From positions 62,001 through 126,000 of the forward strand of contig NZ_JAGQAG010000002.1 of NCBI RefSeq assembly GCF_021405525.1: a DNA stretch of 64,000 bases. The letters are read 5' to 3'. The position numbers and the translations under genes are program-made. Each line of letters starts with the position of its first letter. Within the stretch, counting starts at the first letter, position 1. Under the pieces are notes generated by a model. The model was not told the DNA's origin, did not search any database, and was given only the letters and a program-made list of their open reading frames with translations. Origin of the DNA: Ruegeria pomeroyi (GTDB lineage Bacteria; Pseudomonadota; Alphaproteobacteria; Rhodobacterales; Rhodobacteraceae). Below are positions 1 to 64,000 of this stretch, piece after piece.

Positions 1-1
1 T

Positions 2-694
2 TTCGACTATATCAGCGACACCTATGATGACGACCTGCCGCATTGGGTCGAGATCGGCGAACGCGATCAGTTGATCATCCCCTACACACTGGAAGCCAAC
101 GACATGCGATTTGCCGGTGCTCCCGGCTATGTCACGGGCGAGCATTTCTTTCAGTATCTCAAGGACGCGTTTGACACACTCCGGGCCGAGGGCCACGCGG
201 GCCGCGGCAAGATGATGAGCATCGGCCTGCATTGCCGACTGATCGGCCGGCCAGGCAAAGCCGCGGGGTTGCAACGCTTCATTGATTATATTCGCGGCTT
301 CGACGACGTCTGGTGCCCCCGGCGGATCGACATTGCCCGGCATTGGGCGTCTACGCATCCCCCGCAGCGGGCGCTGCGGGTTTCGGCGATGTCGGATGCC
401 GAGTTCTCAGCGTTGCTGGCGCGGTTCCTTCCTCTTTCACCGGACCTGTTGCAGCGGGCGGCAGGGTTCGAGCGCGGCCCGGCCCATGACTGCGCTGCAG
501 GGGTACATAGCCTACTTTGCCGGGCCATACGCCAACTGCGGCAGGACGACATTGTGGCATTGTCGAAACGCCTGACACTCGGCGATGCACCGGTTAACCG
601 CCAGTTGGGAGAGCCGTGCCAACTGCGCAGGCAGGTGGAAGCAGCGCTTCGCACCCCGATCGAGGCGATGTTCAATGGACCCAAACATGACTGA
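2..694 (+). CDS. puuE: PuuE-type allantoinase C-terminus with degenerate OHCU-decarboxylase-like tail (5' partial)
   Basis: The frame is open from the first bases of the window, so the gene starts upstream. About residues 1-115 of the visible part match the end of cofactor-free allantoinases of the polysaccharide deacetylase fold (PuuE), which open allantoin to allantoate. Visible motifs are PYTLEANDMRF, GKMMSIGLHCRLIGRPG and CPRRIDIARHW. The last 100 or so residues begin like an OHCU decarboxylase (SDAEFSALLARFLPLSP, then AHDCAAGVHSLLCRA). Fused PuuE-OHCU decarboxylases are known in Rhodobacteraceae. Here the HPDLAG segment with the catalytic His is absent and the domain stops far too early, so the decarboxylase part is probably inactive. 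The stop codon lies inside allA, which points to one ureide operon. The allantoinase call is firm; the tail assignment is inference. Confidence 0.75.
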   Translation, partial: FDYISDTYDDDLPHWVEIGERDQLIIPYTLEANDMRFAGAPGYVTGEHFFQYLKDAFDTLRAEGHAGRGKMMSIGLHCRLIGRPGKAAGLQRFIDYIRGFDDVWCPRRIDIARHWASTHPPQRALRVSAMSDAEFSALLARFLPLSPDLLQRAAGFERGPAHDCAAGVHSLLCRAIRQLRQDDIVALSKRLTLGDAPVNRQLGEPCQLRRQVEAALRTPIEAMFNGPKHD

Positions 695-1229
695 TCTGCG
701 CGCCAAGCCTATGACGCCCCGCGATTTTGCGCGCTTTGGCGATGTGATTGCCAGAAGTGAGGCGACGGCCGATGTGATGATCAACCAGGGCCGGTGCGGG
801 CGGTTTCACGACCTGGCCGACGTTGACATCGTCGATGGCCGGGCCGGGATCAGCCTGTTCGATTCCGAAGCAGCCCACCCGCCCTACAAGATAGCCATGG
901 TCGAACGCCACCCGAAAGGGAGCCAGGCCTTCATCCCGCTGGATGGTGCGCCCTACCTTGTTGTCGTGGCAGAAGACAGGGATGGGGTGCCAACAGGCAT
1001 TCAGGCTTTCGTTGCCGATGGCTCGCAGGCCGTGAACATTCATCGAAATGTCTGGCACGGGGTCCTTACCCCGATGGAACGGTCGGGCCTCTATGCCGTG
1101 GTCGACCGGATTGGAGAAGGTAGAAATCTCGAAGAGCACTGGTTCGACCAGCCGTTCACCGTGGACACAACCATGCTGGAACTGGCCGTTCCCGCCAGGC
1201 CTTCCAATCTGATTGGGACAGAAGCGTGA
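675..1229 (+). CDS. allA: Ureidoglycolate lyase
   Basis: Splits (S)-ureidoglycolate into glyoxylate and urea, the last step of ureide breakdown. The 184-residue protein has the AllA cupin fold signature: LTPRDFARFGDVI-like opening (here MTPRDFARFGDVI), then MVERHPKGSQAFIPLDG, and NIHRNVWHGVLTPM in the middle. The ATG at 675 has a GAGG nine bases upstream; an ATG at 687 in the same frame is possible but has no ribosome site. The gene overlaps the end of the allantoinase gene and its own stop overlaps the GTG of allE, so translation is probably coupled. Its product glyoxylate is the substrate of the neighbouring beta-hydroxyaspartate cycle and of malate synthase G. Confidence 0.88.
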   Translation: MDPNMTDLRAKPMTPRDFARFGDVIARSEATADVMINQGRCGRFHDLADVDIVDGRAGISLFDSEAAHPPYKIAMVERHPKGSQAFIPLDGAPYLVVVAEDRDGVPTGIQAFVADGSQAVNIHRNVWHGVLTPMERSGLYAVVDRIGEGRNLEEHWFDQPFTVDTTMLELAVPARPSNLIGTEA

Positions 1230-2065
1230 CCAAACAACAGTATCACAGACTCCCCGCAGGCTTGCCGCCGCAGACGCAGCTCCTGACCGATCGCGCGGTT
1301 TTTACCGACGCCTATGCAGTAATCCCGAAAGGCACGTTCAGCGATATCGTGACCAGCTATCTGCCGTTCTGGCACAAGGCACGGTTCTGGGTAATCGCGC
1401 GGCCACTCTCAGGCTTTGCCGAGACCTTCTCTCATTACATCGGCGAGCTTGAACCGGGCGGCGGCAGTGACCGACCAGAAACGGATGCCAGCGCGGAAAC
1501 GGTACTGTTTGTCACCAGCGGGGCGCTGGAACTGACACTTGACGGCACCGTCCATGCGATGGCGACAGGTGGCTATGCTTATATACCTCCTGCGGCGGAT
1601 TGGACGTTGAAGAACACCGACGGCGGTGCGGCGCAGTTCCACTGGATCCGCAAACGCTACGAAGCGGTCGAAGGGCTGGCGCAGCCCGAAGCCTTTGTCA
1701 CCGATGAAAACCGTCATGCGCCCATCGAGATGCCCGATACCAATGGCGCCTGGGCCACGACGCGGTTTGTCGATCCGGCCGACCTGCGTCATGACATGCA
1801 TGTCAATATCGTGACCTTTCAGCCCGGCGGCGTGATCCCCTTTGCCGAAACCCATGTGATGGAGCATGGGCTCTATGTGCTCGAGGGCAAGGCAGTGTAC
1901 CGGCTGAACCAGGATTGGGTCGAGGTCGAGGCCGGGGATTACATGTGGCTGCGCGCATTCTGCCCGCAGGCCTGTTACGCGGGCGGGCCCGGGGCGTTCC
2001 GCTATCTGCTCTACAAGGACGTGAACCGGCATATGGGTTTCCACTCTCCTTTCCGCGAGGGTTAA
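1226..2065 (+). CDS. allE: (S)-ureidoglycine aminohydrolase, bicupin
   Basis: Releases ammonia from (S)-ureidoglycine to give (S)-ureidoglycolate, upstream of AllA. The protein has 279 residues and two cupin halves. The first is around residues 65-140 (ETVLFVTSGALELTLDG, then GGYAYIPP) and the second around 185-270 (VTFQPGGVIPFAETHVMEHG, then YVLEGKAVYRL). The second half carries the Mn-binding His/Glu pattern (ETHVMEHG). The start is a GTG that overlaps the allA stop by four bases. The gene ends tail to tail with bhcR, their stops overlapping by four bases. Length and motifs fit YlbA/UGlyAH well. Confidence 0.88.
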   Translation: MTKQQYHRLPAGLPPQTQLLTDRAVFTDAYAVIPKGTFSDIVTSYLPFWHKARFWVIARPLSGFAETFSHYIGELEPGGGSDRPETDASAETVLFVTSGALELTLDGTVHAMATGGYAYIPPAADWTLKNTDGGAAQFHWIRKRYEAVEGLAQPEAFVTDENRHAPIEMPDTNGAWATTRFVDPADLRHDMHVNIVTFQPGGVIPFAETHVMEHGLYVLEGKAVYRLNQDWVEVEAGDYMWLRAFCPQACYAGGPGAFRYLLYKDVNRHMGFHSPFREG

Positions 2066-2904
2066 GCGTGGCTCCACTCAACCCGCTTGCCTTGCGCCGG
2101 TGCCCCCAGCCTGCGCGACAGGTCGGCCGCCGCTTCGCGCACGACATTCCCAATTTCGGTCAGCCGTGCGTCGGGCATCCGGTCCGAAGGGCCCGAAACC
2201 GAGATGCCGCCAACTGCCTCACCCGTAAAATCCACAATCGGGGCCGCGACGCATCGCATTCCGTGGGTCCGTTCCTCGTCATCCAGCGCCCAGCCTCGTC
2301 GATGGATCAGGTCAAGCTCGGCAGATAACTGATCTTTGTCGAACAGTGTCTTCATCGTGAACTGTTTCAGCCGTGCCTCTGGCAACAGCCTGTCGATGCG
2401 GGCGCTGTCGTATTGAGACAGCAGTGCCTTGCCGATCCCCGAGGCGTGCAGCGGCGCGCGGGTGCCGGGCGGAAAAAAGGCGCGAATATTGGATTGGGTC
2501 TCCACCTGGCTCAGGAACAGTATTTCTCCATCGCGCTCGATCCCGATGTTGGCAGTCTCACCGGTGACCTCCATCAACTTACGCAGAACAGGCCGGGCCC
2601 TCTCGACCAGTGAACTGCGCAGCAGGAAGGCCGAGCCCAGGCGAAACAATTCGGGTCCGATGTGCCAGGTCTGCGCTTCTGGGTCGATCTCGGTCAGTCT
2701 GCGGCTTTCGAATGTGTGCAACGTTCGGTAGACGGTGGCCGGTGCCAGATCGAGGCTGTCTGCCACCTCTGACAGCGTCAGCCCTCGCGCCGAGGCGAGG
2801 CATTCGAGAATGTCGATGGCTCGGTTGAGCGACTGATTTGTGTTCTGCTCGCTCTTGTCCGCAAAGGCCTTGGGTCGCCCTCTTTTCCGCTTTTCCGTCG
2901 ACAA
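2062..2904 (-). CDS. bhcR: IclR-family regulator of the beta-hydroxyaspartate cycle
   Basis: A 280-residue IclR-family regulator. The winged HTH lies around residues 25-85 (LTLSEVADSLDLAPATVYR) and the effector domain around 95-265, with typical IclR segments (GTRAPLHASGIGKALLS, RGWALDDEE, APIVDFTGEAVGGISVSGP). It is divergent from bhcABCD, as bhcR is in Paracoccus and roseobacters, where BhcR responds to glyoxylate and activates the operon. The N-terminus is rich in Lys/Arg. The identification rests on family plus gene order; the effector is established for the Paracoccus protein, not shown here. Confidence 0.85.
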   Translation of the reverse strand: MSTEKRKRGRPKAFADKSEQNTNQSLNRAIDILECLASARGLTLSEVADSLDLAPATVYRTLHTFESRRLTEIDPEAQTWHIGPELFRLGSAFLLRSSLVERARPVLRKLMEVTGETANIGIERDGEILFLSQVETQSNIRAFFPPGTRAPLHASGIGKALLSQYDSARIDRLLPEARLKQFTMKTLFDKDQLSAELDLIHRRGWALDDEERTHGMRCVAAPIVDFTGEAVGGISVSGPSDRMPDARLTEIGNVVREAAADLSRRLGAPAQGKRVEWSHA

Positions 2905-3010
2905 ACCGCTGCGCTCCCGTCTGTTTTTCGTTTCTCAGACTTTACCTTGCAAAAAGGTGAAAAAATACAAACTTTTGTTTTCAAATGTGTAAATAAAAAT
3001 TCGCCAGTTA

Positions 3011-3025
3011 TGAAAAATAATTTCA
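3011..3025. promoter_or_regulatory. Candidate BhcR operator in bhcR-bhcA intergenic region
   Basis: The AT-rich 187-base gap between bhcR and bhcA holds TGAAAAATAATTTCA, an inverted repeat with five-base arms and a five-base spacer, the size expected for an IclR dimer. It lies 67 bases before the bhcA start. The composition is far more AT-rich than the flanking genes, so chance palindromes are likely and the assignment is tentative. Confidence 0.35.
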
Positions 3026-3091
3026 AAAAAATTGTCATGGGGTTGCAACCGGTCAATGATGGGGTACCGAATCCGCAAAACGAGGCGCGAC

Positions 3092-4282
3092 ATGAGCTTT
3101 CAGAACCCAGTTTTCATCCCCGGTCCGACCAACATCCCTGAAAGCCTGCGCAAGGCGTGTGACATGCCGACGATCGACCATCGCTCGCCGCTGTTCGGTC
3201 AGATTCTCCAGCCGGCGCGTGAGGGCGTGCGTGCTGTTCTCAAAAGCGACCAGGCCGAGATTTTCATCTTTCCCTCAACCGGCACCGGGGGCTGGGAGAC
3301 CGCGCTGACCAATACGTTGTCGGCGGGCGACCGAGTGCTGGCCGCGCGCAACGGGATGTTCTCGCATCGCTGGATCGACATGTGTCAGCGCCACGGGCTC
3401 GAGGTTGAGGTTGTTCAGACGCCCTGGGGCGAGGGGATTCCGGCGGATCGGTATGAGGAGATTCTGTCCGCCGACAAGGAACATCGGATCAAGGCGGTTC
3501 TGGCCACCCATAACGAGACCGCAACCGGGGTGCGTTCGGGCATCGCGGCGGTGCGCCGCGCGCTCGACAATGCGGGCCATCCGGCGCTGCTTTTCGTCGA
3601 TGGGGTGAGTTCGATCGGATCGATGGATTTCCGGTTCGATGAGTGGGGGGTCGATGTGGCCGTGACCGGTTCGCAAAAAGGCTTCATGCTGCCGGCTGGC
3701 CTTGCGATTGTCGGCTTCAGTGCCAAGGCGATCGAGGCGACCAGAACCGGAACCCTGCCGCGCACGTTTTTCGACGTGCATGACATGTCCAAGGGCTATG
3801 CCAATAACGCCTATCCCTATACCCCTGCCGTGGGCCTGATGAACGGTCTGAACGAGGCTTGCAAGATGCTGCTGTCCGAAGGGCTGGAGACTGTCTTTGC
3901 CCGCCATTACCGGATCGCCGAAGGGGTGCGCGCCGCCGTGAAGGCCTGGGGGCTGAAGCTTTGCGCGGTGTCGCCGGATGTCTATTCCGACACGGTCAGC
4001 GCCATCCGCACGCCCGAGGGGTTCAACGCCACTGATATCGTGGGCCATGCCGCCAGCAAGTATGGCGTCGCCTTTGGCGTCGGGCTTGGCGAGGTTGCCG
4101 GCAAGGTGTTCCGCATCGGCCATCTGGGCAGCCTAACCGATGTGATGACCCTGTCGGGGATTGCCACCGCCGAGATGTGTATGGCCGATCTCGGTCTGAA
4201 CGTGAAGCTTGGGTCGGGTGTTGCGGCCGCGCAGGAATACTATCGGTCGCATACCACCACTTCCGTGCTCAAGGCCGCCTGA
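3092..4282 (+). CDS. bhcA: Aspartate-glyoxylate aminotransferase
   Basis: First enzyme of the beta-hydroxyaspartate cycle: transfers the amino group of L-aspartate to glyoxylate, giving glycine and oxaloacetate. The 396-residue protein is a class V (fold type I) PLP aminotransferase with FIPGPTNIPESLR at the N-terminus, STGTGGWE near 65, FVDGVSSIG near 170 and the Schiff-base Lys at about 196 in TGSQKGFMLP. I chose the ATG at 3092 because of the CGAGG upstream and because the family begins at MSFQNPVFIPGPTN; further upstream the frame lies in AT-rich promoter DNA. It is followed by bhcB, bhcC and bhcD in the canonical order with 12-base gaps. Confidence 0.93.
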   Translation: MSFQNPVFIPGPTNIPESLRKACDMPTIDHRSPLFGQILQPAREGVRAVLKSDQAEIFIFPSTGTGGWETALTNTLSAGDRVLAARNGMFSHRWIDMCQRHGLEVEVVQTPWGEGIPADRYEEILSADKEHRIKAVLATHNETATGVRSGIAAVRRALDNAGHPALLFVDGVSSIGSMDFRFDEWGVDVAVTGSQKGFMLPAGLAIVGFSAKAIEATRTGTLPRTFFDVHDMSKGYANNAYPYTPAVGLMNGLNEACKMLLSEGLETVFARHYRIAEGVRAAVKAWGLKLCAVSPDVYSDTVSAIRTPEGFNATDIVGHAASKYGVAFGVGLGEVAGKVFRIGHLGSLTDVMTLSGIATAEMCMADLGLNVKLGSGVAAAQEYYRSHTTTSVLKAA

Positions 4283-4294
4283 GAGGGAAGCGCG

Positions 4295-5248
4295 ATGTAC
4301 ATTCCTACCTATGACGATATGCTCGCCGCGCATGCGCGGATTGAACCCCATATCCGGCGCACGCCTGTGCGGGTTTCGGACTATCTCAATGAACTGACCG
4401 GCGCGCAGCTGTTCTTCAAATGCGAGAATTTTCAGGAACCTGGCGCCTTCAAGGTGCGCGGGGCCACCAATGCGGTATTCGGGCTGGACCAGGATCAGGC
4501 GGCAAAAGGTGTTGCCACCCATTCCTCGGGCAATCATGCCTCGTGCCTGAGCTATGCCGCAATGCTGCGTGGGATTCCCTGCAACGTCGTGATGCCGCGC
4601 ACCGCGCCGCAGGCCAAAAAGGACACCGTGCGCCGCTATGGCGGCAAGATCACGGAATGTGAACCTTCGACCAGCTCGCGCGAAGAGACCTTTGCCAGGG
4701 TGCAGGCCGAAACCGGGGGCGATTTCGTGCATCCCTATAACGACCCTCGCGTGATCGCGGGGCAGGGGACGTGTGCGCGCGAACTGATGGAACAGACCGA
4801 TGGGCTGGACATGGTGGTTGCACCCATCGGCGGCGGCGGCATGATCTCGGGCACCTGCCTGACGCTGTCGACCCTCGCGCCTGAGACAAAGGTGATCGCC
4901 GCCGAGCCCGAACAGGCCGACGATGCCTATCGCAGCTTCAAGGCCGGCTACATCATTGCGGATGACGCCCCCAAGACAATTGCAGACGGCCTGCTGGTGC
5001 CGCTCAAGGATCTGACCTGGCATTTCGTGTCGAACCATGTGGCCGAAATCTATACCGCTTCGGACCCCGAGATTGTCGATGCGATGAAGCTGATCTGGAA
5101 GCACCTGCGCGTCGTCATGGAGCCGTCCAGCGCCGTGCCGCTGGCGACCATTCTGAAAAACCCCGACGCGTTCCGCGGCAAGCGCGTCGGTATCATCATC
5201 ACCGGCGGCAACGTCGATCTGGATAAACTGCCCTGGATGAACGGGTAA
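4295..5248 (+). CDS. bhcB: beta-Hydroxyaspartate dehydratase
   Basis: Dehydrates and deaminates (2R,3S)-beta-hydroxyaspartate, giving iminosuccinate in the cycle. The 317-residue fold type II PLP enzyme resembles serine/threonine dehydratases and threo-3-hydroxyaspartate ammonia-lyase. The PLP Lys is about residue 53 in FQEPGAFKVRGA, the Ser-Gly-Asn-His phosphate loop is HSSGNHASC near 85, and the glycine-rich loop is APIGGGGMISG near 175. The gene sits 12 bases after bhcA and 12 bases before bhcC. A GAGAGGGAAG ribosome site precedes the ATG. Confidence 0.93.
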   Translation: MYIPTYDDMLAAHARIEPHIRRTPVRVSDYLNELTGAQLFFKCENFQEPGAFKVRGATNAVFGLDQDQAAKGVATHSSGNHASCLSYAAMLRGIPCNVVMPRTAPQAKKDTVRRYGGKITECEPSTSSREETFARVQAETGGDFVHPYNDPRVIAGQGTCARELMEQTDGLDMVVAPIGGGGMISGTCLTLSTLAPETKVIAAEPEQADDAYRSFKAGYIIADDAPKTIADGLLVPLKDLTWHFVSNHVAEIYTASDPEIVDAMKLIWKHLRVVMEPSSAVPLATILKNPDAFRGKRVGIIITGGNVDLDKLPWMNG

Positions 5249-5260
5249 GGAGGAAAACAA

Positions 5261-6424
5261 ATGAACGCTCAGGACCGCTACGCCAATTTCGAAGTCGGCT
5301 ATGACATTCCGGCCAAGCCCGGCATGGACGAGGCTGACATCCAGACGCCCTGCCTGATCCTTGACCTCGACGCGCTGGAGCGCAACGTCAAGAAGATGGG
5401 CGACTATGCGAAAGCCCACGGCATGCGCCATCGCAGCCATGGCAAGATGCATAAGTCGGTCGATGTGCAAAAGCTTCAGGAAAGCCTGGGCGGCGCGATT
5501 GGCGTCTGCTGCCAGAAGGTCAGCGAGGCAGAGGTTTTCGTGCGCGGCGGGATCAAGGACGTGCTGGTGTCGAACCAGGTGCGCGACCCGGCCAAGATCG
5601 ACCGGCTGGCGCGGCTGCCGAAGCTCGGGAGCCGGATCATCGTCTGCGTCGATGACCTTGAAAACGTGGCCGATCTGTCGGCGGCCGCGCAGAAGCACGG
5701 CACCGATCTTGAATGCTTTGTCGAGATCGACTGCGGCGCGGGGCGCTGCGGGGTCAATACGACGCAGGATGTCGTCGCCATCGCCAGGGCGATCGACGCG
5801 GCACCGGGGCTGAAGTTTACCGGCATCCAGGCCTATCAGGGCGCGATGCAGCACATGGACAAATACGAGGATCGCAAGGCGAAACTCGACGCTGCCATCG
5901 CCATGGTCGCGGACGCCGTGCAGGGGCTGAAGGCCAACGGGCTGGAGCCGGAACTCGTCTCGGGCGGCGGCACGGGCAGCTATTACTTCGAAAGCAATTC
6001 CGGCGTTTACAACGAATTGCAATGCGGCTCCTACGCCTTCATGGATGCCGACTATGGCCGCATCCTCGACCAGGACGGCAAGCGCATTGACCAGGGCGAA
6101 TGGGAGAACGCGCTTTTCATCCTGACCAGTGTGATGAGCCACACCAAGGCCGACAAGGCCATTGTAGACGCGGGCCTCAAGGCGCAGTCGGTCGATAGCG
6201 GCCTCCCATTCGTCTACGGGCGCACGGATGTGAAATACATCAAGTGTTCGGACGAGCATGGCGTGGTCGAGGACCCGACCGGTGCCCTGAAGGTCGGCGA
6301 CAAACTGAAACTGGTGCCGGGCCACTGCGATCCGACTTGCAATGTCCACGACTGGTACGTGGGTGTCAGGAACGGCAAGGTCGAGACGGTCTGGCCGGTC
6401 TCCGCGCGCGGCAAAGCCTACTAA
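5261..6424 (+). CDS. bhcC: beta-Hydroxyaspartate aldolase
   Basis: Condenses glycine and glyoxylate to (2R,3S)-beta-hydroxyaspartate, the carbon-carbon bond-forming step of the cycle. The 387-residue protein is a fold type III PLP enzyme of the D-threonine aldolase family. TPCLILDLDALERNV leads into the barrel, the PLP Lys lies in RHRSHGKMHKS near residue 65, and the metal and cofactor end is GHCDPTCNVHDWYVG near 365. A strong AAGGAGG precedes the ATG. A GC-rich hairpin follows the gene before bhcD. Confidence 0.93.
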   Translation: MNAQDRYANFEVGYDIPAKPGMDEADIQTPCLILDLDALERNVKKMGDYAKAHGMRHRSHGKMHKSVDVQKLQESLGGAIGVCCQKVSEAEVFVRGGIKDVLVSNQVRDPAKIDRLARLPKLGSRIIVCVDDLENVADLSAAAQKHGTDLECFVEIDCGAGRCGVNTTQDVVAIARAIDAAPGLKFTGIQAYQGAMQHMDKYEDRKAKLDAAIAMVADAVQGLKANGLEPELVSGGGTGSYYFESNSGVYNELQCGSYAFMDADYGRILDQDGKRIDQGEWENALFILTSVMSHTKADKAIVDAGLKAQSVDSGLPFVYGRTDVKYIKCSDEHGVVEDPTGALKVGDKLKLVPGHCDPTCNVHDWYVGVRNGKVETVWPVSARGKAY

Positions 6425-6439
6425 GTTACCTCCCTGACT

Positions 6440-6466
6440 GGGGCGGGCTTGCCCGCCCCCTCTTTT
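6440..6466 (+). terminator. GC-rich hairpin with T-run between bhcC and bhcD
   Basis: GGGGCGGGC pairs with GCCCGCCCC around a two-base TT apex (effectively an eight-pair stem with a four-base loop) and is followed by TCTTTTCC. It has the form of a Rho-independent terminator inside the bhc operon, 17 bases before bhcD. It may attenuate bhcD relative to bhcABC, or protect the bhcABC messenger 3' end. Confidence 0.65.
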
Positions 6467-6482
6467 CCAAGAGGCACAGAGC

Positions 6483-7448
6483 ATGTACATCGTTCCCGAA
6501 GCCATCATCAAAGACCATATCAGCCGCCAGGACTGTTTCGATGCGGTCGAACAGGTGTTTGCGTCCATGGCTGCCGGTTCAGCATACAACTTCCCGGTGA
6601 TCCGAGAGGCGATCGGCCATGCGGACGCGCTCTATGGCTTCAAGTCGGGTTTCGACCGCCAGGCGCTCAATCTCGGGTTGAAATCCGGCGGATACTGGCC
6701 CGGCAATTCCGACAAGGGGCTGACAAACCACCAATCGACCGTATTCCTGTTCGATGCCGACACCGGCAAATGCCAGGCGGTAGTGGGCGGAAATCTGTTG
6801 ACCGCGCTGCGCACGGCCGCGGCGGCGGCGGTTTCTGTCGCCCATCTGGCGCGCGCCGATAGTAAGGTTCTGGGCATTCTCGGCGCGGGGCATCAGGCTG
6901 CGTTCCAACTGCGCGCGGTGGCCGAACAGCGTCGCTTTGAAAAGATTGTCGCCTGGAACCGCTCGCCCGAGAAACTGGCCGGTCTGGCAGCTGTGGCCGA
7001 AGAACTGGGCCTGCCCTTTGAAAAGGTCAGCGTCGAAGGCCTTTGCGCGCAAGCAGATGTGATCGTGACGATCACGTCCAGCTTTGATGCTATCATAGCC
7101 GCCAACCTGATACGCCCGGGTACACATCTGGCCTGCATGGGCACCGATACAAAGGGAAAGCAGGAGGTCGATGCCGCGCTGGTCGCCAATGCGCGAGTGT
7201 TCACCGATGAAATCGCCCAATCCACCACCATCGGAGAGGCGCAGCATGCGGTGGCCAACGGCACGCTGGCCCCGGCCGATATTGTCGAACTGGGCGCCGT
7301 GATCAATGGCTCTCAGCCGGGCCGGACCAGCGCGGATGTGATCACCTTGTTTGATGGCACCGGCGTGGGGTTGCAGGACCTGGCGGTGGCCGCGAGCGTG
7401 GTCGAACGCGCCCGCGCCGCCGGCGCCGGCACGGAAATCGCTTTCTGA
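6483..7448 (+). CDS. bhcD: Iminosuccinate reductase
   Basis: Reduces iminosuccinate to L-aspartate with NAD(P)H and so regenerates the amino donor for BhcA. The 321-residue protein belongs to the ornithine cyclodeaminase/mu-crystallin family. An N-terminal substrate half ends with KSGGYWPGNSDKGLTNHQS, and the Rossmann motif LGILGAGHQAAFQLRAV starts near 137. GTADxxGLGLQD-type ends of the family appear as LFDGTGVGLQDLA near 300. It is separated from bhcC by 58 bases that contain a hairpin, the only break in the otherwise tight operon. Confidence 0.92.
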   Translation: MYIVPEAIIKDHISRQDCFDAVEQVFASMAAGSAYNFPVIREAIGHADALYGFKSGFDRQALNLGLKSGGYWPGNSDKGLTNHQSTVFLFDADTGKCQAVVGGNLLTALRTAAAAAVSVAHLARADSKVLGILGAGHQAAFQLRAVAEQRRFEKIVAWNRSPEKLAGLAAVAEELGLPFEKVSVEGLCAQADVIVTITSSFDAIIAANLIRPGTHLACMGTDTKGKQEVDAALVANARVFTDEIAQSTTIGEAQHAVANGTLAPADIVELGAVINGSQPGRTSADVITLFDGTGVGLQDLAVAASVVERARAAGAGTEIAF

Positions 7449-7470
7449 TCCTCTATTCGGTAATTGAGAA

Positions 7471-7992
7471 ATGATCGCCCCGCATTCCGCCCTGCACGCA
7501 GGCGCCGCAGTCCCTTCGGTTGCCCTTCGGGCAACTGATGGTAACAACTATGATCTGTCGCGCCTGAACGGTCTGACAGTCGTCTACGTCTATCCCCGCA
7601 CCAGCCCTCCAGACGCCCCGCCGATACCGGGTTGGGACGAGATTCCGGGCGCGCGTGGTTGCACCCCTCAATCCTGCGGATTTCGCGATAATCACAGCCG
7701 CTTGCTCCAGGCCGGCGCGGCGCGGGTGTTTGGTTTGTCGACGCAGGACAGCAGCTATCAGGCGGAGGTCGTCAAGCGCCTGCGGCTGCCCTATGAGATC
7801 CTTTCGGATGCAAACCTTCGGCTGGCCAGTGCCATGGGCCTCCAGACATTTGAGGCAGGCGGCATGACGCTGTTGCGGCGGACCACGCTGATCCTGGTTG
7901 ACGGGTTTGTTGAACATGTCTTCAGCCCGGTCGACGACCCCGCCGAGAACGCTGAAGAGGTTCGCGTCTATCTCAGCCGCCGCAGCGTCTGA
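7471..7992 (+). CDS. Peroxiredoxin, PrxQ/BCP-like
   Basis: A 173-residue thioredoxin-fold peroxidase that reduces peroxides with a reactive cysteine. The core GCTPQSCGFRDN puts the peroxidatic Cys at about 64 and a possible resolving Cys at about 69, the CxxxxC spacing of E. coli BCP. The preceding loop (TSPPDAPPIPGWDEIPGARG) is longer than in BCP. It lies 22 bases after bhcD and is probably read with it. No good ribosome site is visible before the ATG. Its presence next to glyoxylate metabolism is unexplained; defence against peroxide from upstream oxidases is a guess. Confidence 0.75.
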   Translation: MIAPHSALHAGAAVPSVALRATDGNNYDLSRLNGLTVVYVYPRTSPPDAPPIPGWDEIPGARGCTPQSCGFRDNHSRLLQAGAARVFGLSTQDSSYQAEVVKRLRLPYEILSDANLRLASAMGLQTFEAGGMTLLRRTTLILVDGFVEHVFSPVDDPAENAEEVRVYLSRRSV

Positions 7993-7997
7993 GGTTT

Positions 7998-8016
7998 CCC
8001 CAGATCAGATCCGGGG
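7998..8016. repeat. Short inverted repeat before maeB
   Basis: CCCC-A-GATC-A-GATC-C-GGGG forms a nearly perfect 19-base dyad between the peroxiredoxin stop and the maeB ribosome site. No T-run follows, so it is not a classical terminator; it may be a messenger structure or a chance repeat. Confidence 0.3.
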
Positions 8017-8041
8017 TGGCTGTAACGCCAAGGAGAGAAAC

Positions 8042-10318
8042 ATGACATCTGAGCAGGACAAGACCAGCCGCCATCAGGAAGCATTGGATTATCACGAGTT
8101 TCCCAAGCCGGGAAAACTGGAAATCCGTGCGACCAAGCCAATGACAACGGGGCGCGATCTGTCGAACGCCTATTCTCCCGGTGTGGCCGACGCTTGCACC
8201 GAAATCGCCAAGACCGCGCAGGATGCCTACCGCTATACAGCCAAGGGTAACCTGGTGGCGGTTATCTCGAACGGGACAGCCGTTCTCGGGCTCGGCAATA
8301 TCGGTGCGCAGGCATCGAAACCGGTGATGGAGGGCAAGGCCGTCCTGTTCAAGAAATTCGCCGGGATCGACTGTTTCGACATCGAGGTGGACGAATCCGA
8401 CCCCGAGAACCTTGCCGATATTGTCGCCCGGTTGGAGCCAACCTTCGGAGCCGTGAACCTTGAGGACATCAAGGCGCCAGACTGTTTTCTGGTCGAGGAG
8501 CTGTGCAAGCAGCGGATGAATATCCCGGTCTTTCACGACGACCAGCACGGCACCGCCATCGTTGCGGCGGCGGCGGCGCATAACGCGCTGATCGTGGCCG
8601 GTAAGAAGATCGAGGATATCCGTATTGTCGCTCTGGGGGCGGGGGCCGCCGGGATCGCCTGTCTAAAGATGCTGATGGTCATGGGTGCGCGGGCGGAAAA
8701 CATCACCATGCTGGACAGCAAGGGTGTGGTGCATGCAGGCCGTAACGACCTGAACGCGCAGAAACGCGAATTTGCACGCGAAACCGAAATGCGTACCACC
8801 ATGGATGCGATGGAGGGCGCTGACCTGTTCCTGGGTGTGTCGGGTCCGGGGTTATTGACCGGCGATATGGTGGCGCGCATGGCAGATCAGCCGATCATCT
8901 TTGCGCTTGCCAACCCCACGCCAGAGATCATGCCCGAAGTGGCGCGCGCGGCCTCGCCCGAGGCCCTGATCGCAACCGGGCGGTCGGATTATCCCAACCA
9001 AGTGAACAACGTTCTGTGTTTCCCCTTCATTTTTCGCGGTGCGCTGGATGTGGGCGCGACAGAGATTAACGATGCGATGAAATTGGCCTGTGTCGAGGCC
9101 ATTGCCGGCCTGGCGCGGGCCACCGCCTCGGCTGAGGTGGGGCTAGCCTACCGTGGGGAGCGGCTTGTATTCGGTCCGGATTACTTGATCCCCAAGCCGT
9201 TCGATCCTCGTCTCTTGCCGACGATCGCAACTGCCGTCGCACGGGCCGCGATGGATTCCGGTGTGGCGCGCAAGGAACTGGATCTGGACGCCTATCGCCA
9301 GAAGCTGCAGGGCGAGGTCTTCCGGTCGCATTCAATGATGCGGCAAGTGTTTGATGCGGCGCGGTCGGCCAAGCGTCGCATCGTCTTTGCCGAAGGTGAG
9401 GATGAACGCGTGCTGCGCGCGGCCCAGGCACTGTCCGAGGAAGGGGTCGATACTCCGATCTTGATCGGTCGGCGCGAGGTGGTGCTGGCGCGGCTTGAAC
9501 GCGAGGGTCTGGACATCCGCCCTGATCGCGATTTCGAGCTGGTCGACCCCGAAAACGATTCCCGCTACCGCGAATACTGGTCTGCTTATCATGGTTTGAT
9601 GGAGCGGCGCGGCGTGACGCCAGATCTGGCCCGCGCGATCCTGCGAACCAACACCACGGCAATTGCCGCGGTGATGGTCCACCGGGGCGAGGCCGACAGC
9701 ATGATCTGCGGCACCTTCGGCCAGTACCGCTGGCATCTCAACTATGTCAGCCAGGTGCTGGCCAATGACGGGTTGCACCCGATCGGCGCGCTGTCACCCA
9801 TCATCCTTGACCGCGGGCCGTTATTTGTTGCCGACACTCATGTGAACATCGAACCCGACGGAGAGAAGATAGCCGAGACCGTGATTGCCACCGCGCGGCA
9901 TATCCGCCGTTTCGGGATCGAGCCCAAGATTGCGCTGTGTTCGGGTTCACAATTCGGCAATCTCGACAGCCGGTCGGGCCAGGCGATGCGCGCGGCGATG
10001 GAGCGGCTCGCCGATATGGACGTCGATTTCGAATATGAAGGCGAAATGCACACCGACGCCGCGCTAGATCCCGAACTGCGCGCACGGTTGCTGCCCAACA
10101 GCCGGTTGAATGGCGTGGCCAACGCGCTGATCTATGCCAACACCGACGCAGCAGGCGCGGTGCGCAACATCCTCAAATCGGTGTCGGGCGGGATCGAGGT
10201 TGGTCCAATCCTGATGGGAATGGGCAACCGGGCGCAGATCGTGACGCCGTCAATTACGGTGCGCGGGCTGCTCAACATCGCGGCACTGGCCGGGTCTGAT
10301 GTGAGTTCTTACGGATAG
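8042..10318 (+). CDS. maeB: NADP-dependent malic enzyme with phosphotransacetylase-like domain
   Basis: Oxidatively decarboxylates malate to pyruvate with NADP. At 758 residues it has the usual length for the alphaproteobacterial two-domain form. The malic domain covers about 1-425 (AYSPGVADAC, GLGNIGAQASKPVMEGKAVL, IPVFHDDQHGTAIV, ALGAGAAGIAC). A phosphotransacetylase-like domain covers about 435-755 (RIVFAEGEDERVLRAAQ, and GGIEVGPILMGMG), which is regulatory in this family. I start at 8042 because AAGGAGAGAAAC directly precedes that ATG. With BHAC and malate synthase feeding oxaloacetate and malate, this enzyme supplies pyruvate/acetyl-CoA and NADPH. Confidence 0.93.
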   Translation: MTSEQDKTSRHQEALDYHEFPKPGKLEIRATKPMTTGRDLSNAYSPGVADACTEIAKTAQDAYRYTAKGNLVAVISNGTAVLGLGNIGAQASKPVMEGKAVLFKKFAGIDCFDIEVDESDPENLADIVARLEPTFGAVNLEDIKAPDCFLVEELCKQRMNIPVFHDDQHGTAIVAAAAAHNALIVAGKKIEDIRIVALGAGAAGIACLKMLMVMGARAENITMLDSKGVVHAGRNDLNAQKREFARETEMRTTMDAMEGADLFLGVSGPGLLTGDMVARMADQPIIFALANPTPEIMPEVARAASPEALIATGRSDYPNQVNNVLCFPFIFRGALDVGATEINDAMKLACVEAIAGLARATASAEVGLAYRGERLVFGPDYLIPKPFDPRLLPTIATAVARAAMDSGVARKELDLDAYRQKLQGEVFRSHSMMRQVFDAARSAKRRIVFAEGEDERVLRAAQALSEEGVDTPILIGRREVVLARLEREGLDIRPDRDFELVDPENDSRYREYWSAYHGLMERRGVTPDLARAILRTNTTAIAAVMVHRGEADSMICGTFGQYRWHLNYVSQVLANDGLHPIGALSPIILDRGPLFVADTHVNIEPDGEKIAETVIATARHIRRFGIEPKIALCSGSQFGNLDSRSGQAMRAAMERLADMDVDFEYEGEMHTDAALDPELRARLLPNSRLNGVANALIYANTDAAGAVRNILKSVSGGIEVGPILMGMGNRAQIVTPSITVRGLLNIAALAGSDVSSYG

Positions 10319-10327
10319 GATGATAAG

Positions 10328-12520
10328 ATGGCGGAACAGATGAGCGGACACGCGGTGCTTCCGAACGAACAGGAACGTGTCGTTCGGGCTGGCTTGCAGG
10401 TCGCCTTCAGCCTGGCCGAGTTCATTGAAACCCAGGTCCTGCCAGGCTTGGACCTGAGTGCCGAGGCGTTTTGGCGCGACATTTCCGGTTTTTTGGCCGA
10501 GTTCGGTCCGCGCAATGCTGCGTTGTTGGCACGGCGCGATCTGATGCAAGCCGAGATCGACCGCTGGCATGTCGCGCACCGCGCCAAGCCACATGATCAC
10601 GAGGCCTACAAGGCATTCCTGCAGCAGATTGGCTACCTAGTGCCCGAAGGTGGCGATTTCTTGATCGCGACTGACAATCTCGATCCCGAAATAACGAGTG
10701 TACCGGGGCCGCAACTTGTGGTGCCGGTAACCAATGCACGTTTTGCTCTCAATGCCGCCAATGCCCGCTGGGGCAGTTTGTATGATTGTCTTTATGGCAC
10801 CGATGCGATGGGTAGCCCGGCGCCTCTCGGGGAATATGACAAGGGTCGCGGCGCCCGCGTCGTCGGCCGGGTGCGTATCTTCCTGGACGAGACCTTTCCT
10901 ATAGAAGGAATGAGCCATATCGACGCCCGGTACTATCGGGTTGTGAAAGGCCAGTTGCTGATTGACGGATGCCCACTGATCGAACCTTCGGGTTTTGTCG
11001 GGTATAGGGGCGATGCCGATGCACCACAGGCCATCCTGCTGCGCAACAACGGCCTGCATGTCGAAATTGTCTTCGACGCCGAGCACCCGATCGGCCGTCA
11101 TGACCGGGCACATATCGCCGATGTCGTGATCGAAAGCGCGCTTTCCGCAATCATGGATTGCGAGGATTCGGTGGCCTGCGTCGATGCCGAAGACAAGGTG
11201 CAGGCTTATGCCAATTGGCTGGGTCTGATGCGTGGCGATCTTGAGGCGCGGTTCGACAAGGGCGCGCGGACGGTCACCCGGCACTTGAATGCAGATCGCG
11301 TCTATCGGGCGCCGGATGGGGGCGAGATCACCCTCAAGGGCCGGGCGTTGCTCTGGGTGCGTAATGTCGGGCATCTGATGACCACACCGGCGATCCTCGA
11401 CGACACGGGCAACGAGATCTTTGAGGGGCTGCTGGATGCTGTGGTCACGGTGCTAATCGCCAAGCACGACCTGAAACGCAAGGACGGCAATTCGGTTGCA
11501 GGTTCGGTATATGTGGTCAAGCCCAAGATGCACGGGCCGGAAGAGGTTGGTTTTGCCGATGAGGTGATGACACGGGTTGAGGAGATGCTTGGCCTGCCAC
11601 GTTACACCGTTAAGCTGGGTGTGATGGACGAGGAACGGCGCACCTCGCTGAACCTCAAGGAATGCATTCGCGCCGCGCGCCATCGGATCGCCTTTATCAA
11701 CACCGGATTCCTGGATCGCACCGGCGATGAGATCCACACCTCGATGGAGGCAGGTCCTTTCAGTCGTAAGGAGTTCATCAAGCGCAAGTCCTGGATCACC
11801 GCCTACGAGAACCAGAACGTAGATATCGGGCTGGAATGCGGATTGGCGGGGAGGGCGCAGATCGGCAAGGGCATGTGGGCGATGCCCGATCAGATGGCCG
11901 CGATGCTGGAACAGAAGATTGCCCATCCACGTGCGGGTGCGAATTGCGCCTGGGTACCCAGCCCGACGGCAGCCACCCTGCATGCGCTGCACTATCACAA
12001 AGTCGATGTGCGTGCAGTCCAGCAGCAGCTAGCCCGGGACGGGCGGCGCGCCTATGTCGATGCCCTGCTGGACATTCCGCTGGCGACCTTCCGCGCGTGG
12101 AGCGATGAGCAGATCGTGCAAGAGGTGGAAAACAACGTCCAGGGGATCCTTGGCTACGTCGTGCGCTGGATAGACTTGGGAATCGGCTGTTCCAAGGTTC
12201 CGGACATTCACGATGTTGCTCTGATGGAAGACCGCGCCACCTGCCGGATTTCAGCCCAACACGTCGCCAACTGGTTGCATCACGGCATCGTAAGTGAAGA
12301 CGCGGTGACGGCTGCGCTGCGAAAGATGGCGGTGGTAGTCGATCACCAGAATATCCGTGACCCGGACTATGTGCCGATGGCGCCCGGTTTTGATGGCGCT
12401 TCCTTCTGCGCGGCCCGTGACCTGATTCTGAAAGGTCGACAGCAACCGTCAGGCTACACAGAGCCGCTGCTTCATGGCTGGCGCCTGCGTCGCAAGGCGG
12501 CACTGGTCCGGAGAGACTGA
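10328..12520 (+). CDS. glcB: Malate synthase G
   Basis: Condenses glyoxylate and acetyl-CoA to malate. The 730-residue single-chain protein has family G length. Motifs in order: [20 protein letters not shown] near 140, [16 protein letters not shown] near 275 (catalytic acidic residues), RNVGHLMT near 345, [10 protein letters not shown] near 395, and [20 protein letters not shown] with the conserved Cys near 620. The gene follows maeB by ten bases. Two glyoxylate sinks, the beta-hydroxyaspartate cycle and malate synthase, are thus encoded side by side. Confidence 0.94.
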
Positions 12521-12589
12521 TCGTCGAACAAATAGGCGAGTGCTCAAAGATGGCGCCGCCAAACAGAGGGACATGAACGGAGGAAATCA

Positions 12590-14026
12590 ATGTCTATGGC
12601 AAGTACCACTACAAAACATCAGAGCGGGCACCCACCCGCGGACGGTGAAACGCTAAACCCGGTCCCGCCGGGAGAGAAGACCTGGGGCTGGTTTGCAATC
12701 TTTAATATCTGGGCCAATGACGTTCAGTCTCTGTTCGGGTATTCACTGGTAGCCTCGCTGTTCATTTCATACGGGGTCAGCGGATGGACCGCCTTTTCGG
12801 CGCTGATCGTTGCTGGCCTGATGGTCATGTTCTTCGTTAACCTTTCGGGTGCTGCAGGTGAAAAATACGGTATTCCGTACCCTGTGTTGGCACGCGCCAG
12901 TATGGGGGTGGAAGGGGCGAAGCTTCCCGCTGTCCTGAGGGCAGTGGTTGCCGTCTTCTGGTACGGTGTGCAGGTCTATTTCGCCTCGACTGCCGTGGCG
13001 CTTCTGATCCGGTCGCTGACCGGTATACACGGCGGCACCGAGATCATGGGGCTGACAGGTATCGACTGGTTCTCGTTTGTTCTGGTCTGGGCGTTCCACA
13101 TCGTCATTTTCTGGCGTGGCATGGGTTGGGTTGAAACCTTCCTCAATATCGCCGGTCCGTTCGTTTACCTGGTGATGATCGGTCTGGTCATCGTGCTTTG
13201 GCAGATGTCGGATGGGCAGCTCCTGTCAGCGGCACAAACGATCTTTGCCAATCCCGAAGGCACCTTTGCAAGCGAAGTCAAGGGGTTCATCGCCATTATC
13301 GGCACGATGGTCGCCTATTTCGCGGCAGTGATGATCAATTTTAGCGACTTCTCCCGCTATGCACGGGACAAGAAGGCTATGGTGCAGGGCAACCTGGCGG
13401 GTCTGCCGTTCAACATGATCCTGTTCTCGGCGCTGGCCCTGTTGACTACCGCTGGCGCAGCAGTGGTCTTTGGTGAGGAAATCATCAATCCGACGGAGAT
13501 TGTCGAACGCACCGACAGTGTGCTTTTGGGGGTGATCGCGGCGGTGACCTTCTTTGCTGCGACGGTAGGGATCAACCTGGTTGCAAATTTCATCCCGGCC
13601 GTGAACGGCATCGCCAACCTGGCCCCGGCAAAAATCAGCTTTCGCAACGCCGGGCTGATCACGTCCCTGTTCGCGCTGATTATCGGCGGGTTCTGGACCA
13701 GCTTCATCAGCCAGTTCGGCATCAGCGGTTTCGTCAACACACTCGGGGCGACTCTGGCACCGATTTACGGCATCATGATCGTCGACTACTATCTGCTGCG
13801 CAAAGAGCAATTGGATATCGAGGACCTCTATGACCATGAAGGTGGGCAGTACTATTACAGCAACGGCTGGAACAAGGCGGCGCTGACTGCCTTTGGGATG
13901 GCCGCTATCTTCTCGGTCGCCACGGTATGGATTCCCGCGTTGGGTATCCTGTCCGGCTATGCCTGGATCATCGGTGCCGTGCTGGGTGGTGTGATTTACC
14001 GGCAGATGACCAGGTCCTTGGGCTGA
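12590..14026 (+). CDS. NCS1-family permease (allantoin/nucleobase type)
   Basis: A 478-residue membrane protein of the nucleobase:cation symporter-1 family with about 12 hydrophobic segments. Family marks are NPVPPGEKTWGWFAIFNIWANDVQ at the N-terminus (visible as EKTWGWFAIFNIWANDV), GIPYPVLARASMGV near 95, AVFWYGVQVYFAS near 120, and NFSDFSRYARDKK near 245. It sits downstream of ureide and glyoxylate genes, so allantoin is the most likely substrate, but uracil or another nucleobase cannot be excluded. The ATG follows ACGGAGGAAATCA. Confidence 0.85.
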   Translation: MSMASTTTKHQSGHPPADGETLNPVPPGEKTWGWFAIFNIWANDVQSLFGYSLVASLFISYGVSGWTAFSALIVAGLMVMFFVNLSGAAGEKYGIPYPVLARASMGVEGAKLPAVLRAVVAVFWYGVQVYFASTAVALLIRSLTGIHGGTEIMGLTGIDWFSFVLVWAFHIVIFWRGMGWVETFLNIAGPFVYLVMIGLVIVLWQMSDGQLLSAAQTIFANPEGTFASEVKGFIAIIGTMVAYFAAVMINFSDFSRYARDKKAMVQGNLAGLPFNMILFSALALLTTAGAAVVFGEEIINPTEIVERTDSVLLGVIAAVTFFAATVGINLVANFIPAVNGIANLAPAKISFRNAGLITSLFALIIGGFWTSFISQFGISGFVNTLGATLAPIYGIMIVDYYLLRKEQLDIEDLYDHEGGQYYYSNGWNKAALTAFGMAAIFSVATVWIPALGILSGYAWIIGAVLGGVIYRQMTRSLG

Positions 14027-14048
14027 CGCCAGAAACCCCACACTCGAC

Positions 14049-14087
14049 CTGATCACGCTGCTCAAAGTTCTGGAGTGGCGTGATCAG
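14049..14087. repeat. Perfect 10-base inverted repeat after the permease gene
   Basis: CTGATCACGC at 14049-14058 is repeated inverted at 14078-14087 with a 19-base loop, 23 bases after the permease stop and just before the insertion-sequence scar. It could be a weak terminator or part of the scar. Confidence 0.4.
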
Positions 14088-14356
14088 CGCGGTGGCCACT
14101 GTGACCGGCACCATTCCACCTGCGCGCCAAAATCACTGACGCGCAGGCGAATAATAAGCTTGGTGGTGGCATCGCTCGGGAACTTTTCCATCTTCACATC
14201 CTCCTCCGCCTTCTTGAGCTTGGCGAAAGCGGTCACGCGACCATTGTGGGCATCGCAATCGAGGAACTCACAAAGCAAATCGACCAGATGGCCGGCTGGC
14301 ACTCGCGAAAGGTTTGTCGGCCGTGGGTGTCCAGTGCTTGCGTATATTGGCATTAG

Positions 14357-14435
14357 ATTCTTACGCGGCAGGCCGCTGGTCAACGCTACCCGAACTGCTT
14401 CTGCTCGGAATTCCGTGGTTGGTTTCTAAGCCATG
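14357..14435 (-). mobile_element. IS3-type transposase OrfA remnant
   Basis: Read on the minus strand from 14435, the sequence gives M-A-stop and then KPTTEFRAEAVRVALTSGLP-RKN. This is the opening of IS3-family OrfA proteins (typically K..TxEFKAEAVRLALxSG, then the HTH). A TAG replaces codon 3, and similarity ends after about 26 codons, before the HTH is complete. The rest of the same open frame down to 14084 does not look like OrfA. It is a decayed fragment, not a functional element. Confidence 0.5.
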
Positions 14436-14500
14436 ATGTTTCTCCTTTTTGGCAAAATACCAAGTCAAAGCAGCGAAACAATTCCGGGTAAGGCCCAGAC

Positions 14501-14802
14501 TTCCCCGAGATGCTGATCGTCTTGGCGCAACCGTCCTTCACCTGGCCGGAGGAGGCGCTCGCCGTGGCACAGCGCAAACCATATCTCTGAATAAATCTGT
14601 CGGGCTAGTCGCCGAAGTATTTCCCCGAGATCCTCGTGAGCTACAACAATTCAATCCTGTAGGAACGGGTGCTTTTGGCACGGATTGGCCAATGATCGCA
14701 CTAGAGCGCTGGTTGAGCGATTTCAAGAAGATCGCTATCATGGATGAGTTGCACTCGGAGTTACTTGAAGGCAATGCGGCTCGGTTGCTTGGTCCGAACT
14801 GA
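14501..14802 (+). pseudogene. Decayed C-terminus of an amidohydrolase-2 family gene
   Basis: From 14501 one frame reads FPEMLIVLAQPSFTWPEEAL, then an AVAQRKPYL segment, stop, INLSG, stop, SPKYFPEILVSYNNSIL, stop. A missing base near 14672 shifts the match to another frame, which reads FGTDWPMIALERWLSDFKK and ends GNAARLLGPN. This is the order of the end of amidohydrolase-2 (ACMSD-like) proteins: a metal-binding Asp in GTDWP and a closing NAARLLGL. At least three in-frame stops and one frameshift make it a pseudogene. The 5' part is lost at the IS scar. Confidence 0.6.
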
Positions 14803-14821
14803 CGAAACAGAGGGAGGCGAA

Positions 14822-15331
14822 TTGGTACATGTAAGACCGGCTGCGGCCGAGGATGCGGAAGCCATGAGCGCGATCTTAGCCGACATCCAGAAGACGTGGA
14901 AAACACGCTGGACATCCACGCCCGAATACATTCTGACTAACTACATCGATCACCCCGAACAGGTTCGCTGCTCGGTCGCGACAGACCCGGCGAGCCGGGT
15001 TCTGGGGTTTCAATCGCTGAAATGTGTCGGCGAGGGCAACCCATTCCAGGTCGCAGCGGGATGGGGAGTCATCGGGACCTTCGTCAGGCTTAATGCGATT
15101 GGGCAGGGAACCGGCCGGGCCCTGTTTGCAGCGACGCTGGAAGCGGCGCGCAGGGCCGGTGTCACAACGATCGACGCAACCATAGAACCGGATAACGCGC
15201 TGGGTCTTGCTTACTACAGGGCGATGGGCTTCAGAGCCTACCGAACGCTCCGCTCCGGCGCAATCGGCACGCGATTGACAGTGGGGGTCGACGCCCCGGA
15301 GCCCGGTCAGGACCGTCTGGCCGACACTTAA
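14822..15331 (+). CDS. GNAT-family N-acetyltransferase
   Basis: A 169-residue acetyl-CoA-dependent acyltransferase of the phosphinothricin/L-amino-acid N-acetyltransferase type. It opens with VRPAAAEDAEAMSAILADI, has GTFVRLNAIGQGTGRALFAA as the acetyl-CoA loop (Q-G-x-G-R) near 92-111, and NALGLAYYRAMGF near 135. I use the TTG at 14822 because AGGGAGGC lies just upstream and the family begins at this point; the longer open frame upstream runs into the pseudogene. The substrate is not predictable from context. Confidence 0.75.
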   Translation: MVHVRPAAAEDAEAMSAILADIQKTWKTRWTSTPEYILTNYIDHPEQVRCSVATDPASRVLGFQSLKCVGEGNPFQVAAGWGVIGTFVRLNAIGQGTGRALFAATLEAARRAGVTTIDATIEPDNALGLAYYRAMGFRAYRTLRSGAIGTRLTVGVDAPEPGQDRLADT

Positions 15332-15391
15332 TGTTATTGGCAGCTGGCGGATGAGGTTCGCGGCCTGGCTCTTACCGGGCCGCGCAGGCGC

Positions 15392-15847
15392 TCAGGTTTC
15401 TTCGGTCATCTTGCAGGCGCGGTGCAGGATGACATCGTCCCTCTCTATGAAGGCCTCATGCCCCTTGCTCCAGAACACCAACCCCGATCCGTCGGAGGCC
15501 TTGTACATAGCGCCCGATGCCGACCGCTCCTCGCTCATTTCGACGGTTCGACCAAGATAGGCAAGCGTCGCCTCCGATCGGCCATCTGTGAAGTTCCGAT
15601 AGGTAATCTCGCCGTGCGCACCGTCCTCGCACCGGTAGGAGTAGGTTGCACTGCTCTCCGGGATCGTCGAGGCCGCGCCTTGGGTCCGGGCCTGACCCTG
15701 GCTGGCCGAGACCGGTATCATTTCGGCACAGCCCGTAAGAACTATCAGACTTCCAACCAGCCATGCCAAAGGGTGGAGGCTGCGTCGTTCGAACTTGTCT
15801 GGCTCATCGGGGCAAAATTGTTGCTCCGCAAGACAAAATATTGACAT
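15392..15847 (-). CDS. MliC-like lipoprotein, putative lysozyme inhibitor
   Basis: A 151-residue predicted lipoprotein. The hydrophobic stretch LAWLVGSLIVLTGC ends in a lipobox with the modified Cys near 40. The C-terminal part (YSYRCEDGAHGEITYRN, TVEMSEERSASGAMYKASDG, FWSKGHEAFIERDD) has the MliC/PliC beta-barrel pattern, whose known members inhibit host lysozyme in the periplasm. The ATG at 15847 has AGGAG upstream; longer frames up to 15904 lack one. The leader before the hydrophobic segment is unusually long, about 25 residues. It stands alone, without an evident operon. Confidence 0.65.
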   Translation of the reverse strand: MSIFCLAEQQFCPDEPDKFERRSLHPLAWLVGSLIVLTGCAEMIPVSASQGQARTQGAASTIPESSATYSYRCEDGAHGEITYRNFTDGRSEATLAYLGRTVEMSEERSASGAMYKASDGSGLVFWSKGHEAFIERDDVILHRACKMTEET

Positions 15848-15968
15848 TACTGGGTTCTCCTGAAGCAGAACGCTTCCTTTTCTGGCATCACAGTCGGCGG
15901 ACACGAAGAAAGACAGCTCAAACTGGAAAAGGCAGGTGTCTAGGAAACTAGGGGCACCTCAGAATTGT

Positions 15969-16003
15969 GGTGTCGCAACCGCTGAGGAGTGGGTTGCGAC
16001 GCC
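15969..16003. terminator. Inverted repeat after the aminotransferase gene
   Basis: GGTGTCGCAACC pairs with GGTTGCGACGCC (11 of 12) around an 11-base loop, eight bases past the stop of the minus-strand aminotransferase gene. No T-run follows on the minus strand, so it may act as a messenger 3' structure rather than a classical terminator. Confidence 0.4.
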
Positions 16004-16010
16004 ATCACCG

Positions 16011-17399
16011 TCAGGCCGCCTGCAGAACTCCGCGCTCGGCTAATTCGTGCTCGAAATCCGCGATGGACTTGGCGAATAGACGCAACAGTTCGTCGGCTTC
16101 TTCGCGTGTCAGCGTCAGAGGCGGCGTCACCATGACCCATTCGCCGAACTTCCCGCCGGCGGTCTTGCGGGTATAGAGCAAGAGCCCATTGTCGATGCCG
16201 ATCTCGAGCAATCGATAGACCGCCCTATGTTCAGCGGGGATCAGGGATTTGGTTACCTTATCGGCAACCAGCTCGACCGCCATGAGCATGCCCTTGCCCC
16301 GCACGTCGCCGATAATCGCGGACTGATCCGCGATCTTGCGCAGGCCCTCCATCAGATAGGCGCCGACATCGCGCGCGTTGGACATAAGGTCCAAGCGCAG
16401 CATCTCGTCGACCACAGCTACCGCCACCGCGCAAGAGAGCGGATTGGCCGAATAGGTGTGCCCATGCAGGAACCCGCCCGAGGCCACGACAGGCTCGACG
16501 ATATAGTTCGGCGCAAGAACCGCAGCCAGCGGGGTATAGCCCGCGGCCACGCCCTTGGCCAAGGTTACCATGTCGGGGCGCGCATCGGGCCAATGCTCGG
16601 CCGACAGGAAAGTGCCGGTGCGGCCGGCGCCGCTCATGACCTCGTCGAAAATCAACAATACGCCATGTTTGGTGCAGATTTCGCGCACGGCCTTGTAGTA
16701 ACAGTCCGGCGCCACAAGCCCGCCGGTGGCAAGGCCGCCGACCGGCTCCATGATGAAGGCCAGCACGTTTTCCGCGCCGACATACGTGATCTGCTGATCC
16801 AACTGGTTGGCACAGTTCATCGCGTGTTCTTCGACACTGACGCCTTGGGGCAGGCGATAGGAAAACGGCGCGGGCACCTTGGGCATGATACGCATCACCG
16901 GTTCGAACACCGCATCCGACTGCGGATCGCCAGTGACTGCCGCAGCGCCCAGCGTTGCGCCATGGTAGCTGGGGTTTCGCGCCAGCACGACGGTGCGTTT
17001 CGCTTCGCCCTTGGTGACGGCGTATTGCCGGGCCAGTTTGATCGCCGATTCCGTCGCCTCCGAACCACTGCCGACCAGGAACGCCTGGTCAAAACCGGGC
17101 CCGGCCAGATCGACCAGTTTTTCCGCAAGGTCGCGGTTGGGCTGGTTTTCGAACACCGCGCGGCTGGCGTAACAGACCTTCGTGGCCTGATCGATCATGG
17201 CCTGCAGAACGCGCGTGTTGCCATGGCCGATGTTGGTGATGACCGGCCCGGATGAAGCATCGAGATACTTCTTGCCCGTGGTGTCCCAGAGGTACGCGCC
17301 CTTGGCATGATCAATCGTCGGCAGATGCCCACGGTTGCCCGAGTAGAACACCTGAATCGGTGAACCGGGTCTCAAGGCGGTTTCTGAGGTGCTGCTCAT
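16011..17399 (-). CDS. Class III PLP aminotransferase (omega-amino-acid type)
   Basis: A 462-residue class III aminotransferase that moves an amino group from a terminal or non-alpha amine to a keto acid. Motifs: YLDASSGPVITNIGHGN near 45, GSGSEATESAIKLARQY near 110, IMEPVGGLATGGLVAP near 216, FDEVMSGAGRTG with Asp252, and the PLP Lys282 in VTLAKGVAAGY. The ATG overlaps the stop of the upstream aminotransferase gene (ATGA) and has AAAGGAC before it. It is the second gene of a two-aminotransferase operon. Its substrate is unknown; the partner gene suggests an amino-aromatic acid or the amino donor or acceptor of that pathway. Confidence 0.8.
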   Translation of the reverse strand: MSSTSETALRPGSPIQVFYSGNRGHLPTIDHAKGAYLWDTTGKKYLDASSGPVITNIGHGNTRVLQAMIDQATKVCYASRAVFENQPNRDLAEKLVDLAGPGFDQAFLVGSGSEATESAIKLARQYAVTKGEAKRTVVLARNPSYHGATLGAAAVTGDPQSDAVFEPVMRIMPKVPAPFSYRLPQGVSVEEHAMNCANQLDQQITYVGAENVLAFIMEPVGGLATGGLVAPDCYYKAVREICTKHGVLLIFDEVMSGAGRTGTFLSAEHWPDARPDMVTLAKGVAAGYTPLAAVLAPNYIVEPVVASGGFLHGHTYSANPLSCAVAVAVVDEMLRLDLMSNARDVGAYLMEGLRKIADQSAIIGDVRGKGMLMAVELVADKVTKSLIPAEHRAVYRLLEIGIDNGLLLYTRKTAGGKFGEWVMVTPPLTLTREEADELLRLFAKSIADFEHELAERGVLQAA

Positions 17400-18730
17400 G
17401 CGGCTTGTCCTTTCAGTTCGCGCCACAGTGGCGCATGTTTGGTCAAAATGTTGCGGAATGCTTCGGCAAAGCGGTCCAGGTCGGCCCGGTTGTGGCAAAC
17501 GTTCAGCGCTATGAGGCCGCGTTTGGCATAGTAGAGCCCGTGAGACAGGAATTCGAAGAACAAGAGGTCCTTGATCTCCTTGTTTTCCAGCGCGACCTGT
17601 TCGGCGAATGTGATCGGTCCCGATTGAGTATGGATGTTCATGATACTGCCAACACCCGTAACGTGGATTGGCGCGCCGGTTTCGATGGCGATATCGTTCA
17701 GGCGGTCGCGGAAGGCATCGCCCATCTTGGTCAGGCGTCGGGCTTCTTGGGTCGTGTAAACCTCTGTCAGCCCGACCAGCCCTGCCCGCATGGTCATGAC
17801 GTTGTTGTTGAAGGTGCCCGCATGTGCCAGCGCATCGGGATGGCGCGGGTCAAAGCGCTCCATGATGTCGTGGCGTCCGCCAAAGACGCCGATCGGCATG
17901 CAGCCGCCGATGAATTTACCCATAGTTGCAATATCGGCCTTAAGTCCCAATACGGGTTGCAGGCCGCCCGCATGATGACGTGCAGTCTGAACCTCATCCA
18001 CGATCAGAAGCGCGCCTTGGCTGCGGCACCAATCTTGCAAGCCGGTCAGGAACGCCTTGTCCCCGGGGATGCAGCCTCCAGCCCCAAGCACGGGTTCGAC
18101 CACGACGGCGGCGATACCCTGGGCATGTGGCTCGATGGTGGCCAGCGTCGTCTCAAGGTCGTTATAACGCCCGTAGAGGAAATCGAACGGTACATTGCCG
18201 ACGCTTGCGCCGCCTACAAAGGTCAGCGGCCCACCGTGGTATCCGCCCTTGAACACCACGATCTTGTCGCGCCCCGTCACGGCGCGCGCAGTGACCATCG
18301 CCATGATGTTAGCCTCGGTGCCTGAGTTGGTTAGGCGCACCTTGTCAAAGCATTCAAAGCGATCACAGATCGCGTCTGCTAGATTGGCTTCGCCTGTGGT
18401 GTGAGATGACAGATTCAATCCATCGCCAATGGCCGCTTGCATCTCGGCCACGATGCGTGGGTGTGAATGGCCATAGACGCCGGATGTGAATTCACTGAGA
18501 AAGTTCAGGTATTTGTGGCCGTCCAGATCCCACAAACTGGCCCCCTCCCCGCGGGCCACGGTTAGTGGGAAGGGGCGGTAAAACAGGCTGCTGCGGGTGT
18601 TCCCTGCGGGCAATGATTGCTCGGCTTTGCGGAACTGGGCTTCACTTTTAGGGTTTGCACGAACGTATTGCGCCTCCGCTTCTGCGAGGGCGCTACGCAG
18701 GTGCTCCGACGATTGCGCTTGTGCGGACAT
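17396..18730 (-). CDS. Class III aminotransferase resembling aromatic beta-amino-acid transaminase
   Basis: A 444-residue fold type I PLP enzyme related to glutamate-1-semialdehyde aminomutase. It follows closely, from memory, the pattern of Variovorax beta-phenylalanine aminotransferase: LFYRPFPLTVARGEGA near 49 with the candidate substrate Arg52, FTSGVYGHSHPRI near 81, GLNLSSHT near 104, LTNSGTEANIMA near 133, VEPVLGAGGCIPGDKAF near 211, Asp245, PLP Lys272 and AHAGTFNNNVMTM. I infer a beta-transaminase that turns a beta-amino acid into the beta-keto acid. The ATG at 18730 has CGGAGAAAG upstream. Its promoter shares the TGTACA palindrome with the divergent CoA-ligase gene. A GSA aminomutase role is unlikely, as there are no tetrapyrrole neighbours. 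Confidence 0.72.
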   Translation of the reverse strand: MSAQAQSSEHLRSALAEAEAQYVRANPKSEAQFRKAEQSLPAGNTRSSLFYRPFPLTVARGEGASLWDLDGHKYLNFLSEFTSGVYGHSHPRIVAEMQAAIGDGLNLSSHTTGEANLADAICDRFECFDKVRLTNSGTEANIMAMVTARAVTGRDKIVVFKGGYHGGPLTFVGGASVGNVPFDFLYGRYNDLETTLATIEPHAQGIAAVVVEPVLGAGGCIPGDKAFLTGLQDWCRSQGALLIVDEVQTARHHAGGLQPVLGLKADIATMGKFIGGCMPIGVFGGRHDIMERFDPRHPDALAHAGTFNNNVMTMRAGLVGLTEVYTTQEARRLTKMGDAFRDRLNDIAIETGAPIHVTGVGSIMNIHTQSGPITFAEQVALENKEIKDLLFFEFLSHGLYYAKRGLIALNVCHNRADLDRFAEAFRNILTKHAPLWRELKGQAA

Positions 18731-18773
18731 GTCTTTCTCCGGTTGGCTGGGAAGTCGGCTGGACAAATTTAAT

Positions 18774-18786
18774 TGTACACTGTACA
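18774..18786. promoter_or_regulatory. Palindromic operator TGTACA-C-TGTACA
   Basis: TGTACACTGTACA lies in the 121-base divergent promoter between the aminotransferase operon and the CoA-ligase operon. Its reverse complement, TGTACAGTGTACA, occurs exactly at 42537-42549, with a 12 of 13 copy at 42551-42563, before an ABC importer operon. I infer a repressor or activator site shared by all three transcripts. Confidence 0.7.
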
Positions 18787-18851
18787 TGGGAATGAAGTTT
18801 TGTCCAGCCGCATCTTCGTGCTGCGTGGAATCGGAGGAGATAAGTGAGCCT

Positions 18852-20660
18852 ATGAGCGAGTTTTTTTTGCCTCAGCGTGTGATCGCAAAGCACCGTGATG
18901 ATGGTGCCCTACTGCTGTCGTCACCATATTCGCTCAGACCTTACTTAAAGCGAACTGGAGATTGGTTGGATCACTGGGCAGCGCATACTCCGAATGCTGT
19001 ATTCGTCGCTGAACGGTCGGGTGAAGGCTGGAATGAGGTGACTTATGCCGAAGCTCGAGAAAAAGTCAGAGCAATCGCGTCATCATTGCTGGATTTGGGT
19101 CTCACCGAAAAAGCTCCGCTTATGCTGCTTTCGGGAAAAAGCGTCGACCACGCATTGCTGGCTCTGGCCGCGCAATACGTTGGCATTCCTTCGGTCGCGA
19201 TTGCCGAACAATACTCTCTGGTCGCAGCTGCGCACAACAAACTTAGGCATGTGGTGGATCTGATTGAGCCAGGCGCGATTTTTGTTCAAATCAGCAAGAA
19301 ATTCGAGGCGGCAATAGGCTCTGGGATTCTTGGGGCGCGGCCAATCATCTCGAATGACGGCGGTACAAAGATCAGCTTTTCGGACTTGCTGTCGGGCGGC
19401 TCCAGTCACGTAGACGCCGCCAAAGCAGGCGTTGGTGCGGATACCGTCGCGAAGTACTTGTTTACTTCCGGGTCTACGTCGATGCCCAAAGCGGTCATCA
19501 CGACCCACGGCATGCTGACGGCGAACCAGATGCAACGCTCCATGGCTTGGCCTTTTCTGGCAGACGCCCCACCGCGCATGGTCGACTGGCTACCCTGGAA
19601 CCACGGTGCAGGTGGCAGCGCCAACTTCAACATGATGCTGGCCAATGGGGGAGCTCTGTACATCGATGACGGCGGGCCGTCCGAAAAAGGCATTGCACGC
19701 TCGATCGAGAATATCAGAATGGCGGGGCAGACAATTTGCGCCAGTGTGCCGATTGGACTGTCGATGATGACTGAGGCTATGCGAACAGACAAGGTGTTCC
19801 GCAGGGAGTTCTTCAGGGATCTGTCGCTTGTGTATTATGCGGCGGCGTCCATGCCTCAAATGGTTTGGGACGAACTCAAGCAACATGCGATGGACGAGAT
19901 TGGCCGCGTGCCGGAAATGTCGGCGGGTTGGGGGTTAACGGAAACAGCACCGTCCGCGTTCATCGTTCAGAAAAGAATGAACCATGCGGGAATGATTGGC
20001 GTTCCGTTGCCGGGGATGGATGCAAAACTCATTCCGACAATCGATGGGGCCTACGAAATTCGGGTGAAGGGGCCAAATATTACGCCTGGCTATTTGAACG
20101 CGCCTGAAAAGACCGCCGAAGCATTCGATGAAGAGGGCTATCTGATAACAGGCGATGCCGTCCGCTTTATTGATGAGAACAACCCAGATGAAGGGTTGGC
20201 CTTTGAAGGGCGGCTGTCGGAAGATTTCAAGATGTCGACTGGCACATTCGTTCAGGCCACAAAGGTGCGTGCTACTGCCGTGAGCGCAATGAGCAATGTC
20301 GTTGCCGATCTGGTGATCTGCGGCCATGGGCGCGATGAGCTTGGCGCGCTCGCCTTCGTCAAACCGGATTTCCTGGCGCAGCTGGAAGATGGCTCCCGGA
20401 CAGACGGGGATGGCGTGCTGAACCACCCCGAACTGCTGGATGCCATGTCTGCCGCAATGAAGCGGCTGGCTGAGGGCGGTGCGGGGTCGTCGATGCGGAT
20501 CATGCGCATGCTGGCGTTGGAAGAACCCGCTTCTCTATCAGAAGGCGAGACTACAGACAAAGGCAACCTGAATCAGAAACTGTTGCTCAAGACCCGTGCC
20601 AGATGGGTTGAACGTCTTTATGACGATGCGGATCTATCGGTCGCGCATCTGAACGGGTGA
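18852..20660 (+). CDS. Feruloyl-CoA-synthetase-like aromatic acid:CoA ligase
   Basis: Activates a carboxylic acid with ATP and CoA. The 602-residue protein follows feruloyl-CoA synthetases: LFTSGSTSMPKAVITTHGML as the P-loop near 210, VDWLPWNHGAGGSANFN near 260, GWGLTETAPSA near 365, NITPGYLNAPEKTAEAFDEE near 420, and GRLSEDFKMSTGTFVQ with the adenylate Asp near 465. The C-terminal Lys motif reads KGNLNQKLLLKTR. In the P-loop, the usual TGMPKGV is SMPKAV. The ATG at 18852 follows GGAGGAG by 12 bases; an earlier ATG overlaps the operator. It is first in an operon with the thiolase-fold and DUF35 genes. Substrate likely aromatic C6-C3 acid, by inference. Confidence 0.78.
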   Translation: MSEFFLPQRVIAKHRDDGALLLSSPYSLRPYLKRTGDWLDHWAAHTPNAVFVAERSGEGWNEVTYAEAREKVRAIASSLLDLGLTEKAPLMLLSGKSVDHALLALAAQYVGIPSVAIAEQYSLVAAAHNKLRHVVDLIEPGAIFVQISKKFEAAIGSGILGARPIISNDGGTKISFSDLLSGGSSHVDAAKAGVGADTVAKYLFTSGSTSMPKAVITTHGMLTANQMQRSMAWPFLADAPPRMVDWLPWNHGAGGSANFNMMLANGGALYIDDGGPSEKGIARSIENIRMAGQTICASVPIGLSMMTEAMRTDKVFRREFFRDLSLVYYAAASMPQMVWDELKQHAMDEIGRVPEMSAGWGLTETAPSAFIVQKRMNHAGMIGVPLPGMDAKLIPTIDGAYEIRVKGPNITPGYLNAPEKTAEAFDEEGYLITGDAVRFIDENNPDEGLAFEGRLSEDFKMSTGTFVQATKVRATAVSAMSNVVADLVICGHGRDELGALAFVKPDFLAQLEDGSRTDGDGVLNHPELLDAMSAAMKRLAEGGAGSSMRIMRMLALEEPASLSEGETTDKGNLNQKLLLKTRARWVERLYDDADLSVAHLNG

Positions 20661-20669
20661 GGACTGGAT

Positions 20670-21854
20670 ATGAGCCTGAAAAACAAAGCCTATATCGTAG
20701 GTGCTTATGAACATCCGACCCGTGATGCGGCTGGCATCCCATTGGCTCGGCTGCATGCAGAGGTAGCGGCGGGCGCCCTGGCCGACGCCGGACTGACGAT
20801 CGCCGATGTCGACGGTTACTTTTGCGGCGGAGACGTCGCCGGATGGGAGGCGCCGGGTGTCGGTCCGTTCTCGATCATCGAATACCTGGGTCTGAACCTG
20901 CGCCACCTGGACACGACAGAGAGCTGGGGGTCGTCATATATCAACCACGTTGCTCATGCAGTGCAGGCGATCGAGGCGGGCAAATGCCGTGTTGCGCTGA
21001 TCACCCAGGCGGGACGTCCGCGTGCAGATCGCAAAACACCGGAAAGTGATCACCAGGGCCAACGTCAGACCGCCTTTGAGGCGCCGTTCGAGCTACCCTA
21101 CAATGCCGTGGTGACAAACATGTATGGCATGGTCGCACAGCGCCACATGTATGAACACGGTACGACATCGGAGCAGCTTGCCTGGGTCAAAGTCGCCGCT
21201 TCACATCACGCCCAACATAATCCGAATGCCAAGTTGCGCGATGTGGTGACGGTCGAAGATGTTGTGAACTCGCCGTCAGTGTCCTCGCCGCTGCGCCGCC
21301 TGGATTGTTGCATCATCAGCGATGGCGGCGGTGCTTTGGTTGTGGTGCACCCAGATGTAGCAAAATCGCTGGACCGTCCCTTGATCACACCGACCGGCGC
21401 GGGATTCAATGTCAAACACCTGAATGGCGGGTACTTCGATATTCTGGCCTCGGGCGGCGTGAAATCGGGGGCCGAGGCCTTTGCTGAAGCCGGTGTCACG
21501 CCGCAAGACATACAATACGCTTCTATCTATGATAGCTTTACGATCACGGTCCTGGTGCAGTTGGAAAACCTTGGGTTCTGCGAGCCGGGGCAGGGTGGAC
21601 GCTTTGTGGCTGATGGCAACCTGATTTCAGGGGTGGGTCGCTTGCCGGTGAATACCGACGGAGGAGGCCTGTGTAGCAACCACCCCGGCAACCGGGGCGG
21701 CATGACCAAGATGATCGAGGCCGTGCGCCAATTGCGCGGCGAAGCGCACCCGGCGGTGCAAGTGCCGGATTGCCACTTGGCGTTGGCCCATGGTACCGGC
21801 GGTCAGTTAGGTGGGCGACATGGCAGCGCCACGCTTATCATGGAGAGGGTCTGA
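20670..21854 (+). CDS. Thiolase-fold protein without nucleophilic cysteine (SCP-x/Ltp2-like)
   Basis: A 394-residue protein of the SCP-x/lipid-transfer thiolase family. Family ends are visible: NTDGGGLCSNHPGNRGGM near 328 and LALAHGTGGQLGGRHGS near 370. At the acylation site, where thiolases carry Cys in a CAxG/S context, it reads TTESWGSSYINHV (near 87), so no nucleophilic Cys is present. Steroid-degrading Ltp2-type retro-aldolases also lack this Cys and pair with a DUF35 subunit, as here. The benzoylsuccinyl-CoA thiolase BbsAB also pairs with DUF35. It could therefore cleave a beta-hydroxyacyl-CoA by retro-aldol or a beta-ketoacyl-CoA by thiolysis; the sequence favours the former. Confidence 0.72.
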   Translation: MSLKNKAYIVGAYEHPTRDAAGIPLARLHAEVAAGALADAGLTIADVDGYFCGGDVAGWEAPGVGPFSIIEYLGLNLRHLDTTESWGSSYINHVAHAVQAIEAGKCRVALITQAGRPRADRKTPESDHQGQRQTAFEAPFELPYNAVVTNMYGMVAQRHMYEHGTTSEQLAWVKVAASHHAQHNPNAKLRDVVTVEDVVNSPSVSSPLRRLDCCIISDGGGALVVVHPDVAKSLDRPLITPTGAGFNVKHLNGGYFDILASGGVKSGAEAFAEAGVTPQDIQYASIYDSFTITVLVQLENLGFCEPGQGGRFVADGNLISGVGRLPVNTDGGGLCSNHPGNRGGMTKMIEAVRQLRGEAHPAVQVPDCHLALAHGTGGQLGGRHGSATLIMERV

Positions 21855-21855
21855 T

Positions 21856-22254
21856 ATGACAGAGTCCAAACTTCCCACATCCCCAGTCGTGACCGAAGAT
21901 ACAGCCTATTTCTGGCAGGCCGCCAACGAAGGGCGGTTGCTGCTCAAACACTGTCTTGGCAGCGGTCAGGCCTTTTACCCGCCGCGCGAGATCAGCCCCT
22001 TTACGGGGTTGGCCAAAACCGAATGGCGTGATGCTTGCGGGAGAGGGACAGTCTATTCCTTCAGTGTCACGCAACGGCACGGATCTGAGCACTGCATCGC
22101 CTATGTTCAACTTGTCGAAGGCCCGATCGTCCTGAGTGCCCTGACCGACTGTGATTTCGACAAAGTACAGATCGGTCAGCCCGTCCGCGTGGTTTTTGTT
22201 GCCACCGCCAACGGGCAATTGGTTCCCATGTTTACACCGCAAAAAGCCAAATAG
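21856..22254 (+). CDS. DUF35 OB-fold protein with degenerate zinc ribbon
   Basis: A 132-residue partner of the preceding thiolase-fold protein, of the Zn-ribbon plus OB-fold (DUF35/ChsH2 C-terminal, BbsA) type. The usual four-cysteine rubredoxin-like knuckle before the YPPR motif reduces to HCLGSGQAFYPPREISPFTG, with one Cys only, so zinc binding is probably lost. The OB-fold part is intact in outline (GRGTVYSFSVTQ, then VQLVEGPIVLSALTDCDFD). The ATG at 21856 follows GGAGAGGG and the thiolase stop by one base. Such proteins act as CoA-ester channel or structural subunits of thiolases and aldolases. Confidence 0.75.
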   Translation: MTESKLPTSPVVTEDTAYFWQAANEGRLLLKHCLGSGQAFYPPREISPFTGLAKTEWRDACGRGTVYSFSVTQRHGSEHCIAYVQLVEGPIVLSALTDCDFDKVQIGQPVRVVFVATANGQLVPMFTPQKAK

Positions 22255-22274
22255 GATCAGTCGTATCTGAGCAA

Positions 22275-22309
22275 GAGAAAGCTCCACCGCTTCTGGAGGC
22301 GCTTTTCTC
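22275..22309 (+). terminator. Probable terminator of the CoA-ligase operon
   Basis: GAGAAAGC pairs with GCTTTTCTC and inside it TCCA with TGGA, giving an interrupted stem 20 bases after the DUF35 stop, with the T-run in the 3' arm. Confidence 0.45.
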
Positions 22310-22790
22310 ATAATCGCTCGCACGCAGGTCAAATAGAGGCCCGGTCTAACATCGCTGCCACCCGTCAAGTTAATCAACAATGACTCGAATGGACATATCG
22401 AACCCGGATTCCAGCGGCGGCGATGCGCCGTTCTTCCAGCGCTTGATATGGGACTGGTTTTCCATGGATGCCAGATTGCGTATGGTCGTTGGAAAGCGTT
22501 CTGCTTCCATGCCCTTTATCGAGGATTTCAGAGTGTCCGACTAGGCATCGCGAGCATATTTGGGGTCGACGCTAACTCTTGCGCTAAATATGACTGTGGG
22601 CCACTCACGGTTTGCCAGTGGTTCGGACACCTTAGTAGCAGCTGTGTTTCAGGCATACTTATTCCTGAGGGGAAAACGAGCCCGCGTTATCGCGTTGAAA
22701 ACCGCTTTCGGCTGCCGCTGCAGGCTAATATGGCCGAAACTCGACCCGGTCCGCTCGTACAACGCTAAAGGGCCGCCTCTCGGACTGGAA
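22310..22790. other. Gene-poor stretch between DUF35 gene and pobA
   Basis: No convincing gene. A 54-codon frame starts at 22380 (MTRMDISNPDSSGGDAPFF) and ends at 22544 without a ribosome site or any family I recognise. Larger frames at 22448-22823 look like random coding with many Arg, Leu and Ser codons. The composition is lower in GC than the neighbours. It may be a decayed gene that I cannot identify. Confidence 0.4.
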
Positions 22791-22811
22791 CGAGGCGCCA
22801 ATGGCGCCTCG
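22791..22811. terminator. Perfect 9-base hairpin downstream of pobA
   Basis: CGAGGCGCC and GGCGCCTCG flank an AAT loop, 28 bases past the pobA stop. The plus side continues into a T-rich stretch (CTTATTCTTT), so it may end transcription from both directions, although pobA is on the minus strand. Confidence 0.55.
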
Positions 22812-22838
22812 CTTATTCTTTGAACCTGAGCGGTACGA

Positions 22839-24017
22839 TCAGAAGGGCAGCCCCACGTAGTTTTCCGCCAAGGAGGTCAGCGCCGCTTCGGAAGAGAACA
22901 AGTATTGCAGATCCGTCTGTTGCAGCTTCTGATCATAGGCGATGCTGTCGGGGAAAGTGTGCAGAAGGGTGGTCATCCACCAACTGAACCTCTGTGCCTT
23001 CCAGATCCGGGCAAGAGCCTTTTCGCTGTAGTTATCGAGGCCGGTATCGTCACCCTTTTCATAGTGATCGACCAGTGCATGGTAGAGGTAGTAGATGTCG
23101 CTTGCAGCGGAGTTCAGTCCGCGCGCACCGGTCGGCGGGACGATATGCGCGGCGTCTCCTGCCAGGAACATATTCCCATAGCGCATCGGTTCGGCAACGA
23201 AACTACGCAAGGGGGCGATGCTTTTCTCAATCGAGGGACCCGTTTCCAGCGCGTTGGCGACATCGTCGGGCAGCCGCTTCTTCAGCTCATCCCAGAACGC
23301 GTCGTCTGACCAGTCTTCGACGCTGTCTGTCAGGGGAACTTGAATGTAGTAGCGGCTCAAGACCTGGCTGCGCAGCGAACACAGTGCAAAACCGCGGTCG
23401 CTTTTTGCGTAGACGAGTTCGGGCGACACCGGTTTGGTACGGCTCAGAACGCCGAGCCATCCGAAGGGATAGACCTTTTCGTATTCCCGCAGAACATCCG
23501 AGGGGATCGACTTGCGGCTGACACCGTGGAACCCGTCTGCTCCAATGATGTAGTCGCAATCGATGCGAATGACGTCATCGCCGCTGCGATAGGTGATATG
23601 CGGAGCGTCAGACTTCAAGTCATGCAGCTTGACGTCTTCGACATTGTGAATGACCTTGCCATTCAATTTGGCGCGGGCCTCGTAAAGGTCGCGGGTGAGT
23701 TCCGTTTGGCCGTACACGACAACCGAATTCCCACCAGTGTGTGCGGCCAGGTCCACGCGGCGTTTCTTGTTGCCTTCAGCGACGTAGAAGCCTTCGTGAA
23801 TCTCGCCTTCGGCATCCATCCGTTCGCCACATTGGGCTTCGCGCATCAACTCAGCAAACCCGTGTTCCAGCACGCCCGCCCGAATGCGTCCAAGCACGTA
23901 TTCTCTGCTGTGCTTTTCGAGAACGATGTTGTCGATGCCCTTCAGATGCAGCAGCTGGCTCAACATTAGGCCCGAAGGCCCGCCGCCGATGATCCCGACC
24001 TGAGTTTTCGTGTTCAT
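22839..24017 (-). CDS. pobA: 4-Hydroxybenzoate 3-monooxygenase
   Basis: Hydroxylates 4-hydroxybenzoate to protocatechuate with NAD(P)H and oxygen. The 392-residue flavoprotein has the length of the Pseudomonas enzyme. FAD motifs are GIIGGGPSGLML near 8, CDYIIGADGFHGVSR near 150 and MFLAGDAAHIVPPTGARGLN near 280. The substrate pocket pattern VYAKSDRGFALCSLRS-QVLSRYY keeps the Tyr, Ser, Arg and Tyr that bind 4-hydroxybenzoate, and the ENYVGLPF end keeps the active-site Tyr. The ATG at 24017 has GGAAG upstream. It is divergent from a PobR-type regulator and feeds the protocatechuate genes from 25 kb onward. Confidence 0.95.
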   Translation of the reverse strand: MNTKTQVGIIGGGPSGLMLSQLLHLKGIDNIVLEKHSREYVLGRIRAGVLEHGFAELMREAQCGERMDAEGEIHEGFYVAEGNKKRRVDLAAHTGGNSVVVYGQTELTRDLYEARAKLNGKVIHNVEDVKLHDLKSDAPHITYRSGDDVIRIDCDYIIGADGFHGVSRKSIPSDVLREYEKVYPFGWLGVLSRTKPVSPELVYAKSDRGFALCSLRSQVLSRYYIQVPLTDSVEDWSDDAFWDELKKRLPDDVANALETGPSIEKSIAPLRSFVAEPMRYGNMFLAGDAAHIVPPTGARGLNSAASDIYYLYHALVDHYEKGDDTGLDNYSEKALARIWKAQRFSWWMTTLLHTFPDSIAYDQKLQQTDLQYLFSSEAALTSLAENYVGLPF

Positions 24018-24070
24018 GGTATCTTCCTCCAAATCTCTCTGTATTCTGGGCTTCTCCAGTCGCGGTTTGA

Positions 24071-24955
24071 ATGGACATTTTGACGAATAAATGGCACATA
24101 TCGAACATGCACAGCATTGAGAATTTCAATCTTTATGGTGAGGCGGGGAACTTCCCTGATGTTGTGCATTGCGAAACCATAGAAGCGCGGTCAGTGATCC
24201 ATGATTGGGAATTCCAGCCGCATCGACATGCTCGACTTCATCAGTGGTTGTTGCTCGAAAGCGGTGTTGGCCAGGTCCTCCTGGAGGAAGAGCGCCATCC
24301 TCTAAATGAACGGGCACTTGTGAATATCCCTGCTGGCTGCGTGCACGGGTTTAATTTTGAGCCCCGGACTAAGGGCTGGGTCGTAACGCTCGCAGCGGAA
24401 CTTCTAGAGGAGAGTCTTTTGGAAAGCGAGGGGCTTCGTCCTCACCTAATGAAGCCCAAGATATTATTTTACAAAGATGAAATTCAAAGCGCTGTCATGC
24501 AAATATTCTCGGAATACGCGGGCCGCTCATACGCGAGGGCTCATGTACTCAGGGCCTATTCCAGCTTGCTTATGGGATTGGTCGGCCGCGGCATTGCCGA
24601 ATTAGACCCGCAAGAGAGGCAAACGGAACATGGTTTGCAGCGCAGGTTCGAAGCCTTGCTCGACGCACATTTCCTCGACCATTTAGGGGTATCTGACTAT
24701 GCCAAGCTAATGGGCATTACGCCCGCCCATCTAAGTCGGGTGATGCGCGCTGCGACGGGCCGGTCAGCCCTGTCCGCGATCGAGGAACGGATTGTCCGTG
24801 AGGCGCGAAGAAACTTGGCATTTTCGAACATCAGTATTTCGGAGATTTCCTATCAACTAGGCTATGTGGATCCCACCTACTTCAGCCGAGTTTTCAAGCG
24901 CGCGACGGGACAGTCGCCGCGCGCGTTCAGGAAACGCCTTGAGGAGCGGCCCTAG
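24071..24955 (+). CDS. pobR: AraC-family regulator of pobA
   Basis: A 294-residue activator with an N-terminal cupin sensor (WEFQPHRHARLHQWLLLESG near 46, ALVNIPAGCVHGFNFEP near 83). Two C-terminal HTH motifs lie around residues 200-290 (GVSDYAKLMGITPAHLSRVM and ISEISYQLGYVDPTYFSRVF). It is divergent from pobA with a 53-base gap, the arrangement of AraC-type PobR proteins that respond to 4-hydroxybenzoate. The start is uncertain; an ATG at 24107 is also possible and neither has a clear ribosome site. It is poorer in GC than its neighbours. Its stop overlaps that of ligC by four bases. Confidence 0.82.
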   Translation: MDILTNKWHISNMHSIENFNLYGEAGNFPDVVHCETIEARSVIHDWEFQPHRHARLHQWLLLESGVGQVLLEEERHPLNERALVNIPAGCVHGFNFEPRTKGWVVTLAAELLEESLLESEGLRPHLMKPKILFYKDEIQSAVMQIFSEYAGRSYARAHVLRAYSSLLMGLVGRGIAELDPQERQTEHGLQRRFEALLDAHFLDHLGVSDYAKLMGITPAHLSRVMRAATGRSALSAIEERIVREARRNLAFSNISISEISYQLGYVDPTYFSRVFKRATGQSPRAFRKRLEERP

Positions 24956-25896
24956 AGGAACGAGCGTTCGATCTGGTCGAGTGTTTCCATGGCCTGAATA
25001 ACATCTGTAACGCAACCATTGGGCTTGCGATCCTCGCGGACGGCGGAGATGAATTCGCGGTCGATCAGTTCGATCCCGTTATCGGATACAGCAACGCCAC
25101 TCAGGTCGACCTTCTTGTCGTACCCGTCATAGAGATCGTCATAACGCGCGATATAGGTGCCATTGTCACAGATATAGCGAAAGAATGTGCCCAAAGGGCC
25201 ATCGTTGTTGAACGATAAAGACAGTGTGCAGATAGCCCCATCCTTGGCTTTCATGCCGATCGACATGTCCATGGCGATGCCGAGCTCGGGATGGGCGGGG
25301 CCTTGCAGACCAAAGGCCTGCTCAACTTTGCCGCCGGTTTGATATTGAAACAGGTCCACGGTATGACACGCGTGATGCCAAAGCAGATGATCGGTCCAGC
25401 TGCGGGGTTCTCCCTTTGCATTGGTGTTAGAGCGTCGGAAGAAGTAGGTCTGCACGTCCATCTGCTGGACCTTCAGCTCGCCTGCGTCGATTTTGTTCTT
25501 GATCCACTGGTGGCTGGGATTGAAGCGGCGGACCTGACCTGCCATGCAAGTCAATCCTGTTTCCTTTTGCTTGGCAACGACGCGCTCACTGTCCTCGAGG
25601 CTGTCTGCCATCGGGATTTCGATCAGTACATGTTTCCCGGCATCCATGCAGGCGATCGCCTGATCCGCGTGCATCTGGGTCGGCGTCGACAAGATTACCG
25701 CATCGACGTCATCGCGTGAGATACACTCCTCCAGCGTGGTCCCGGCGTGACCGATGCCGCGTTCATTGGCCAGTGCCTCGATCTTGGACTTGGTCGGCCC
25801 CATGACCGAAGTGACGGTAACGCCTTCGATATTTGCTATTGCGTCGAGATGTTTCAGACCAAACGCGCCATAAGCGCCTGCCACACAAAGTCTCAT
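24952..25896 (-). CDS. ligC: 4-Carboxy-2-hydroxymuconate-6-semialdehyde dehydrogenase
   Basis: Oxidises the hemiacetal of the protocatechuate 4,5-ring-cleavage product to 2-pyrone-4,6-dicarboxylate with NADP. The 314-residue protein is a Gfo/Idh/MocA-family oxidoreductase of LigC length. The Rossmann start is VAGAYGAFGLKHLDAI, followed by VILSTPTQMHADQAIACMDAGKHVLIE near 80-106 (in parts) and the active-site region WTDHLLWHHACHTVDLFQYQ near 168. I place the start at 25896, where the LigC N-terminus begins and an AGGAAGG lies upstream. It is separated from the other pathway genes by the LysR gene and transcribed away from them. Confidence 0.9.
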   Translation of the reverse strand: MRLCVAGAYGAFGLKHLDAIANIEGVTVTSVMGPTKSKIEALANERGIGHAGTTLEECISRDDVDAVILSTPTQMHADQAIACMDAGKHVLIEIPMADSLEDSERVVAKQKETGLTCMAGQVRRFNPSHQWIKNKIDAGELKVQQMDVQTYFFRRSNTNAKGEPRSWTDHLLWHHACHTVDLFQYQTGGKVEQAFGLQGPAHPELGIAMDMSIGMKAKDGAICTLSLSFNNDGPLGTFFRYICDNGTYIARYDDLYDGYDKKVDLSGVAVSDNGIELIDREFISAVREDRKPNGCVTDVIQAMETLDQIERSFL

Positions 25897-26026
25897 GCTC
25901 TTGGGATCCTTCCTGTCTACTTGATGCGCCAGCAAGATGTTTCGGGGAGCATCCCGCCTGACGCTCTTGCGGTGATGGTTCTATCAACCAGCTCCGTAAA
26001 TCGGGAATTCTATTGCGGCGTTTGTC

Positions 26027-26041
26027 ATTTGATTTTGTTAT
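26027..26041 (-). promoter_or_regulatory. Shared 15-base motif upstream of ligC
   Basis: On the minus strand this reads ATAACAAAATCAAAT, identical to the site before galB at 27303-27317 and 13 of 15 to one before the TRAP operon at 36318-36332, all in the same orientation relative to the gene they precede. It lies about 130-145 bases before ligC and overlaps the LysR stop codon. It fits a T-N11-A pattern, so the LysR protein between the two sites is the natural candidate to bind it. Confidence 0.65.
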
Positions 26042-27276
26042 CGGAGTTCCGTATCGGGAGGGAGTGCGCGACATTTCTCTCGAATAATGTCCAAAAAACG
26101 CCTTTGAATCGGTGTCGGTGACCAGCCGGTTCGAAATGTGAATCCGATTGGTCTGCCTGATTGCGGAAGTTCGATGGGTAGCTGCACGAGCTGTCCCAGC
26201 TGTTCTTCAACCTCGATCTGGAGGCGTGAGGCAATGGAAACATAATTGCCCCTTGCTAGCAGTCCGCGAAGCATCACCAGAGAGCTTGAGACAACGCGCA
26301 CAGGGGTATTCGGCAGTTCCTGAATGCGGAGTTTCTCGAAAAGATATTGGCCCGACGGAGTGTCCTTTGGCGGCGCGACCCATGGAAACGCAAGCGTGTC
26401 ATCGAATGTCACCGTTCGTTGTTGCACCAACGGATGGCTCGGGGCGGTCACCACGGCAAGTTCATCAACAAATAGCTCTTCCTGTTCGATGTCATTGGCA
26501 GGCAGAGAGTGGCGCAACGCTCCGATCAGGAAATCAAGTTCACCAAATCGCAGATCCCGCAGCAGAGTCTGATAACGTGAATCGACACAATTGACCTGCA
26601 CCCCGCTGCCGGCCTCGGACAATAACCGGTCAATCGAAATCGGCAGGACCGACGAGCGCGACAAGGGTAACGAACCAACGTTTATACGTGTGGAGTCCTG
26701 CCCTAATAGTTCGTTTATCTCGTAAATTGCTTGCTGAAACTCACTGGTGGCCAATCTAACCTGATGAATGAACACTTCGGCCGCTGGCGTCATGATAACG
26801 CCTCCTCGCGTTTGGTCGAACAAGGCCAGGCCTGACAGAGACGCAAGTTCCCTCAGTGCTCGGTGAATGCCAGGCTGGCTGACCTTAAGGTCCCGGGCGG
26901 CCTGATTGAAGCTGCCGGTCCTTGCGACAGCGAGCAGCGCGCGCAATTGTACCGGTGAACACAGTCTGTAGAATGCAGTACGGGGGCGACGGTCCGAATT
27001 GCGGGCAAGCTTCTTGCGAGACAAGCTGTCACCCCGGCGCAGATGGGCAAGAACCCGTTCCAAACGTCTTTCAAACAACGCGCCGGCCTCTGTTGGAACC
27101 ATACCTTTCGGTTGGCGTTCAAAGAGCGTTACACCCACATGTTCTTCAATGCGAGCCAGGGCTTGGGTCGCCGCGGGTTGGGACATGTTGGCAGCTTCGG
27201 CCGCCGCGCCTATCCGCCTGCGTCGATAAATTTCGCTGACCAAATGTAGGTAGCGGATATGGGGCAGTTCGGCCAT
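26038..27276 (-). CDS. LysR-family regulator with two N-terminal HTH domains
   Basis: A 412-residue LysR-type regulator, about 100 residues longer than normal because it carries two winged HTH units. The first is around 5-75 (RIGAAAEAANMSQPAATQAL, LFERQPKGMVPTEAG) and the second around 105-175 (GSFNQAARDLKVSQPGIHRAL, LFDQTRGGVIMTPAAE). The effector domain follows at about 190-400. It lies between ligC and the galB-ligB operon and probably controls both, in the role of LigR/GalR. A candidate binding site lies 27 bases before its own start, which suggests autoregulation. The effector is unknown; a pathway intermediate is likely. Confidence 0.85.
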   Translation of the reverse strand: MAELPHIRYLHLVSEIYRRRRIGAAAEAANMSQPAATQALARIEEHVGVTLFERQPKGMVPTEAGALFERRLERVLAHLRRGDSLSRKKLARNSDRRPRTAFYRLCSPVQLRALLAVARTGSFNQAARDLKVSQPGIHRALRELASLSGLALFDQTRGGVIMTPAAEVFIHQVRLATSEFQQAIYEINELLGQDSTRINVGSLPLSRSSVLPISIDRLLSEAGSGVQVNCVDSRYQTLLRDLRFGELDFLIGALRHSLPANDIEQEELFVDELAVVTAPSHPLVQQRTVTFDDTLAFPWVAPPKDTPSGQYLFEKLRIQELPNTPVRVVSSSLVMLRGLLARGNYVSIASRLQIEVEEQLGQLVQLPIELPQSGRPIGFTFRTGWSPTPIQRRFLDIIREKCRALPPDTELR

Positions 27277-27302
27277 CTGTGCAGGGTCTCCCTTACGAAA
27301 CT

Positions 27303-27317
27303 ATAACAAAATCAAAT
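27303..27317 (+). promoter_or_regulatory. Shared 15-base motif upstream of galB and the LysR gene
   Basis: ATAACAAAATCAAAT lies in the 126-base divergent gap between the LysR gene and galB, 86-100 bases before the galB ATG. An exact copy in the same relative orientation lies before ligC and a near copy before the TRAP operon. Confidence 0.65.
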
Positions 27318-27402
27318 CTCGGACTCCAGATTTCAAAATGGTCATCCTGCCACTGCCGCCATTACCTTTTGATAGATTTCGGAACATTCAAGAGGCGCGA
27401 TA

Positions 27403-28137
27403 ATGGCTGACAACAAGACCGCTTTGGTTATCTCCGCTCATGCGGCAGATTTCGTGTGGCGATGCGGGGGCGCGATCGCTCTTCACCAGGAGTTGGGATA
27501 CAATGTCACGGTTGTCTGCCTGTCATATGGCGAACGTGGTGAAAGCGCGCGGCTTTGGAAAGATGGCAAGACCCTGGACGAGGTCAAATCGATCCGGAAA
27601 CGCGAAGCCGAAGCCTCTGCTTCGGCGCTTGGATTGCATGACATCCGCTTTCTCGACATGGGCGACTACCCGCTGCGCTTTTCCGAAGAGGCCGAGAACA
27701 AGGTTGTCGACATCATCCGGGACGTTCAGCCGAAGTTCATGTTTTCGCATTCGAAATGGGATCCCTATAACACCGACCACATGAAAACGACCGATTTTGC
27801 GCTGACCTGTCGCATGATCGCACAGGCCTGGGGGCACAATCCGGGGCAAAAGGTCTTGGGCGCGCCGCAGCTCTACCTTTTCGAACCGCATCAGACCGAA
27901 CAGATGGGCTGGAAGCCGAATGTCTTCCTCGACATCACGCCTGTCTGGGAAAAGAAACGAGCGGCGATGGAATGCATGAACGGGCAGTTGCACCTGTGGG
28001 ATTTCTACACCCGGGTTGCACAGCAGCGTGCCAACCACTTCAAGCGCAACACCGGCGGCATGTCGGGCGGGCGGGACTGCAAATATGCCGAAGGCTTCGA
28101 GACGGTCTTCCCGGTTTGCGTGGATGAACTGTCATGA
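27403..28137 (+). CDS. galB: 4-Oxalomesaconate hydratase, GalB type
   Basis: Hydrates 4-oxalomesaconate to 4-carboxy-4-hydroxy-2-oxoadipate. The 244-residue protein belongs to the PIG-L/LmbE zinc-hydrolase family like Pseudomonas GalB, and not to the amidohydrolase family of Sphingobium LigJ. The zinc motif is [15 protein letters not shown] near 11, with [17 protein letters not shown] near 114 supplying the second His group. The ATG has GAGG upstream. It opens the operon galB-ligK-ligU-ligI-ligA-ligB and overlaps ligK by four bases. Confidence 0.9.
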
Positions 28138-28826
28138 CCTATCCCGTCGGCACCCAAGGCGTCGTGGTCCAAAACATCATGCGTGCTGATCAGTCGGTGA
28201 TTGATGGGTTGGCGGCATGCGGCGTCGCAACGGTTCACGAAGCGCAGGGGCGCAAGGGGCTGCTAGCCTCCTACATGCGCCCAATCTTCTCTGGAGCACG
28301 CGTTGCCGCAAGCGCCGTTACTATCTCTGCACCGCCTTGCGACAACTGGATGATCCATGTCGCGATTGAGCAGATTAAAGCCAACGACATTCTGGTTCTT
28401 GCCCCGACTTCGCCGTCGGATGCCGGCTATTTCGGCGATCTTCTGGCCACCTCGGCCAAGGTGCGCGGGTGCCGGGGCCTGATCATTGATGCCGGTGTCA
28501 GGGACGTGCGGGATCTGACCGAGATGAATTTCCCGGTCTGGTCCAAATGCATCTTCGCTCAAGGCACGATCAAGGAAACGCTGGGGTCGGTGAACGTTCC
28601 GGTGGTCTGCGCCGGTGAACTGGTCCATCCGGGTGACATCATCGTCGCTGATGATGACGGTGTTTGCGTCGTACGCCGGGAAGAGGCGGAGGAGGTTCTG
28701 CAAAAAGCGCAGGCGCGCGAGGCCAACGAAGCCGAAAAGCGCGCGCGGTTCGAAGCTGGAGAACTGGGGCTTGATATCTACAAGATGCGCGATCGACTGG
28801 CTGAGAAGGGGCTGAAATATGTCTAG
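28134..28826 (+). CDS. ligK: 4-Carboxy-4-hydroxy-2-oxoadipate aldolase
   Basis: Cleaves 4-carboxy-4-hydroxy-2-oxoadipate to pyruvate and oxaloacetate, the last step of the pathway. The 230-residue protein is of the RraA-like class II aldolase family (LigK/GalC/ProA). [13 protein letters not shown] lies near 32, [29 protein letters not shown] near 98-123 supplies the metal and Arg/Asp residues, and [16 protein letters not shown] near 164. A Lys/Arg-rich helix closes it. The ATG overlaps the galB stop. The gene could equally be named galC. Confidence 0.9.
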
Positions 28827-29038
28827 TCCAGATCCTGCAGCGATGGAGAGATCAAGGACGCCGGTGTTGCTGGGTCGATGGTCGCGTAACATCACGATGA
28901 GAACCGACACCTTGCCGAATGATCGCGAAGGGTTTCTGTCGCAACTCTTCTCCGATGCTCAGATGACGCATTTCCGTTTTGCCGGATCGCCGAGGCAGGG
29001 CAGCTTCTTAAGCTTTTGCCGGGAAACAGGTGGCTGGC
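28827..29038. other. 212-base gap inside the protocatechuate operon
   Basis: This gap is out of character with the otherwise overlapping operon. It holds a 75-codon frame at 28819-29046 whose ATG overlaps the ligK stop ([19 protein letters not shown]), but the frame matches no family I know and has no ribosome site of its own. It may be the remains of a deleted gene. Confidence 0.4.
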
Positions 29039-30097
29039 ATGTCTGACGGGGTTCGTTGCATGTGGATGCGCGGGGGCACGTCAAAGGGCGGGTATTTCTT
29101 GCGCGAAGACGTTCCCGCAGATGAAGATGCCAGGAACGCCTTTCTTCTTGGGATGATGGGTTCGCCGGATGCCCGGCAAATCGATGGCATGGGGGCGGCG
29201 GATCCGCTGACGTCAAAGGTCGCCATCGTTTCACGTTCGAACCGCGAAGGCGTAGATGTCGATTACCTGTTTTTACAGGTTTTCGTGGATCAGCCAATTG
29301 TCACCGACGCACAGAACTGCGGGAACATCCTGGCAGGGGTCGCACCGTTCGCCATCGAGCGCGGGTTGATCCCGGCCCGCGAAGATGTGACCTCCGTGAC
29401 TATTTTCATGGAGAACACAGGGCAATTGGCCGTCGCGAGGGTAAACACGCCCGATGGCGTCGTCGACTACCGCGGAGAGGCCCGCATCGACGGCGTGCCA
29501 GGAACTTCGGCTCCGGTTCCAATCGAGTTCAAAGATACAGCCGGATCGACCTGTGGGGCATTGCTGCCCACCGGGAATGTTGCGGACGTTGTTAATGGCG
29601 TCGAAGTGACGATGATCGACAATGGCATGCCCTGCGTTGTGATCCGCGCTGCGGACATGGGAATCTCGGGTTCGGAAAGCCCTGAAGAATTGGAGGCCAA
29701 CGCCGACCTGCGCACCCGTCTGGAAGCGCTGCGGCTGGCATGTGGACCACTGATGAACCTTGGTGATGTCTCCGCCAAGTCCGTTCCGAAAATGACCATG
29801 GTCAGCGCCCCACGAGAGGGGGGGGCAATCGCCACGCGCACATTCATTCCCCACCGCTGCCACAAGGCGATCGGTGTGCTTGGCGCGGTCAGTGTTGCCA
29901 CGGCCTGCCTGCTGGAGGGATCGGCCGCGCACGGGCTTGCTGAAAAGGGAACGGGGTCCGAGAGGAGCCTCGCAGTAGAGCACCCAACGGGTGAGATGAC
30001 CGTCGTCGCCACGCTGGATGACGCTGGAGATGTACAGGCAGCGGCGATCCTGCGAACGGCGCGCAAATTGATGGATGGAGAGGTATTCTCTTGGTAG
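29039..30097 (+). CDS. ligU: 4-Oxalomesaconate tautomerase (PrpF family)
   Basis: Shifts the double bond of the keto form of 4-oxalomesaconate so that the hydratase can act (LigU/GalD). The 352-residue PrpF-family protein shows MWMRGGTSKGGYFLREDVP near 8, RQIDGMGAADPLTSKVAIV near 44, NCGNILAGVAPFAIERGLIP near 90, PTGNVADVVNGVEVTMIDNG near 175 and MVSAPREGG near 255. I start at the ATG at 29039 with AGGTGG before it; a GTG three codons upstream is also possible. The stop overlaps the start of ligI. Confidence 0.9.
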   Translation: MSDGVRCMWMRGGTSKGGYFLREDVPADEDARNAFLLGMMGSPDARQIDGMGAADPLTSKVAIVSRSNREGVDVDYLFLQVFVDQPIVTDAQNCGNILAGVAPFAIERGLIPAREDVTSVTIFMENTGQLAVARVNTPDGVVDYRGEARIDGVPGTSAPVPIEFKDTAGSTCGALLPTGNVADVVNGVEVTMIDNGMPCVVIRAADMGISGSESPEELEANADLRTRLEALRLACGPLMNLGDVSAKSVPKMTMVSAPREGGAIATRTFIPHRCHKAIGVLGAVSVATACLLEGSAAHGLAEKGTGSERSLAVEHPTGEMTVVATLDDAGDVQAAAILRTARKLMDGEVFSW

Positions 30098-30978
30098 AGC
30101 AGCAGAAAATGGACCCGGATTGGCTCGTTTACCACCCCGATCCCAAGACCCCGAGCTTCAGGCTGCCCGAGGGGGCGGTGGATGCCCATTGTCATGTCTT
30201 CGGTCCGAGTACTGAATTCCCGTTTGCGCCGGAACGCAAATACACACCTTGCAATGCGGGCAAGGACGCCTTGTTTGCCCTGCGTGATCACCTTGGCTTT
30301 TCACGCAATGTGATCGTTCAGGCCACCTGCCATGGAAAAGACAATCGCGCTATGATGGATGCCTGCCAAACCGCAGGCGAGCTTGCGCGCGGCGTTGCTT
30401 CGGTCGGGGCGGATATCAGCGTCGACGAAATCCGGGAAATGCATAACGCCGGCGTCCGTGGGGTCCGCTTCAACTTTGTCAGACGCCTGGTCGATGCCAC
30501 ACCCAAAGAGGTCTTCCTGTCCATTGCCGATAAGATCATGCCATTCGGCTGGCACATCGTGGTCTATTTCGAGGCGGCGGACCTTGAGGAACTGGAGCCG
30601 TTCCTCAAGCAGCTTCCGACCATCGTGGTTGTTGATCACATGGGTCGCCCGGATGTGTCGAATGGTGTCGAGCACCCGGATTTCCAACGGTTTATCCGCT
30701 TGATGGCAGAGAATGAAAACATCTGGTCCAAGGTGACCTGCCCCGAGCGGCTAAGCTTGCAGGGACCGCCCTATGACGATGTTGTGCCCTTCTGTGCCGA
30801 GATCGTCGCGCGTTTCCCTGATCGGGTACTCTGGGGCACGGACTGGCCGCACCCCAACATGAAATCACATATGCCGGATGACGGCGCACTGGTGGATTTC
30901 ATTCCTAGAATCGCACCGGATCCGGAGCAGCAACACAAGCTCTTGGTCGATAACCCCATGCGCCTTTACTGGCCATGA
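30091..30978 (+). CDS. ligI: 2-Pyrone-4,6-dicarboxylate lactonase
   Basis: Opens 2-pyrone-4,6-dicarboxylate to 4-oxalomesaconate. The 295-residue TIM-barrel hydrolase of the amidohydrolase superfamily has DAHCHVFGPSTEFPFAPERK near 31 (HxH motif), FNFVRRLVDATP near 129, VVDHMGRPDVSNG near 181 and the catalytic Asp in LWGTDWPHPNMKS near 250. The TTG at 30091 has GGAGAGG seven bases upstream and overlaps ligU; the ATG at 30109 is the alternative. Confidence 0.92.
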   Translation: MVEQQKMDPDWLVYHPDPKTPSFRLPEGAVDAHCHVFGPSTEFPFAPERKYTPCNAGKDALFALRDHLGFSRNVIVQATCHGKDNRAMMDACQTAGELARGVASVGADISVDEIREMHNAGVRGVRFNFVRRLVDATPKEVFLSIADKIMPFGWHIVVYFEAADLEELEPFLKQLPTIVVVDHMGRPDVSNGVEHPDFQRFIRLMAENENIWSKVTCPERLSLQGPPYDDVVPFCAEIVARFPDRVLWGTDWPHPNMKSHMPDDGALVDFIPRIAPDPEQQHKLLVDNPMRLYWP

Positions 30979-31036
30979 TCGCAGCTTGAACTGCAAGGAA
31001 TACGACGCACACAAACCATTAAATGGAGGAGCCTCA

Positions 31037-31396
31037 ATGCACGACTCTATGGATCACGACTATCACATCGACATACCCGGAACGACGATCTTTGACGGCA
31101 AGATGGCCATGAAAGGCTATAACCTGAACAAGATGTGTTACTCCTTCAACAAGGCGGACAATCGCGATGCCTTCAAGGAAGATCCCGAAGCCTACATGTC
31201 AGAATACAAGCTGACCGAGGCCCAGAAAGAGGCCATCCGGTCCTCGAATATTCTGGCGATGATCGAAGAAGGTGGGAACATCTATTACCTCGCCAAACTG
31301 GCTGGCATCTTCAAGCTGTCGGTGCAAGATGTGGGCGGGTTGCAAACCGGCCGGACCACCGAAGAATTCAAGGAATACCTGCTGAGCCAGGCGTAA
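31037..31396 (+). CDS. ligA: Protocatechuate 4,5-dioxygenase alpha subunit
   Basis: Small subunit of the extradiol dioxygenase that opens protocatechuate between carbons 4 and 5. The 119-residue protein keeps the LigA pattern: PGTTIFDGKMAMKGYNLNKM near 14, CYSFNKADNRDAFKEDPEAY near 34, and NIYYLAKLAGIFKLSVQDVG near 80. It lies 12 bases before ligB with AAGGAGG between. Its own ATG follows GGAGGAGCCTCA. Confidence 0.95.
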   Translation: MHDSMDHDYHIDIPGTTIFDGKMAMKGYNLNKMCYSFNKADNRDAFKEDPEAYMSEYKLTEAQKEAIRSSNILAMIEEGGNIYYLAKLAGIFKLSVQDVGGLQTGRTTEEFKEYLLSQA

Positions 31397-31408
31397 GGAG
31401 GAATTACA

Positions 31409-32254
31409 ATGGCCAAGATCCTTGGTGGTATCACCACCTCGCATATCCCTGCCGTCGGCAACGCAATTCAAAATGAACTCTACGATGATCCCTATTGGAA
31501 GCCGTTTTTCGACGGGTATCCCAAGGTTCATGCCTGGATCAAAGAGAAGAAACCCGATGTCGTGATCAACATCTACAATGACCACGGGCTTGGGTTTTTT
31601 CTGGACCAGATGCCGACATTCGCGATCGGTGCCGCAAATGAATACAAGAACGAAGACGAGGGCTGGGGCCTGCCAGAGCTGGATGCGTTTCCCGGGCACT
31701 CGGAACTGAGCTGGCACATCATCGAAAGCATGGTTGCGGACGAATTTGACATTACTTCTTGTCAGGAATTGCCCGTCGATCACGGTTTTGTCGTACCGAT
31801 GCAGCTTTTCTGGCCCGGCGCACCGCATAACGCGGATATGCCTAGGGCTATCCCGATCTCCGCCAATACCGTTCAGCACCCGATTCCAACGCTGAAGCGC
31901 GCGCTCGATTTCGGCAAGGCGCTGAGGAAGGGGATCGAGAGCTTCCCCGAAGATCTGACGGTTGTCGTCCTTGGCACCGGCGGTCTGTCGCACCAGCTGG
32001 ATGGCGAACGGGCCGGTTTCATCAACCGTGAATTCGATGAATACTGCCTCAACAACATCGCCCATAATCCCGAGGAACTGACCAAGATCGGCCGGATGGA
32101 GCTGGTCGAGAAGGCCGGGGCACAGGGAACTGAGTTCTTGATGTGGATGATGATGCGCGGTGCTTTGGGTGACAATGTGACCGAGATCACGCGCAATTAT
32201 CACATCCCGATTTCGAACACCGGCGCAGGGACGCTCTTGCTCGAATGCGCGTAA
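31409..32254 (+). CDS. ligB: Protocatechuate 4,5-dioxygenase beta subunit
   Basis: Catalytic subunit of the class III Fe(II) extradiol dioxygenase. The 281-residue protein begins MAKILGGITTSHIPAVG with iron ligand His12; YNDHGLGFF gives the second His near 59 and the C-terminal Glu ligand is expected around 240 (GTEFLMWMMMRGAL). PVDHGFVVPMQLFWPG near 129 carries the general-base His. It is the last gene of the operon and is followed by a strong terminator. Confidence 0.95.
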   Translation: MAKILGGITTSHIPAVGNAIQNELYDDPYWKPFFDGYPKVHAWIKEKKPDVVINIYNDHGLGFFLDQMPTFAIGAANEYKNEDEGWGLPELDAFPGHSELSWHIIESMVADEFDITSCQELPVDHGFVVPMQLFWPGAPHNADMPRAIPISANTVQHPIPTLKRALDFGKALRKGIESFPEDLTVVVLGTGGLSHQLDGERAGFINREFDEYCLNNIAHNPEELTKIGRMELVEKAGAQGTEFLMWMMMRGALGDNVTEITRNYHIPISNTGAGTLLLECA

Positions 32255-32275
32255 TGTGTGAGGGCTGAATTGATC

Positions 32276-32310
32276 AAGGGGCGCTTCGTGAAGAAGCGCC
32301 CCTTATCATT
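32276..32310 (+). terminator. Strong terminator of the galB-ligB operon
   Basis: AAGGGGCGCTTC pairs perfectly with GAAGCGCCCCTT over 12 bases around a GTGAA loop, followed by ATCATTTCC, 22 bases after ligB and 31 bases before the convergent UspA gene. The A/T ends make it usable from both sides. Confidence 0.85.
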
Positions 32311-32334
32311 TCCATTGGCCTAGCAGTAGACGGG

Positions 32335-33153
32335 TCAGTGCGACAGGAAAACCGGAATATTTGACCGGGCTATGATATCGGTCGTCGGACCGCCCTTGAT
32401 GCTGTGCGAAAACCTGCTGTGCTCGAAGGCGCCCATCACCAGCAATTGGGCAGACACCTCTTGCGCTGCGTCGAGAAGGGACCGTGCGATACTGGACTTG
32501 CGCGGTGTCAGCATCAACTCAACATCAATACCGTGACGCCGCATATTGTGCAAAAGCCGGTCCGTCCCGGGGGCAGCTGTCTTTCCGATGGTTACCAGTG
32601 TCACCTTGGCTTTTTCTGCAAGAATTGAAAGTGCATCACCGACCGCCCGCGCGGCAGAGCGTTTGCCATCCCAGGCAACCACCGCCCGATCAGCCAAGCC
32701 CGCCGCTTCATACCCATCGGGAACAACAAGGACGGGCCTGCCGCTTTGCAGGGCTATCAAGTCCGGATTGGCTGAAAGATGCGCGTTGCTTAGCGAATCT
32801 GAATGTACGCCAGTAACGATCAGATCGAAACTGCGGGCGAACTCGGGGATAGACGAGCCTTCGGTCGGATCCAGCTCGACGAATTCGCTTCTGTCGGCAA
32901 GCCCGGCCCGTTCAGCCAAGGTGATAAAACGATGATTGACTTCATTGATGAGCTTGCGATCGACGGCCCGGAGCTCATCCAGAAAGGCATGAGAAAAATG
33001 GGCCGAATATCGCTTTTCCAGGGTCGAGTGTTCGTGACGCATAACCCCAGTCAGCCAGCCATCATGGTGATGCGTCAGTTTGAAGGCATGTGCCAGACCA
33101 CTTCCGTGGGCCCCCTCACCGCTATAAGCGCACAGAATGTTCTTGATGCTCAA
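32335..33153 (-). CDS. Tandem UspA protein linked to TRAP transporter
   Basis: A 272-residue protein with two universal stress domains. The N-terminal half is divergent. The C-terminal half (about 150-272) shows RAVVAWDGKRSAARAVGDAL and LLVMGAFEHSRFSHSIKGGP, the latter close to the G-2x-G-9x-G nucleotide loop. It is last in the minus-strand order dctP-dctQ-dctM-usp. TeaD, a UspA protein, regulates the ectoine TRAP transporter TeaABC by this arrangement; a similar regulatory role is inferred here. Confidence 0.75.
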   Translation of the reverse strand: MSIKNILCAYSGEGAHGSGLAHAFKLTHHHDGWLTGVMRHEHSTLEKRYSAHFSHAFLDELRAVDRKLINEVNHRFITLAERAGLADRSEFVELDPTEGSSIPEFARSFDLIVTGVHSDSLSNAHLSANPDLIALQSGRPVLVVPDGYEAAGLADRAVVAWDGKRSAARAVGDALSILAEKAKVTLVTIGKTAAPGTDRLLHNMRRHGIDVELMLTPRKSSIARSLLDAAQEVSAQLLVMGAFEHSRFSHSIKGGPTTDIIARSNIPVFLSH

Positions 33154-33177
33154 CTTGGGTCCCCTTTTATTTGGCGC

Positions 33178-34527
33178 CTATTCGTAGAACAGGCGAACCA
33201 GAAACATGGTGATCGTGGGGAAAGCCACGAGAACGGCGATACGCACGATATCTGAGATGACGAAGGGGATCGCACCGCGATAGGTCTGACTGATCCTGAC
33301 CCCCTTGGACATGGAGTTGATGACGAACAGGTTCATCCCGACCGGAGGCGTGATCAGGCCAATCTCGGCCGACATGAGAACCAGGACCCCGAACCAGATC
33401 CCGATCTCGGCGCTGGGAATGCCAAAATCCAGCTGCGTAATGATTGGAACGAAGATTGGTACGGTCAGAAATATCATGGCCAGTGAGTCCATGACGGTAC
33501 CGAGGATCAGATAGAGCAGCAGCATCCCAATCAGGATGGTCCAGGGGCTGACATCCGTGTTCAGAAAATAGTTCGCCAGTGTCTGGGGCAGTTGCGTCGA
33601 AGACAGGAAGGAATTGAAGACCCCGGCGGCCAGTACGATGAAGAAAATCATCGCCGATGTCTGTGCCGTCGACAAAAGCGCCTGCTTTGCCGACGCGACA
33701 GTCAGACCTCCGTTTGCCCATGCGACAATGGCCGTTCCAGCGACACCAACCGCGGCGGCGGCCGTCGGAGAAAAGGCACCGCTATAGATACCGCCAATCA
33801 CCAGACCAAAGATCACCATCACCGGCCAAACGTTTCCCAAGGCGCGCAGCCGCTCTCGATAGGGCATCCGGGGCAGGGCGTTGCCAGAACCTGGCACGAC
33901 ACGCGTGTAGACCGCCACCGTCAGCATGTAGCCCAGCATCGCCAGGATGCCCGGGATCAGCGCTGCGGTGAAAAGCTTCTCGATATTTTCCTCGGCGAGG
34001 ATCGCGTAGACAACCAAAACGACCGATGGCGGAATCAGGATGCCCAGAGTGCCGCCGGCAGCCAGTGCGCCGGTTGAAAGTGCCCCGCTATAGCTCGCCC
34101 GGTCCAGTTCGGGCAGGGCGACCCGCCCCATGGCCGAGGCCGTTGCAAGCGATGATCCGCAAACAGCGCCAAAGCCTGCCGATGCCCCGATCGCCGCCAT
34201 AGCCAATCCGCCACGACGATGTCCCAGCCAGGCCTCGGCGGCTTTGAACAGCGCAGTCGACATACCGCCCCGGGTGGCAAATTCGCTCATCAGCAGGAAC
34301 AGCGGGATGATCGAAAGCGAATAGCTGGTCAGAGTGCCATAGGTAAAGGTCTTGAGCTGGCTGTCCATCATGCGCATGTTGCCGGCTACGACGTATGTGC
34401 CAAGCAATCCGACGACAAACATGGATGCCGCGAGTGGGATGCGCAGAGCAATCAGGATCAACAGGACCGGAAAACTCAATAGCCCTATCTGAAAGGGCGT
34501 AAACGTTGCGTTGATGATTTCCAGCAT
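33178..34527 (-). CDS. dctM: TRAP transporter large permease (DctM)
   Basis: A 449-residue inner-membrane protein with about 12 hydrophobic segments. Family marks: PLAASMFVVGLLGTYVVAG near 30, SIIPLFLLMSEFATRGGMS near 75, GASAGFGAVCGSSLATASAM near 113, SGALAAGGTLGILIPPSVVL near 151 (in parts) and LITPPVGMNLFVINS near 395. It forms the sodium-driven channel with DctQ, three bases upstream. The regulatory motif before the operon suggests that the substrate is protocatechuate or a related aromatic acid. Confidence 0.9.
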   Translation of the reverse strand: MLEIINATFTPFQIGLLSFPVLLILIALRIPLAASMFVVGLLGTYVVAGNMRMMDSQLKTFTYGTLTSYSLSIIPLFLLMSEFATRGGMSTALFKAAEAWLGHRRGGLAMAAIGASAGFGAVCGSSLATASAMGRVALPELDRASYSGALSTGALAAGGTLGILIPPSVVLVVYAILAEENIEKLFTAALIPGILAMLGYMLTVAVYTRVVPGSGNALPRMPYRERLRALGNVWPVMVIFGLVIGGIYSGAFSPTAAAAVGVAGTAIVAWANGGLTVASAKQALLSTAQTSAMIFFIVLAAGVFNSFLSSTQLPQTLANYFLNTDVSPWTILIGMLLLYLILGTVMDSLAMIFLTVPIFVPIITQLDFGIPSAEIGIWFGVLVLMSAEIGLITPPVGMNLFVINSMSKGVRISQTYRGAIPFVISDIVRIAVLVAFPTITMFLVRLFYE

Positions 34528-34530
34528 GGA

Positions 34531-35166
34531 TCAGACCCCGGACTTTGATATTTCGAACAGAACGCGGGTGCTGCGCCAGACGCAGAAGCAGGCGGTGACG
34601 AAGAAGGCGGCTACGCAGATTTCGGCCACGATATAGGTTGGCCAAAGCGGCATCCCGAGGATCTGGGATTCCTGGTTCATGCTGATCCGCCCCATTGCCT
34701 CGCCAAAATCGCCTTGCAACAGAAGTTCGCCAAAACCCTCTTTCGGACCGCGCGACTTCTTCACGATCAGGAACCACTGGCGGGTCATGATCAGATAGGC
34801 CAGTACCGCAAGAGTCAGATCGCCCAGAAGATCGAGGATCTTGTTGAACCGCGAACCGAAGAGTGGCTCAAACAGATCAACCCTGATGTGGCCCTTGCGG
34901 ATCATCGCCCAGGGTAAGGCGGCGAACAGGGCAAACCCGACGCCATATGTAACCAGCTCCTCTTCGCCCAGGATGGCATGCAACCAAGGAATGGTATCGC
35001 CGACATAGGACGATCCGAACAGGGCATCGAGCACGCGACGGGCTAGTTTTAGGATGATGCTGACGCAGGTGATGATCGTAGCGAACAAAAGCCCGGTCCC
35101 GCCAATCAGTGCCAAGCCGGTTGCAAGACGCGTCATCGCCCTTTCGACATGTGCAAACATGGTCAT
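34531..35166 (-). CDS. dctQ: TRAP transporter small permease (DctQ)
   Basis: A 211-residue protein with four hydrophobic helices (around 12-40, 70-92, 115-135 and 175-200). It has the DctQ centre EELVTYGVGFALFAALPWAM and then KGHIRVDLFEPLF near 92. It is slightly longer than average because of an insert before the last helix (KKSRGPKEGFGELLLQGDFG). It is paired with dctM by a three-base gap. Confidence 0.87.
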   Translation of the reverse strand: MTMFAHVERAMTRLATGLALIGGTGLLFATIITCVSIILKLARRVLDALFGSSYVGDTIPWLHAILGEEELVTYGVGFALFAALPWAMIRKGHIRVDLFEPLFGSRFNKILDLLGDLTLAVLAYLIMTRQWFLIVKKSRGPKEGFGELLLQGDFGEAMGRISMNQESQILGMPLWPTYIVAEICVAAFFVTACFCVWRSTRVLFEISKSGV

Positions 35167-35222
35167 GGGTCCGCCTTAAGAATGGCCGACCCGCCGGTTG
35201 TGGCGGGCCGGGATTATGTAGG

Positions 35223-36242
35223 CTACTGGTTGGATGCGATCAGAGCTTTTGCCTGGTCGATGGCAGATTGCCCGTCAAAACCCTTTTCCGAGGCGCGCTC
35301 GACCCAGCGATCGTAGATTGGCTGCGAAGCTTCGATCCAGCGGGCGACTTCCGTTTCGTCAAGGGTGATGTGGTTGTTCTTCTCGGCAACCTTGCGACCG
35401 AATTCATCCGCGTCCAGCATGACCTGACCAGCCATCGCAGACAGGGCTTTGCCTGTCTCGGCGTCAAGAATCGCCCGCAGATCATCCGGCATACCCTCAT
35501 AGGCATCCCAGTTCATCGCCAAAACGAAAGCTGCCGTGTAAAGCGATCTGTCGCCACTCATCTCAGTGTGGTTTCCGACCAGTTCGGCCAGCTTGATTGA
35601 CGGGGTAACCTCCCACGGAAGAAGTGCGCCACTGATAACCCCCTTCGAGAGGTTCTCGGGAATTTGCGGCAAAGGCATGCCGACCGGAGTTGCGCCCAAC
35701 TCTGTCAGAAGCTCGGTCACCAAGCGGGTAGGGCCACGCAGCTCCTGACCCGCAAGATCTTCTTTCCGCGAGATCGGTTCCTTGCTGTGAATGATGCCTG
35801 GGCCGTGAACCCAGCCGGCAAGAATCTTCGTGTCTTCGAATTCGCCGTCCTGCAACTGGCTTTCGATAAGATCGTAAAATGCCTTCGAGGTTGCCACGGT
35901 GTCCTGCATCAGGAAGGGCAACTCGAAAACCTCGCTTTCATTGAAGCGGCCCGTCGAATAGCTAGGCAACGTCAGAACCGCCTCGACCGCGCCATCCGCA
36001 GCCTGGTCGTAAAGGTCGACCGGGCGGCCGCCCAATGACATGCTGTCAAAAACCTCAACCCTGATCCGCCCGGCACTTGCCTCGGCGACGCGATCGGCAA
36101 ACGGCATAAGAAATTTCGAGTGCAAAGGTGCCTTCTGAGACATGAAGTGATGAATGCGAATTGTCACGTCCTGCGCATTCGCAACTGTTACTGATCCAGC
36201 AAGCACACTTGCAACAAGCGACGCCTTCAAGAAGCTTTTCAT
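35223..36242 (-). CDS. dctP: TRAP transporter substrate-binding protein (DctP)
   Basis: A 339-residue periplasmic solute receptor with a signal peptide ending VANAQ near 24. Family marks are IRIHHFMSQKAPLHSKFLMP near 28 and the carboxylate-binding Arg in ELRGPTRLVTELLTELGATP near 165. The next loop reads PLPQIPENLSKGVISGALLP near 190. It is first in the minus-strand operon. The ATAACA-type site lies 76-90 bases before the ATG. A carboxylate is certain by family; an aromatic acid is inferred from the shared site and the neighbouring genes. Confidence 0.9.
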   Translation of the reverse strand: MKSFLKASLVASVLAGSVTVANAQDVTIRIHHFMSQKAPLHSKFLMPFADRVAEASAGRIRVEVFDSMSLGGRPVDLYDQAADGAVEAVLTLPSYSTGRFNESEVFELPFLMQDTVATSKAFYDLIESQLQDGEFEDTKILAGWVHGPGIIHSKEPISRKEDLAGQELRGPTRLVTELLTELGATPVGMPLPQIPENLSKGVISGALLPWEVTPSIKLAELVGNHTEMSGDRSLYTAAFVLAMNWDAYEGMPDDLRAILDAETGKALSAMAGQVMLDADEFGRKVAEKNNHITLDETEVARWIEASQPIYDRWVERASEKGFDGQSAIDQAKALIASNQ

Positions 36243-36317
36243 GGTGTCCTCCCAATAATATCGCTCTCTTTCTAGGCTGCTTGCGGTCGAGCACGAAATT
36301 CAAACTCGAAGCACGAT

Positions 36318-36332
36318 ATTTGAATCTGTTAT
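36318..36332 (-). promoter_or_regulatory. Near copy of the ligC/galB motif upstream of the TRAP operon
   Basis: On the minus strand it reads ATAACAGATTCAAAT, 13 of 15 identical to the sites before galB and ligC and in the same orientation towards its gene. It suggests that the LysR regulator of the protocatechuate genes also controls the TRAP importer. Confidence 0.55.
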
Positions 36333-36597
36333 AAAAGATCGTCGATGTGGCGACTTTGAGTTGGAGCCCGCTGTTCAATTGGCTCCTGCTCTGTGGACAG
36401 ACGGTGCCGTTCAATGTGTCGATTACCAATTCGTTGATCGCGTAAGAGATGCATGGATGCCGAAAGTTTCAGTCGATTTTTTCGCCGATCTCGACCTAGC
36501 CTTCTGTCTGACGTACTCGTCGTTGTAGGCGAACTGGGGCAGTCTGAAGGAGTGAACGGGGGCTGAGACCCTTAGGCCGTCGGAACTGTCCACCAAG

Positions 36598-37029
36598 GGG
36601 AGATCTCTGAAACTGCGTCTCGGGCTGGAGGTGCGTGGCTCAATAGCGTGTCGAACGTCACAGACTTACTTTGGTCCGGGGTGGTAGCACCTTTCCCCGG
36701 TAGCCAAGGGCACGTTCGAGCTCCACTCAAATGGCTCCAATGTAACGGGCATCTATTGCAATGCGCCCGAGAAGAGTGCATCGAGCTTCGATGAGGTAAG
36801 CAATCTGACCACCGGAAGCCTAGGTCGGTTCATCGAGACCGATGCATCCTGGCAAGGCCTACTCTTAGGCGATCAAATTTCGAAAGATTTCAAGCTTCTG
36901 ACTGGTAATTACTTGCAGGCCTTGAAGTGGGCACAACTGCGATCTGCGCGCTGGTCCCAATCGTCAACGATCAAAAATATTCCGCGTGGTTTTCTTGGGC
37001 TAGAGCAAAGTCCTAAACCTCTTGCGTAG
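36598..37029 (+). pseudogene. Decayed feruloyl-CoA-synthetase-like gene fragment
   Basis: A frame open from 36688 to 37029 without a start codon reads GTFELHSNGSNVTGIYCNAP, EKSASSFDEVSNLTTGSLGR, FIETDASWQGLLLGDQISKD and FKLLTGNYLQALKWAQLRSA in succession. This matches in order the end of the adenylation domain of the CoA ligase at 18852-20660 (for example NITPGYLNAPEKTAEAFDEE and EDFKMSTGTFVQATK). Upstream, another frame from about 36598 has GEISETAS and SGVVAPFPGSQ, like the TETAP and pocket loops, so there is a frameshift near 36700. The N-terminal 60 percent and the C-terminal Lys motif are missing. The rest of 36243-36597 holds only the TRAP leader and nothing else I can identify. Confidence 0.6.
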
Positions 37030-37081
37030 ACCGCCTACGCGCCCCATATCTCGGACATGAACGACCTGAAAGGATTTGGGC

Positions 37082-37291
37082 ATGTCCAAGACATTCTGGG
37101 GTTTCGTGACTTTGGGCTTGCTGGGCGGTGGCGCTGCGATCATCTATAATGTGATCGGTCAGACGATTGACGAAAACGGCATGCTGAATGAGCCATTTTT
37201 CCTCATTCCACTGAGCTATCTGTTTATGGTTGTTGGTTTTACCGGTGCATTGATTGTCGCCGCCAAGCGGAAGCTATCTTATCGAAGCTAG
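37082..37291 (+). CDS. Small membrane protein, DUF3955-like
   Basis: A 69-residue protein with two transmembrane helices (about 5-24 and 40-62). The conserved-looking centre IIYNVIGQTIDENGMLNEPF lies between them, followed by FLIPLSYLFMVVGF. This is the layout of DUF3955 proteins, whose function is unknown. The ATG at 37082 has AAAGGA upstream; a TTG two codons earlier is possible. It is a single gene between a pseudogene and a convergent TetR gene. Confidence 0.65.
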   Translation: MSKTFWGFVTLGLLGGGAAIIYNVIGQTIDENGMLNEPFFLIPLSYLFMVVGFTGALIVAAKRKLSYRS

Positions 37292-37350
37292 CTGGAGATC
37301 TGGCGCCCGAAGTCGCGAGGCGGGATCAGGGCCGACGGCATGTGTGTCCG

Positions 37351-38082
37351 TCAGATCCTGTCCGCGAGGCGTTCCAGCCCGAGAATCATCGCCTCGGCAA
37401 ACATGTCAAACCCGTCATCAAGCGGCGCGGTCGTGCCGTTTTCCCAACGCAGAATGAACGCCCTGTTAGTCAGCTCAGGCATCAATGTGGTGGTAGTGGG
37501 AAATTTGGCGGCATCAATGCCTGCGATGGTCGACTGCATTGATTGTTCCCATTCATCCCGATCATCTGAGGGCACCAAGGCGAATTCCTGAGTTGTAAAA
37601 CCTACCATCGCGCCGATCACTGCACTGTAAGCTGCCGGCAGTTTATCGTCGGAGAACCCCGCAGTCCTAAGTACGTCAAGGATGCGCTCTATCATCTCGA
37701 AATCCACGCTTGCATTAGAGACGAGTTGCACGCCTATCATTGGGGCAATGTTCGGATGCTTCTGAATTTGCGTGCGATAGTTGCGAAACAGACTGCGTAG
37801 CCAAGACTTCCAGCCCAAGCTTTCGTCGGTGGGGACGAGGTCGGTTAGTACGGCTGCGATGACTTCACCGATCAGCGCGCTGCGGTTGGGTAGATACCAG
37901 TAGATTGCAGTAGGATAGACGCCGAGCGCCTTGGCTAGGTTTCGCATCGAAAACGCCTCGATGCCGTCACGGTCAATGATCTCGAGTGCCTTTGTGATGA
38001 TCGCTTCCTTGCTGAGAGCAGGACCTCCGTTCTTCTTGGGTTTTCTGCGGGACTTTCGTGGTGGATTGGGAATGGGAAGCAT
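37351..38082 (-). CDS. TetR/AcrR-family regulator with TetR-type C-domain
   Basis: A 243-residue regulator. A basic N-terminal arm (PPRKSRRKPKKNG) leads to the HTH around 25-75 (FSMRNLAKALGVYPTAIYWY). The C-terminal ligand domain about 85-220 is of the TetR_C_1 kind. It lies three bases after the MarR gene on the same strand, so the two are probably co-transcribed. Its target is not evident: the TGTACA palindromes at 18.8 and 42.5 kb and the MarR-type palindrome at 38.7 kb are candidates. Confidence 0.82.
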   Translation of the reverse strand: MLPIPNPPRKSRRKPKKNGGPALSKEAIITKALEIIDRDGIEAFSMRNLAKALGVYPTAIYWYLPNRSALIGEVIAAVLTDLVPTDESLGWKSWLRSLFRNYRTQIQKHPNIAPMIGVQLVSNASVDFEMIERILDVLRTAGFSDDKLPAAYSAVIGAMVGFTTQEFALVPSDDRDEWEQSMQSTIAGIDAAKFPTTTTLMPELTNRAFILRWENGTTAPLDDGFDMFAEAMILGLERLADRI

Positions 38083-38085
38083 AGG

Positions 38086-38634
38086 CTAATCTCTGTCTTC
38101 GGAACGAGAGGGCGCGCTATCCGTGCGCGTGGGCAGGTCGAGTTTTCGAAGAAGGAGCAACAATGTTTCGCGTTCCTGCTTCGTTAGATTTCGCGACGCG
38201 TGTAGATCAAACTTCTCTACGGCTTCCTCCAACAGCTTGAGTTCGCGATGCCCCGCCGCTGTCAGGTGTAGCGATTTTGAGCGCCGGTTTTCGGGATGCG
38301 GGCGGCGTTCGACCAGCTTCAGTGCTTCAAGCTTGTCCACAAGTGACATAGCGCCGGACTTGGCAATGCCAAGCACCGTTGAAATCACGCCTTGCGACAT
38401 ACCCGGATTCTCTTTGATCAGAATAAGGCTGGCAAAGAGGGGAGGGGTAATCTCGCTGCCTTCTACAGCCTTAAAAAAGTCTTCGTAAACAAGGATCTGT
38501 GCGCGGCGAAGATGGGAGCCGAGCAACCGGTTCATGATCCCGTAATTGACGCCGGGCGCGACAATACGAAATGCTTCGCCGCGGGCCGTCGGTGTGGGGA
38601 TGCCGCGCTGGGTGGGTCGAGAACGTGCCTTCAT
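38086..38634 (-). CDS. MarR-family regulator
   Basis: A 182-residue winged-HTH regulator. An Arg-rich tail precedes the dimer helices; the HTH is around 70-115 (MSQGVISTVLGIAKSGAMSL) with the wing ERRPHPENRRSKSLHLTAAG near 115. MarR proteins of this kind often sense hydroxycinnamates or other aromatic acids and repress divergent catabolic genes. It is divergent from the esterase-TRAP operon, and the gap carries a 15-base palindrome. Confidence 0.87.
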   Translation of the reverse strand: MKARSRPTQRGIPTPTARGEAFRIVAPGVNYGIMNRLLGSHLRRAQILVYEDFFKAVEGSEITPPLFASLILIKENPGMSQGVISTVLGIAKSGAMSLVDKLEALKLVERRPHPENRRSKSLHLTAAGHRELKLLEEAVEKFDLHASRNLTKQERETLLLLLRKLDLPTRTDSAPSRSEDRD

Positions 38635-38676
38635 GTCCTCTGTTTAGTCGAGGGGCGCAGGGGTCGCAAATACATA

Positions 38677-38710
38677 ACAGTAATATATATTGACAGTAAT
38701 ATAATATTAC
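38677..38710. promoter_or_regulatory. MarR-type operator with tandem direct repeats
   Basis: GTAATATAATATTAC at 38696-38710 is a perfect dyad with seven-base arms around one A. ACAGTAATATA occurs twice, at 38677 and 38693, 16 bases apart, and the first copy starts a weaker dyad. It lies between the divergent MarR and esterase genes, 42 bases upstream of the MarR start and 38 upstream of the esterase start, in DNA much richer in AT than its surroundings. I infer MarR binding with two dimers on one face of the helix. Confidence 0.7.
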
Positions 38711-38748
38711 CATAATGTTGGAAGATGACTTAACCAAGAAGACGCCTC

Positions 38749-39693
38749 ATGAAGCTAAAAACCTATCCCAATCTCGACCCCGAGCTTTTCGATATCGTTG
38801 CGGCGATTGATGAGGACTTTTCAACGCCGCCACATCTTTTAGCGGCCGTGGATTTCCGAACGATTATGGACGGGCTAGCCGCTCGGAGCGAATTGAAGCG
38901 CCCAACCGGTGTAAAGGTGTCCGAAAGGGACATTGCCGGAGCGGGTGTCAAGGTTCGTGAATATTCACGCGATAACAGTCCGTCGAGGGCTGTGCTGATG
39001 TATATGCACGGGGGCGGCTGGACGGTGGGTGGCTTGGATTCGCATGACGGCGTCTGTGCCGATATCTGCGCCCAAACTGGCATGAGTGTGGTTAGCGTTG
39101 AATACTCGCTTGCGCCCGAGCATCGCTATCCAGTTGCATTGAATGAATGCCTGGCTGTCTACAGCGATATCCGGCGGGGGCTTGGCAATCGATACCCCGG
39201 GCATGACCGTATCATAGTCGGCGGAGACAGTGCGGGCGCCAATCTTGCAACCGCGCTTTGCCTCAAGCATCGCGATGGCGGGAAGGAGCAACCGGCAGGG
39301 CAGGTTCTGATCTACCCTTGTGTCGCGGTCGATTTCGATTTGCCCTCCTACACAAGCCAGGCCAATGCCCCGTTCCTCTATCGCGATCTGATGGAAGTGT
39401 TCTGGAAAAATTACCTCGGCCCCGCCCTTGTCGGGGATCACTATGCCTGCCCCGCCCAGGCTGCGGATTTGTCGGCTCTCGCCCCTGCCGTGGTGATGAC
39501 TGCGGCGCTCGACCCGCTGGTCGATGAAGGTGATCGCTATGCCGCCTCCTTGACGCGGGCAGGGGTGCCGGTTTTCCACCGCCGGGCGGAACATCTCATT
39601 CATGGCTACCTGCGCTTCAGGACCGTCTCAGGGATGGCGCGGGATGAATTTGACTATCTTGTGCGAGCTCTTCGCGTTCTCGCCGGAGATTAA
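38749..39693 (+). CDS. alpha/beta-Hydrolase, HSL-type esterase
   Basis: A 314-residue carboxylesterase of the hormone-sensitive-lipase family. The oxyanion-hole motif MHGGGWTVGGLDSHDG is near 85, the nucleophile Ser is in VGGDSAGANLATAL near 163, the Asp is in AALDPLVDEGDRY near 250 and the His in LIHGYLRF near 285. It heads an operon with a complete TRAP importer. This suggests that an imported ester, perhaps of a hydroxycinnamate type, is cleaved in the cytoplasm; there is no signal peptide. Confidence 0.85.
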   Translation: MKLKTYPNLDPELFDIVAAIDEDFSTPPHLLAAVDFRTIMDGLAARSELKRPTGVKVSERDIAGAGVKVREYSRDNSPSRAVLMYMHGGGWTVGGLDSHDGVCADICAQTGMSVVSVEYSLAPEHRYPVALNECLAVYSDIRRGLGNRYPGHDRIIVGGDSAGANLATALCLKHRDGGKEQPAGQVLIYPCVAVDFDLPSYTSQANAPFLYRDLMEVFWKNYLGPALVGDHYACPAQAADLSALAPAVVMTAALDPLVDEGDRYAASLTRAGVPVFHRRAEHLIHGYLRFRTVSGMARDEFDYLVRALRVLAGD

Positions 39694-39712
39694 CTTCAAT
39701 AGGGAGAAGGCA

Positions 39713-40720
39713 ATGAAACAGCTTAAGAAAATCGCTGCAGGGGCAGCTCTTGCAACAGCCCTTTCAGGCATGGGCGCAACGGCTCAGGACGTGTCTCTCA
39801 GGTTGGGGCACTGGCTACCTGCGGCCCACCCGCTGCACCGGGATATCGAAGCCTGGGCCGCGTCGTTGAACACGGCATCCGAAGGCAGCGTCTCGGTCCA
39901 GATTTTTCCCGCTGGACAGCTCGGCCCGGCACCCGATCACTATGACCTAACGGCAAACGGCGTCGCTGACATCGCTTGGGTCAATCCCAGCTATCAGCCG
40001 GGGCGGTTTCCGCTGGCCGGGATCACGGACATTCCGTTTCTAATTGATGATGCGGCCAAGGGGTCGGCGGCGTTACAGGAGTGGTATGCCGACTACGCCC
40101 CCTCCGAGATGGGCGATGTCAAAACCTGTATCATTCACGTCGGCCCACCGGGCACCTTACATACCCAATTTGAACTGCGGTCACCAGATCAGCTGTCAGG
40201 GGTCAAGGTGCGCCCTGGCTCCGCGACGTTGGCGAGGCTGGTCGCGAGCTTGGGCGGATCGAGTGTTCAGGTGCCCGCGCCCGAAGCGGGTCAGGCGTTG
40301 GCGCGCGGCGTTGCCGATGCCATCACCTTTCCGTTCAATTCGCTGCGGTTGTTCGGCATCGACAAAAGTGTTTCCTACCATCTTGATACGCCGATGTATT
40401 TCATTACAGCGGCCTTGGTCGTTAACCCGGCCACGTATGACCGGCTGAACGATACCCAGAAAGCCGCATTTGACGCGCATTGTACGCCCGAATGGTCGGC
40501 GAAGTTCGCTGGTTCATGGATTGCTTGGGAGGAAGAAGGGCGCCTGGAGATGCTGCAGGAGGGCGACCGAAAGTTTGTAAGCCTGTCCCCGGACGAGTTG
40601 AGTACCTGGATTGAGGCGACGCGGTTCTTAATTGACGACTGGTCGAATCAGGCATCCGAGCGGGGTGTGGATGCAGAAGCAGCACTTGCCCGCTTTCGAG
40701 CGATCTACGCGGCTAAATAA
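39713..40720 (+). CDS. dctP: TRAP transporter substrate-binding protein (DctP)
   Basis: A 335-residue periplasmic receptor with a signal peptide ending GATAQ near 24. It has LRLGHWLPAAHPLHRDIEAW near 27, the carboxylate-binding Arg in GVKVRPGSATLARLVASLGG near 160 and PEAGQALARGVADAITFPFN near 187. I use the ATG at 39713, which follows AGGGAGAAGG; the longer frame lies within the esterase gene. It is the second gene of the esterase operon. Substrate unknown; a carboxylate by family. Confidence 0.88.
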   Translation: MKQLKKIAAGAALATALSGMGATAQDVSLRLGHWLPAAHPLHRDIEAWAASLNTASEGSVSVQIFPAGQLGPAPDHYDLTANGVADIAWVNPSYQPGRFPLAGITDIPFLIDDAAKGSAALQEWYADYAPSEMGDVKTCIIHVGPPGTLHTQFELRSPDQLSGVKVRPGSATLARLVASLGGSSVQVPAPEAGQALARGVADAITFPFNSLRLFGIDKSVSYHLDTPMYFITAALVVNPATYDRLNDTQKAAFDAHCTPEWSAKFAGSWIAWEEEGRLEMLQEGDRKFVSLSPDELSTWIEATRFLIDDWSNQASERGVDAEAALARFRAIYAAK

Positions 40721-41175
40721 TGTTGAACCGGGTAATGAATTGGGGTGCGGCTATCTTTCCGATGGCCGCCACTCTGTTTGTCTTTGCGTCGGTGCTCAGC
40801 CGCTACCTGTTCAACAGCCCCTTTCGCGATGATCATGATATCTCGCGCCTGCTGCTGGGGGCTGGCGTCAGCTGGGGTATCGGGGCCGCACTGCACCGCG
40901 GCGGACTTGTGCAGATGGATCTTTTGTTCATCCGACCGGGCAGGCCGACGACACGGATTGCGGACGGGCTTGGTCGCGGGGTGCGGCTGGTCGCGCTGGT
41001 CGCGCTGACCATAGCGCTATGCATCAAGACGTTGGAGGTCGCCGAAAAGGGCGAGACAACCTTCGATCTGAGTCTCCCCTTGTGGTGGTTCTATGGAATA
41101 GCAAGCGCAGGCCCGGTTGCCGCGCTGCTGCTCTTTCTTCGTGATCTCTTCGGGAAAGCACCTTCTTATGACTGA
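40720..41175 (+). CDS. dctQ: TRAP transporter small permease (DctQ)
   Basis: A 151-residue protein with four hydrophobic helices, of normal DctQ length. The centre reads HDISRLLLGAGVSWGIGAAL and then RGGLVQMDLLF near 67. The ATG overlaps the last base of the dctP stop and the gene overlaps dctM by eight bases, so translation is coupled. Confidence 0.82.
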   Translation: MLNRVMNWGAAIFPMAATLFVFASVLSRYLFNSPFRDDHDISRLLLGAGVSWGIGAALHRGGLVQMDLLFIRPGRPTTRIADGLGRGVRLVALVALTIALCIKTLEVAEKGETTFDLSLPLWWFYGIASAGPVAALLLFLRDLFGKAPSYD

Positions 41176-42472
41176 AAGCTATATTGCATTGCTGCCAATC
41201 TCCGCAGTGCTCTTTGGCCTGATTGCCATCCGGATTCCAATCGCCCTGGCAATGGCCTTGTCAGGTTTCGGCGCGGTGATCTGGAAGATCGGGGCAGGCC
41301 CGGCATGGAGTCTGATTGAAACCATCCCGATCCGGCTTGTGACGAATTACGATCTGGGCGTCATCCCCTTCTTCCTGATCATGGGAACAGTTGCCGCCCG
41401 CAGCGATTTGAGCCGGGAGTTGTTCGCCGCAGCTGCGGCATGGATGGGGCATCTACGCGGAGGGCTGTCTGTGGCGACGCTGACGGCCTGCGCGGGCTTC
41501 TCGGCGATTTGCGGTTCCTCTGTTGCGACCGCGGCAAGCATGTCAAAAATCGCGGTGCCCGAAATGCGGCGCTTCGGTTACAGCCCGCGCGCGTCGATCG
41601 GGGCGGTGGCGGCGGGCGGCACGCTGGGCATCCTGATCCCGCCCTCTGTGGCGCTGGCGGTCTATGCAATTCTCACCCAGCAGGACATCGGTGCCTTGCT
41701 GATCGCAGGCATTCTGCCCGGGCTGCTGGCGTTGACGCTTTACATCGTGGCTGCCGTCCTTTGGGCCAGGCTTGATCCCGCCGGTCTGCCGCGCGGCGAG
41801 CGCACTGGCTATGGCGACAGGTTGTGTGCGCTGCGTAAAGTTTGGGCGATACTTGCGATTTTCGCAGCCATCGTCGGCGGTATCTACGCGGGTGTCTTCA
41901 CCCCGACCGAGGCCGCCAGCGTGGGCGCAGTCGCGACCATCGTGCTTGGTTTCGTGCGGCGCAGGCTAGATTGGTGGGGTTTGATACAGGCACTAAGCGA
42001 GGCGGTGCGCGGTGCCGCAGATATCTATCTGATCCTGATTGGGGCGTTTATCCTCAATATCGCGCTGACCCTCTATCAGATTCCGCAAAGCCTGGTTGCG
42101 CAGATTGCCACTTCTGGTCTTTCACCGGGCGCGTCACTGGCCTTGATCATCGCCTTTTATCTGATTTTGGGTTGTGTTCTGGATGCGATGGCTATGGTCA
42201 CGCTGACCATTCCGATTGTTTACCCGATTGTAACCGCGATCGGCGTGGACCCGATCTGGTTTGGGATCTTGATTGTGTGCGTCGTGGAACTTGCTCTGAT
42301 CACCCCGCCGATCGGGATGAACCTGTTCGTGATCAAGACAGCCTTCCCGGAGTATCCACTTGTTGATGCCTATGCTGGAGTCATCCCCTTCATTCTGGCT
42401 GACATCGCGAGGCTGGGCCTGATCCTGGTGGTTCCGGCAATCGCAACTGTTCTGCCTGAGGCCATGAACTAA
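41168..42472 (+). CDS. dctM: TRAP transporter large permease (DctM)
   Basis: A 434-residue membrane protein. Family marks are IPIALAMALSGFGAVIWKIG near 23, GVIPFFLIMGTVAARSDLS near 64, CAGFSAICGSSVATAASMSK near 104, GAVAAGGTLGILIPPSVALA near 140 and LITPPIGMNLFVIKTAFPEY near 378. It completes the second TRAP importer of the window and closes the operon 112 bases before the ABC-importer gene. Confidence 0.9.
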   Translation: MTESYIALLPISAVLFGLIAIRIPIALAMALSGFGAVIWKIGAGPAWSLIETIPIRLVTNYDLGVIPFFLIMGTVAARSDLSRELFAAAAAWMGHLRGGLSVATLTACAGFSAICGSSVATAASMSKIAVPEMRRFGYSPRASIGAVAAGGTLGILIPPSVALAVYAILTQQDIGALLIAGILPGLLALTLYIVAAVLWARLDPAGLPRGERTGYGDRLCALRKVWAILAIFAAIVGGIYAGVFTPTEAASVGAVATIVLGFVRRRLDWWGLIQALSEAVRGAADIYLILIGAFILNIALTLYQIPQSLVAQIATSGLSPGASLALIIAFYLILGCVLDAMAMVTLTIPIVYPIVTAIGVDPIWFGILIVCVVELALITPPIGMNLFVIKTAFPEYPLVDAYAGVIPFILADIARLGLILVVPAIATVLPEAMN

Positions 42473-42536
42473 GAAGAAGGAGCGCCGGATTGTGAGCCTC
42501 AGGCAGTCGAAAAGGGCTTGCGCTTATCCTTATTAT

Positions 42537-42563
42537 TGTACAGTGTACATTGTACAGTGTACT
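42537..42563. promoter_or_regulatory. Two tandem TGTACA-G-TGTACA operators before the ABC importer
   Basis: TGTACAGTGTACA at 42537-42549 is followed after one T by TGTACAGTGTACT at 42551-42563, a 14-base repeat. The first copy is the exact reverse complement of the site at 18774-18786 between the aminotransferase and CoA-ligase operons. The pair ends 21 bases before the ATG of the binding-protein gene, a position fit for repression. Confidence 0.75.
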
Positions 42564-42584
42564 TTTGCGATCGGGAGGAGCAAA

Positions 42585-43766
42585 ATGAAGAAACTGCTGA
42601 CATATCTGGCGGCCACGACAATCCTGTCGGGCCCTGCCATGGCCGAAGAAGTCAAACTGGGCGTACTGCTCGGATTCACGGGGCCGTTGGAGTCCGTTGC
42701 TGGTGACATGGCGTCCGGCGCAGAGTTGGCCATGGCCGAGGTCAATGAGAGCGGCGCGTTCCTCGGTGGGTCCACGGTCGTCTCGGTTCGGGGCGATTCG
42801 ACATGTATTGATGCCGGGGCTGCAACAGCTGCAGCTGAGCGTCTGATCTCGTCCGAAAGAGTGAGTGCGATTGTCGGAGCGACCTGCTCGGGAGCGTCGA
42901 CGGCGGTGTTGCAGAACGTCGCCATGCCCAAGGGAGTGGTAATGATCTCTCCCTCTGCGACTTCGCCCGCGCTGTCGAGCGTTGAGGACAACGGGTTGTT
43001 CTTCCGCACGGCACCCTCGGATGCGCGCCAGGGTCAGGTGATCGCCGAAATGATGGTAGAGCGCGGAGTCAAAAGTGCCGCGCTGACCTATACCAACAAC
43101 GATTACGGCAAGGGTCTCTCGGAGAGTATCGCCAGCAACTTCGAAGCCCTTGGAGGCGAGATCACCATTAACAGCGCGCATGAAGACGGCAAGGGCGACT
43201 ATAGCGCCGAAGTCGCCTCACTGTCCGCTGCCGGAGGCGATGTCCTGATTGTAGCGGGATATCTTGACCAAGGTGGAAAGGGTATCATCCAGTCGGCCTT
43301 GGATCTTGATGCTTTTGAAACTTTCGTTCTGCCCGACGGGATGGTTGGCGATAGCCTGTTGGCCGCAATTGGTGAGGGGCTGAACGGCTCTTATGGCGTC
43401 CTTCCGGGGAGCGAGGGTGACGTTGCCGCGACATTTGCTGCGATGGTCGACAAGGCCGGGTTCAAGGTCGGTCCCTATGCCGGTGAGTCCTACGATGCCG
43501 CAGCCCTGATCCTGCTGGCCATGCAGGCCGCCGGGTCGTCGGATGGCGCGACCTTCAAGGATCGGATCATGGATGTTGCCAACGCACCTGGCGAACAGAT
43601 CATGCCGGGCGATCTGGCCCGCGGTCTTCAGATCCTCGCCGAAGGGGGGGAGATTGACTATGTCGGTGCCTCGGGCGTTGAACTGATCGGCGCCGGAGAA
43701 AGTGCCGGCAACTTCCGCGAGATTCTCGTGGAAGATGGTGCGCAGACGACAGTCCGCTTCCGCTGA
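42585..43766 (+). CDS. Liv-type ABC transporter substrate-binding protein
   Basis: A 393-residue periplasmic binding protein of the LivJ/type I fold. The signal peptide ends SGPAMAEE near 20; then come KLGVLLGFTGPLESVAGDMA near 24, AIVGATCSGASTAVLQNVA near 97 and PYAGESYDAAALILLAMQ near 295. Members bind branched-chain amino acids, but also amides and aromatic acids. The two operators before it tie it to the CoA-ligase/aminotransferase module at 16-22 kb, so an aromatic or beta-amino acid is the proposed ligand. GGGAGGAGC precedes the ATG. Confidence 0.85.
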   Translation: MKKLLTYLAATTILSGPAMAEEVKLGVLLGFTGPLESVAGDMASGAELAMAEVNESGAFLGGSTVVSVRGDSTCIDAGAATAAAERLISSERVSAIVGATCSGASTAVLQNVAMPKGVVMISPSATSPALSSVEDNGLFFRTAPSDARQGQVIAEMMVERGVKSAALTYTNNDYGKGLSESIASNFEALGGEITINSAHEDGKGDYSAEVASLSAAGGDVLIVAGYLDQGGKGIIQSALDLDAFETFVLPDGMVGDSLLAAIGEGLNGSYGVLPGSEGDVAATFAAMVDKAGFKVGPYAGESYDAAALILLAMQAAGSSDGATFKDRIMDVANAPGEQIMPGDLARGLQILAEGGEIDYVGASGVELIGAGESAGNFREILVEDGAQTTVRFR

Positions 43767-43780
43767 AATCTGCAACCAAG

Positions 43781-43815
43781 CGAGCACGAGCTAATAAGGC
43801 TCGTGCTCGTTTCCT
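43781..43815 (+). terminator. Hairpin between binding-protein gene and livG
   Basis: CGAGCACGAGC pairs perfectly with GCTCGTGCTCG over 11 bases around TAATAAG, followed by TTTCC. It probably terminates part of the transcription, so that the binding protein is made in excess over the membrane complex. Confidence 0.7.
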
Positions 43816-43831
43816 ATTCAAGCGATAGAGC

Positions 43832-44611
43832 ATGATTGTCGTAGAAAATCTTCACAAGCATTTTGGTGGCGTACGCGCTGTCAACGGCGCCTCTCTGCAG
43901 ATCAGGACTGGCGGAATTACCGGGCTGATCGGACCGAATGGGGCGGGCAAGACCACCCTGTTCAATGTTATTGCGGGCCACCACAAGCCAACCTCCGGCT
44001 TTGTTCATCTCGATGGGCGCGACATCACCGGGCTAGAACCGCATGAGCTGTTCGAGGCAGGGCTATTGCGCACATTCCAATTGGCCCATGAGTTTTCAAC
44101 GCTGACTGTCCGCGAGAACCTGATGATGGTGCCCGATCGGCAGCCGGGCGAAACACTGCTCAACGCTTGGTTCCGTCCCGGCAAAGTCAGGACCCGAGAG
44201 AAGCAGGTACGGGCCAAGGCCGACGAAGTGCTCGAATTCCTCGAAATTACCCATGTCGCGGATGAACTGGCGGGAAACTTGTCTGGAGGGCAGAAAAAAC
44301 TGCTGGAACTTGGGCGCACGATGATGGTGAACGCCCGGGTGGTGTTCCTGGACGAGGTCGGCGCGGGCGTGAACCGGACGCTGCTGAAAACCATCGGCGA
44401 CGCGATCCTGCGCCTGCGCGACGAACGCCACTACACCTTCTGCCTGATCGAACACGACATGGATTTCATCAGCCGGCTTTGTGACCGTGTCATCTGCATG
44501 GCGGAAGGGGCGGTGATGGCCGAGGGGACCGCCGAGGAAATCAAATCCAACGAAGAGGTGATCGAAGCCTATCTGGGCACCGGTCTTAAGAAGAAGAAAG
44601 CGGGCGCATGA
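43832..44611 (+). CDS. livG: ABC transporter ATP-binding protein, LivG type
   Basis: A 259-residue ATPase. Walker A is GPNGAGKTTLFN near 33, the Q-loop region is LLRTFQLAHEFSTLTVRENL near 73, the signature is LSGGQKKLLELGRTMM near 150 and Walker B is ARVVFLDEVGAGV near 169. Where most LivG proteins have DEPxAGL, it has DEVGAGV. It overlaps livF by four bases. Confidence 0.9.
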   Translation: MIVVENLHKHFGGVRAVNGASLQIRTGGITGLIGPNGAGKTTLFNVIAGHHKPTSGFVHLDGRDITGLEPHELFEAGLLRTFQLAHEFSTLTVRENLMMVPDRQPGETLLNAWFRPGKVRTREKQVRAKADEVLEFLEITHVADELAGNLSGGQKKLLELGRTMMVNARVVFLDEVGAGVNRTLLKTIGDAILRLRDERHYTFCLIEHDMDFISRLCDRVICMAEGAVMAEGTAEEIKSNEEVIEAYLGTGLKKKKAGA

Positions 44612-45312
44612 GCTATCTGAAAGGTGAGGGAATGACCGGCGGCTATGGCGGCGCGGATATATTGCACGACTGCTCGATTTCGGTCGACAAGGGAGAGATC
44701 GCGGTCATCGTGGGGCCAAACGGCGCTGGCAAATCCACAGCCATGAAGGCGCTTTTCGGCATGCTGAATTTGCGCGAAGGCGCGGTCACATTGGGCGAGA
44801 CAGATGTCACCCACCTGACCCCGCAGGCGCGCGTGGAGGCCGGCATGAGCTTCGTACCGCAGGTCCGCAACGTATTTCCGACCATGAGCGTCGAAGAAAA
44901 CCTCGAGATGGGCGGCGTCTTGCGCGACGGTCCACTCACCGAAACCATCGAAGAGGTTTATGAGCTCTTTCCCGCTCTTCGCGAAAAACGTCATCAGCAC
45001 GCCGGCGAGTTGTCCGGCGGTCAGCGTCAGCAGGTCGCGGTCGGACGGGCACTGATGACCCGACCGAAGCTGTTGATGCTTGATGAACCCACGGCGGGCG
45101 TCTCGCCTGTGGTCATGGACGAGCTGTTCGACCGGATCATCGAGGTTGCCCGCACCGGAATCGCCATCCTGATGGTGGAACAGAACGCCCGTCAGGCGCT
45201 GGAAATTGCAGACAAGGGCTATGTGCTGGTTCAGGGCAGCAACCGCTTTACCGACACCGGTGCGGCGCTACTGGCGGATCCGGATGTCCGCAAATCGTTC
45301 CTGGGAGGGTAG
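44608..45312 (+). CDS. livF: ABC transporter ATP-binding protein, LivF type
   Basis: A 234-residue ATPase. Walker A is GPNGAGKSTAMKALFGML near 37, FVPQVRNVFPTMSVEENLEM near 84 is typical of LivF, the signature is LSGGQRQQVAVGRALM near 136 and Walker B is LLMLDEPTAGVSP near 155. It is the partner of the preceding LivG, and all key residues are present. Confidence 0.9.
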   Translation: MSYLKGEGMTGGYGGADILHDCSISVDKGEIAVIVGPNGAGKSTAMKALFGMLNLREGAVTLGETDVTHLTPQARVEAGMSFVPQVRNVFPTMSVEENLEMGGVLRDGPLTETIEEVYELFPALREKRHQHAGELSGGQRQQVAVGRALMTRPKLLMLDEPTAGVSPVVMDELFDRIIEVARTGIAILMVEQNARQALEIADKGYVLVQGSNRFTDTGAALLADPDVRKSFLGG

Positions 45313-45315
45313 GCC

Positions 45316-46329
45316 ATGCAGGATTATGCAAACGCAGCCTTGCTGCTGACCAATTACCTGGTCGTTCCCGGTATCGCCTATGGCTGCCAACTGGCTCTGG
45401 GGGCGCTGGGTGTCACCCTGATCTTCTCGGTTCTGCGGTTTTCGAACTTCGCGCATGGCGAGCTGATGTCCGCCGGTACCATGTTCGCCATCTTCGCCAC
45501 ATGGGGCTTTCAGGCCATGGGGCTGAGCTTCGGTCCGGTTCCCACCGCGCTGGTCGCCTTGCCTTTTGCGATCCTGGCCAGCATCGCGGTCGTCTTGCTG
45601 ACAGACAAGGCGATCTATCGCTTCTATCGGATCAAGAGGTCCGATCCGGTGATCCTGTTGATCGTGTCCATCGGCGTGATGTTCGTCATGGCGGGCCTGA
45701 TCCGGTTTTTGATCGGGCCTGATGATCGCACGTTCAACGATGGCGCGCGCTTCATTCTGAAGGCGCGCGAGGTCAAGGACTATCTCGGCCTGTCCGAGGG
45801 GGTGACGATCAAGACGTCGCAAGCCATCACGGTGCTGGTCGCCAGCATCGCGGCGGGTCTGCTGTTCTGGTTCCTGGAAAAGACCAAGACCGGCAAGATG
45901 ATGCGCGCCTTCTCGGACAACGAGGACCTCGCCTTGCTGTCCGGCATCAACCCCGAGCGGATCGTCAAGCTGGCCTGGGTTCTTGCCGCCGTGCTGGCAA
46001 CCATCGCGGGCACGCTCTATGGGCTCGACAAGAGTTACAAGCCCTTCGTGTTCCAGCAACTCCTGCTGCCGATCTTCGCAGCGGCTATCGTCGGCGGGCT
46101 TGGCAACCCCTTGGGCGCGGTCATTGGCGGCTTCGTCATCGCCTTTTCCGAGGTGGCGCTGACCTATGCCTATACCAAGTTCCTGGCCTACACGTTGCCG
46201 CCCGCATGGGTACCCGATGGCCTGGTCCAGTTTCTGCCCACGGATTACAAATTCGCCATTTCCTTCGTGATCTTGGTGCTCATCCTTCTCTATCGGCCTA
46301 CGGGCATCCTCCGGGGGAAAACGCTATGA
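45316..46329 (+). CDS. livH: ABC transporter permease, LivH type
   Basis: A 337-residue inner-membrane permease with about eight hydrophobic segments. It has the LivH opening LGVTLIFSVLRFSNFAHGEL near 33 and the coupling-helix region GKMMRAFSDNEDLALLSGIN near 194, followed by GTLYGLDKSYKPF. It overlaps livM by four bases. Confidence 0.9.
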   Translation: MQDYANAALLLTNYLVVPGIAYGCQLALGALGVTLIFSVLRFSNFAHGELMSAGTMFAIFATWGFQAMGLSFGPVPTALVALPFAILASIAVVLLTDKAIYRFYRIKRSDPVILLIVSIGVMFVMAGLIRFLIGPDDRTFNDGARFILKAREVKDYLGLSEGVTIKTSQAITVLVASIAAGLLFWFLEKTKTGKMMRAFSDNEDLALLSGINPERIVKLAWVLAAVLATIAGTLYGLDKSYKPFVFQQLLLPIFAAAIVGGLGNPLGAVIGGFVIAFSEVALTYAYTKFLAYTLPPAWVPDGLVQFLPTDYKFAISFVILVLILLYRPTGILRGKTL

Positions 46330-47651
46330 AAACTCTTCGCAACCCGTTTTTTCTGTTCGGGGCCTATGGGGTTTGCCTCGTGCTGATCGCGCTCCTTCAA
46401 AGCGTCCAGCTTGCGCTTGGAATTCTGGGGCTTGGTCTGATCTCTGCGATCATGGCGCTTGGGATCAACATTCAGTGGGGTTATGCCGGATTGCTGAATA
46501 TCGGCGCAATGGGGTTTGCTGCCATTGGCGGTGCAACCGCTGTCTGGGTGGCGGCCGATCCTGTACCCGCCGCTTGGTCGGCTGGGGGGGCTGATTTGCT
46601 GCTGGCCTTGTTCGTTGTACTTGGGGCAGTCGTGATCATTCTGGTCCTCAACCGGGTCATGCCTTCGTCAGCGTTTCAAAAAATCTGCACATTAGCGGTA
46701 GGCCTGCTGGCTTTTGTGATTGCGCGCCCGCTGTTTGGCAAGGCTGTCGAGGCGATCGAGGCCGTCGATCCGGCGCTCAGCGGGTATCTAGGCGGTTTAG
46801 GGGCTCCTATCCTGCTATCGTGGATGATTGGCGCGCTCGTCGCTGCCGGCGCGGCGTGGGTGATCGGTAAGATCGCCCTGGGCCTGCGGGCCGACTACCT
46901 TGCGATTGCCACTCTGGGCATTGCCGAGATCGTCGTAGCTATTCTCAAGCACGAAGACTGGCTGACCCGCGGGGTCAAGAACGTTGTGGGATTGCCACGG
47001 CCGGTTCCCTATGAGGTGGACTTGGTTGAGATGCCCTGGGTCCTGTCGCTGTCGAATACCTTGGGCACGTCCGCCGATGACATGGCGGCAATCCTGGTCA
47101 GGCTCAGCTACTGTGTGCTGTTTGCGGTGGTTCTGCTTGCGCTACTATGGCTGTCGGAGGTTGCCTTGCGCGCGCCCTGGGGCCGGATGATGCGGGCCAT
47201 TCGTGACAATGAAGTGGCCGCCCGGGCCATGGGCAAGAACGTCACGAAACTTCATCTGCGGGTGTTCATCCTCGGATCCGCCGTCGTCGCAATGGCCGGC
47301 GCCATGCTGGTCACGCTTGACGGGCAATTCACCCCCGGCACCTATCAACCCCTGCGCTTTACCTTCCTAATCTGGATCATGGTGATCATCGGCGGGTCGG
47401 GGAACAACTGGGGGGCGCTTCTCGGCGGGCTGGTCATCTGGATGTTCTGGGTCGAAGCGGAACCGATCGGGCTGGCGATTGTCAGCCTGCTTGTGGCAGT
47501 CCTTCCCGAGGGCAACGAAATCAGGGACCATATTCTTGGCAACGCAGCTCAGATGCGGCTGGCACTAATGGGAGCGTTGTTGCTGCTCGCATTGCGATTT
47601 ACGCCAAGAGGGTTAATCCCTGAACGGCAGGTAGACACGAGAGGAAGATAA
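46326..47651 (+). CDS. livM: ABC transporter permease, LivM type
   Basis: A 441-residue permease, about 100 residues longer than most LivM proteins because of an extra hydrophobic region (about 85-175) before the core. The core keeps LGLRADYLAIATLGIAEIVV near 191, PWGRMMRAIRDNEVAARAMG near 282 as coupling helix and VMVIIGGSGNNWGALLGG. I use the ATG at 46326 inside the livH end. It is the last gene of the operon. Confidence 0.88.
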   Translation: MKTLRNPFFLFGAYGVCLVLIALLQSVQLALGILGLGLISAIMALGINIQWGYAGLLNIGAMGFAAIGGATAVWVAADPVPAAWSAGGADLLLALFVVLGAVVIILVLNRVMPSSAFQKICTLAVGLLAFVIARPLFGKAVEAIEAVDPALSGYLGGLGAPILLSWMIGALVAAGAAWVIGKIALGLRADYLAIATLGIAEIVVAILKHEDWLTRGVKNVVGLPRPVPYEVDLVEMPWVLSLSNTLGTSADDMAAILVRLSYCVLFAVVLLALLWLSEVALRAPWGRMMRAIRDNEVAARAMGKNVTKLHLRVFILGSAVVAMAGAMLVTLDGQFTPGTYQPLRFTFLIWIMVIIGGSGNNWGALLGGLVIWMFWVEAEPIGLAIVSLLVAVLPEGNEIRDHILGNAAQMRLALMGALLLLALRFTPRGLIPERQVDTRGR

Positions 47652-47827
47652 TCGATCGAAGTCGACAGTTCCATTTTCACAGACAACTTTTTACATAAGA
47701 CACACTCTCAGAGTCTCGGCACAGCGCAACAAAATTAACATAAACTTCATTATGCGTAGTTATACTTAGTGTTGCGATAGTATATTTTCGTATGTATGCT
47801 GAACTCCTGTCACGAAGGTTCTTCAGC

Positions 47828-48583
47828 ATGCGCCATTTACTCAAGAAGCTCCTCCCCTCGGTCGCTGTCGCTTTGACCGTGACAGGTTTTTCGCTGCCGG
47901 CACCCGCACGCGCGCAGACATACCCGATCGACTGCGCGATCCTCTTGTGCCTGTCTGGCGGCTGGCCCGCTTCCGTCCCTTGCGCCCGGGCCCGCGCTGA
48001 ATTCATTCGGCGGATCACGCCATGGCCGGTGGAACCGCCCCTGCAAATCTGGCGTTGCCCAATGGGCGCATCGTATGAGATCGAGCGACAGCCGCGTGAG
48101 GCAATTCGGTCCTTCGACGTTCTGTTTCACGACGGTGCCCATCGCCCGCGACAGTCCGTCCCTCGGGTCGATCGCAATTCAAATGCTTTGGCGACAGTTG
48201 CCGTCTGGCACACCGGCGAAATTCCGTCCTCCTTTGATCCCGCAGATTTTGCGCTGCGCCTTGTTCAGGACCGGGCAGACATCGATATCAGCGGCCCAGA
48301 GTTCAACTTCGTGCGATCTATCCGCGTCTTTGATGTGCGATATGCTTGGCAAAACTTTTCTCCTCGCGGTGATGGGTGCAGCCGCGGCGCGGCCGTTTTC
48401 CTCGGCACCTATGGGACCCAAGGCGATTTTGCATGGCAGCGATCTTCCACCGCCGCCCTTCCCATAGCGCATGTCGGCCTCGAACAATGGGGAGATCATT
48501 GCCCAAGCGTTTATCACAGGTCGGTGTTCGTGGATTGGCACGACCGTGAAGGCAACTATGAGTTCGAGCAGGTGAACTACTGA
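47828..48583 (+). CDS. Secreted protein of unknown function, TrbM-like N-terminus
   Basis: A 251-residue protein with a clear signal peptide (LLPSVAVALTVTGFSLPAPA, cut near ARAQ). The mature start IDCAILLCLSGGWPASVPCA and the Cys further on (IWRCPMGASYE) resemble TrbM/KikA-type conjugation proteins. Similar stand-alone proteins are common in Rhodobacteraceae, often near mobile DNA. The second half is unlike anything I recognise. No conjugation genes are near. An ATG at 47792 in frame is possible, but the signal peptide is normal from 47828. The 176-base AT-rich stretch before it probably holds its promoter. Confidence 0.6.
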   Translation: MRHLLKKLLPSVAVALTVTGFSLPAPARAQTYPIDCAILLCLSGGWPASVPCARARAEFIRRITPWPVEPPLQIWRCPMGASYEIERQPREAIRSFDVLFHDGAHRPRQSVPRVDRNSNALATVAVWHTGEIPSSFDPADFALRLVQDRADIDISGPEFNFVRSIRVFDVRYAWQNFSPRGDGCSRGAAVFLGTYGTQGDFAWQRSSTAALPIAHVGLEQWGDHCPSVYHRSVFVDWHDREGNYEFEQVNY

Positions 48584-49263
48584 CCCTTTGACATGCTGTG
48601 ACGCCAAAGATGTGAGGGAACTGCAGAATCTCTGCAAAGAACTGCCGTTCGTCTGCGAAGTGTGTCAGTCCGCTTTCGCGGGACAAAGCGGCCGTGTGCA
48701 GGTGCAGCCATTGCTGGTGCGGCAACGCTTCGCAGTTGCGGCATGCTCACGGCTGCGGCGCAGCCATTGTCGCCGGAGCCGTCATTCAAAGCTACGATGG
48801 CCTGTGAAATTCGAACCGCGTTTTCGCTACATGGTACAAGGAACATCGCAACGCGGGGCTTTACCGACGCTAGATTTTCGGACTTCGCTGACGCAGCATC
48901 ACTCGGCACATGCCGCAGGCACCATTCTGTCTCTCAGCTGAAATCGCCAAAGCAACCGGTCAACGGTAGGACCGTTACCATTCCCAAAACAACCCTTTCG
49001 CCGCAACCTGTCAGGACTGTAAAGTCGTGGACTTTTCCAACATGTGCCCTCAAGCCTGATGTTGACGAGGCATCGTTTCGGACAAGGTCCCGGCGGAACG
49101 GATGGAATCAGCGCACGACACCAGCCCGTGCACCCAATTATAGGGCGGGAACTCTGACGACGGCCGGGGCTAGCCAAGGTCAAGGAGGGCTCTTCCTGAA
49201 ATCAGCCCCAAACGATGCGTGATTGGGAGAAGCTCTTGGAACGCGCAAGCGTCTTTTTCTGCG
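48584..49263. other. Gene-poor stretch with no supported gene
   Basis: Several overlapping frames of 90-190 codons exist on both strands, but none has a ribosome site, a signal peptide or a family I recognise, and their residue content is dominated by Arg, Ser and Ala. A locally repetitive stretch near 48700-48780 repeats GCAGCCATTG and GCGGC elements. I read it as intergenic or decayed DNA. Confidence 0.5.
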
Positions 49264-49434
49264 ATGATGGCGCTTGGTCTCATCTCGCTCAGCAGCACCG
49301 CGTTCGCGGAGTGTTGCCCTCAGTCGAAGGCGTTGGAGTTATTGGCGCTGCATTGGCGTCTCGTTCATTCCCAGATCGATGCCGCAAAGCTGATGGATAT
49401 TTGCGCAAAAGACAGTGCGGAAGTTGATGCATAA
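49264..49434 (+). CDS. Possible small secreted protein (weak)
   Basis: A 56-codon frame reads MMALGLISLSSTAFAECCPQ, which has the form of a short signal peptide with an AFA cleavage site, then a helical tail (SKALELLALHWRLVHSQIDA). There is no ribosome site, and the frame extends upstream to 49219 without improving. It may also be the broken N-terminus of a longer gene. No family recognised. Confidence 0.25.
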   Translation: MMALGLISLSSTAFAECCPQSKALELLALHWRLVHSQIDAAKLMDICAKDSAEVDA

Positions 49435-49468
49435 AACGCTAGGACAGGGCGTTGGAGAAATTGTTCAT

Positions 49469-50542
49469 ATGACCGACCAGACTGCAGGCGATTTCATGCG
49501 TGACTTCCGCTTGAGGGCCAAGCAACAAAACGCAGCATTTGAAGTACGTGATCACCCCAAAAGTGGTGGGCGCTTTGGGCGGCTTGAAACCGGCGTCTTG
49601 CGCTATGGCGACGAGAATGCGCAGACGGTGATCTTTCTGACATCCGGCGTGCACGGAGCCGAGCAAGCCGCCGGGTCCTGGTGTCAGTTCGATCTGATGG
49701 ATCAGGGGGCGCTGGACGATCTTCCCAATGGGATCGCGGTCGTTCTCATCCATGCGATCAACCCATGGGGTGCTGCTGCGGGCCGACGCTATTCTGAAGA
49801 AAACGTCGATCTTTGCCGGAACTTCATGACGTTTGGGCAGGCTGTTCCGGATCCGTTGGACAGCTACAATGCCCTTCAACCGCTGTTTGATGCGGCCCCC
49901 GCCGACGCCAAGGACGCGGATGCCGAGTTGGCGAAATTCGCGGCAGAACACGGCGTACCAGCATATTATGCGGCTGTCATGTCTGGACAGTATCGTGACC
50001 CGGACGGGATCGGATTTGGCGGCCATGGCCCCACTTGGGCGCGGCGGACCATTGAAGACATCATGCTGGGTCACGCGAGCAATGCGAAACGGATCTACGC
50101 GCTGGATTACCACACCGGCGTTGGCCCCTATGCCTATGGCTCGATCATCGGGATGCAGACCGGCGCGCGCTTGAAACGTGCCCGGCAAGTGTTCGGTGAT
50201 TGGGTACTGTCCCCACGTGAAAATCCGCCAGCGGGGTTCATCGACGTGACAGGTCACACTACGGATGGTTATGAGGCGCTGTTTCCTGCTGCGGATGTTG
50301 TGGCCGGCGTGTTGGAGGTTGGCACATTTCAGCAGGATGTGTTCATCCGACGGCTTCTGGCCGAGCACCGCCTGACCCGCGCCCACGGGGGCGAAAGCGA
50401 TCATCCCGATCTGGCCTGTGCACGGCGCGATCTGGTAAGTTTTTTTGTCCCTGACGACGCACATTGGCGCGCCTATCTGCGTCACCGCGGCGCGCAGGCC
50501 TTTGCGCAAATCCTGGAGGACGCCACACGTGAGCAAGACTGA
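49469..50542 (+). CDS. M14-like zinc carboxypeptidase family, DUF2817
   Basis: A 357-residue cytoplasmic protein of the DUF2817/succinylglutamate-desuccinylase-like M14 clan. TSGVHGAEQAAGSWCQFDLM near 60 carries the zinc His and Glu, HAINPWGAAAGRRYSEENVD-LCRNF near 95-119 the Arg/Asn substrate residues, and ALDYHTGVGPYAYG near 211 the second zinc His. Such enzymes hydrolyse N-acyl or peptide bonds of small molecules. The ATG at 49469 is inside a longer frame. It overlaps the next PLP-enzyme gene by 14 bases, so the two probably act on the same compound. Confidence 0.75.
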   Translation: MTDQTAGDFMRDFRLRAKQQNAAFEVRDHPKSGGRFGRLETGVLRYGDENAQTVIFLTSGVHGAEQAAGSWCQFDLMDQGALDDLPNGIAVVLIHAINPWGAAAGRRYSEENVDLCRNFMTFGQAVPDPLDSYNALQPLFDAAPADAKDADAELAKFAAEHGVPAYYAAVMSGQYRDPDGIGFGGHGPTWARRTIEDIMLGHASNAKRIYALDYHTGVGPYAYGSIIGMQTGARLKRARQVFGDWVLSPRENPPAGFIDVTGHTTDGYEALFPAADVVAGVLEVGTFQQDVFIRRLLAEHRLTRAHGGESDHPDLACARRDLVSFFVPDDAHWRAYLRHRGAQAFAQILEDATREQD

Positions 50543-51545
50543 TATCAGCGCCGTGACACTGGAGGCGATGCGCGCGCGCCATGCCGATTTGGCTTCTGAT
50601 GTGCTGCGCACGCCGACTGTGCCGCTGATCTCGCCGCTGATGGACCGCGCGCTGGACGGCGGTCAGGTGCATATGAAACTGGAGTGCTTTCAGCATACCG
50701 GGACCTTCAAGGCCCGCGGTGCGGTTTCGGTGGCGCGTGCCATCCCCGAGGATCGGCGCGCCGCGGGCATCACGGCGGCCAGTGCCGGAAATCACGCGAT
50801 CGCCGCGGCCTGGGCCGCGCGGCGCGAAGGGTTGTCGGCCAAGGTTGTCATGCAGAGTTCGGCCAATCCGTTTCGCGTGGCGCGGGCCCGGGCGGAAGGG
50901 GCCGAGGTGATCCTGAAAGAGGGCGGACCGGCGACCTTTGGCGAAGCGGAGCGGCTGGTGCGCGAGGAGGGGCGCACCTTTATCCATCCATTCGAGGGGA
51001 TCGATACAACACTGGGCACGGCGGGCATCGGGTTCGAGATGATGGCGGATGTGCCGGATCTCGAGGCCGTGGTCGTCTCGGTCGGGGGCGGCGGGCTTAT
51101 CTCGGGCGTGGCCGCAGCCGTCAAGGCGATCAACCCGGCCTGCAAGGTGTACGGCGTTGAGCCGACCGGGGCCGACAGCATGAGCCGGTCGCGCACAGCC
51201 GGCGCACCGGTGACGCTGGACAAGGTCGACACCATTGCAGACAGCCTTGGACCGCCAATGGCACTGCCCTTTGGTTTTGCCATGTGCCAGGCGCATGTCG
51301 ACGACATCGTGACCGTTACAGACGACCAGATATGCGCAGGCATGGTGGTGATGCAGGAAGAGGCCAAGCTGGCGGTGGAACCCGCCGCCGGGGCCGCAAT
51401 GGCCGGGCTTCTGTCACCGCTGCGCAACAGGCTGAAAGGCAAGCGTGTCGGCCTGATCGTGTGTGGGGCGAATATCGACGCGGAAGGGTATTTGAACCTG
51501 ATGGAACGCGGTCGCGGCAACCTCGCGGAATTGACCGGTTACTGA
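50529..51545 (+). CDS. Serine/threonine dehydratase-family PLP ammonia-lyase
   Basis: A 338-residue fold type II PLP enzyme. PLP Lys61 lies in QHTGTFKARGA, the phosphate loop is AASAGNHAIAAAWAAR near 86, the glycine loop is VSVGGGGLISGVAAAVK near 183 and the end is VGLIVCGANIDAEGY near 314. The GTG at 50529 has GGAGG nine bases upstream. Threonine, serine or a 3-hydroxy amino acid is the expected substrate; the enamine/imine product would suit the RidA encoded at 61.9 kb. Only about 30 percent of the positions are shared with BhcB by eye, so it is not a recent duplicate. It converges on the AraC gene with a seven-base overlap. Confidence 0.82.
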   Translation: MSKTDISAVTLEAMRARHADLASDVLRTPTVPLISPLMDRALDGGQVHMKLECFQHTGTFKARGAVSVARAIPEDRRAAGITAASAGNHAIAAAWAARREGLSAKVVMQSSANPFRVARARAEGAEVILKEGGPATFGEAERLVREEGRTFIHPFEGIDTTLGTAGIGFEMMADVPDLEAVVVSVGGGGLISGVAAAVKAINPACKVYGVEPTGADSMSRSRTAGAPVTLDKVDTIADSLGPPMALPFGFAMCQAHVDDIVTVTDDQICAGMVVMQEEAKLAVEPAAGAAMAGLLSPLRNRLKGKRVGLIVCGANIDAEGYLNLMERGRGNLAELTGY

Positions 51546-52537
51546 TCAAGCTGCGGCGACTTGATCCCCTGCATCGCCTGCCGTGGTGTCATGCCATAAT
51601 GGCGCCGGAAAGCCGTGGAGAAATTGGCCGAGTGTTCATAGCCCACCTCAAAGGCGATCTGGGTGATTGTCAGCTGCCCTTCCCGCATCAGGTCAAGGGC
51701 GCGGGCCATGCGGCGTGCAGTGACATATTCGCTGATCGTGCGTCCTTCAACGGCCTTGAACAGTCGGGTCAGACGAGACGCGCTGCTGCCAACCTTGGTG
51801 GCAATCTCGGTCGTCGACAGTGTTGCATCGAGGCTTTTGATCAGCAGGGTTTTGACCTTTTCGATCATGTCCAGCTCGGGTTGGCGAAACCGCCGCTCGT
51901 GCTTATGGTCGATCTGCATCTGTTCAAAAAACAGGCGCAGAATGTCATGTGCGCGTGATCGCAGCAAAAGACCAAGCGAGAAATGGCCGTCATCAGGGTC
52001 AAAGAAGGCATCGGCGGCCTGCTTTAGCGCGATGTTGAAATCAGCCTTCAAGAAGGTGAATTCATAAGGCTGCCCCAGGAGAAACGCGTGCAATGCGCCA
52101 TCAAAGCTATCTGCTGAAAGGCCAAGCTCTTCCACCAGATGCTCGCGCGTGGCCGAGATGGTGACGGATTTTTCATGTGCGCCTGCTTCGAACCGCTCAA
52201 ATTTGCTGCGCCCTTTGGGTTGAAGCAGCGCAGAACACATCATCGGCGTGACCGCATAAGGCCCGTGGTTCTTGCCCGAAATCACGCTGTCGCCATCAAT
52301 GCGCAGATTGATCTTGATGCTGCCATTGCTGTCATATTCCTCGTCCATCGGCTCTGCGCGCTGCACCGAGGCCCAGCTTGCAAATAGCCCGCCACCAAGG
52401 CTGATGGTGTTGCGATATCCGTTTGATCCGCCTTGCCGCGTGCGGGTCTGGACCAATGAGGCCGAGCCTATCGGGCGCACATCGATGACTTCGAACGAAT
52501 GCGGCGCATAGACCAGCATGTTGATGTCTTTGGCCAT
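51539..52537 (-). CDS. AraC-family regulator
   Basis: A 332-residue activator. The N-terminal sensor (about 1-210) is of the AraC-binding-like type. The C-terminal pair of HTH motifs lies at about 235-325 (LSTTEIATKVGSSASRLTRL and ITQIAFEVGYEHSANFSTAF, then RHYGMTPRQ). It is divergent from the acyl-CoA synthetase gene with a 115-base gap and likely regulates the cluster on both sides. Confidence 0.83.
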   Translation of the reverse strand: MAKDINMLVYAPHSFEVIDVRPIGSASLVQTRTRQGGSNGYRNTISLGGGLFASWASVQRAEPMDEEYDSNGSIKINLRIDGDSVISGKNHGPYAVTPMMCSALLQPKGRSKFERFEAGAHEKSVTISATREHLVEELGLSADSFDGALHAFLLGQPYEFTFLKADFNIALKQAADAFFDPDDGHFSLGLLLRSRAHDILRLFFEQMQIDHKHERRFRQPELDMIEKVKTLLIKSLDATLSTTEIATKVGSSASRLTRLFKAVEGRTISEYVTARRMARALDLMREGQLTITQIAFEVGYEHSANFSTAFRRHYGMTPRQAMQGIKSPQLDQ

Positions 52538-52652
52538 TCAAGGACACTCTCATTCGGAAATCTTGGTACCAGGTTCGTCATAAGATTGCGCCGAATGCGC
52601 AAAAGACGGGCGCTACCTTGGCATAGTATTGGTCAGGCGCAGGAGGGTTTCA

Positions 52653-54188
52653 ATGACAAAGGCACAGACCGTTTTTTCAGGGGCACGCAAGGCCACAAGA
52701 GAAGAGATCGATGCAGATGCGCGGCGTTTGGCCAGCTGGCTTGCAAGCCAGGGGGTGGGCGAGAATGACGTGGTTGCGGGCCTGCTGTGGAACGATTTCG
52801 CCTTTCTCAGCCTGCCAAGGGCCTGCGGTTTGCTTGGGGCCTATCTGGTACCGTTGAACTGGCATCTGACCCGTGCAGAGCTGGACTACATCCTGAACGA
52901 TTGCGCTGCAAAGGTATTGGTGGGACACGATGTTTTGCTTGCGCAGGCCGGACTGGAGCACTCGGCATTGCTCCGGGTTATGGCCGTGCCGACCCCGCCA
53001 GAGATCGCCCGGGCCTATCCCAAGGTCCAGATCGCTGATCCCCAAGGCAATTGGTCTCACTGGGATGATCTGACAAGCCTATCCGAATATGACGGCGCCC
53101 CGTTGCCCGGCAATCGCGGCGGCATCTTTTACACCTCTGGCACGACGGGCAATCCGAAGGGCGTAAAACGTGCGCCGCTGGGTGATGATGTCTGGACGCG
53201 GGTTCGCGGCCGGACCCTGGCCGCTTTCGGGCTTGCTGGCGGCGGTGCCGGACACGTCGCCCTGGCCCCCGGCCCGCTGTATCATTCTGCCCCCAACGCC
53301 CATACCACGAATGCATGGGCACTGGGCATGGACCTGATCCTGATTCCGCGCTTTGATGCCGGAGCCACGCTTGATCTGATGCGGGCCCATCAGGTGAGCC
53401 ATGCGCATATGGTCCCGACGATGTTTTCGCGGCTGCTGGCCTTGCCCGAAGCAGACCGAACCCTGTTCGATCCCCGGCACCTTGTTGCGATCTGCCATGG
53501 GGCCGCGCCGTGCCCGGCGCCTGTCAAGCAGGCGATGATCGACTGGTTCGGCCCGGTCATCCTTGAATACTACGCCGGGACGGAAACCGGGATCATCGGC
53601 TGTTCGACATCGCAGGACTGGCTGAGCCGTCCGGGTACGATTGGCCGGGCAGCGGGCGAATGCGTGGTCAGGGTCATCGACGACGCGGGCCGCGAACTGC
53701 CCACTGGCGAAACGGGCCGGTTGATCTGTCACTCTGACAGCACCACCAGCTTTACCTATCACAATCGCGAAGGCAGCGAGCAGGTTGACGGATGGCCCGG
53801 CTACGTCGGGCTTGGGGACATCGGCCATGTTGACGAAGACGGCTTCATCTTTTTGACCGACCGCAGCGCGGATATCGTGATTTCGGGTGGCGCAAATATC
53901 TATCCCGCGGAGATCGAAAAGGAACTGATCACACTGGAGGGCGTCGGAGACTGCACCGTGTTCGGTGTCCCCCAGCCTGATCTGGGCGAAGGCGTGATTG
54001 CCTTGATCGAGCCGGCAGACGGTCACCTGCTGAGCGAAGCTGATCTCGTTGCCGCACTGAGGAACCGCATCGCCGCGTACAAGATTCCCCGCAAGTTCTT
54101 CGTCGTGGAAAGCCTGCCGCGCGAAGACAGCGGCAAGATCCGCAAGCGCGACCTGCGCGAGGCTTACAAGGAGGCTCTGAGCCAATGA
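52653..54188 (+). CDS. Acyl-CoA synthetase (AMP-forming)
   Basis: A 511-residue ANL-family ligase. Motifs: GIFYTSGTTGNPKGVKR near 158, AHMVPTMFSRLLALP near 258, ICHGAAPCPAPVKQAMIDWF near 286, LEYYAGTETGIIG near 308, and GYVGLGDIGHVDEDGFIFLT near 389 with the adenylate Asp. RSADIVISGGANIYPAEIEK near 410 and the final Lys in REDSGKIRKRDL complete it. It resembles the FadD4-like synthetases that activate cyclic or aromatic acids rather than simple fatty acids, by eye. The ATG at 52653 follows AGGAGGG. It overlaps the nitrilase gene by four bases. Confidence 0.85.
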   Translation: MTKAQTVFSGARKATREEIDADARRLASWLASQGVGENDVVAGLLWNDFAFLSLPRACGLLGAYLVPLNWHLTRAELDYILNDCAAKVLVGHDVLLAQAGLEHSALLRVMAVPTPPEIARAYPKVQIADPQGNWSHWDDLTSLSEYDGAPLPGNRGGIFYTSGTTGNPKGVKRAPLGDDVWTRVRGRTLAAFGLAGGGAGHVALAPGPLYHSAPNAHTTNAWALGMDLILIPRFDAGATLDLMRAHQVSHAHMVPTMFSRLLALPEADRTLFDPRHLVAICHGAAPCPAPVKQAMIDWFGPVILEYYAGTETGIIGCSTSQDWLSRPGTIGRAAGECVVRVIDDAGRELPTGETGRLICHSDSTTSFTYHNREGSEQVDGWPGYVGLGDIGHVDEDGFIFLTDRSADIVISGGANIYPAEIEKELITLEGVGDCTVFGVPQPDLGEGVIALIEPADGHLLSEADLVAALRNRIAAYKIPRKFFVVESLPREDSGKIRKRDLREAYKEALSQ

Positions 54189-55117
54189 AACGCCAGCTTA
54201 CGCTTACCGCCGCGCAACTCGCCCCCGAACGGGACGGACCGGGTGCCACACTGCCAAAAGCGCTGGATGCCATCAGCGATGCGGCGGCGGCGGGCTCTGA
54301 CCTGATTGCCTTTCCCGAGGTGTTCCTGTCGGGGTATCCGTTCTACTGCCTGCATATCGACGCGCAAACCGCACGTCCCCTGAAGGCGGGTTATCTGCGC
54401 AAGGGTGTGTCGATGGATGGTCCGGAAATCGCGGCCCTTGCACGGTCGGCGCAGGATCACGGCATCCATGTCGTCATGGGGCTGAGCGAACGTGAAGGCG
54501 ATACGCTTTACAACACGCAGGCCTTCTTCGGCCCGACCGGCCTGTTGGGCCGGCGGCGCAAGGTCATGCCGACGCACCATGAACGGATGGTCTGGGGCAT
54601 GGGCGACGGGCGCGACTTCCCGCTGTTTGAAACGGAGATCGGGCGACTTGGCGGGCTGATCTGCTTTGAGCACTCAAACGCGCTCTATCGTTATGCGGTG
54701 CAAGGTCAGGGCGAACAGATCCATGTGGCCCAATGGCCCGGCGGCATCGCGGGAATTGACGGCATCATGGAACATGCGATGTGCCATTACGCCTTCGAGG
54801 CACAGTGTTTCGTGGTCACGGTCACGGCCATCAATACGCCCGAGATGATCGCGGCGTTGGGCGATGGCGGCAGCACCGGGCTGCTCGCGCCCGGTGGTGG
54901 CATGTCGGGGGTCATCGACTGTCGGGGCAACTGGGTCGCCAAATCGGACCCCGATACCGAGATGCTGGTGCATGGCAATGTCGACTATGAACAGATCGAA
55001 GGGTTCAAGATGTTCGTCGACAGCGCCGGGCATTATGCCCGGCCCGATATCGTGCGCTGCGTGATTGATCGCACACCGCGTCTCCCGGTGAGTTTTGAAG
55101 GAGAAGAGAATGACTGA
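54185..55117 (+). CDS. Carbon-nitrogen hydrolase (nitrilase superfamily)
   Basis: A 310-residue hydrolase with the Glu45-Lys126-Cys160 triad in FPEVFLSGYP, GRRRKVMPTHHERMVWGMGD and GLICFEHSN. The length and the THHERMVWGMGDG region are those of true nitrilases (branch 1) rather than amidases, although the Cys motif CFEH differs from the common CWEN. It would hydrolyse a nitrile or amide to the acid and ammonia. It lies between the acyl-CoA synthetase and an SDR remnant with tight overlaps, so it likely prepares the acid that the synthetase activates. Confidence 0.82.
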   Translation: MKRQLTLTAAQLAPERDGPGATLPKALDAISDAAAAGSDLIAFPEVFLSGYPFYCLHIDAQTARPLKAGYLRKGVSMDGPEIAALARSAQDHGIHVVMGLSEREGDTLYNTQAFFGPTGLLGRRRKVMPTHHERMVWGMGDGRDFPLFETEIGRLGGLICFEHSNALYRYAVQGQGEQIHVAQWPGGIAGIDGIMEHAMCHYAFEAQCFVVTVTAINTPEMIAALGDGGSTGLLAPGGGMSGVIDCRGNWVAKSDPDTEMLVHGNVDYEQIEGFKMFVDSAGHYARPDIVRCVIDRTPRLPVSFEGEEND

Positions 55118-55218
55118 ATTTGCGGGCAGGATTGGCAATCGTTCTGTTCCTTGCCTCTGACCGGGCGTCCTTTGTGAATGGCGAGGTTCTGGTGGCAGAC
55201 AGCGGCTATATGGCCTGA
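55110..55218 (+). pseudogene. Short-chain dehydrogenase gene with internal deletion
   Basis: An ATG at 55110 with AAGGAGAAGAG before it begins MTEFAGRI, a usual SDR start, and overlaps the nitrilase stop by eight bases. After eight codons the sequence shifts frame into IVLFLASDRASFVNGEVLVA and DSGYMA-stop, the end of SDR proteins (where the SDR consensus is FLASDxASFVxGxxxxVDGG). About 210 codons in between are missing. The operon once had a functional dehydrogenase here. Confidence 0.7.
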
Positions 55219-55325
55219 AAGCTGCGGTCGGGGCATCGCAAAGTTTTTTGACGCTTTGCAAAAAGTATACGGTTCCGTGCCGCGCTAGCCTGAGATCAAC
55301 AATAATCCAACGGGAGAACCCTGTC

Positions 55326-56573
55326 ATGAAGATCAAATCATTGCTTGCCCTTGCGCTGGCCGGCACAACGGCCCTTGCCACCCCGGCCCTTGCCGAGGGC
55401 ACCATCAAGATCGCGGTCATCGAACCGCTGTCCGGCCCGCTGGCCGCAAACGGTGGCGATATTCTGGAACGTTTCCAGTTTCTCTTTGGCCGCGTGAATG
55501 ACGCGGGCGGCGTTCTGGGCGGCCAGATGTTCGAGGTGATCGGCCTCGATAACGGCTGGGACGTGGAAAAGACCGCGCAGCAGATGCAGCGCGCCGCCGA
55601 TGAGGGTGTTGATTACGTGATCAACGGCATCGGGCCGCAACATGCCACGGCGATCACCAACTTCATCCGCAAGCACAACCGCCGCAACGAAGGCGCGGAG
55701 ATGGCGTTCCTGGCGCATTCGGCCGGTGACAATGCGATCACAACCGAGAATTGCGACTACTATCAGGCGGTGTTCGATCCGACCGTCGAGATGAAGCTGA
55801 ACGCCCTGATTTCGGGCATGCAGGAACTGGGCATCGAAGGCCCGGTCTTCACCATCAACCCCGATTTCTCCTTCGGTCAGACAGTTGATGCGTCTTTCAA
55901 GGAGCTCGCCGGCAAGGCCGGGATCGAGATCGTGGGGTCCGAGATGATCGCGCCCTTCGGGCAGGTGCAGGACTTCACGCCGCTGGTGGCCCGGATCAAG
56001 GCATCGGGTGCCAAGGTCGTGATGACCGGCAATTTCGGACCTGACCTGATCCGGCTGCTGAACGCATCGGTCGACAGCGGTCTGGATGTGCGGTTCGCGG
56101 CGCTCTACGGGCCGGATCCTTCCACGATGGCCGCAGTCGGTGCCGACAAGTTCGAGGCCGCCGGGGTGATCGCCCCGTTCGAATATGACGAGAACGACAC
56201 CGGTGGCTTGCCGGTTCTGGAAGAGCTGAACGTGACCTACCGGGAAGTGGCCAAGACGAGCTGGGGCATCGACCGGTATCGCATGCTGGTGGATGGCATC
56301 GTCGGCGCGATCGAGGCCGCAGGCGACGCTGAGCCAAAGGCGGCCATGGGTTCGATCGGCGGAGTCAAGCTGACCACGGCGGGCGGCGAAGGCTACGTGC
56401 GCGTCGAGGACAATCAGATGGTCATTCCCTATTTCATCATCGGCGTTGACAAGGCGGCACCCGCAACCGTGCTCTACAAGGGAGACGACATCGGGTTCGG
56501 CTGGAAAACCGAAAAAATCATTCCTGCAGAAACGATGGCGCTGGCACCGACCTGCAAAATCGAAAAGCCCTGA
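55326..56573 (+). CDS. Liv-type ABC transporter substrate-binding protein
   Basis: A 415-residue periplasmic binding protein. The signal peptide ends TPALAEG near 23, then KIAVIEPLSGPLAANGGDIL near 27, GGQMFEVIGLDNGWDVEKTA near 64 and YVINGIGPQHATAITNFIR near 95. Upstream, GCAAAG and CTTTGC at 55238-55259 flank ten bases and may be an operator, weakly supported. It is followed by a terminator before the permease genes. Substrate unknown; the neighbours suggest an amide-, nitrile- or amino-containing alcohol. Confidence 0.87.
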   Translation: MKIKSLLALALAGTTALATPALAEGTIKIAVIEPLSGPLAANGGDILERFQFLFGRVNDAGGVLGGQMFEVIGLDNGWDVEKTAQQMQRAADEGVDYVINGIGPQHATAITNFIRKHNRRNEGAEMAFLAHSAGDNAITTENCDYYQAVFDPTVEMKLNALISGMQELGIEGPVFTINPDFSFGQTVDASFKELAGKAGIEIVGSEMIAPFGQVQDFTPLVARIKASGAKVVMTGNFGPDLIRLLNASVDSGLDVRFAALYGPDPSTMAAVGADKFEAAGVIAPFEYDENDTGGLPVLEELNVTYREVAKTSWGIDRYRMLVDGIVGAIEAAGDAEPKAAMGSIGGVKLTTAGGEGYVRVEDNQMVIPYFIIGVDKAAPATVLYKGDDIGFGWKTEKIIPAETMALAPTCKIEKP

Positions 56574-56587
56574 TCCGATCACATCCC

Positions 56588-56618
56588 GCCCGAGGGCCCG
56601 CGTGGCCTTCGGGCTTTT
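56588..56618 (+). terminator. Terminator between binding-protein gene and livH
   Basis: GCCCGAGGGCC pairs with GGCCTTCGGGC (10 of 11) around CGCGT and is followed by TTTTCATT. It has the form of a Rho-independent terminator and would favour expression of the binding protein over the membrane complex. Confidence 0.8.
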
Positions 56619-56662
56619 CATTCGTGTCTTGTTGCACAGCCACGCTGACCATAGAGGTTTAG

Positions 56663-57610
56663 ATGGAAATCCTTCCATTTGTTCTGTTGAATGGCACGCT
56701 GTTTGGCATGCTCTTGTTCATGCTCGCCGCAGGCCTGACGCTGATTTACGGCATGATGGGTGTGATCAATTTCGCGCATGCGAGCTTTTACATGTTGGGG
56801 GCCTATCTGGGCTATCAGGTATCTGTCTGGGCCGGGTTCTGGGCAGGTATGATCGTCGTGCCAGTGGTTTTGGGACTTGCTGGCGTGGTCTTCCGGCGGG
56901 TTCTGATCAGCCGGTTGGCTATTGAAGATCAGGTCAGCCAGCTTTTGGTGACATTCGGGGCGGCCATGGTCATCACCGAAGGGGTGCAGATCATCTGGGG
57001 ACGACTCGCCGTTCCCTACCGCATCCCCGAGGAAATGACGGGCGCGCTGTTCAACGTCGGCGGGCTCGACTTCCCGATCTATCGTTTTTTCATTCTCGTG
57101 GTCTCGTTTCTGCTGTTTGCGGTGATCCTGCTGATCCTGAAACAGACCCGCATCGGGTTGATCCTGTCGGCAGCCCAATCCAGGCCGCAGATGGTGCGGG
57201 CGATGGGCTATGACCTTGACCGGGTGAATGACTGGGTCTTTGCCGCCGGTGTTGCCGTGGCTGGACTGGCCGGGGTCATGGCGGGGAACCTGCTGGGCGT
57301 TTATCCGGTGATGGCCGAGCGTATCACGCCGCTCCTGTTCGTGATTGTCGTGGTCGGCGGCCTGGGCTCCCTGAATGGCGCACTGATCGTTGCCCTGGCG
57401 CTGGGGCTGATCGACACGGCGGCGACCACCTACAAACTCTCGGCAGAGCCGCTGGTCACAGCACTTTTTGGCGCACCTGAACGCGGCACGTTCCTAGCGG
57501 ACCTCGCCCGCTTCAACACCACCAGCTTTGCGCCCATCCTGCCCTATCTGCTGATGTTGATCGTGCTGCTGATCAGACCGCGCGGCCTCTTTGGTCAGAG
57601 GGACTTGTGA
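56663..57610 (+). CDS. livH: ABC transporter permease, LivH type
   Basis: A 315-residue inner-membrane permease with about eight hydrophobic segments. It has AGLTLIYGMMGVINFAHASF near 22 (the LivH signature), VTFGAAMVITEGVQIIWG near 95, a coupling helix near SAAQSRPQMVRAMGYDLDRV 171 and LFVIVVVGGLGSLNGALIV near 230. It ends in GLFGQRDL. It overlaps livM by one base. Confidence 0.9.
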   Translation: MEILPFVLLNGTLFGMLLFMLAAGLTLIYGMMGVINFAHASFYMLGAYLGYQVSVWAGFWAGMIVVPVVLGLAGVVFRRVLISRLAIEDQVSQLLVTFGAAMVITEGVQIIWGRLAVPYRIPEEMTGALFNVGGLDFPIYRFFILVVSFLLFAVILLILKQTRIGLILSAAQSRPQMVRAMGYDLDRVNDWVFAAGVAVAGLAGVMAGNLLGVYPVMAERITPLLFVIVVVGGLGSLNGALIVALALGLIDTAATTYKLSAEPLVTALFGAPERGTFLADLARFNTTSFAPILPYLLMLIVLLIRPRGLFGQRDL

Positions 57611-58821
57611 TGCTGCGTCTTCTTGCCATTGCCGCCGCCCTGATCGCCCTTGTGCTGTTGCCCTATTATGCGGGCAGCAACACGACGATCACCATTGCCA
57701 CGCAAACCCTGGTCTGGGTGGTCTTGGCGCTCAGCTACAACATCGTGTTGGGACAGACCGGGCTTTTGTCCTTTTGTCATGCGGTGTTTTTCGGCGCGGG
57801 TGCCTTTGCCGCGAGCCACATCATCGTGGCCGCTGATGGCGGCAGTTGGAGCGGCTGGCCGGTCTGGCTCACCCCTTTGCTGACGTTTGGTGTCGGTGCC
57901 GTAACCGCGTTTCTGCTGGGGCTTTTTCTGGCGGCGCGCACGGGCGTTGCCTTCGTCATGATCACCTTGGCCATCAGCCAGTTGGTGATCTATCTGGCCA
58001 TCGCGTTTGATTCCATCTTTGGCGGCGAAGGCGGTATCGGGATCGACCGGGCCTATGATGATTTCCTCTTTGGTCTGGCGAGCTTTGGCCCGCAGCGCGA
58101 GGCCTACTGGCTGGTGCTGACGTGGGCGTTGATTGCGGCTGGCCTGATCTGGCTGCTCAGGCGAACCTCATTTGGAATGCTGGCCGAGGCGACGCGCGAA
58201 AACGAGGAGCGCGTTCGCTTTTCCGGCCAGTCGACATGGCATATCCGCCTGATTTCACTGGTTATCGCAGGTGGGTTCGCAGGGTTGGCCGGGGCGCTGC
58301 ACGCCCTCAATATCGAGCAAGTCTCGACCGATCAGTTCTCCCTCAAGACCTCGGCCTTTGCGCTCTTCATGTGTGTCATAGGCGGCGCGCGACATTTCCT
58401 TGGCCCCGTTCTGGGGGCGATCTTCCTGTCTGTTCTGGACAAGGTCCTGCCGGATTATACCAGCGCATGGCTGCTGTATCTCGGACTGATCTTTATCGTG
58501 ATCGTGCTCTACGCACCCGGCGGGCTTGCGGGAGTGATTGACGATCTCTGGTCGCGATACGTCCGTGACCGTGGCACCGCCAAACCACGCCGCGATGCCC
58601 TGCTTGTCATGGGCATTCTGCTCGCCGGGCTGGGGCTGATCCTGGTCGTGGAAATGGCCACATCGCTTGGGGCGGCCTTGGGTTTCGAGGCTGGTGGATC
58701 AATCAACATCTTCGGGGTGACGGTGGATCCGAAATCCGTTCTGCCCTGGTGCGTTGCGATCGTGGCATTGGCGGGCAGCGCATTGCTCTTCCGACAGGTC
58801 AAGGGGGAGGCGGAAACATGA
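57610..58821 (+). CDS. livM: ABC transporter permease, LivM type, with C-terminal extension
   Basis: A 403-residue permease. The LivM core is about 1-325: VVLALSYNIVLGQTGLLSFC near 38, SFGMLAEATRENEERVRFSG near 187, GFAGLAGALHALNIEQVS near 218 and CVIGGARHFLGPVLGAIFLS near 257. About 75 further residues add two more predicted helices (LLVMGILLAGLGLILVVEMA and CVAIVALAGSALLFRQV), absent from ordinary LivM proteins. The ATG at 57610 overlaps the livH stop; a GTG one codon earlier is possible. Confidence 0.87.
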   Translation: MLRLLAIAAALIALVLLPYYAGSNTTITIATQTLVWVVLALSYNIVLGQTGLLSFCHAVFFGAGAFAASHIIVAADGGSWSGWPVWLTPLLTFGVGAVTAFLLGLFLAARTGVAFVMITLAISQLVIYLAIAFDSIFGGEGGIGIDRAYDDFLFGLASFGPQREAYWLVLTWALIAAGLIWLLRRTSFGMLAEATRENEERVRFSGQSTWHIRLISLVIAGGFAGLAGALHALNIEQVSTDQFSLKTSAFALFMCVIGGARHFLGPVLGAIFLSVLDKVLPDYTSAWLLYLGLIFIVIVLYAPGGLAGVIDDLWSRYVRDRGTAKPRRDALLVMGILLAGLGLILVVEMATSLGAALGFEAGGSINIFGVTVDPKSVLPWCVAIVALAGSALLFRQVKGEAET

Positions 58822-59564
58822 GCGCGCTTGTTCTCGAAAACCTGTGCAAGAGTTTCGGCAAGACCGAGATCATCCGCGATGCCAACCTCGACGTTGAAAC
58901 CGGTGAACGCCGAGCGATCATCGGGCCCAATGGCGCAGGAAAATCGACCTTGTTCAACCTGATCTCCGGCAGGCTCAGACCAAGTGCGGGCTCCGTCCGG
59001 ATGAACGGCGCGGAAATCGGTGGGACGGCGCCGCACTTGCTGGCGCGTCGCGGTCTGTCGCGCTCGTTTCAGGTGTCGAACCTTTTTGCCGGGCTGACGG
59101 TGCGCGAAAACCTGATGCGGGCGCTCTTGCGCTCCCATGGATACGGCGTGTCGCCCTTCCGTTTCCCCATGGGCAACAGGGCGCTTCGGGCGGATGTCGA
59201 TGATCTGCTGGAGCGATCCGACCTGACAAGCAGGGCTAACACTCAGGCAGGTGAACTGGCCTATGCCGATCAACGCAGCCTTGAGATTGCCATGACCATT
59301 GCAGGCAAGCCGTCGGTGGTGCTGCTGGACGAGCCGACCGCAGGGATGAGCCGCGAGGAAACCACCCGCGCAATCGAGCGGATCAAGCAGATGACCGAAA
59401 ACAGAACGCTTGTCATCGTCGAACATGACATGGGTGTGGTATTTTCGCTAGCGGACCGGATTTCCGTACTGGTGCGCGGGCATGTCATTGCCACGGGCAA
59501 GCCCGACGACATCCGCAAGGATCCAAGGGTGCAAGAGGCCTATCTGGGGGCGGAACATGCTTGA
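58818..59564 (+). CDS. livG: ABC transporter ATP-binding protein, LivG type
   Basis: A 248-residue ATPase. Walker A is IIGPNGAGKSTLFN near 34, the Q-loop region is LSRSFQVSNLFAGLTVREN near 82, and Walker B is VVLLDEPTAGMSREET near 168. The signature, usually LSYGxQR in LivG, is LAYADQRSLEIAMTI near 151, with Ala for the Gly. The other key residues are present. It overlaps livM by four bases and livF by eight. Confidence 0.9.
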   Translation: MSALVLENLCKSFGKTEIIRDANLDVETGERRAIIGPNGAGKSTLFNLISGRLRPSAGSVRMNGAEIGGTAPHLLARRGLSRSFQVSNLFAGLTVRENLMRALLRSHGYGVSPFRFPMGNRALRADVDDLLERSDLTSRANTQAGELAYADQRSLEIAMTIAGKPSVVLLDEPTAGMSREETTRAIERIKQMTENRTLVIVEHDMGVVFSLADRISVLVRGHVIATGKPDDIRKDPRVQEAYLGAEHA

Positions 59565-60252
59565 AACCCGGAACCTCAACGCCTTTTACGGCAAAAGCCA
59601 TGTGCTGCACGGCGTCGGTCTGCGGGTGAACAGCCACGAGGTGGTCGCCCTTGTGGGACGTAACGGCGTCGGGCGCTCGACCCTGATCAAGGCGATCATG
59701 CGCGAAGTTCAGACCACCGGGCAGATCATCTTTGATGGCGAGGATCTGGCGCAAATGCCGACGCATCAGGTGGCGCGCAGCGGGATCGCCTATGTGCCGG
59801 AACATCGCGAAATTTTCGCGGGCCTGACCGTCGCTGAAAACCTCGCCCTTGTGCGGGCAAAGCCCCGGACCGGCGCGCTGTGGGATATCGCCCGCGTGCT
59901 CCGCCGGTTTCCCAATCTGGCCGAACGGATGAACACCGATGCCGGTGTGCTGTCGGGCGGCGAGCAACAGATGCTGGCGACGGCCCGGGCGCTCTTGTCC
60001 GATCCCAAACTGATCCTGATCGATGAGCCGACCGAGGGGCTGGCCCCGCGCATCGTGCAGGACATCGCGCGCATCCTGCATGAGCTGAAACAGGACGGTC
60101 TGGCCATTCTGCTGGTTGAGCAGAAGCTCGATATCGCGCTGGATGTGGCGGACCGCATCTATGTGATGGGCCACGGCGATATCGTCTTCGAAGGAACGCC
60201 CGCGGAATTTGAAGGCCATCCCGACATCCGTCGCGATTGGTTGGAGGTCTAA
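59557..60252 (+). CDS. livF: ABC transporter ATP-binding protein, LivF type, with Arg in Walker A
   Basis: A 231-residue ATPase with LivF landmarks YVPEHREIFAGLTVAENLAL near 85, signature GVLSGGEQQMLATARAL near 130, Walker B LILIDEPTEGLAP near 152 and the H-loop residue replaced in VEQK, as is usual in LivF. Walker A reads GRNGVGRSTL: the ATP-phosphate Lys at about 40 is Arg (codon CGC). In most ATPases this change strongly lowers hydrolysis. Because LivG of the pair is normal, the transporter may work with one active site. Codon use does not suggest decay. Confidence 0.88.
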   Translation: MLETRNLNAFYGKSHVLHGVGLRVNSHEVVALVGRNGVGRSTLIKAIMREVQTTGQIIFDGEDLAQMPTHQVARSGIAYVPEHREIFAGLTVAENLALVRAKPRTGALWDIARVLRRFPNLAERMNTDAGVLSGGEQQMLATARALLSDPKLILIDEPTEGLAPRIVQDIARILHELKQDGLAILLVEQKLDIALDVADRIYVMGHGDIVFEGTPAEFEGHPDIRRDWLEV

Positions 60253-60253
60253 G

Positions 60254-61864
60254 ATGAAAGATTATGATTACATCGTCATTGGCGCGGGGTCTGCCGGCGC
60301 GGTGATTGCCGCGCGACTGTCCGAAAGCGGCGCTGACAGCGTGCTGGTGCTCGAAGCCGGCGGCTGGGACTTTCACCCCTATACCTACGTTCCCGCGCTT
60401 CAGATGAACGCGGTCGGGAATGACAGTTTCGATTGGCGCTATGCGGTCAAACCGGACCCGTCGCGCAACATGCGCGAGGATATGTGGCCCGCCGGCAAGG
60501 TCGTGGGTGGCGGCTCGGCCATCAATGGAATGGTCTACGTGCGCGGCACCGCAGAAGATTACGACGGGTGGGCCCAGTTGGGTGCGACCGGATGGGACTA
60601 CGACCATGTGCTGCCCTATTACCGCCGTGCGGAATCCAATGCGCGCGGGGCGGATGCCTGGCACGGTGGCGATGGCCCCATCGGCGTGGATGACACGCGT
60701 GCGGGCCGTCCCGTGAACCAGATGTTCATCGACGCGGCCACCAATGTCGGCATTCCGCGCAACGATGATTCCAACGGAGAGTTCTTTCACGGGCTGGGGC
60801 ACAGCCAGTCGAACATAAAAAACGGCCTGCGCTCATCCACGGCGCGCGCCTATCTGCACCGCGCCGCCCTGCGCCGGAATTGCAAGGTGCTGACCCGTGC
60901 GTTGGTGCAGCGGATCGAAATCGAGAAAGGCCGCGCCACCGGCGTCACCTTTGTCCGCAAAGGGCAAACCCAGGTCGTGAACGCCCGCAAGGAAGTGATC
61001 CTGTCCGCCGGCACGATCGCCACCCCGAAACTGCTAATGTTGTCCGGCATCGGCGATGCTGAAGTGTTGGCGGCCCATGGAATCACGGTGAACGCCGATC
61101 TACCGGGTGTCGGTCAGAACCTGCAGGAACATCCCGGCGTGATCGTCAGCTATAACGTGGACAGCCCGACGCTGAATGCCGAAACCGGCGTGCTGGATTA
61201 TCTGCGCCACGGGCTGCAATTCGCCTTGATGCGCAAGGGTGCTGCCACGACGGGTATTGCCCATGTTGTCGGCTTTATCAAATCGCGGCCCGAACTGGAC
61301 ATTCCCGACCTGCAAATCCACTTCTCGCCCTTCGCTTATGATTTCGGCACCGAAGGGGCCACGCTCGCCAATGAGCGGGCATGCGGTGCAGCAGTGAATG
61401 TGTGCCGCCCCAATGCCCGGGGGCAAATCATGCTGGCGTCAAGTGATCCAAGCGCCCCACCCGTGATCGAACACCAACTGCTGGGCAGCGACGAAGATGT
61501 CGCCACCCTCATCCGGGGTATCCGGATTGTGCGCGAGATTTTCGCGACCAAGCCGATGGCAAACGTCACTCTGGGCGAGCGCCTGCCGGGGCCGGATGTC
61601 CAAAGCGACAAAGCGCTGGAGGAGGCCATTCGCGCCATGGCCTTTCCGATGTACCACCCCGCTGGAACGGCAAAGATGGGCCGGGACGATGATCCGATGG
61701 CGGTGCTGTCGCCCGATCTGAAGGTGCGCGGCATCAACGGACTTCGCGTTGCCGATGCCTCGATCATGCCGCGCCTGATTTCTGCCAATACCAACGCCGC
61801 CGCGATCATGATCGGGGAAATGGCAAGCGACTACATTCTTGAGAGAAAGGAAATTTCGGCATGA
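60254..61864 (+). CDS. GMC-family FAD-dependent alcohol oxidoreductase
   Basis: A 536-residue flavoprotein of the glucose-methanol-choline family. The FAD motif is YIVIGAGSAGAVIAARLSES near 6, the GMC signature GKVVGGGSAINGMVYVRG near 80, the second signature AGTIATPKLLMLSGIG near 250, and the catalytic His is in AFPMYHPAGTAKMG near 470 with the final Asn in SANTNAAAIMIGE near 510. It oxidises a primary alcohol to the aldehyde, which the aldehyde dehydrogenase two genes on could take further. It resembles choline dehydrogenase and AlkJ-type enzymes; choline itself is unlikely without betaine genes nearby. Confidence 0.87.
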   Translation: MKDYDYIVIGAGSAGAVIAARLSESGADSVLVLEAGGWDFHPYTYVPALQMNAVGNDSFDWRYAVKPDPSRNMREDMWPAGKVVGGGSAINGMVYVRGTAEDYDGWAQLGATGWDYDHVLPYYRRAESNARGADAWHGGDGPIGVDDTRAGRPVNQMFIDAATNVGIPRNDDSNGEFFHGLGHSQSNIKNGLRSSTARAYLHRAALRRNCKVLTRALVQRIEIEKGRATGVTFVRKGQTQVVNARKEVILSAGTIATPKLLMLSGIGDAEVLAAHGITVNADLPGVGQNLQEHPGVIVSYNVDSPTLNAETGVLDYLRHGLQFALMRKGAATTGIAHVVGFIKSRPELDIPDLQIHFSPFAYDFGTEGATLANERACGAAVNVCRPNARGQIMLASSDPSAPPVIEHQLLGSDEDVATLIRGIRIVREIFATKPMANVTLGERLPGPDVQSDKALEEAIRAMAFPMYHPAGTAKMGRDDDPMAVLSPDLKVRGINGLRVADASIMPRLISANTNAAAIMIGEMASDYILERKEISA

Positions 61865-62259
61865 AGGCCTCTCGTGATCTTGCCCCGCCGCCCGTTGATG
61901 GCCGCCGCCCGCATTTTGCCCTGACGCGCAAGGCAAACGGATTTCTCTATATGTCCGGCCAGCTGCCTTTTGGGCCCGATATGACAATCATGGGTGAGGA
62001 CGTGGCGACCCAGACGCGCGTTTGCGTCGATAACATCGCGCATTTGCTGGCCGAACACGGGCTGGACCTGTCGGATGTCACCAAGACGACGATCTGGCTG
62101 GCTCGGGTCGAGGATTTCGCCGCCTTCAACCACGCCTATGCCGCCGCCTTTCCGGGGCCGGAGTTGCCCACACGCTCGACCGTGCGTGCCGATCTGATGG
62201 TGCCCGGCGCGCTGGTCGAGATCGAAGCACTGGCCTTGTTGCGAGATGGCCAGTCATGA
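61861..62259 (+). CDS. RidA-family imine/enamine deaminase
   Basis: A 132-residue YjgF/YER057c/UK114-family protein. FLYMSGQLPFGPDMTIMGED near 30 and DVTKTTIWLARVEDFAAFN near 72 are typical, and the end TRSTVRADLMVPGALVEIEA near 105 keeps the active-site Arg. RidA hydrolyses reactive imines released by PLP enzymes and by amine oxidation. The PLP ammonia-lyase at 50.5 kb is a possible source. It overlaps the GMC and aldehyde-dehydrogenase genes by four bases each. Confidence 0.87.
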   Translation: MKASRDLAPPPVDGRRPHFALTRKANGFLYMSGQLPFGPDMTIMGEDVATQTRVCVDNIAHLLAEHGLDLSDVTKTTIWLARVEDFAAFNHAYAAAFPGPELPTRSTVRADLMVPGALVEIEALALLRDGQS

Positions 62260-63701
62260 GCGATACGCCTGACACCGATGCCCTTCGCTCGATCATTGGT
62301 CAGGCTGTTGCAGGCACGGGAGCGGACTGCGGATGGTCAAGCCCGGTCACCGAGGGGAAGGCCACATACTCGGGCGCAGGCGAAGCAGAGATCGCTGCTG
62401 CCGTAGAGCTGGGGGCAAAGGCACAGGCCGACTGGGCCGCTTTGCCTCCCTTGGGCCGGCAGATGGCGATGATGGAATGGGCGGATCGGATCGTGGCGGA
62501 CGCCGAAGCGATTGCCCGGCTCGATACCATCGACATGGGCAAACCCATTTCCATTGCCACGCAAGAAGCGCATATCGCCGCGTTCATCCTGCGCTTCTAC
62601 GCCAGTTCAATCGACAAGACCGGTGGCTTGGTCGCGCCCTCGGCCTCGCATGCTATGGCTGTCTCGACGCGCCGCCCTTACGGCATCGTGGGGGCCATCA
62701 TTTCGTGGAATTACCCGGCGATCAACGCGATGATGAAGATCGCCCCGGCGCTTGCTGCCGGCAACGCGATCCTTCTCAAACCCTCCAGTCAGGCCCCGCG
62801 TTCTGCACTGCATATGGCGGCGCTCGCGCTTGAGACCTCTGTGCCAACAGGGCTGGTCTCGGTCCTTTCGGGCAGTTCCCTAGCCGGCAAGCTGATGTGC
62901 CGCCATCCGGGCGTTGCGATGCTGGCATTTACCGGGTCCACGGCCGTAGGCAAGCTGATCGCAGGGATCGCGGCAGAAAAACTGGTGCCGTCGATCATCG
63001 AGGCGGGCGGCAAGAACCCGATTCTTGTGTGCGACGACGTCCATGACCTTGAAGGGCTGGCGCGCGACGCGATTGCCGAATGCTATGCCAATACGGGACA
63101 GCTCTGCGTGGCCCGCTCCAAGATCATCATCCCGCGCGCGCTGGCCCGCGATCTGACCGATGCGCTTGTTGCGGCCGCTGATGCACTCAGGCCGGGCGAT
63201 GCGCGCGATCCCGCCACGCACTACGGCCCGCTTTCATCGCTGAAACACGCAGAAGATGTGGCCTCCGCCATTGAGAGCGGCAGCGCGCAGGCGCGACTTG
63301 TCCGCGATGGCCGCAGCGCCGATCCATTGATGCAATCCATGTCCTTGCTGGCGGTGGATAACCCGGGCTCTGACCTGCTTAGGGACGAGTATTTTGGCCC
63401 GGTCCTGACCATTGCAAGCTACGACCGGATCGAGGACGGCATCGCGATGGCCAATACGGGGGGATACGGCCTTGCCGCCACGTTGTGGACGACCCGGATT
63501 GACCGTGCCAACGCGCTGTCGCAGCAGATTGTTGCCGGACACATCAAGGTCAAGGCGCAGCCCGATCTGGATGCCGGCACCGGCATGGCCCTGCCGGTCG
63601 AGCCTGCGGGGGCTTCTGGCTATGGCACGGAATTCGGCGTGGCAGCGCTCGGCAGCTACAGCCGCAGGCAGGCCGTGGAATACCTGGGCTACGGGATGTA
63701 A
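62256..63701 (+). CDS. NAD(P)-dependent aldehyde dehydrogenase
   Basis: A 481-residue class 3-fold aldehyde dehydrogenase. ISWNYPAINAMMKIAPALAA near 149 holds Asn152, KPSSQAPRSA has Lys175, AFTGSTAVGKLIA near 225 is the NAD loop, IIEAGGKNPILV holds Glu249 and YANTGQLCVARSKI the nucleophile Cys284. The second Glu is in YFGPVLTI near 385. It acts after the GMC oxidoreductase to give an acid that the acyl-CoA synthetase of the same cluster could activate. All catalytic residues are present. Confidence 0.9.
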   Translation: MSDTPDTDALRSIIGQAVAGTGADCGWSSPVTEGKATYSGAGEAEIAAAVELGAKAQADWAALPPLGRQMAMMEWADRIVADAEAIARLDTIDMGKPISIATQEAHIAAFILRFYASSIDKTGGLVAPSASHAMAVSTRRPYGIVGAIISWNYPAINAMMKIAPALAAGNAILLKPSSQAPRSALHMAALALETSVPTGLVSVLSGSSLAGKLMCRHPGVAMLAFTGSTAVGKLIAGIAAEKLVPSIIEAGGKNPILVCDDVHDLEGLARDAIAECYANTGQLCVARSKIIIPRALARDLTDALVAAADALRPGDARDPATHYGPLSSLKHAEDVASAIESGSAQARLVRDGRSADPLMQSMSLLAVDNPGSDLLRDEYFGPVLTIASYDRIEDGIAMANTGGYGLAATLWTTRIDRANALSQQIVAGHIKVKAQPDLDAGTGMALPVEPAGASGYGTEFGVAALGSYSRRQAVEYLGYGM

Positions 63702-63710
63702 CCTGGTGCC

Positions 63711-64000
63711 ATGACAGGGCAGATTTGCATCCTAGGCGCCAGTGCCACACGCGTGGACCGCTGGCAGGCCAAAACCGACCGGACGGACCTTGATCTTCTG
63801 GACGAGGCCGTGCGCGGCGCGCTGGATGATGCCGGAGTTGGCCGCGATGCCGTCGAGGCGCTCAGCTTCAGCACGCCGGGGCCGGGGACTGTACAGCGGC
63901 TGTTTTCCTCCTACGCGACTGCCCGGCTGGGGTTCCGCACCGCCGGCAAGGTCGTTGAAAGCGGCACCGGCGGGTGGACCGGCGGGCTGGCCTTTGATGC
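63711..64000 (+). CDS. Thiolase-fold protein, N-terminus only (3' partial)
   Basis: The gene runs off the window. The first 96 residues read MTGQICILGASATRVDRWQA, then LLDEAVRGALDDAGVGRDAV and VVESGTGGWTGGLAFD. This is the start of an SCP-x-type thiolase. At the acylation site, where Cys is expected (as in CAxGG), it has ESGTGGWTGG, again without Cys. The ATG lies ten bases after the aldehyde-dehydrogenase stop, so the gene belongs to the same operon. A DUF35 partner may follow beyond the window. Confidence 0.6.
   Translation, partial: MTGQICILGASATRVDRWQAKTDRTDLDLLDEAVRGALDDAGVGRDAVEALSFSTPGPGTVQRLFSSYATARLGFRTAGKVVESGTGGWTGGLAFD

Follow-up and report, generated by a model that had tools for sequence, protein, structure and literature searches.

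The balance of evidence tips modestly towards a TetR-controlled mobile module in Ruegeria pomeroyi that would support growth on a para-hydroxylated aromatic beta-amino acid, most likely (S)-beta-tyrosine, by converting it to 4-hydroxybenzoate. Beta-tyrosine itself is our best guess for the substrate, and its chances are about even. The module is centered on five genes in the 64,000-nucleotide stretch of DNA that was analyzed (the window), encoding a second transaminase (TA2) and a beta-transaminase and, divergently, a CoA ligase, a thiolase-fold protein, and a DUF35 protein. This core and its neighbors are located on a plasmid-sized DNA element of the genome (4.5 Mb in total). The aromatic beta-amino acid would enter through an ABC importer that shares the operator of the core, and the beta-transaminase would convert (S)-beta-tyrosine into 4-hydroxybenzoylacetate; TA2 might handle the other enantiomer or a related donor, or recycle the amino group. 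The ligase would form 4-hydroxybenzoylacetyl-CoA ahead of the decarboxylation of the unstable beta-keto acid, the thiolase-fold/DUF35 complex would split the CoA ester, giving acetyl-CoA plus a 4-hydroxybenzoyl unit, and PobA and the 4,5-cleavage genes would complete the breakdown. The core, its operator, and the regulon partners fit this route from beta-amino acid via beta-keto acid, CoA ester, and C-C cleavage to 4-hydroxybenzoate. The enzyme families, the operator with its regulon partners, and the adjacency to pobA named in the original prediction were recovered from the sequence; plain thiolysis is not supported, and we infer the substrate and the joining of the steps, including the order of transaminase and ligase, the type of cleavage, and the release from CoA.

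Gene content and mobility of the core

Open reading frames and family matches agree with the gene positions given in the original prediction. The class III aminotransferase TA2 (16011..17399; 92% to the Phaeobacter inhibens copy) and the beta-transaminase of the VpAT/MesAT type (17396..18730) are encoded on the minus strand. The plus strand carries the feruloyl-CoA-synthase-like CoA ligase (18852..20660), the thiolase-fold protein (20670..21854), and the DUF35/ChsH2-type OB-fold partner (21856..22254), which matches Pfam OB_ChsH2_C and has mostly lost its Zn-ribbon cysteines. The operator TGTACACTGTACA (18774..18786) occupies the intergenic region from which the beta-transaminase and ligase genes diverge, at the same place as in P. 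inhibens. The ligase is a relative of PRK12582 (621 bits, below the curated cut-off of 777) with an AMP-binding domain (146 vs. 29.9 bits).

The same five-gene core is found on P. inhibens pP66_d, where the proteins are 79–95% identical to those of the window and the DNA aligns as one block of 6265 bases with 83.8% identity that stops at the core edges. The adjoining pobA, in contrast, is only 65% identical between the two. On pP66_d the core adjoins pcaQ-pobA-pcaDCHG (3,4-cleavage), whereas its neighbors in the window are another pobA and genes for 4,5-cleavage. The comparison supports a core that moves as a horizontally mobile unit. Among the matches listed, there are only two independent core copies: that of the window and the pP66_d type, which occurs in three plasmid records.

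The window pobA, for 4-hydroxybenzoate 3-monooxygenase (22839..24017, minus strand; TIGR02360, 682 bits vs. a cut-off of 539), is divergent from an AraC-type regulator gene (24107..24955, plus strand), which is PobR-like by position only. The core-linked gene is an additional copy, as the genome has its other pobA within a pcaQ-pobA-pcaCHG-BKACE set on a different contig, C4. The BKACE of pP66_d was rejected as a core member because R. pomeroyi has this gene as well, after pcaG on contig C4. The protocatechuate genes predicted to adjoin pobA are present, with the correction that they form a 4,5-cleavage set. On the plus strand, we recognized a 4-carboxy-4-hydroxy-2-oxoadipate aldolase (28134..28826; TIGR02798, 387 vs. 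304.5 bits), a 4-oxalomesaconate tautomerase (29030..30097; NF033377, 536 vs. 440 bits), and a class III extradiol dioxygenase of the LigB type (31409..32254; PRK13364, 446 vs. 290 bits). The Gfo/Idh/MocA oxidoreductase gene (24952..25935, minus strand), which is LigC-like by context, was set aside as a candidate beta-keto reductase because it is consistent with a place in the 4,5-cleavage set. The roles of LigC, LigI, and GalB are putative assignments from family and context only, and the amidohydrolase at 30091 scores below its best cut-off.

The beta-transaminase and the TetR regulon

The best PDB matches of the beta-transaminase are the beta-transaminase entries 6iz9 and 2yku (E = 4e-134); the beta-phenylalanine aminotransferase 4ao9 reaches 3e-126 and the next family 5e-66. 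R46, E80, and R404 occupy the VpAT positions R41, E75, and R398, the last of which is a second carboxylate-binding arginine. In VpAT, R41 binds the carboxylate with the support of E75, and V43 and Y76 are described as the ring contacts (PMC9850050). The ring contacts are not kept in the window enzyme, which has Ser48 and Phe81 instead; among the 92 beta-transaminase relatives in the matches listed, position 48 is V in 67 and S in 5, and position 81 is Y in 67 and F in 22. The Kat acyl-CoA beta-transaminase also serves a beta-amino acid route but is described as acting on CoA esters only (PMC3149608), whereas the window enzyme retains two carboxylate-binding arginines, and its sequence would therefore favor a free-acid substrate. 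In a Paraburkholderia lysate, an (S)-selective beta-phenylalanine transaminase activity, reported for the lysate and not linked to a sequence, reached 69% relative activity with (S)-beta-tyrosine as substrate (PMC6150868).

It is unlikely, although this is the strongest competing explanation, that the module naturally serves a different beta-amino acid, such as beta-phenylalanine or an aliphatic one, and that pobA serves general aromatic catabolism instead of the core product. VpAT-type enzymes are reported to accept both kinds of substrate (PMC9850050), and benzoyl-CoA could be used by a box locus of the genome (boxA above cut-off), which includes a related ligase (45%, C1:437298). However, the core and the box genes are on different contigs, and the core adjoins two different pobA genes.

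A module for a para-hydroxylated aromatic beta-amino acid would be held together by the operator TGTACA-N-TGTACA, predicted to be common to the beta-transaminase/ligase and importer promoters. The window has 11 occurrences of TGTACA against a shuffle mean of 3.8, and none of 100 shuffles reaches 11; this bare count was rejected as a measure because the occurrences at 4296 and 6484 are ATGTACA start codons, and the 13-mer was used instead. Exact 13-mers are indeed present at both promoters, at 18774 and as an overlapping pair at 42537 and 42544, and the only other one in the whole genome (C1:878820) is inside napA. Allowing one mismatch adds three sites, window 42551 and two chromosomal ones, giving seven matches against one for a backward control pattern. 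With up to three mismatches, the window contains 13 matches against 8.1 expected, and 8 of 100 shuffles reach 13; as these are no better than chance, only near-exact 13-mers count. The operator array (42537..42563; the overlapping exact pair plus the site at 42551, which has one mismatch) lies upstream of the predicted amino-acid-type importer, an ABC system of the branched-chain-amino-acid type with a binding protein, two ATPases, and two permeases (42585..47651, plus strand; first ATG 42585). pP66_d carries the 13-mer in the promoter of its core and also upstream of a LysR gene and of an unrelated importer.

The putative reader of the operator is a TetR regulator (37351..38082, minus strand; 56% to its counterpart next to the core of P. 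inhibens). Of the 92 loci among the matches listed, beyond which closer relatives may exist, 16 have a TetR relative (41–56%) that either adjoins the beta-transaminase or is at most about 4 kb away from it. To decide on neighbors, we used tblastn with thresholds of E ≤ 1e-8 and 40% coverage, which misses weaker relatives, instead of longest-ORF gene calling, which is unreliable in GC-rich loci. With pP66_d set apart, 7 of 15 TetR loci have operator-like sites (at least 10 of 12 bases), 14 in all against 1.4 summed in Markov sequences; the other eight, including all five of Variovorax, have none. The loci without TetR yielded two such sites in 1.0 Mb (68 of 76 scanned). From this co-occurrence we infer binding, and the TetR regulator likely reads TGTACA-N-TGTACA. 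In Salaquimonas (locus L148), TetR, the beta-transaminase, a class III transaminase (a TA2 relative, 37%, past TetR), and the same importer (identities of 63% for the binding protein and 64% for the permease) occur together.

Relatives of the window ligase, thiolase, DUF35, and pobA were not detected by tblastn in the other 91 beta-transaminase loci among the matches listed, some of which are short; other AMP-binding ligases (25–29%) are present in 5 of the 92. In some Burkholderiaceae, the TetR regulon has a BKACE-type gene in place of ligase, thiolase, and DUF35, in two cases also with a 4HBT-type thioesterase. The order in Paraburkholderia L109 is TetR / beta-transaminase, TA2 (51%, directly following), 4HBT-type thioesterase, and BKACE type; in P. 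graminis L062, operator-like sites precede the beta-transaminase and a porin and lie between the BKACE-type gene and a hydrolase. The BKACE-type proteins of both loci and the L109 thioesterase score below NCBIfam cut-offs. BKACEs (DUF849) cleave beta-keto acids, as the window proteins might, with activities described on 4-hydroxybenzoylacetate, but they are unrelated proteins that use the free acid and acetyl-CoA as substrates (PMC4922564).

Cleavage of the CoA ester

The thiolase-fold protein belongs to NCBIfam PRK08142 (680 bits; cut-off 462). The canonical nucleophile Cys is absent: in the alignment, Gly87 faces the Cys of 7yvy, and Gly occupies this position in 40 of 40 rows (window counted twice). 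YDSF replaces HDxF and provides Tyr287, the Ltp2/Sal-type catalytic Tyr of YDxF, also Y in 40 of 40 rows (window counted twice). Plain thiolysis does not agree with these replacements: Gly at the nucleophile position, combined with an aldolase-type Tyr, makes the usual thiolytic mechanism improbable. Judged by these residues, the chemistry of PRK08142 cannot be that of a textbook thiolase. The structure prediction of the protein alone had a pLDDT of 34.

Our tentative and still doubtful proposal is that the PRK08142/DUF35 complex splits the aroylacetyl-CoA without a nucleophile Cys, perhaps hydrolytically, to 4-hydroxybenzoate and acetyl-CoA, with Trp86 and the loss of the Zn ribbon as adaptations of the Phaeobacter-type core to the beta-transaminase product. 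Hydrolytic cleavage would also account for needing no thioesterase; as predicted, none was recognized among the 58 window proteins scanned, and a candidate gene is located on the chromosome. PRK08142 neighborhoods were examined in 8 plasmid records of the 75 with a relative (40 of 75 listed). An SDR or 3-hydroxyacyl-CoA dehydrogenase gene is near in 8 of 8 annotated loci, as expected upstream of a beta-ketoacyl-CoA substrate; hydratase genes are also near in six of the eight, and an aldol route would need these too.

A retro-aldol route appears quite improbable, in which an outside enzyme reduces the keto group, the thiolase-fold/DUF35 pair releases acetyl-CoA and 4-hydroxybenzaldehyde, and an aldehyde dehydrogenase yields 4-hydroxybenzoate. 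The window pair resembles the Ltp2/Sal steroid side-chain aldolases in the thiolase fold with DUF35 partner, the missing nucleophile Cys (here Gly), and the YDxF Tyr; it differs in that the second catalytic residue described for them (Tyr344 in Ltp2 or Cys304 in Sal; PMC12329534) is replaced, with His338 and Ser289 here, and in SDR neighbors that suggest a keto substrate. The route would make a thioesterase unnecessary, and a prephenate-dehydrogenase-like gene beside TetR on pP66_d could encode the reductase. However, the core has no reductase, no aldehyde dehydrogenase is annotated in 41 kb of pP66_d (whose gene table is incomplete), the sole one among the 58 scanned window proteins (62256-63701) is 40 kb away, and transamination to a ketone followed by reduction would be roundabout.

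Fcs-type hydroxycinnamate CoA pathways use a related ligase with a hydratase and a dehydrogenase and involve no transaminase. That the ligase and thiolase-fold protein act on p-coumarate beside unrelated transaminases is very improbable: a ligase relative in Phaeobacter sp. G2 (46.5%) does lie among crotonase, SDR, MarR, and amidohydrolase genes, but the core lacks both hydratase and dehydrogenase, one divergent operator region serves ligase and beta-transaminase in both core copies, and in other genera TetR and operator accompany the beta-transaminase.

Relation to known pathways

The proposed beta-tyrosine module shares its first step with beta-phenylalanine degradation in Variovorax and Paraburkholderia, and the enzyme family with Variovorax (PMC6150868, PMC9850050). 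In Variovorax, a TetR relative is beside the beta-transaminase in five loci, and in the seven loci covered, tblastn detected nothing related to the ligase, thiolase, DUF35, or pobA of the window. The beta-phenylalanine route is reported to yield substantial acetophenone by decarboxylation of the keto acid (PMC6150868). The Aromatoleum acetophenone/ethylbenzene pathway, with its benzoylacetate-CoA ligase, likewise proceeds from aroylacetate via the CoA ester to acetyl-CoA and aroyl-CoA, but its entry is ketone carboxylation instead of transamination (PMC4729919).

We found no description of aromatic beta-amino acid catabolism past the first transamination in the open literature searched, and the core would offer a testable gene set for it. 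The named regulator and operator would provide a handle for finding such regulons, which suggest two interchangeable modes of cutting aroylacetates, by a BKACE type or by ligase, thiolase, and DUF35. The latter may represent a candidate type for the benzoylacetyl-CoA-cleaving enzyme, the thiolase called so far unknown in the Aromatoleum account (PMC4729919), and PRK08142 would be a thiolase-fold family with non-textbook chemistry.

Core genes and their 4-hydroxybenzoate neighbours

The 4.51-Mb genome of this Ruegeria pomeroyi strain consists of four contigs, of which contig C2 (167 kb) contains the window. Five core genes lie at 16011-22254, in the region of the original prediction: two class III transaminases on the reverse strand (TA2, 16011-17399, and the beta-transaminase, 17396-18730) and, divergently on the forward strand, the ligase (18852-20660), the thiolase-fold protein (20670-21854) and DUF35 (21856-22254). 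The observation of the cluster is confirmed and strengthened. By megablast against 72,556 records, which may leave out records very near the window's genome, one 6265-base block with 83.8% identity, the five core genes, was found in three Phaeobacter inhibens plasmid records, and nine further records share only pieces of 53 to 695 bases. The core proteins retain high identity to P. inhibens (thiolase 95%, TA2 92%, ligase 88%, beta-transaminase 86%, DUF35 79%), whereas pobA (65%), TetR (56%) and USP (54%) are low by contrast. Judged from these sequences, the five-gene core moves as one unit.

In P. inhibens, pcaQ-pobA-pcaDCHG adjoins the core, whereas the window core adjoins a different pobA and a 4,5-cleavage set (LigB-type dioxygenase, CHA aldolase, OMA tautomerase). 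The genome's second pobA, 63% identical to that of the window, lies on contig C4 within a pcaQ-pobA-pcaCHG-BKACE set (BKACE, beta-keto acid cleavage enzyme) with 66-81% identity to the P. inhibens set. Because these neighbours differ, the core stands beside two different 4-hydroxybenzoate-consuming sets, and this adjacency, in two cases, is the best sequence evidence that the core product reaches PobA.

Several other genes were noted. A PcaQ-like LysR regulator of 412 aa (26038-27276) has two LysR helix-turn-helix stretches. The product of 14449-14802 is probably a C-terminal remnant of an Amidohydro_2 protein. Over 40 aa it is 65-72% identical to proteins that neighbour feruloyl-CoA-synthase-like genes in loci L042-L044, the one in L043 being Amidohydro_2. 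A second feruloyl-CoA-synthase-like ligase (C1:437298) lies in the box locus of the same genome (L041, G000:C1:428000-447999), where boxA and a benzoate-type regulator score above cut-off. The genes at 585-7448 and 12590-14026 look like a ureide catabolism block, encoding ureidoglycolate lyase, a cupin, a class V aminotransferase, PLP-dependent and racemase-type enzymes, an ornithine-cyclodeaminase-type protein and a purine/allantoin-type permease.

The operator and its likely TetR regulator

A whole-genome scan found TGTACA-N-TGTACA exactly at four positions, window 18774, 42537 and 42544 and one within napA, bearing out the claim that the core shares its operator with the ABC importer (42585-47651, forward strand). 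P. inhibens carries the site at the promoter of its core, in front of a LysR gene and ahead of a tripartite tricarboxylate importer. An outer inverted repeat, GGCTGGACAAA (18757-18767) and TTTGTCCAGCC (18799-18809), flanks the core operator, also in P. inhibens. The part of the importer promoter that was inspected shows no such repeat.

TetR (37351-38082, reverse strand) is the likely reader of this operator. Among the matches listed, TetR relatives lie beside or near a beta-transaminase in 16 of 92 loci, from genera including Variovorax, Paraburkholderia, Caballeronia, Bosea, Micavibrio and Salaquimonas. With the P. inhibens plasmid pP66_d set apart, operator-like sites (at least 10 of 12 bases) numbered 14 in seven of the 15 TetR loci, against 1.4 in sum for Markov sequences; the other eight showed none at this threshold. 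The 68 loci scanned of the 76 without TetR gave two sites in 1.0 Mb. As read from the coordinates, 13 of the 14 sites precede a beta-transaminase, TetR, porin, importer, BKACE-type or hydrolase cluster gene, the sole exception being L148 12108. On pP66_d, a prephenate-dehydrogenase-like gene (PDH_N; L060 14609-15406) adjoins TetR and had no blastp match among the window ORFs. A GNAT acetyltransferase (14744-15331) shows 60-66% identity to a pP66_d protein beside an operator copy.

In the Salaquimonas locus L148, TetR and the beta-transaminase are accompanied by a transaminase of class III and by an importer that shares 63-64% identity with the window importer. The Paraburkholderia locus L109 combines TetR, the beta-transaminase and a TA2 relative (51%) with a 4HBT-type thioesterase and a BKACE-type protein; a 68% relative of this thioesterase follows the beta-transaminase in Caballeronia L110 (PF13279 above cut-off). 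In P. graminis L062, an operator-like site lies beside a BKACE-type gene. BKACE relatives occur in 7 of 91 loci among the matches listed, pP66_d not counted. Some loci carry a BKACE-type gene, of a family that cleaves beta-keto acids, in place of the ligase, thiolase-fold protein and DUF35, consistent with the same task. The BKACE-type proteins of L109 and L062 are closest to 3-keto-5-aminohexanoate cleavage enzyme, below cut-off (238 and 232 versus 382 bits). One study reports activities of the BKACE family on 4-hydroxybenzoylacetate (PMC4922564). Operator-like sites also stand in front of a hydrolase in L062 (4152-5195, annotated as aryldialkylphosphatase) and one with a similar start in L110 (5202-6263); within the regulon, this enzyme may hydrolyse an amide or a lactone.

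Cleavage and release of the acid

In the window's thiolase-fold protein, Gly87 aligns with the nucleophilic Cys of acetyl-CoA acetyltransferase 7yvy, and Tyr287 replaces the His of the HDxF motif found in 7yvy and BbsB, while His338 of the GHP motif is retained. Gly87, Tyr287 and His338 are invariant in 40 aligned rows (the window entered twice), where Ser289 is Ala in one. Trp86 is confined to the window and P. inhibens, the remaining rows having Gly. The DUF35 proteins found in the window, in P. inhibens and in P. koreensis lack most zinc-ribbon cysteines, whereas the direct partners in L097-L101 retain them. Among the candidate modes of cleavage, thiolysis by an unusual mechanism would fit the context best, followed by hydrolysis. 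Retro-aldol cleavage comes third: hydratase genes lie near six of the eight annotated relatives opened and the PDH_N gene adjoins TetR on pP66_d, but an SDR or 3-hydroxyacyl-CoA dehydrogenase is near in all eight and the core is without a reductase. In the Ltp2 and Sal aldolases, which have the Tyr in common with the window protein, its catalytic partner is Tyr344 or Cys304 (PMC12329534).

In line with the original prediction, a scan of 58 window proteins revealed no thioesterase family. The gene at 38749 encodes an alpha/beta hydrolase (Abhydrolase_3). Elsewhere in the genome, at C1:3329853 and unlinked, is a protein 41% identical to the Paraburkholderia thioesterase. The L109 thioesterase matches 4-hydroxybenzoyl-CoA thioesterase 1bvq weakly (E 3e-5), its top match being 3ck1.

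Substrate and proposed pathway

The beta-transaminases of known structure 6iz9, 2yku and 4ao9 match the 17396 transaminase with E values from 4e-134 to 3e-126; the family after these reaches E 5e-66. Near relatives are rare, found at E <= 1e-140 in 2 of 394 family genomes, its own counted, and at E 1e-80 in 10 of 248. Arg46, Glu80 and Arg404 occupy the positions of R41, E75 and R398 in the Variovorax transaminase VpAT, R398 being a second carboxylate-binding arginine. The ring-contact residues V43 and Y76 of VpAT are replaced by Ser48 and Phe81. According to PMC9850050, R41 binds the carboxylate and E75 supports R41.

The transaminase type points to a beta-amino acid and the PobA linkage to a para-hydroxyl; together with amino-acid-type ABC import, beta-tyrosine would fit best. 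In a Paraburkholderia lysate that transaminates beta-phenylalanine, relative activity on (S)-beta-tyrosine was 69%, with no sequence tied to it in the part of the source at hand (PMC6150868); this does not prove the same of the window enzyme. We found no description of beta-tyrosine catabolism to 4-hydroxybenzoate in the open-access literature searched. The proposed pathway from a beta-amino acid to 4-hydroxybenzoate is likely.
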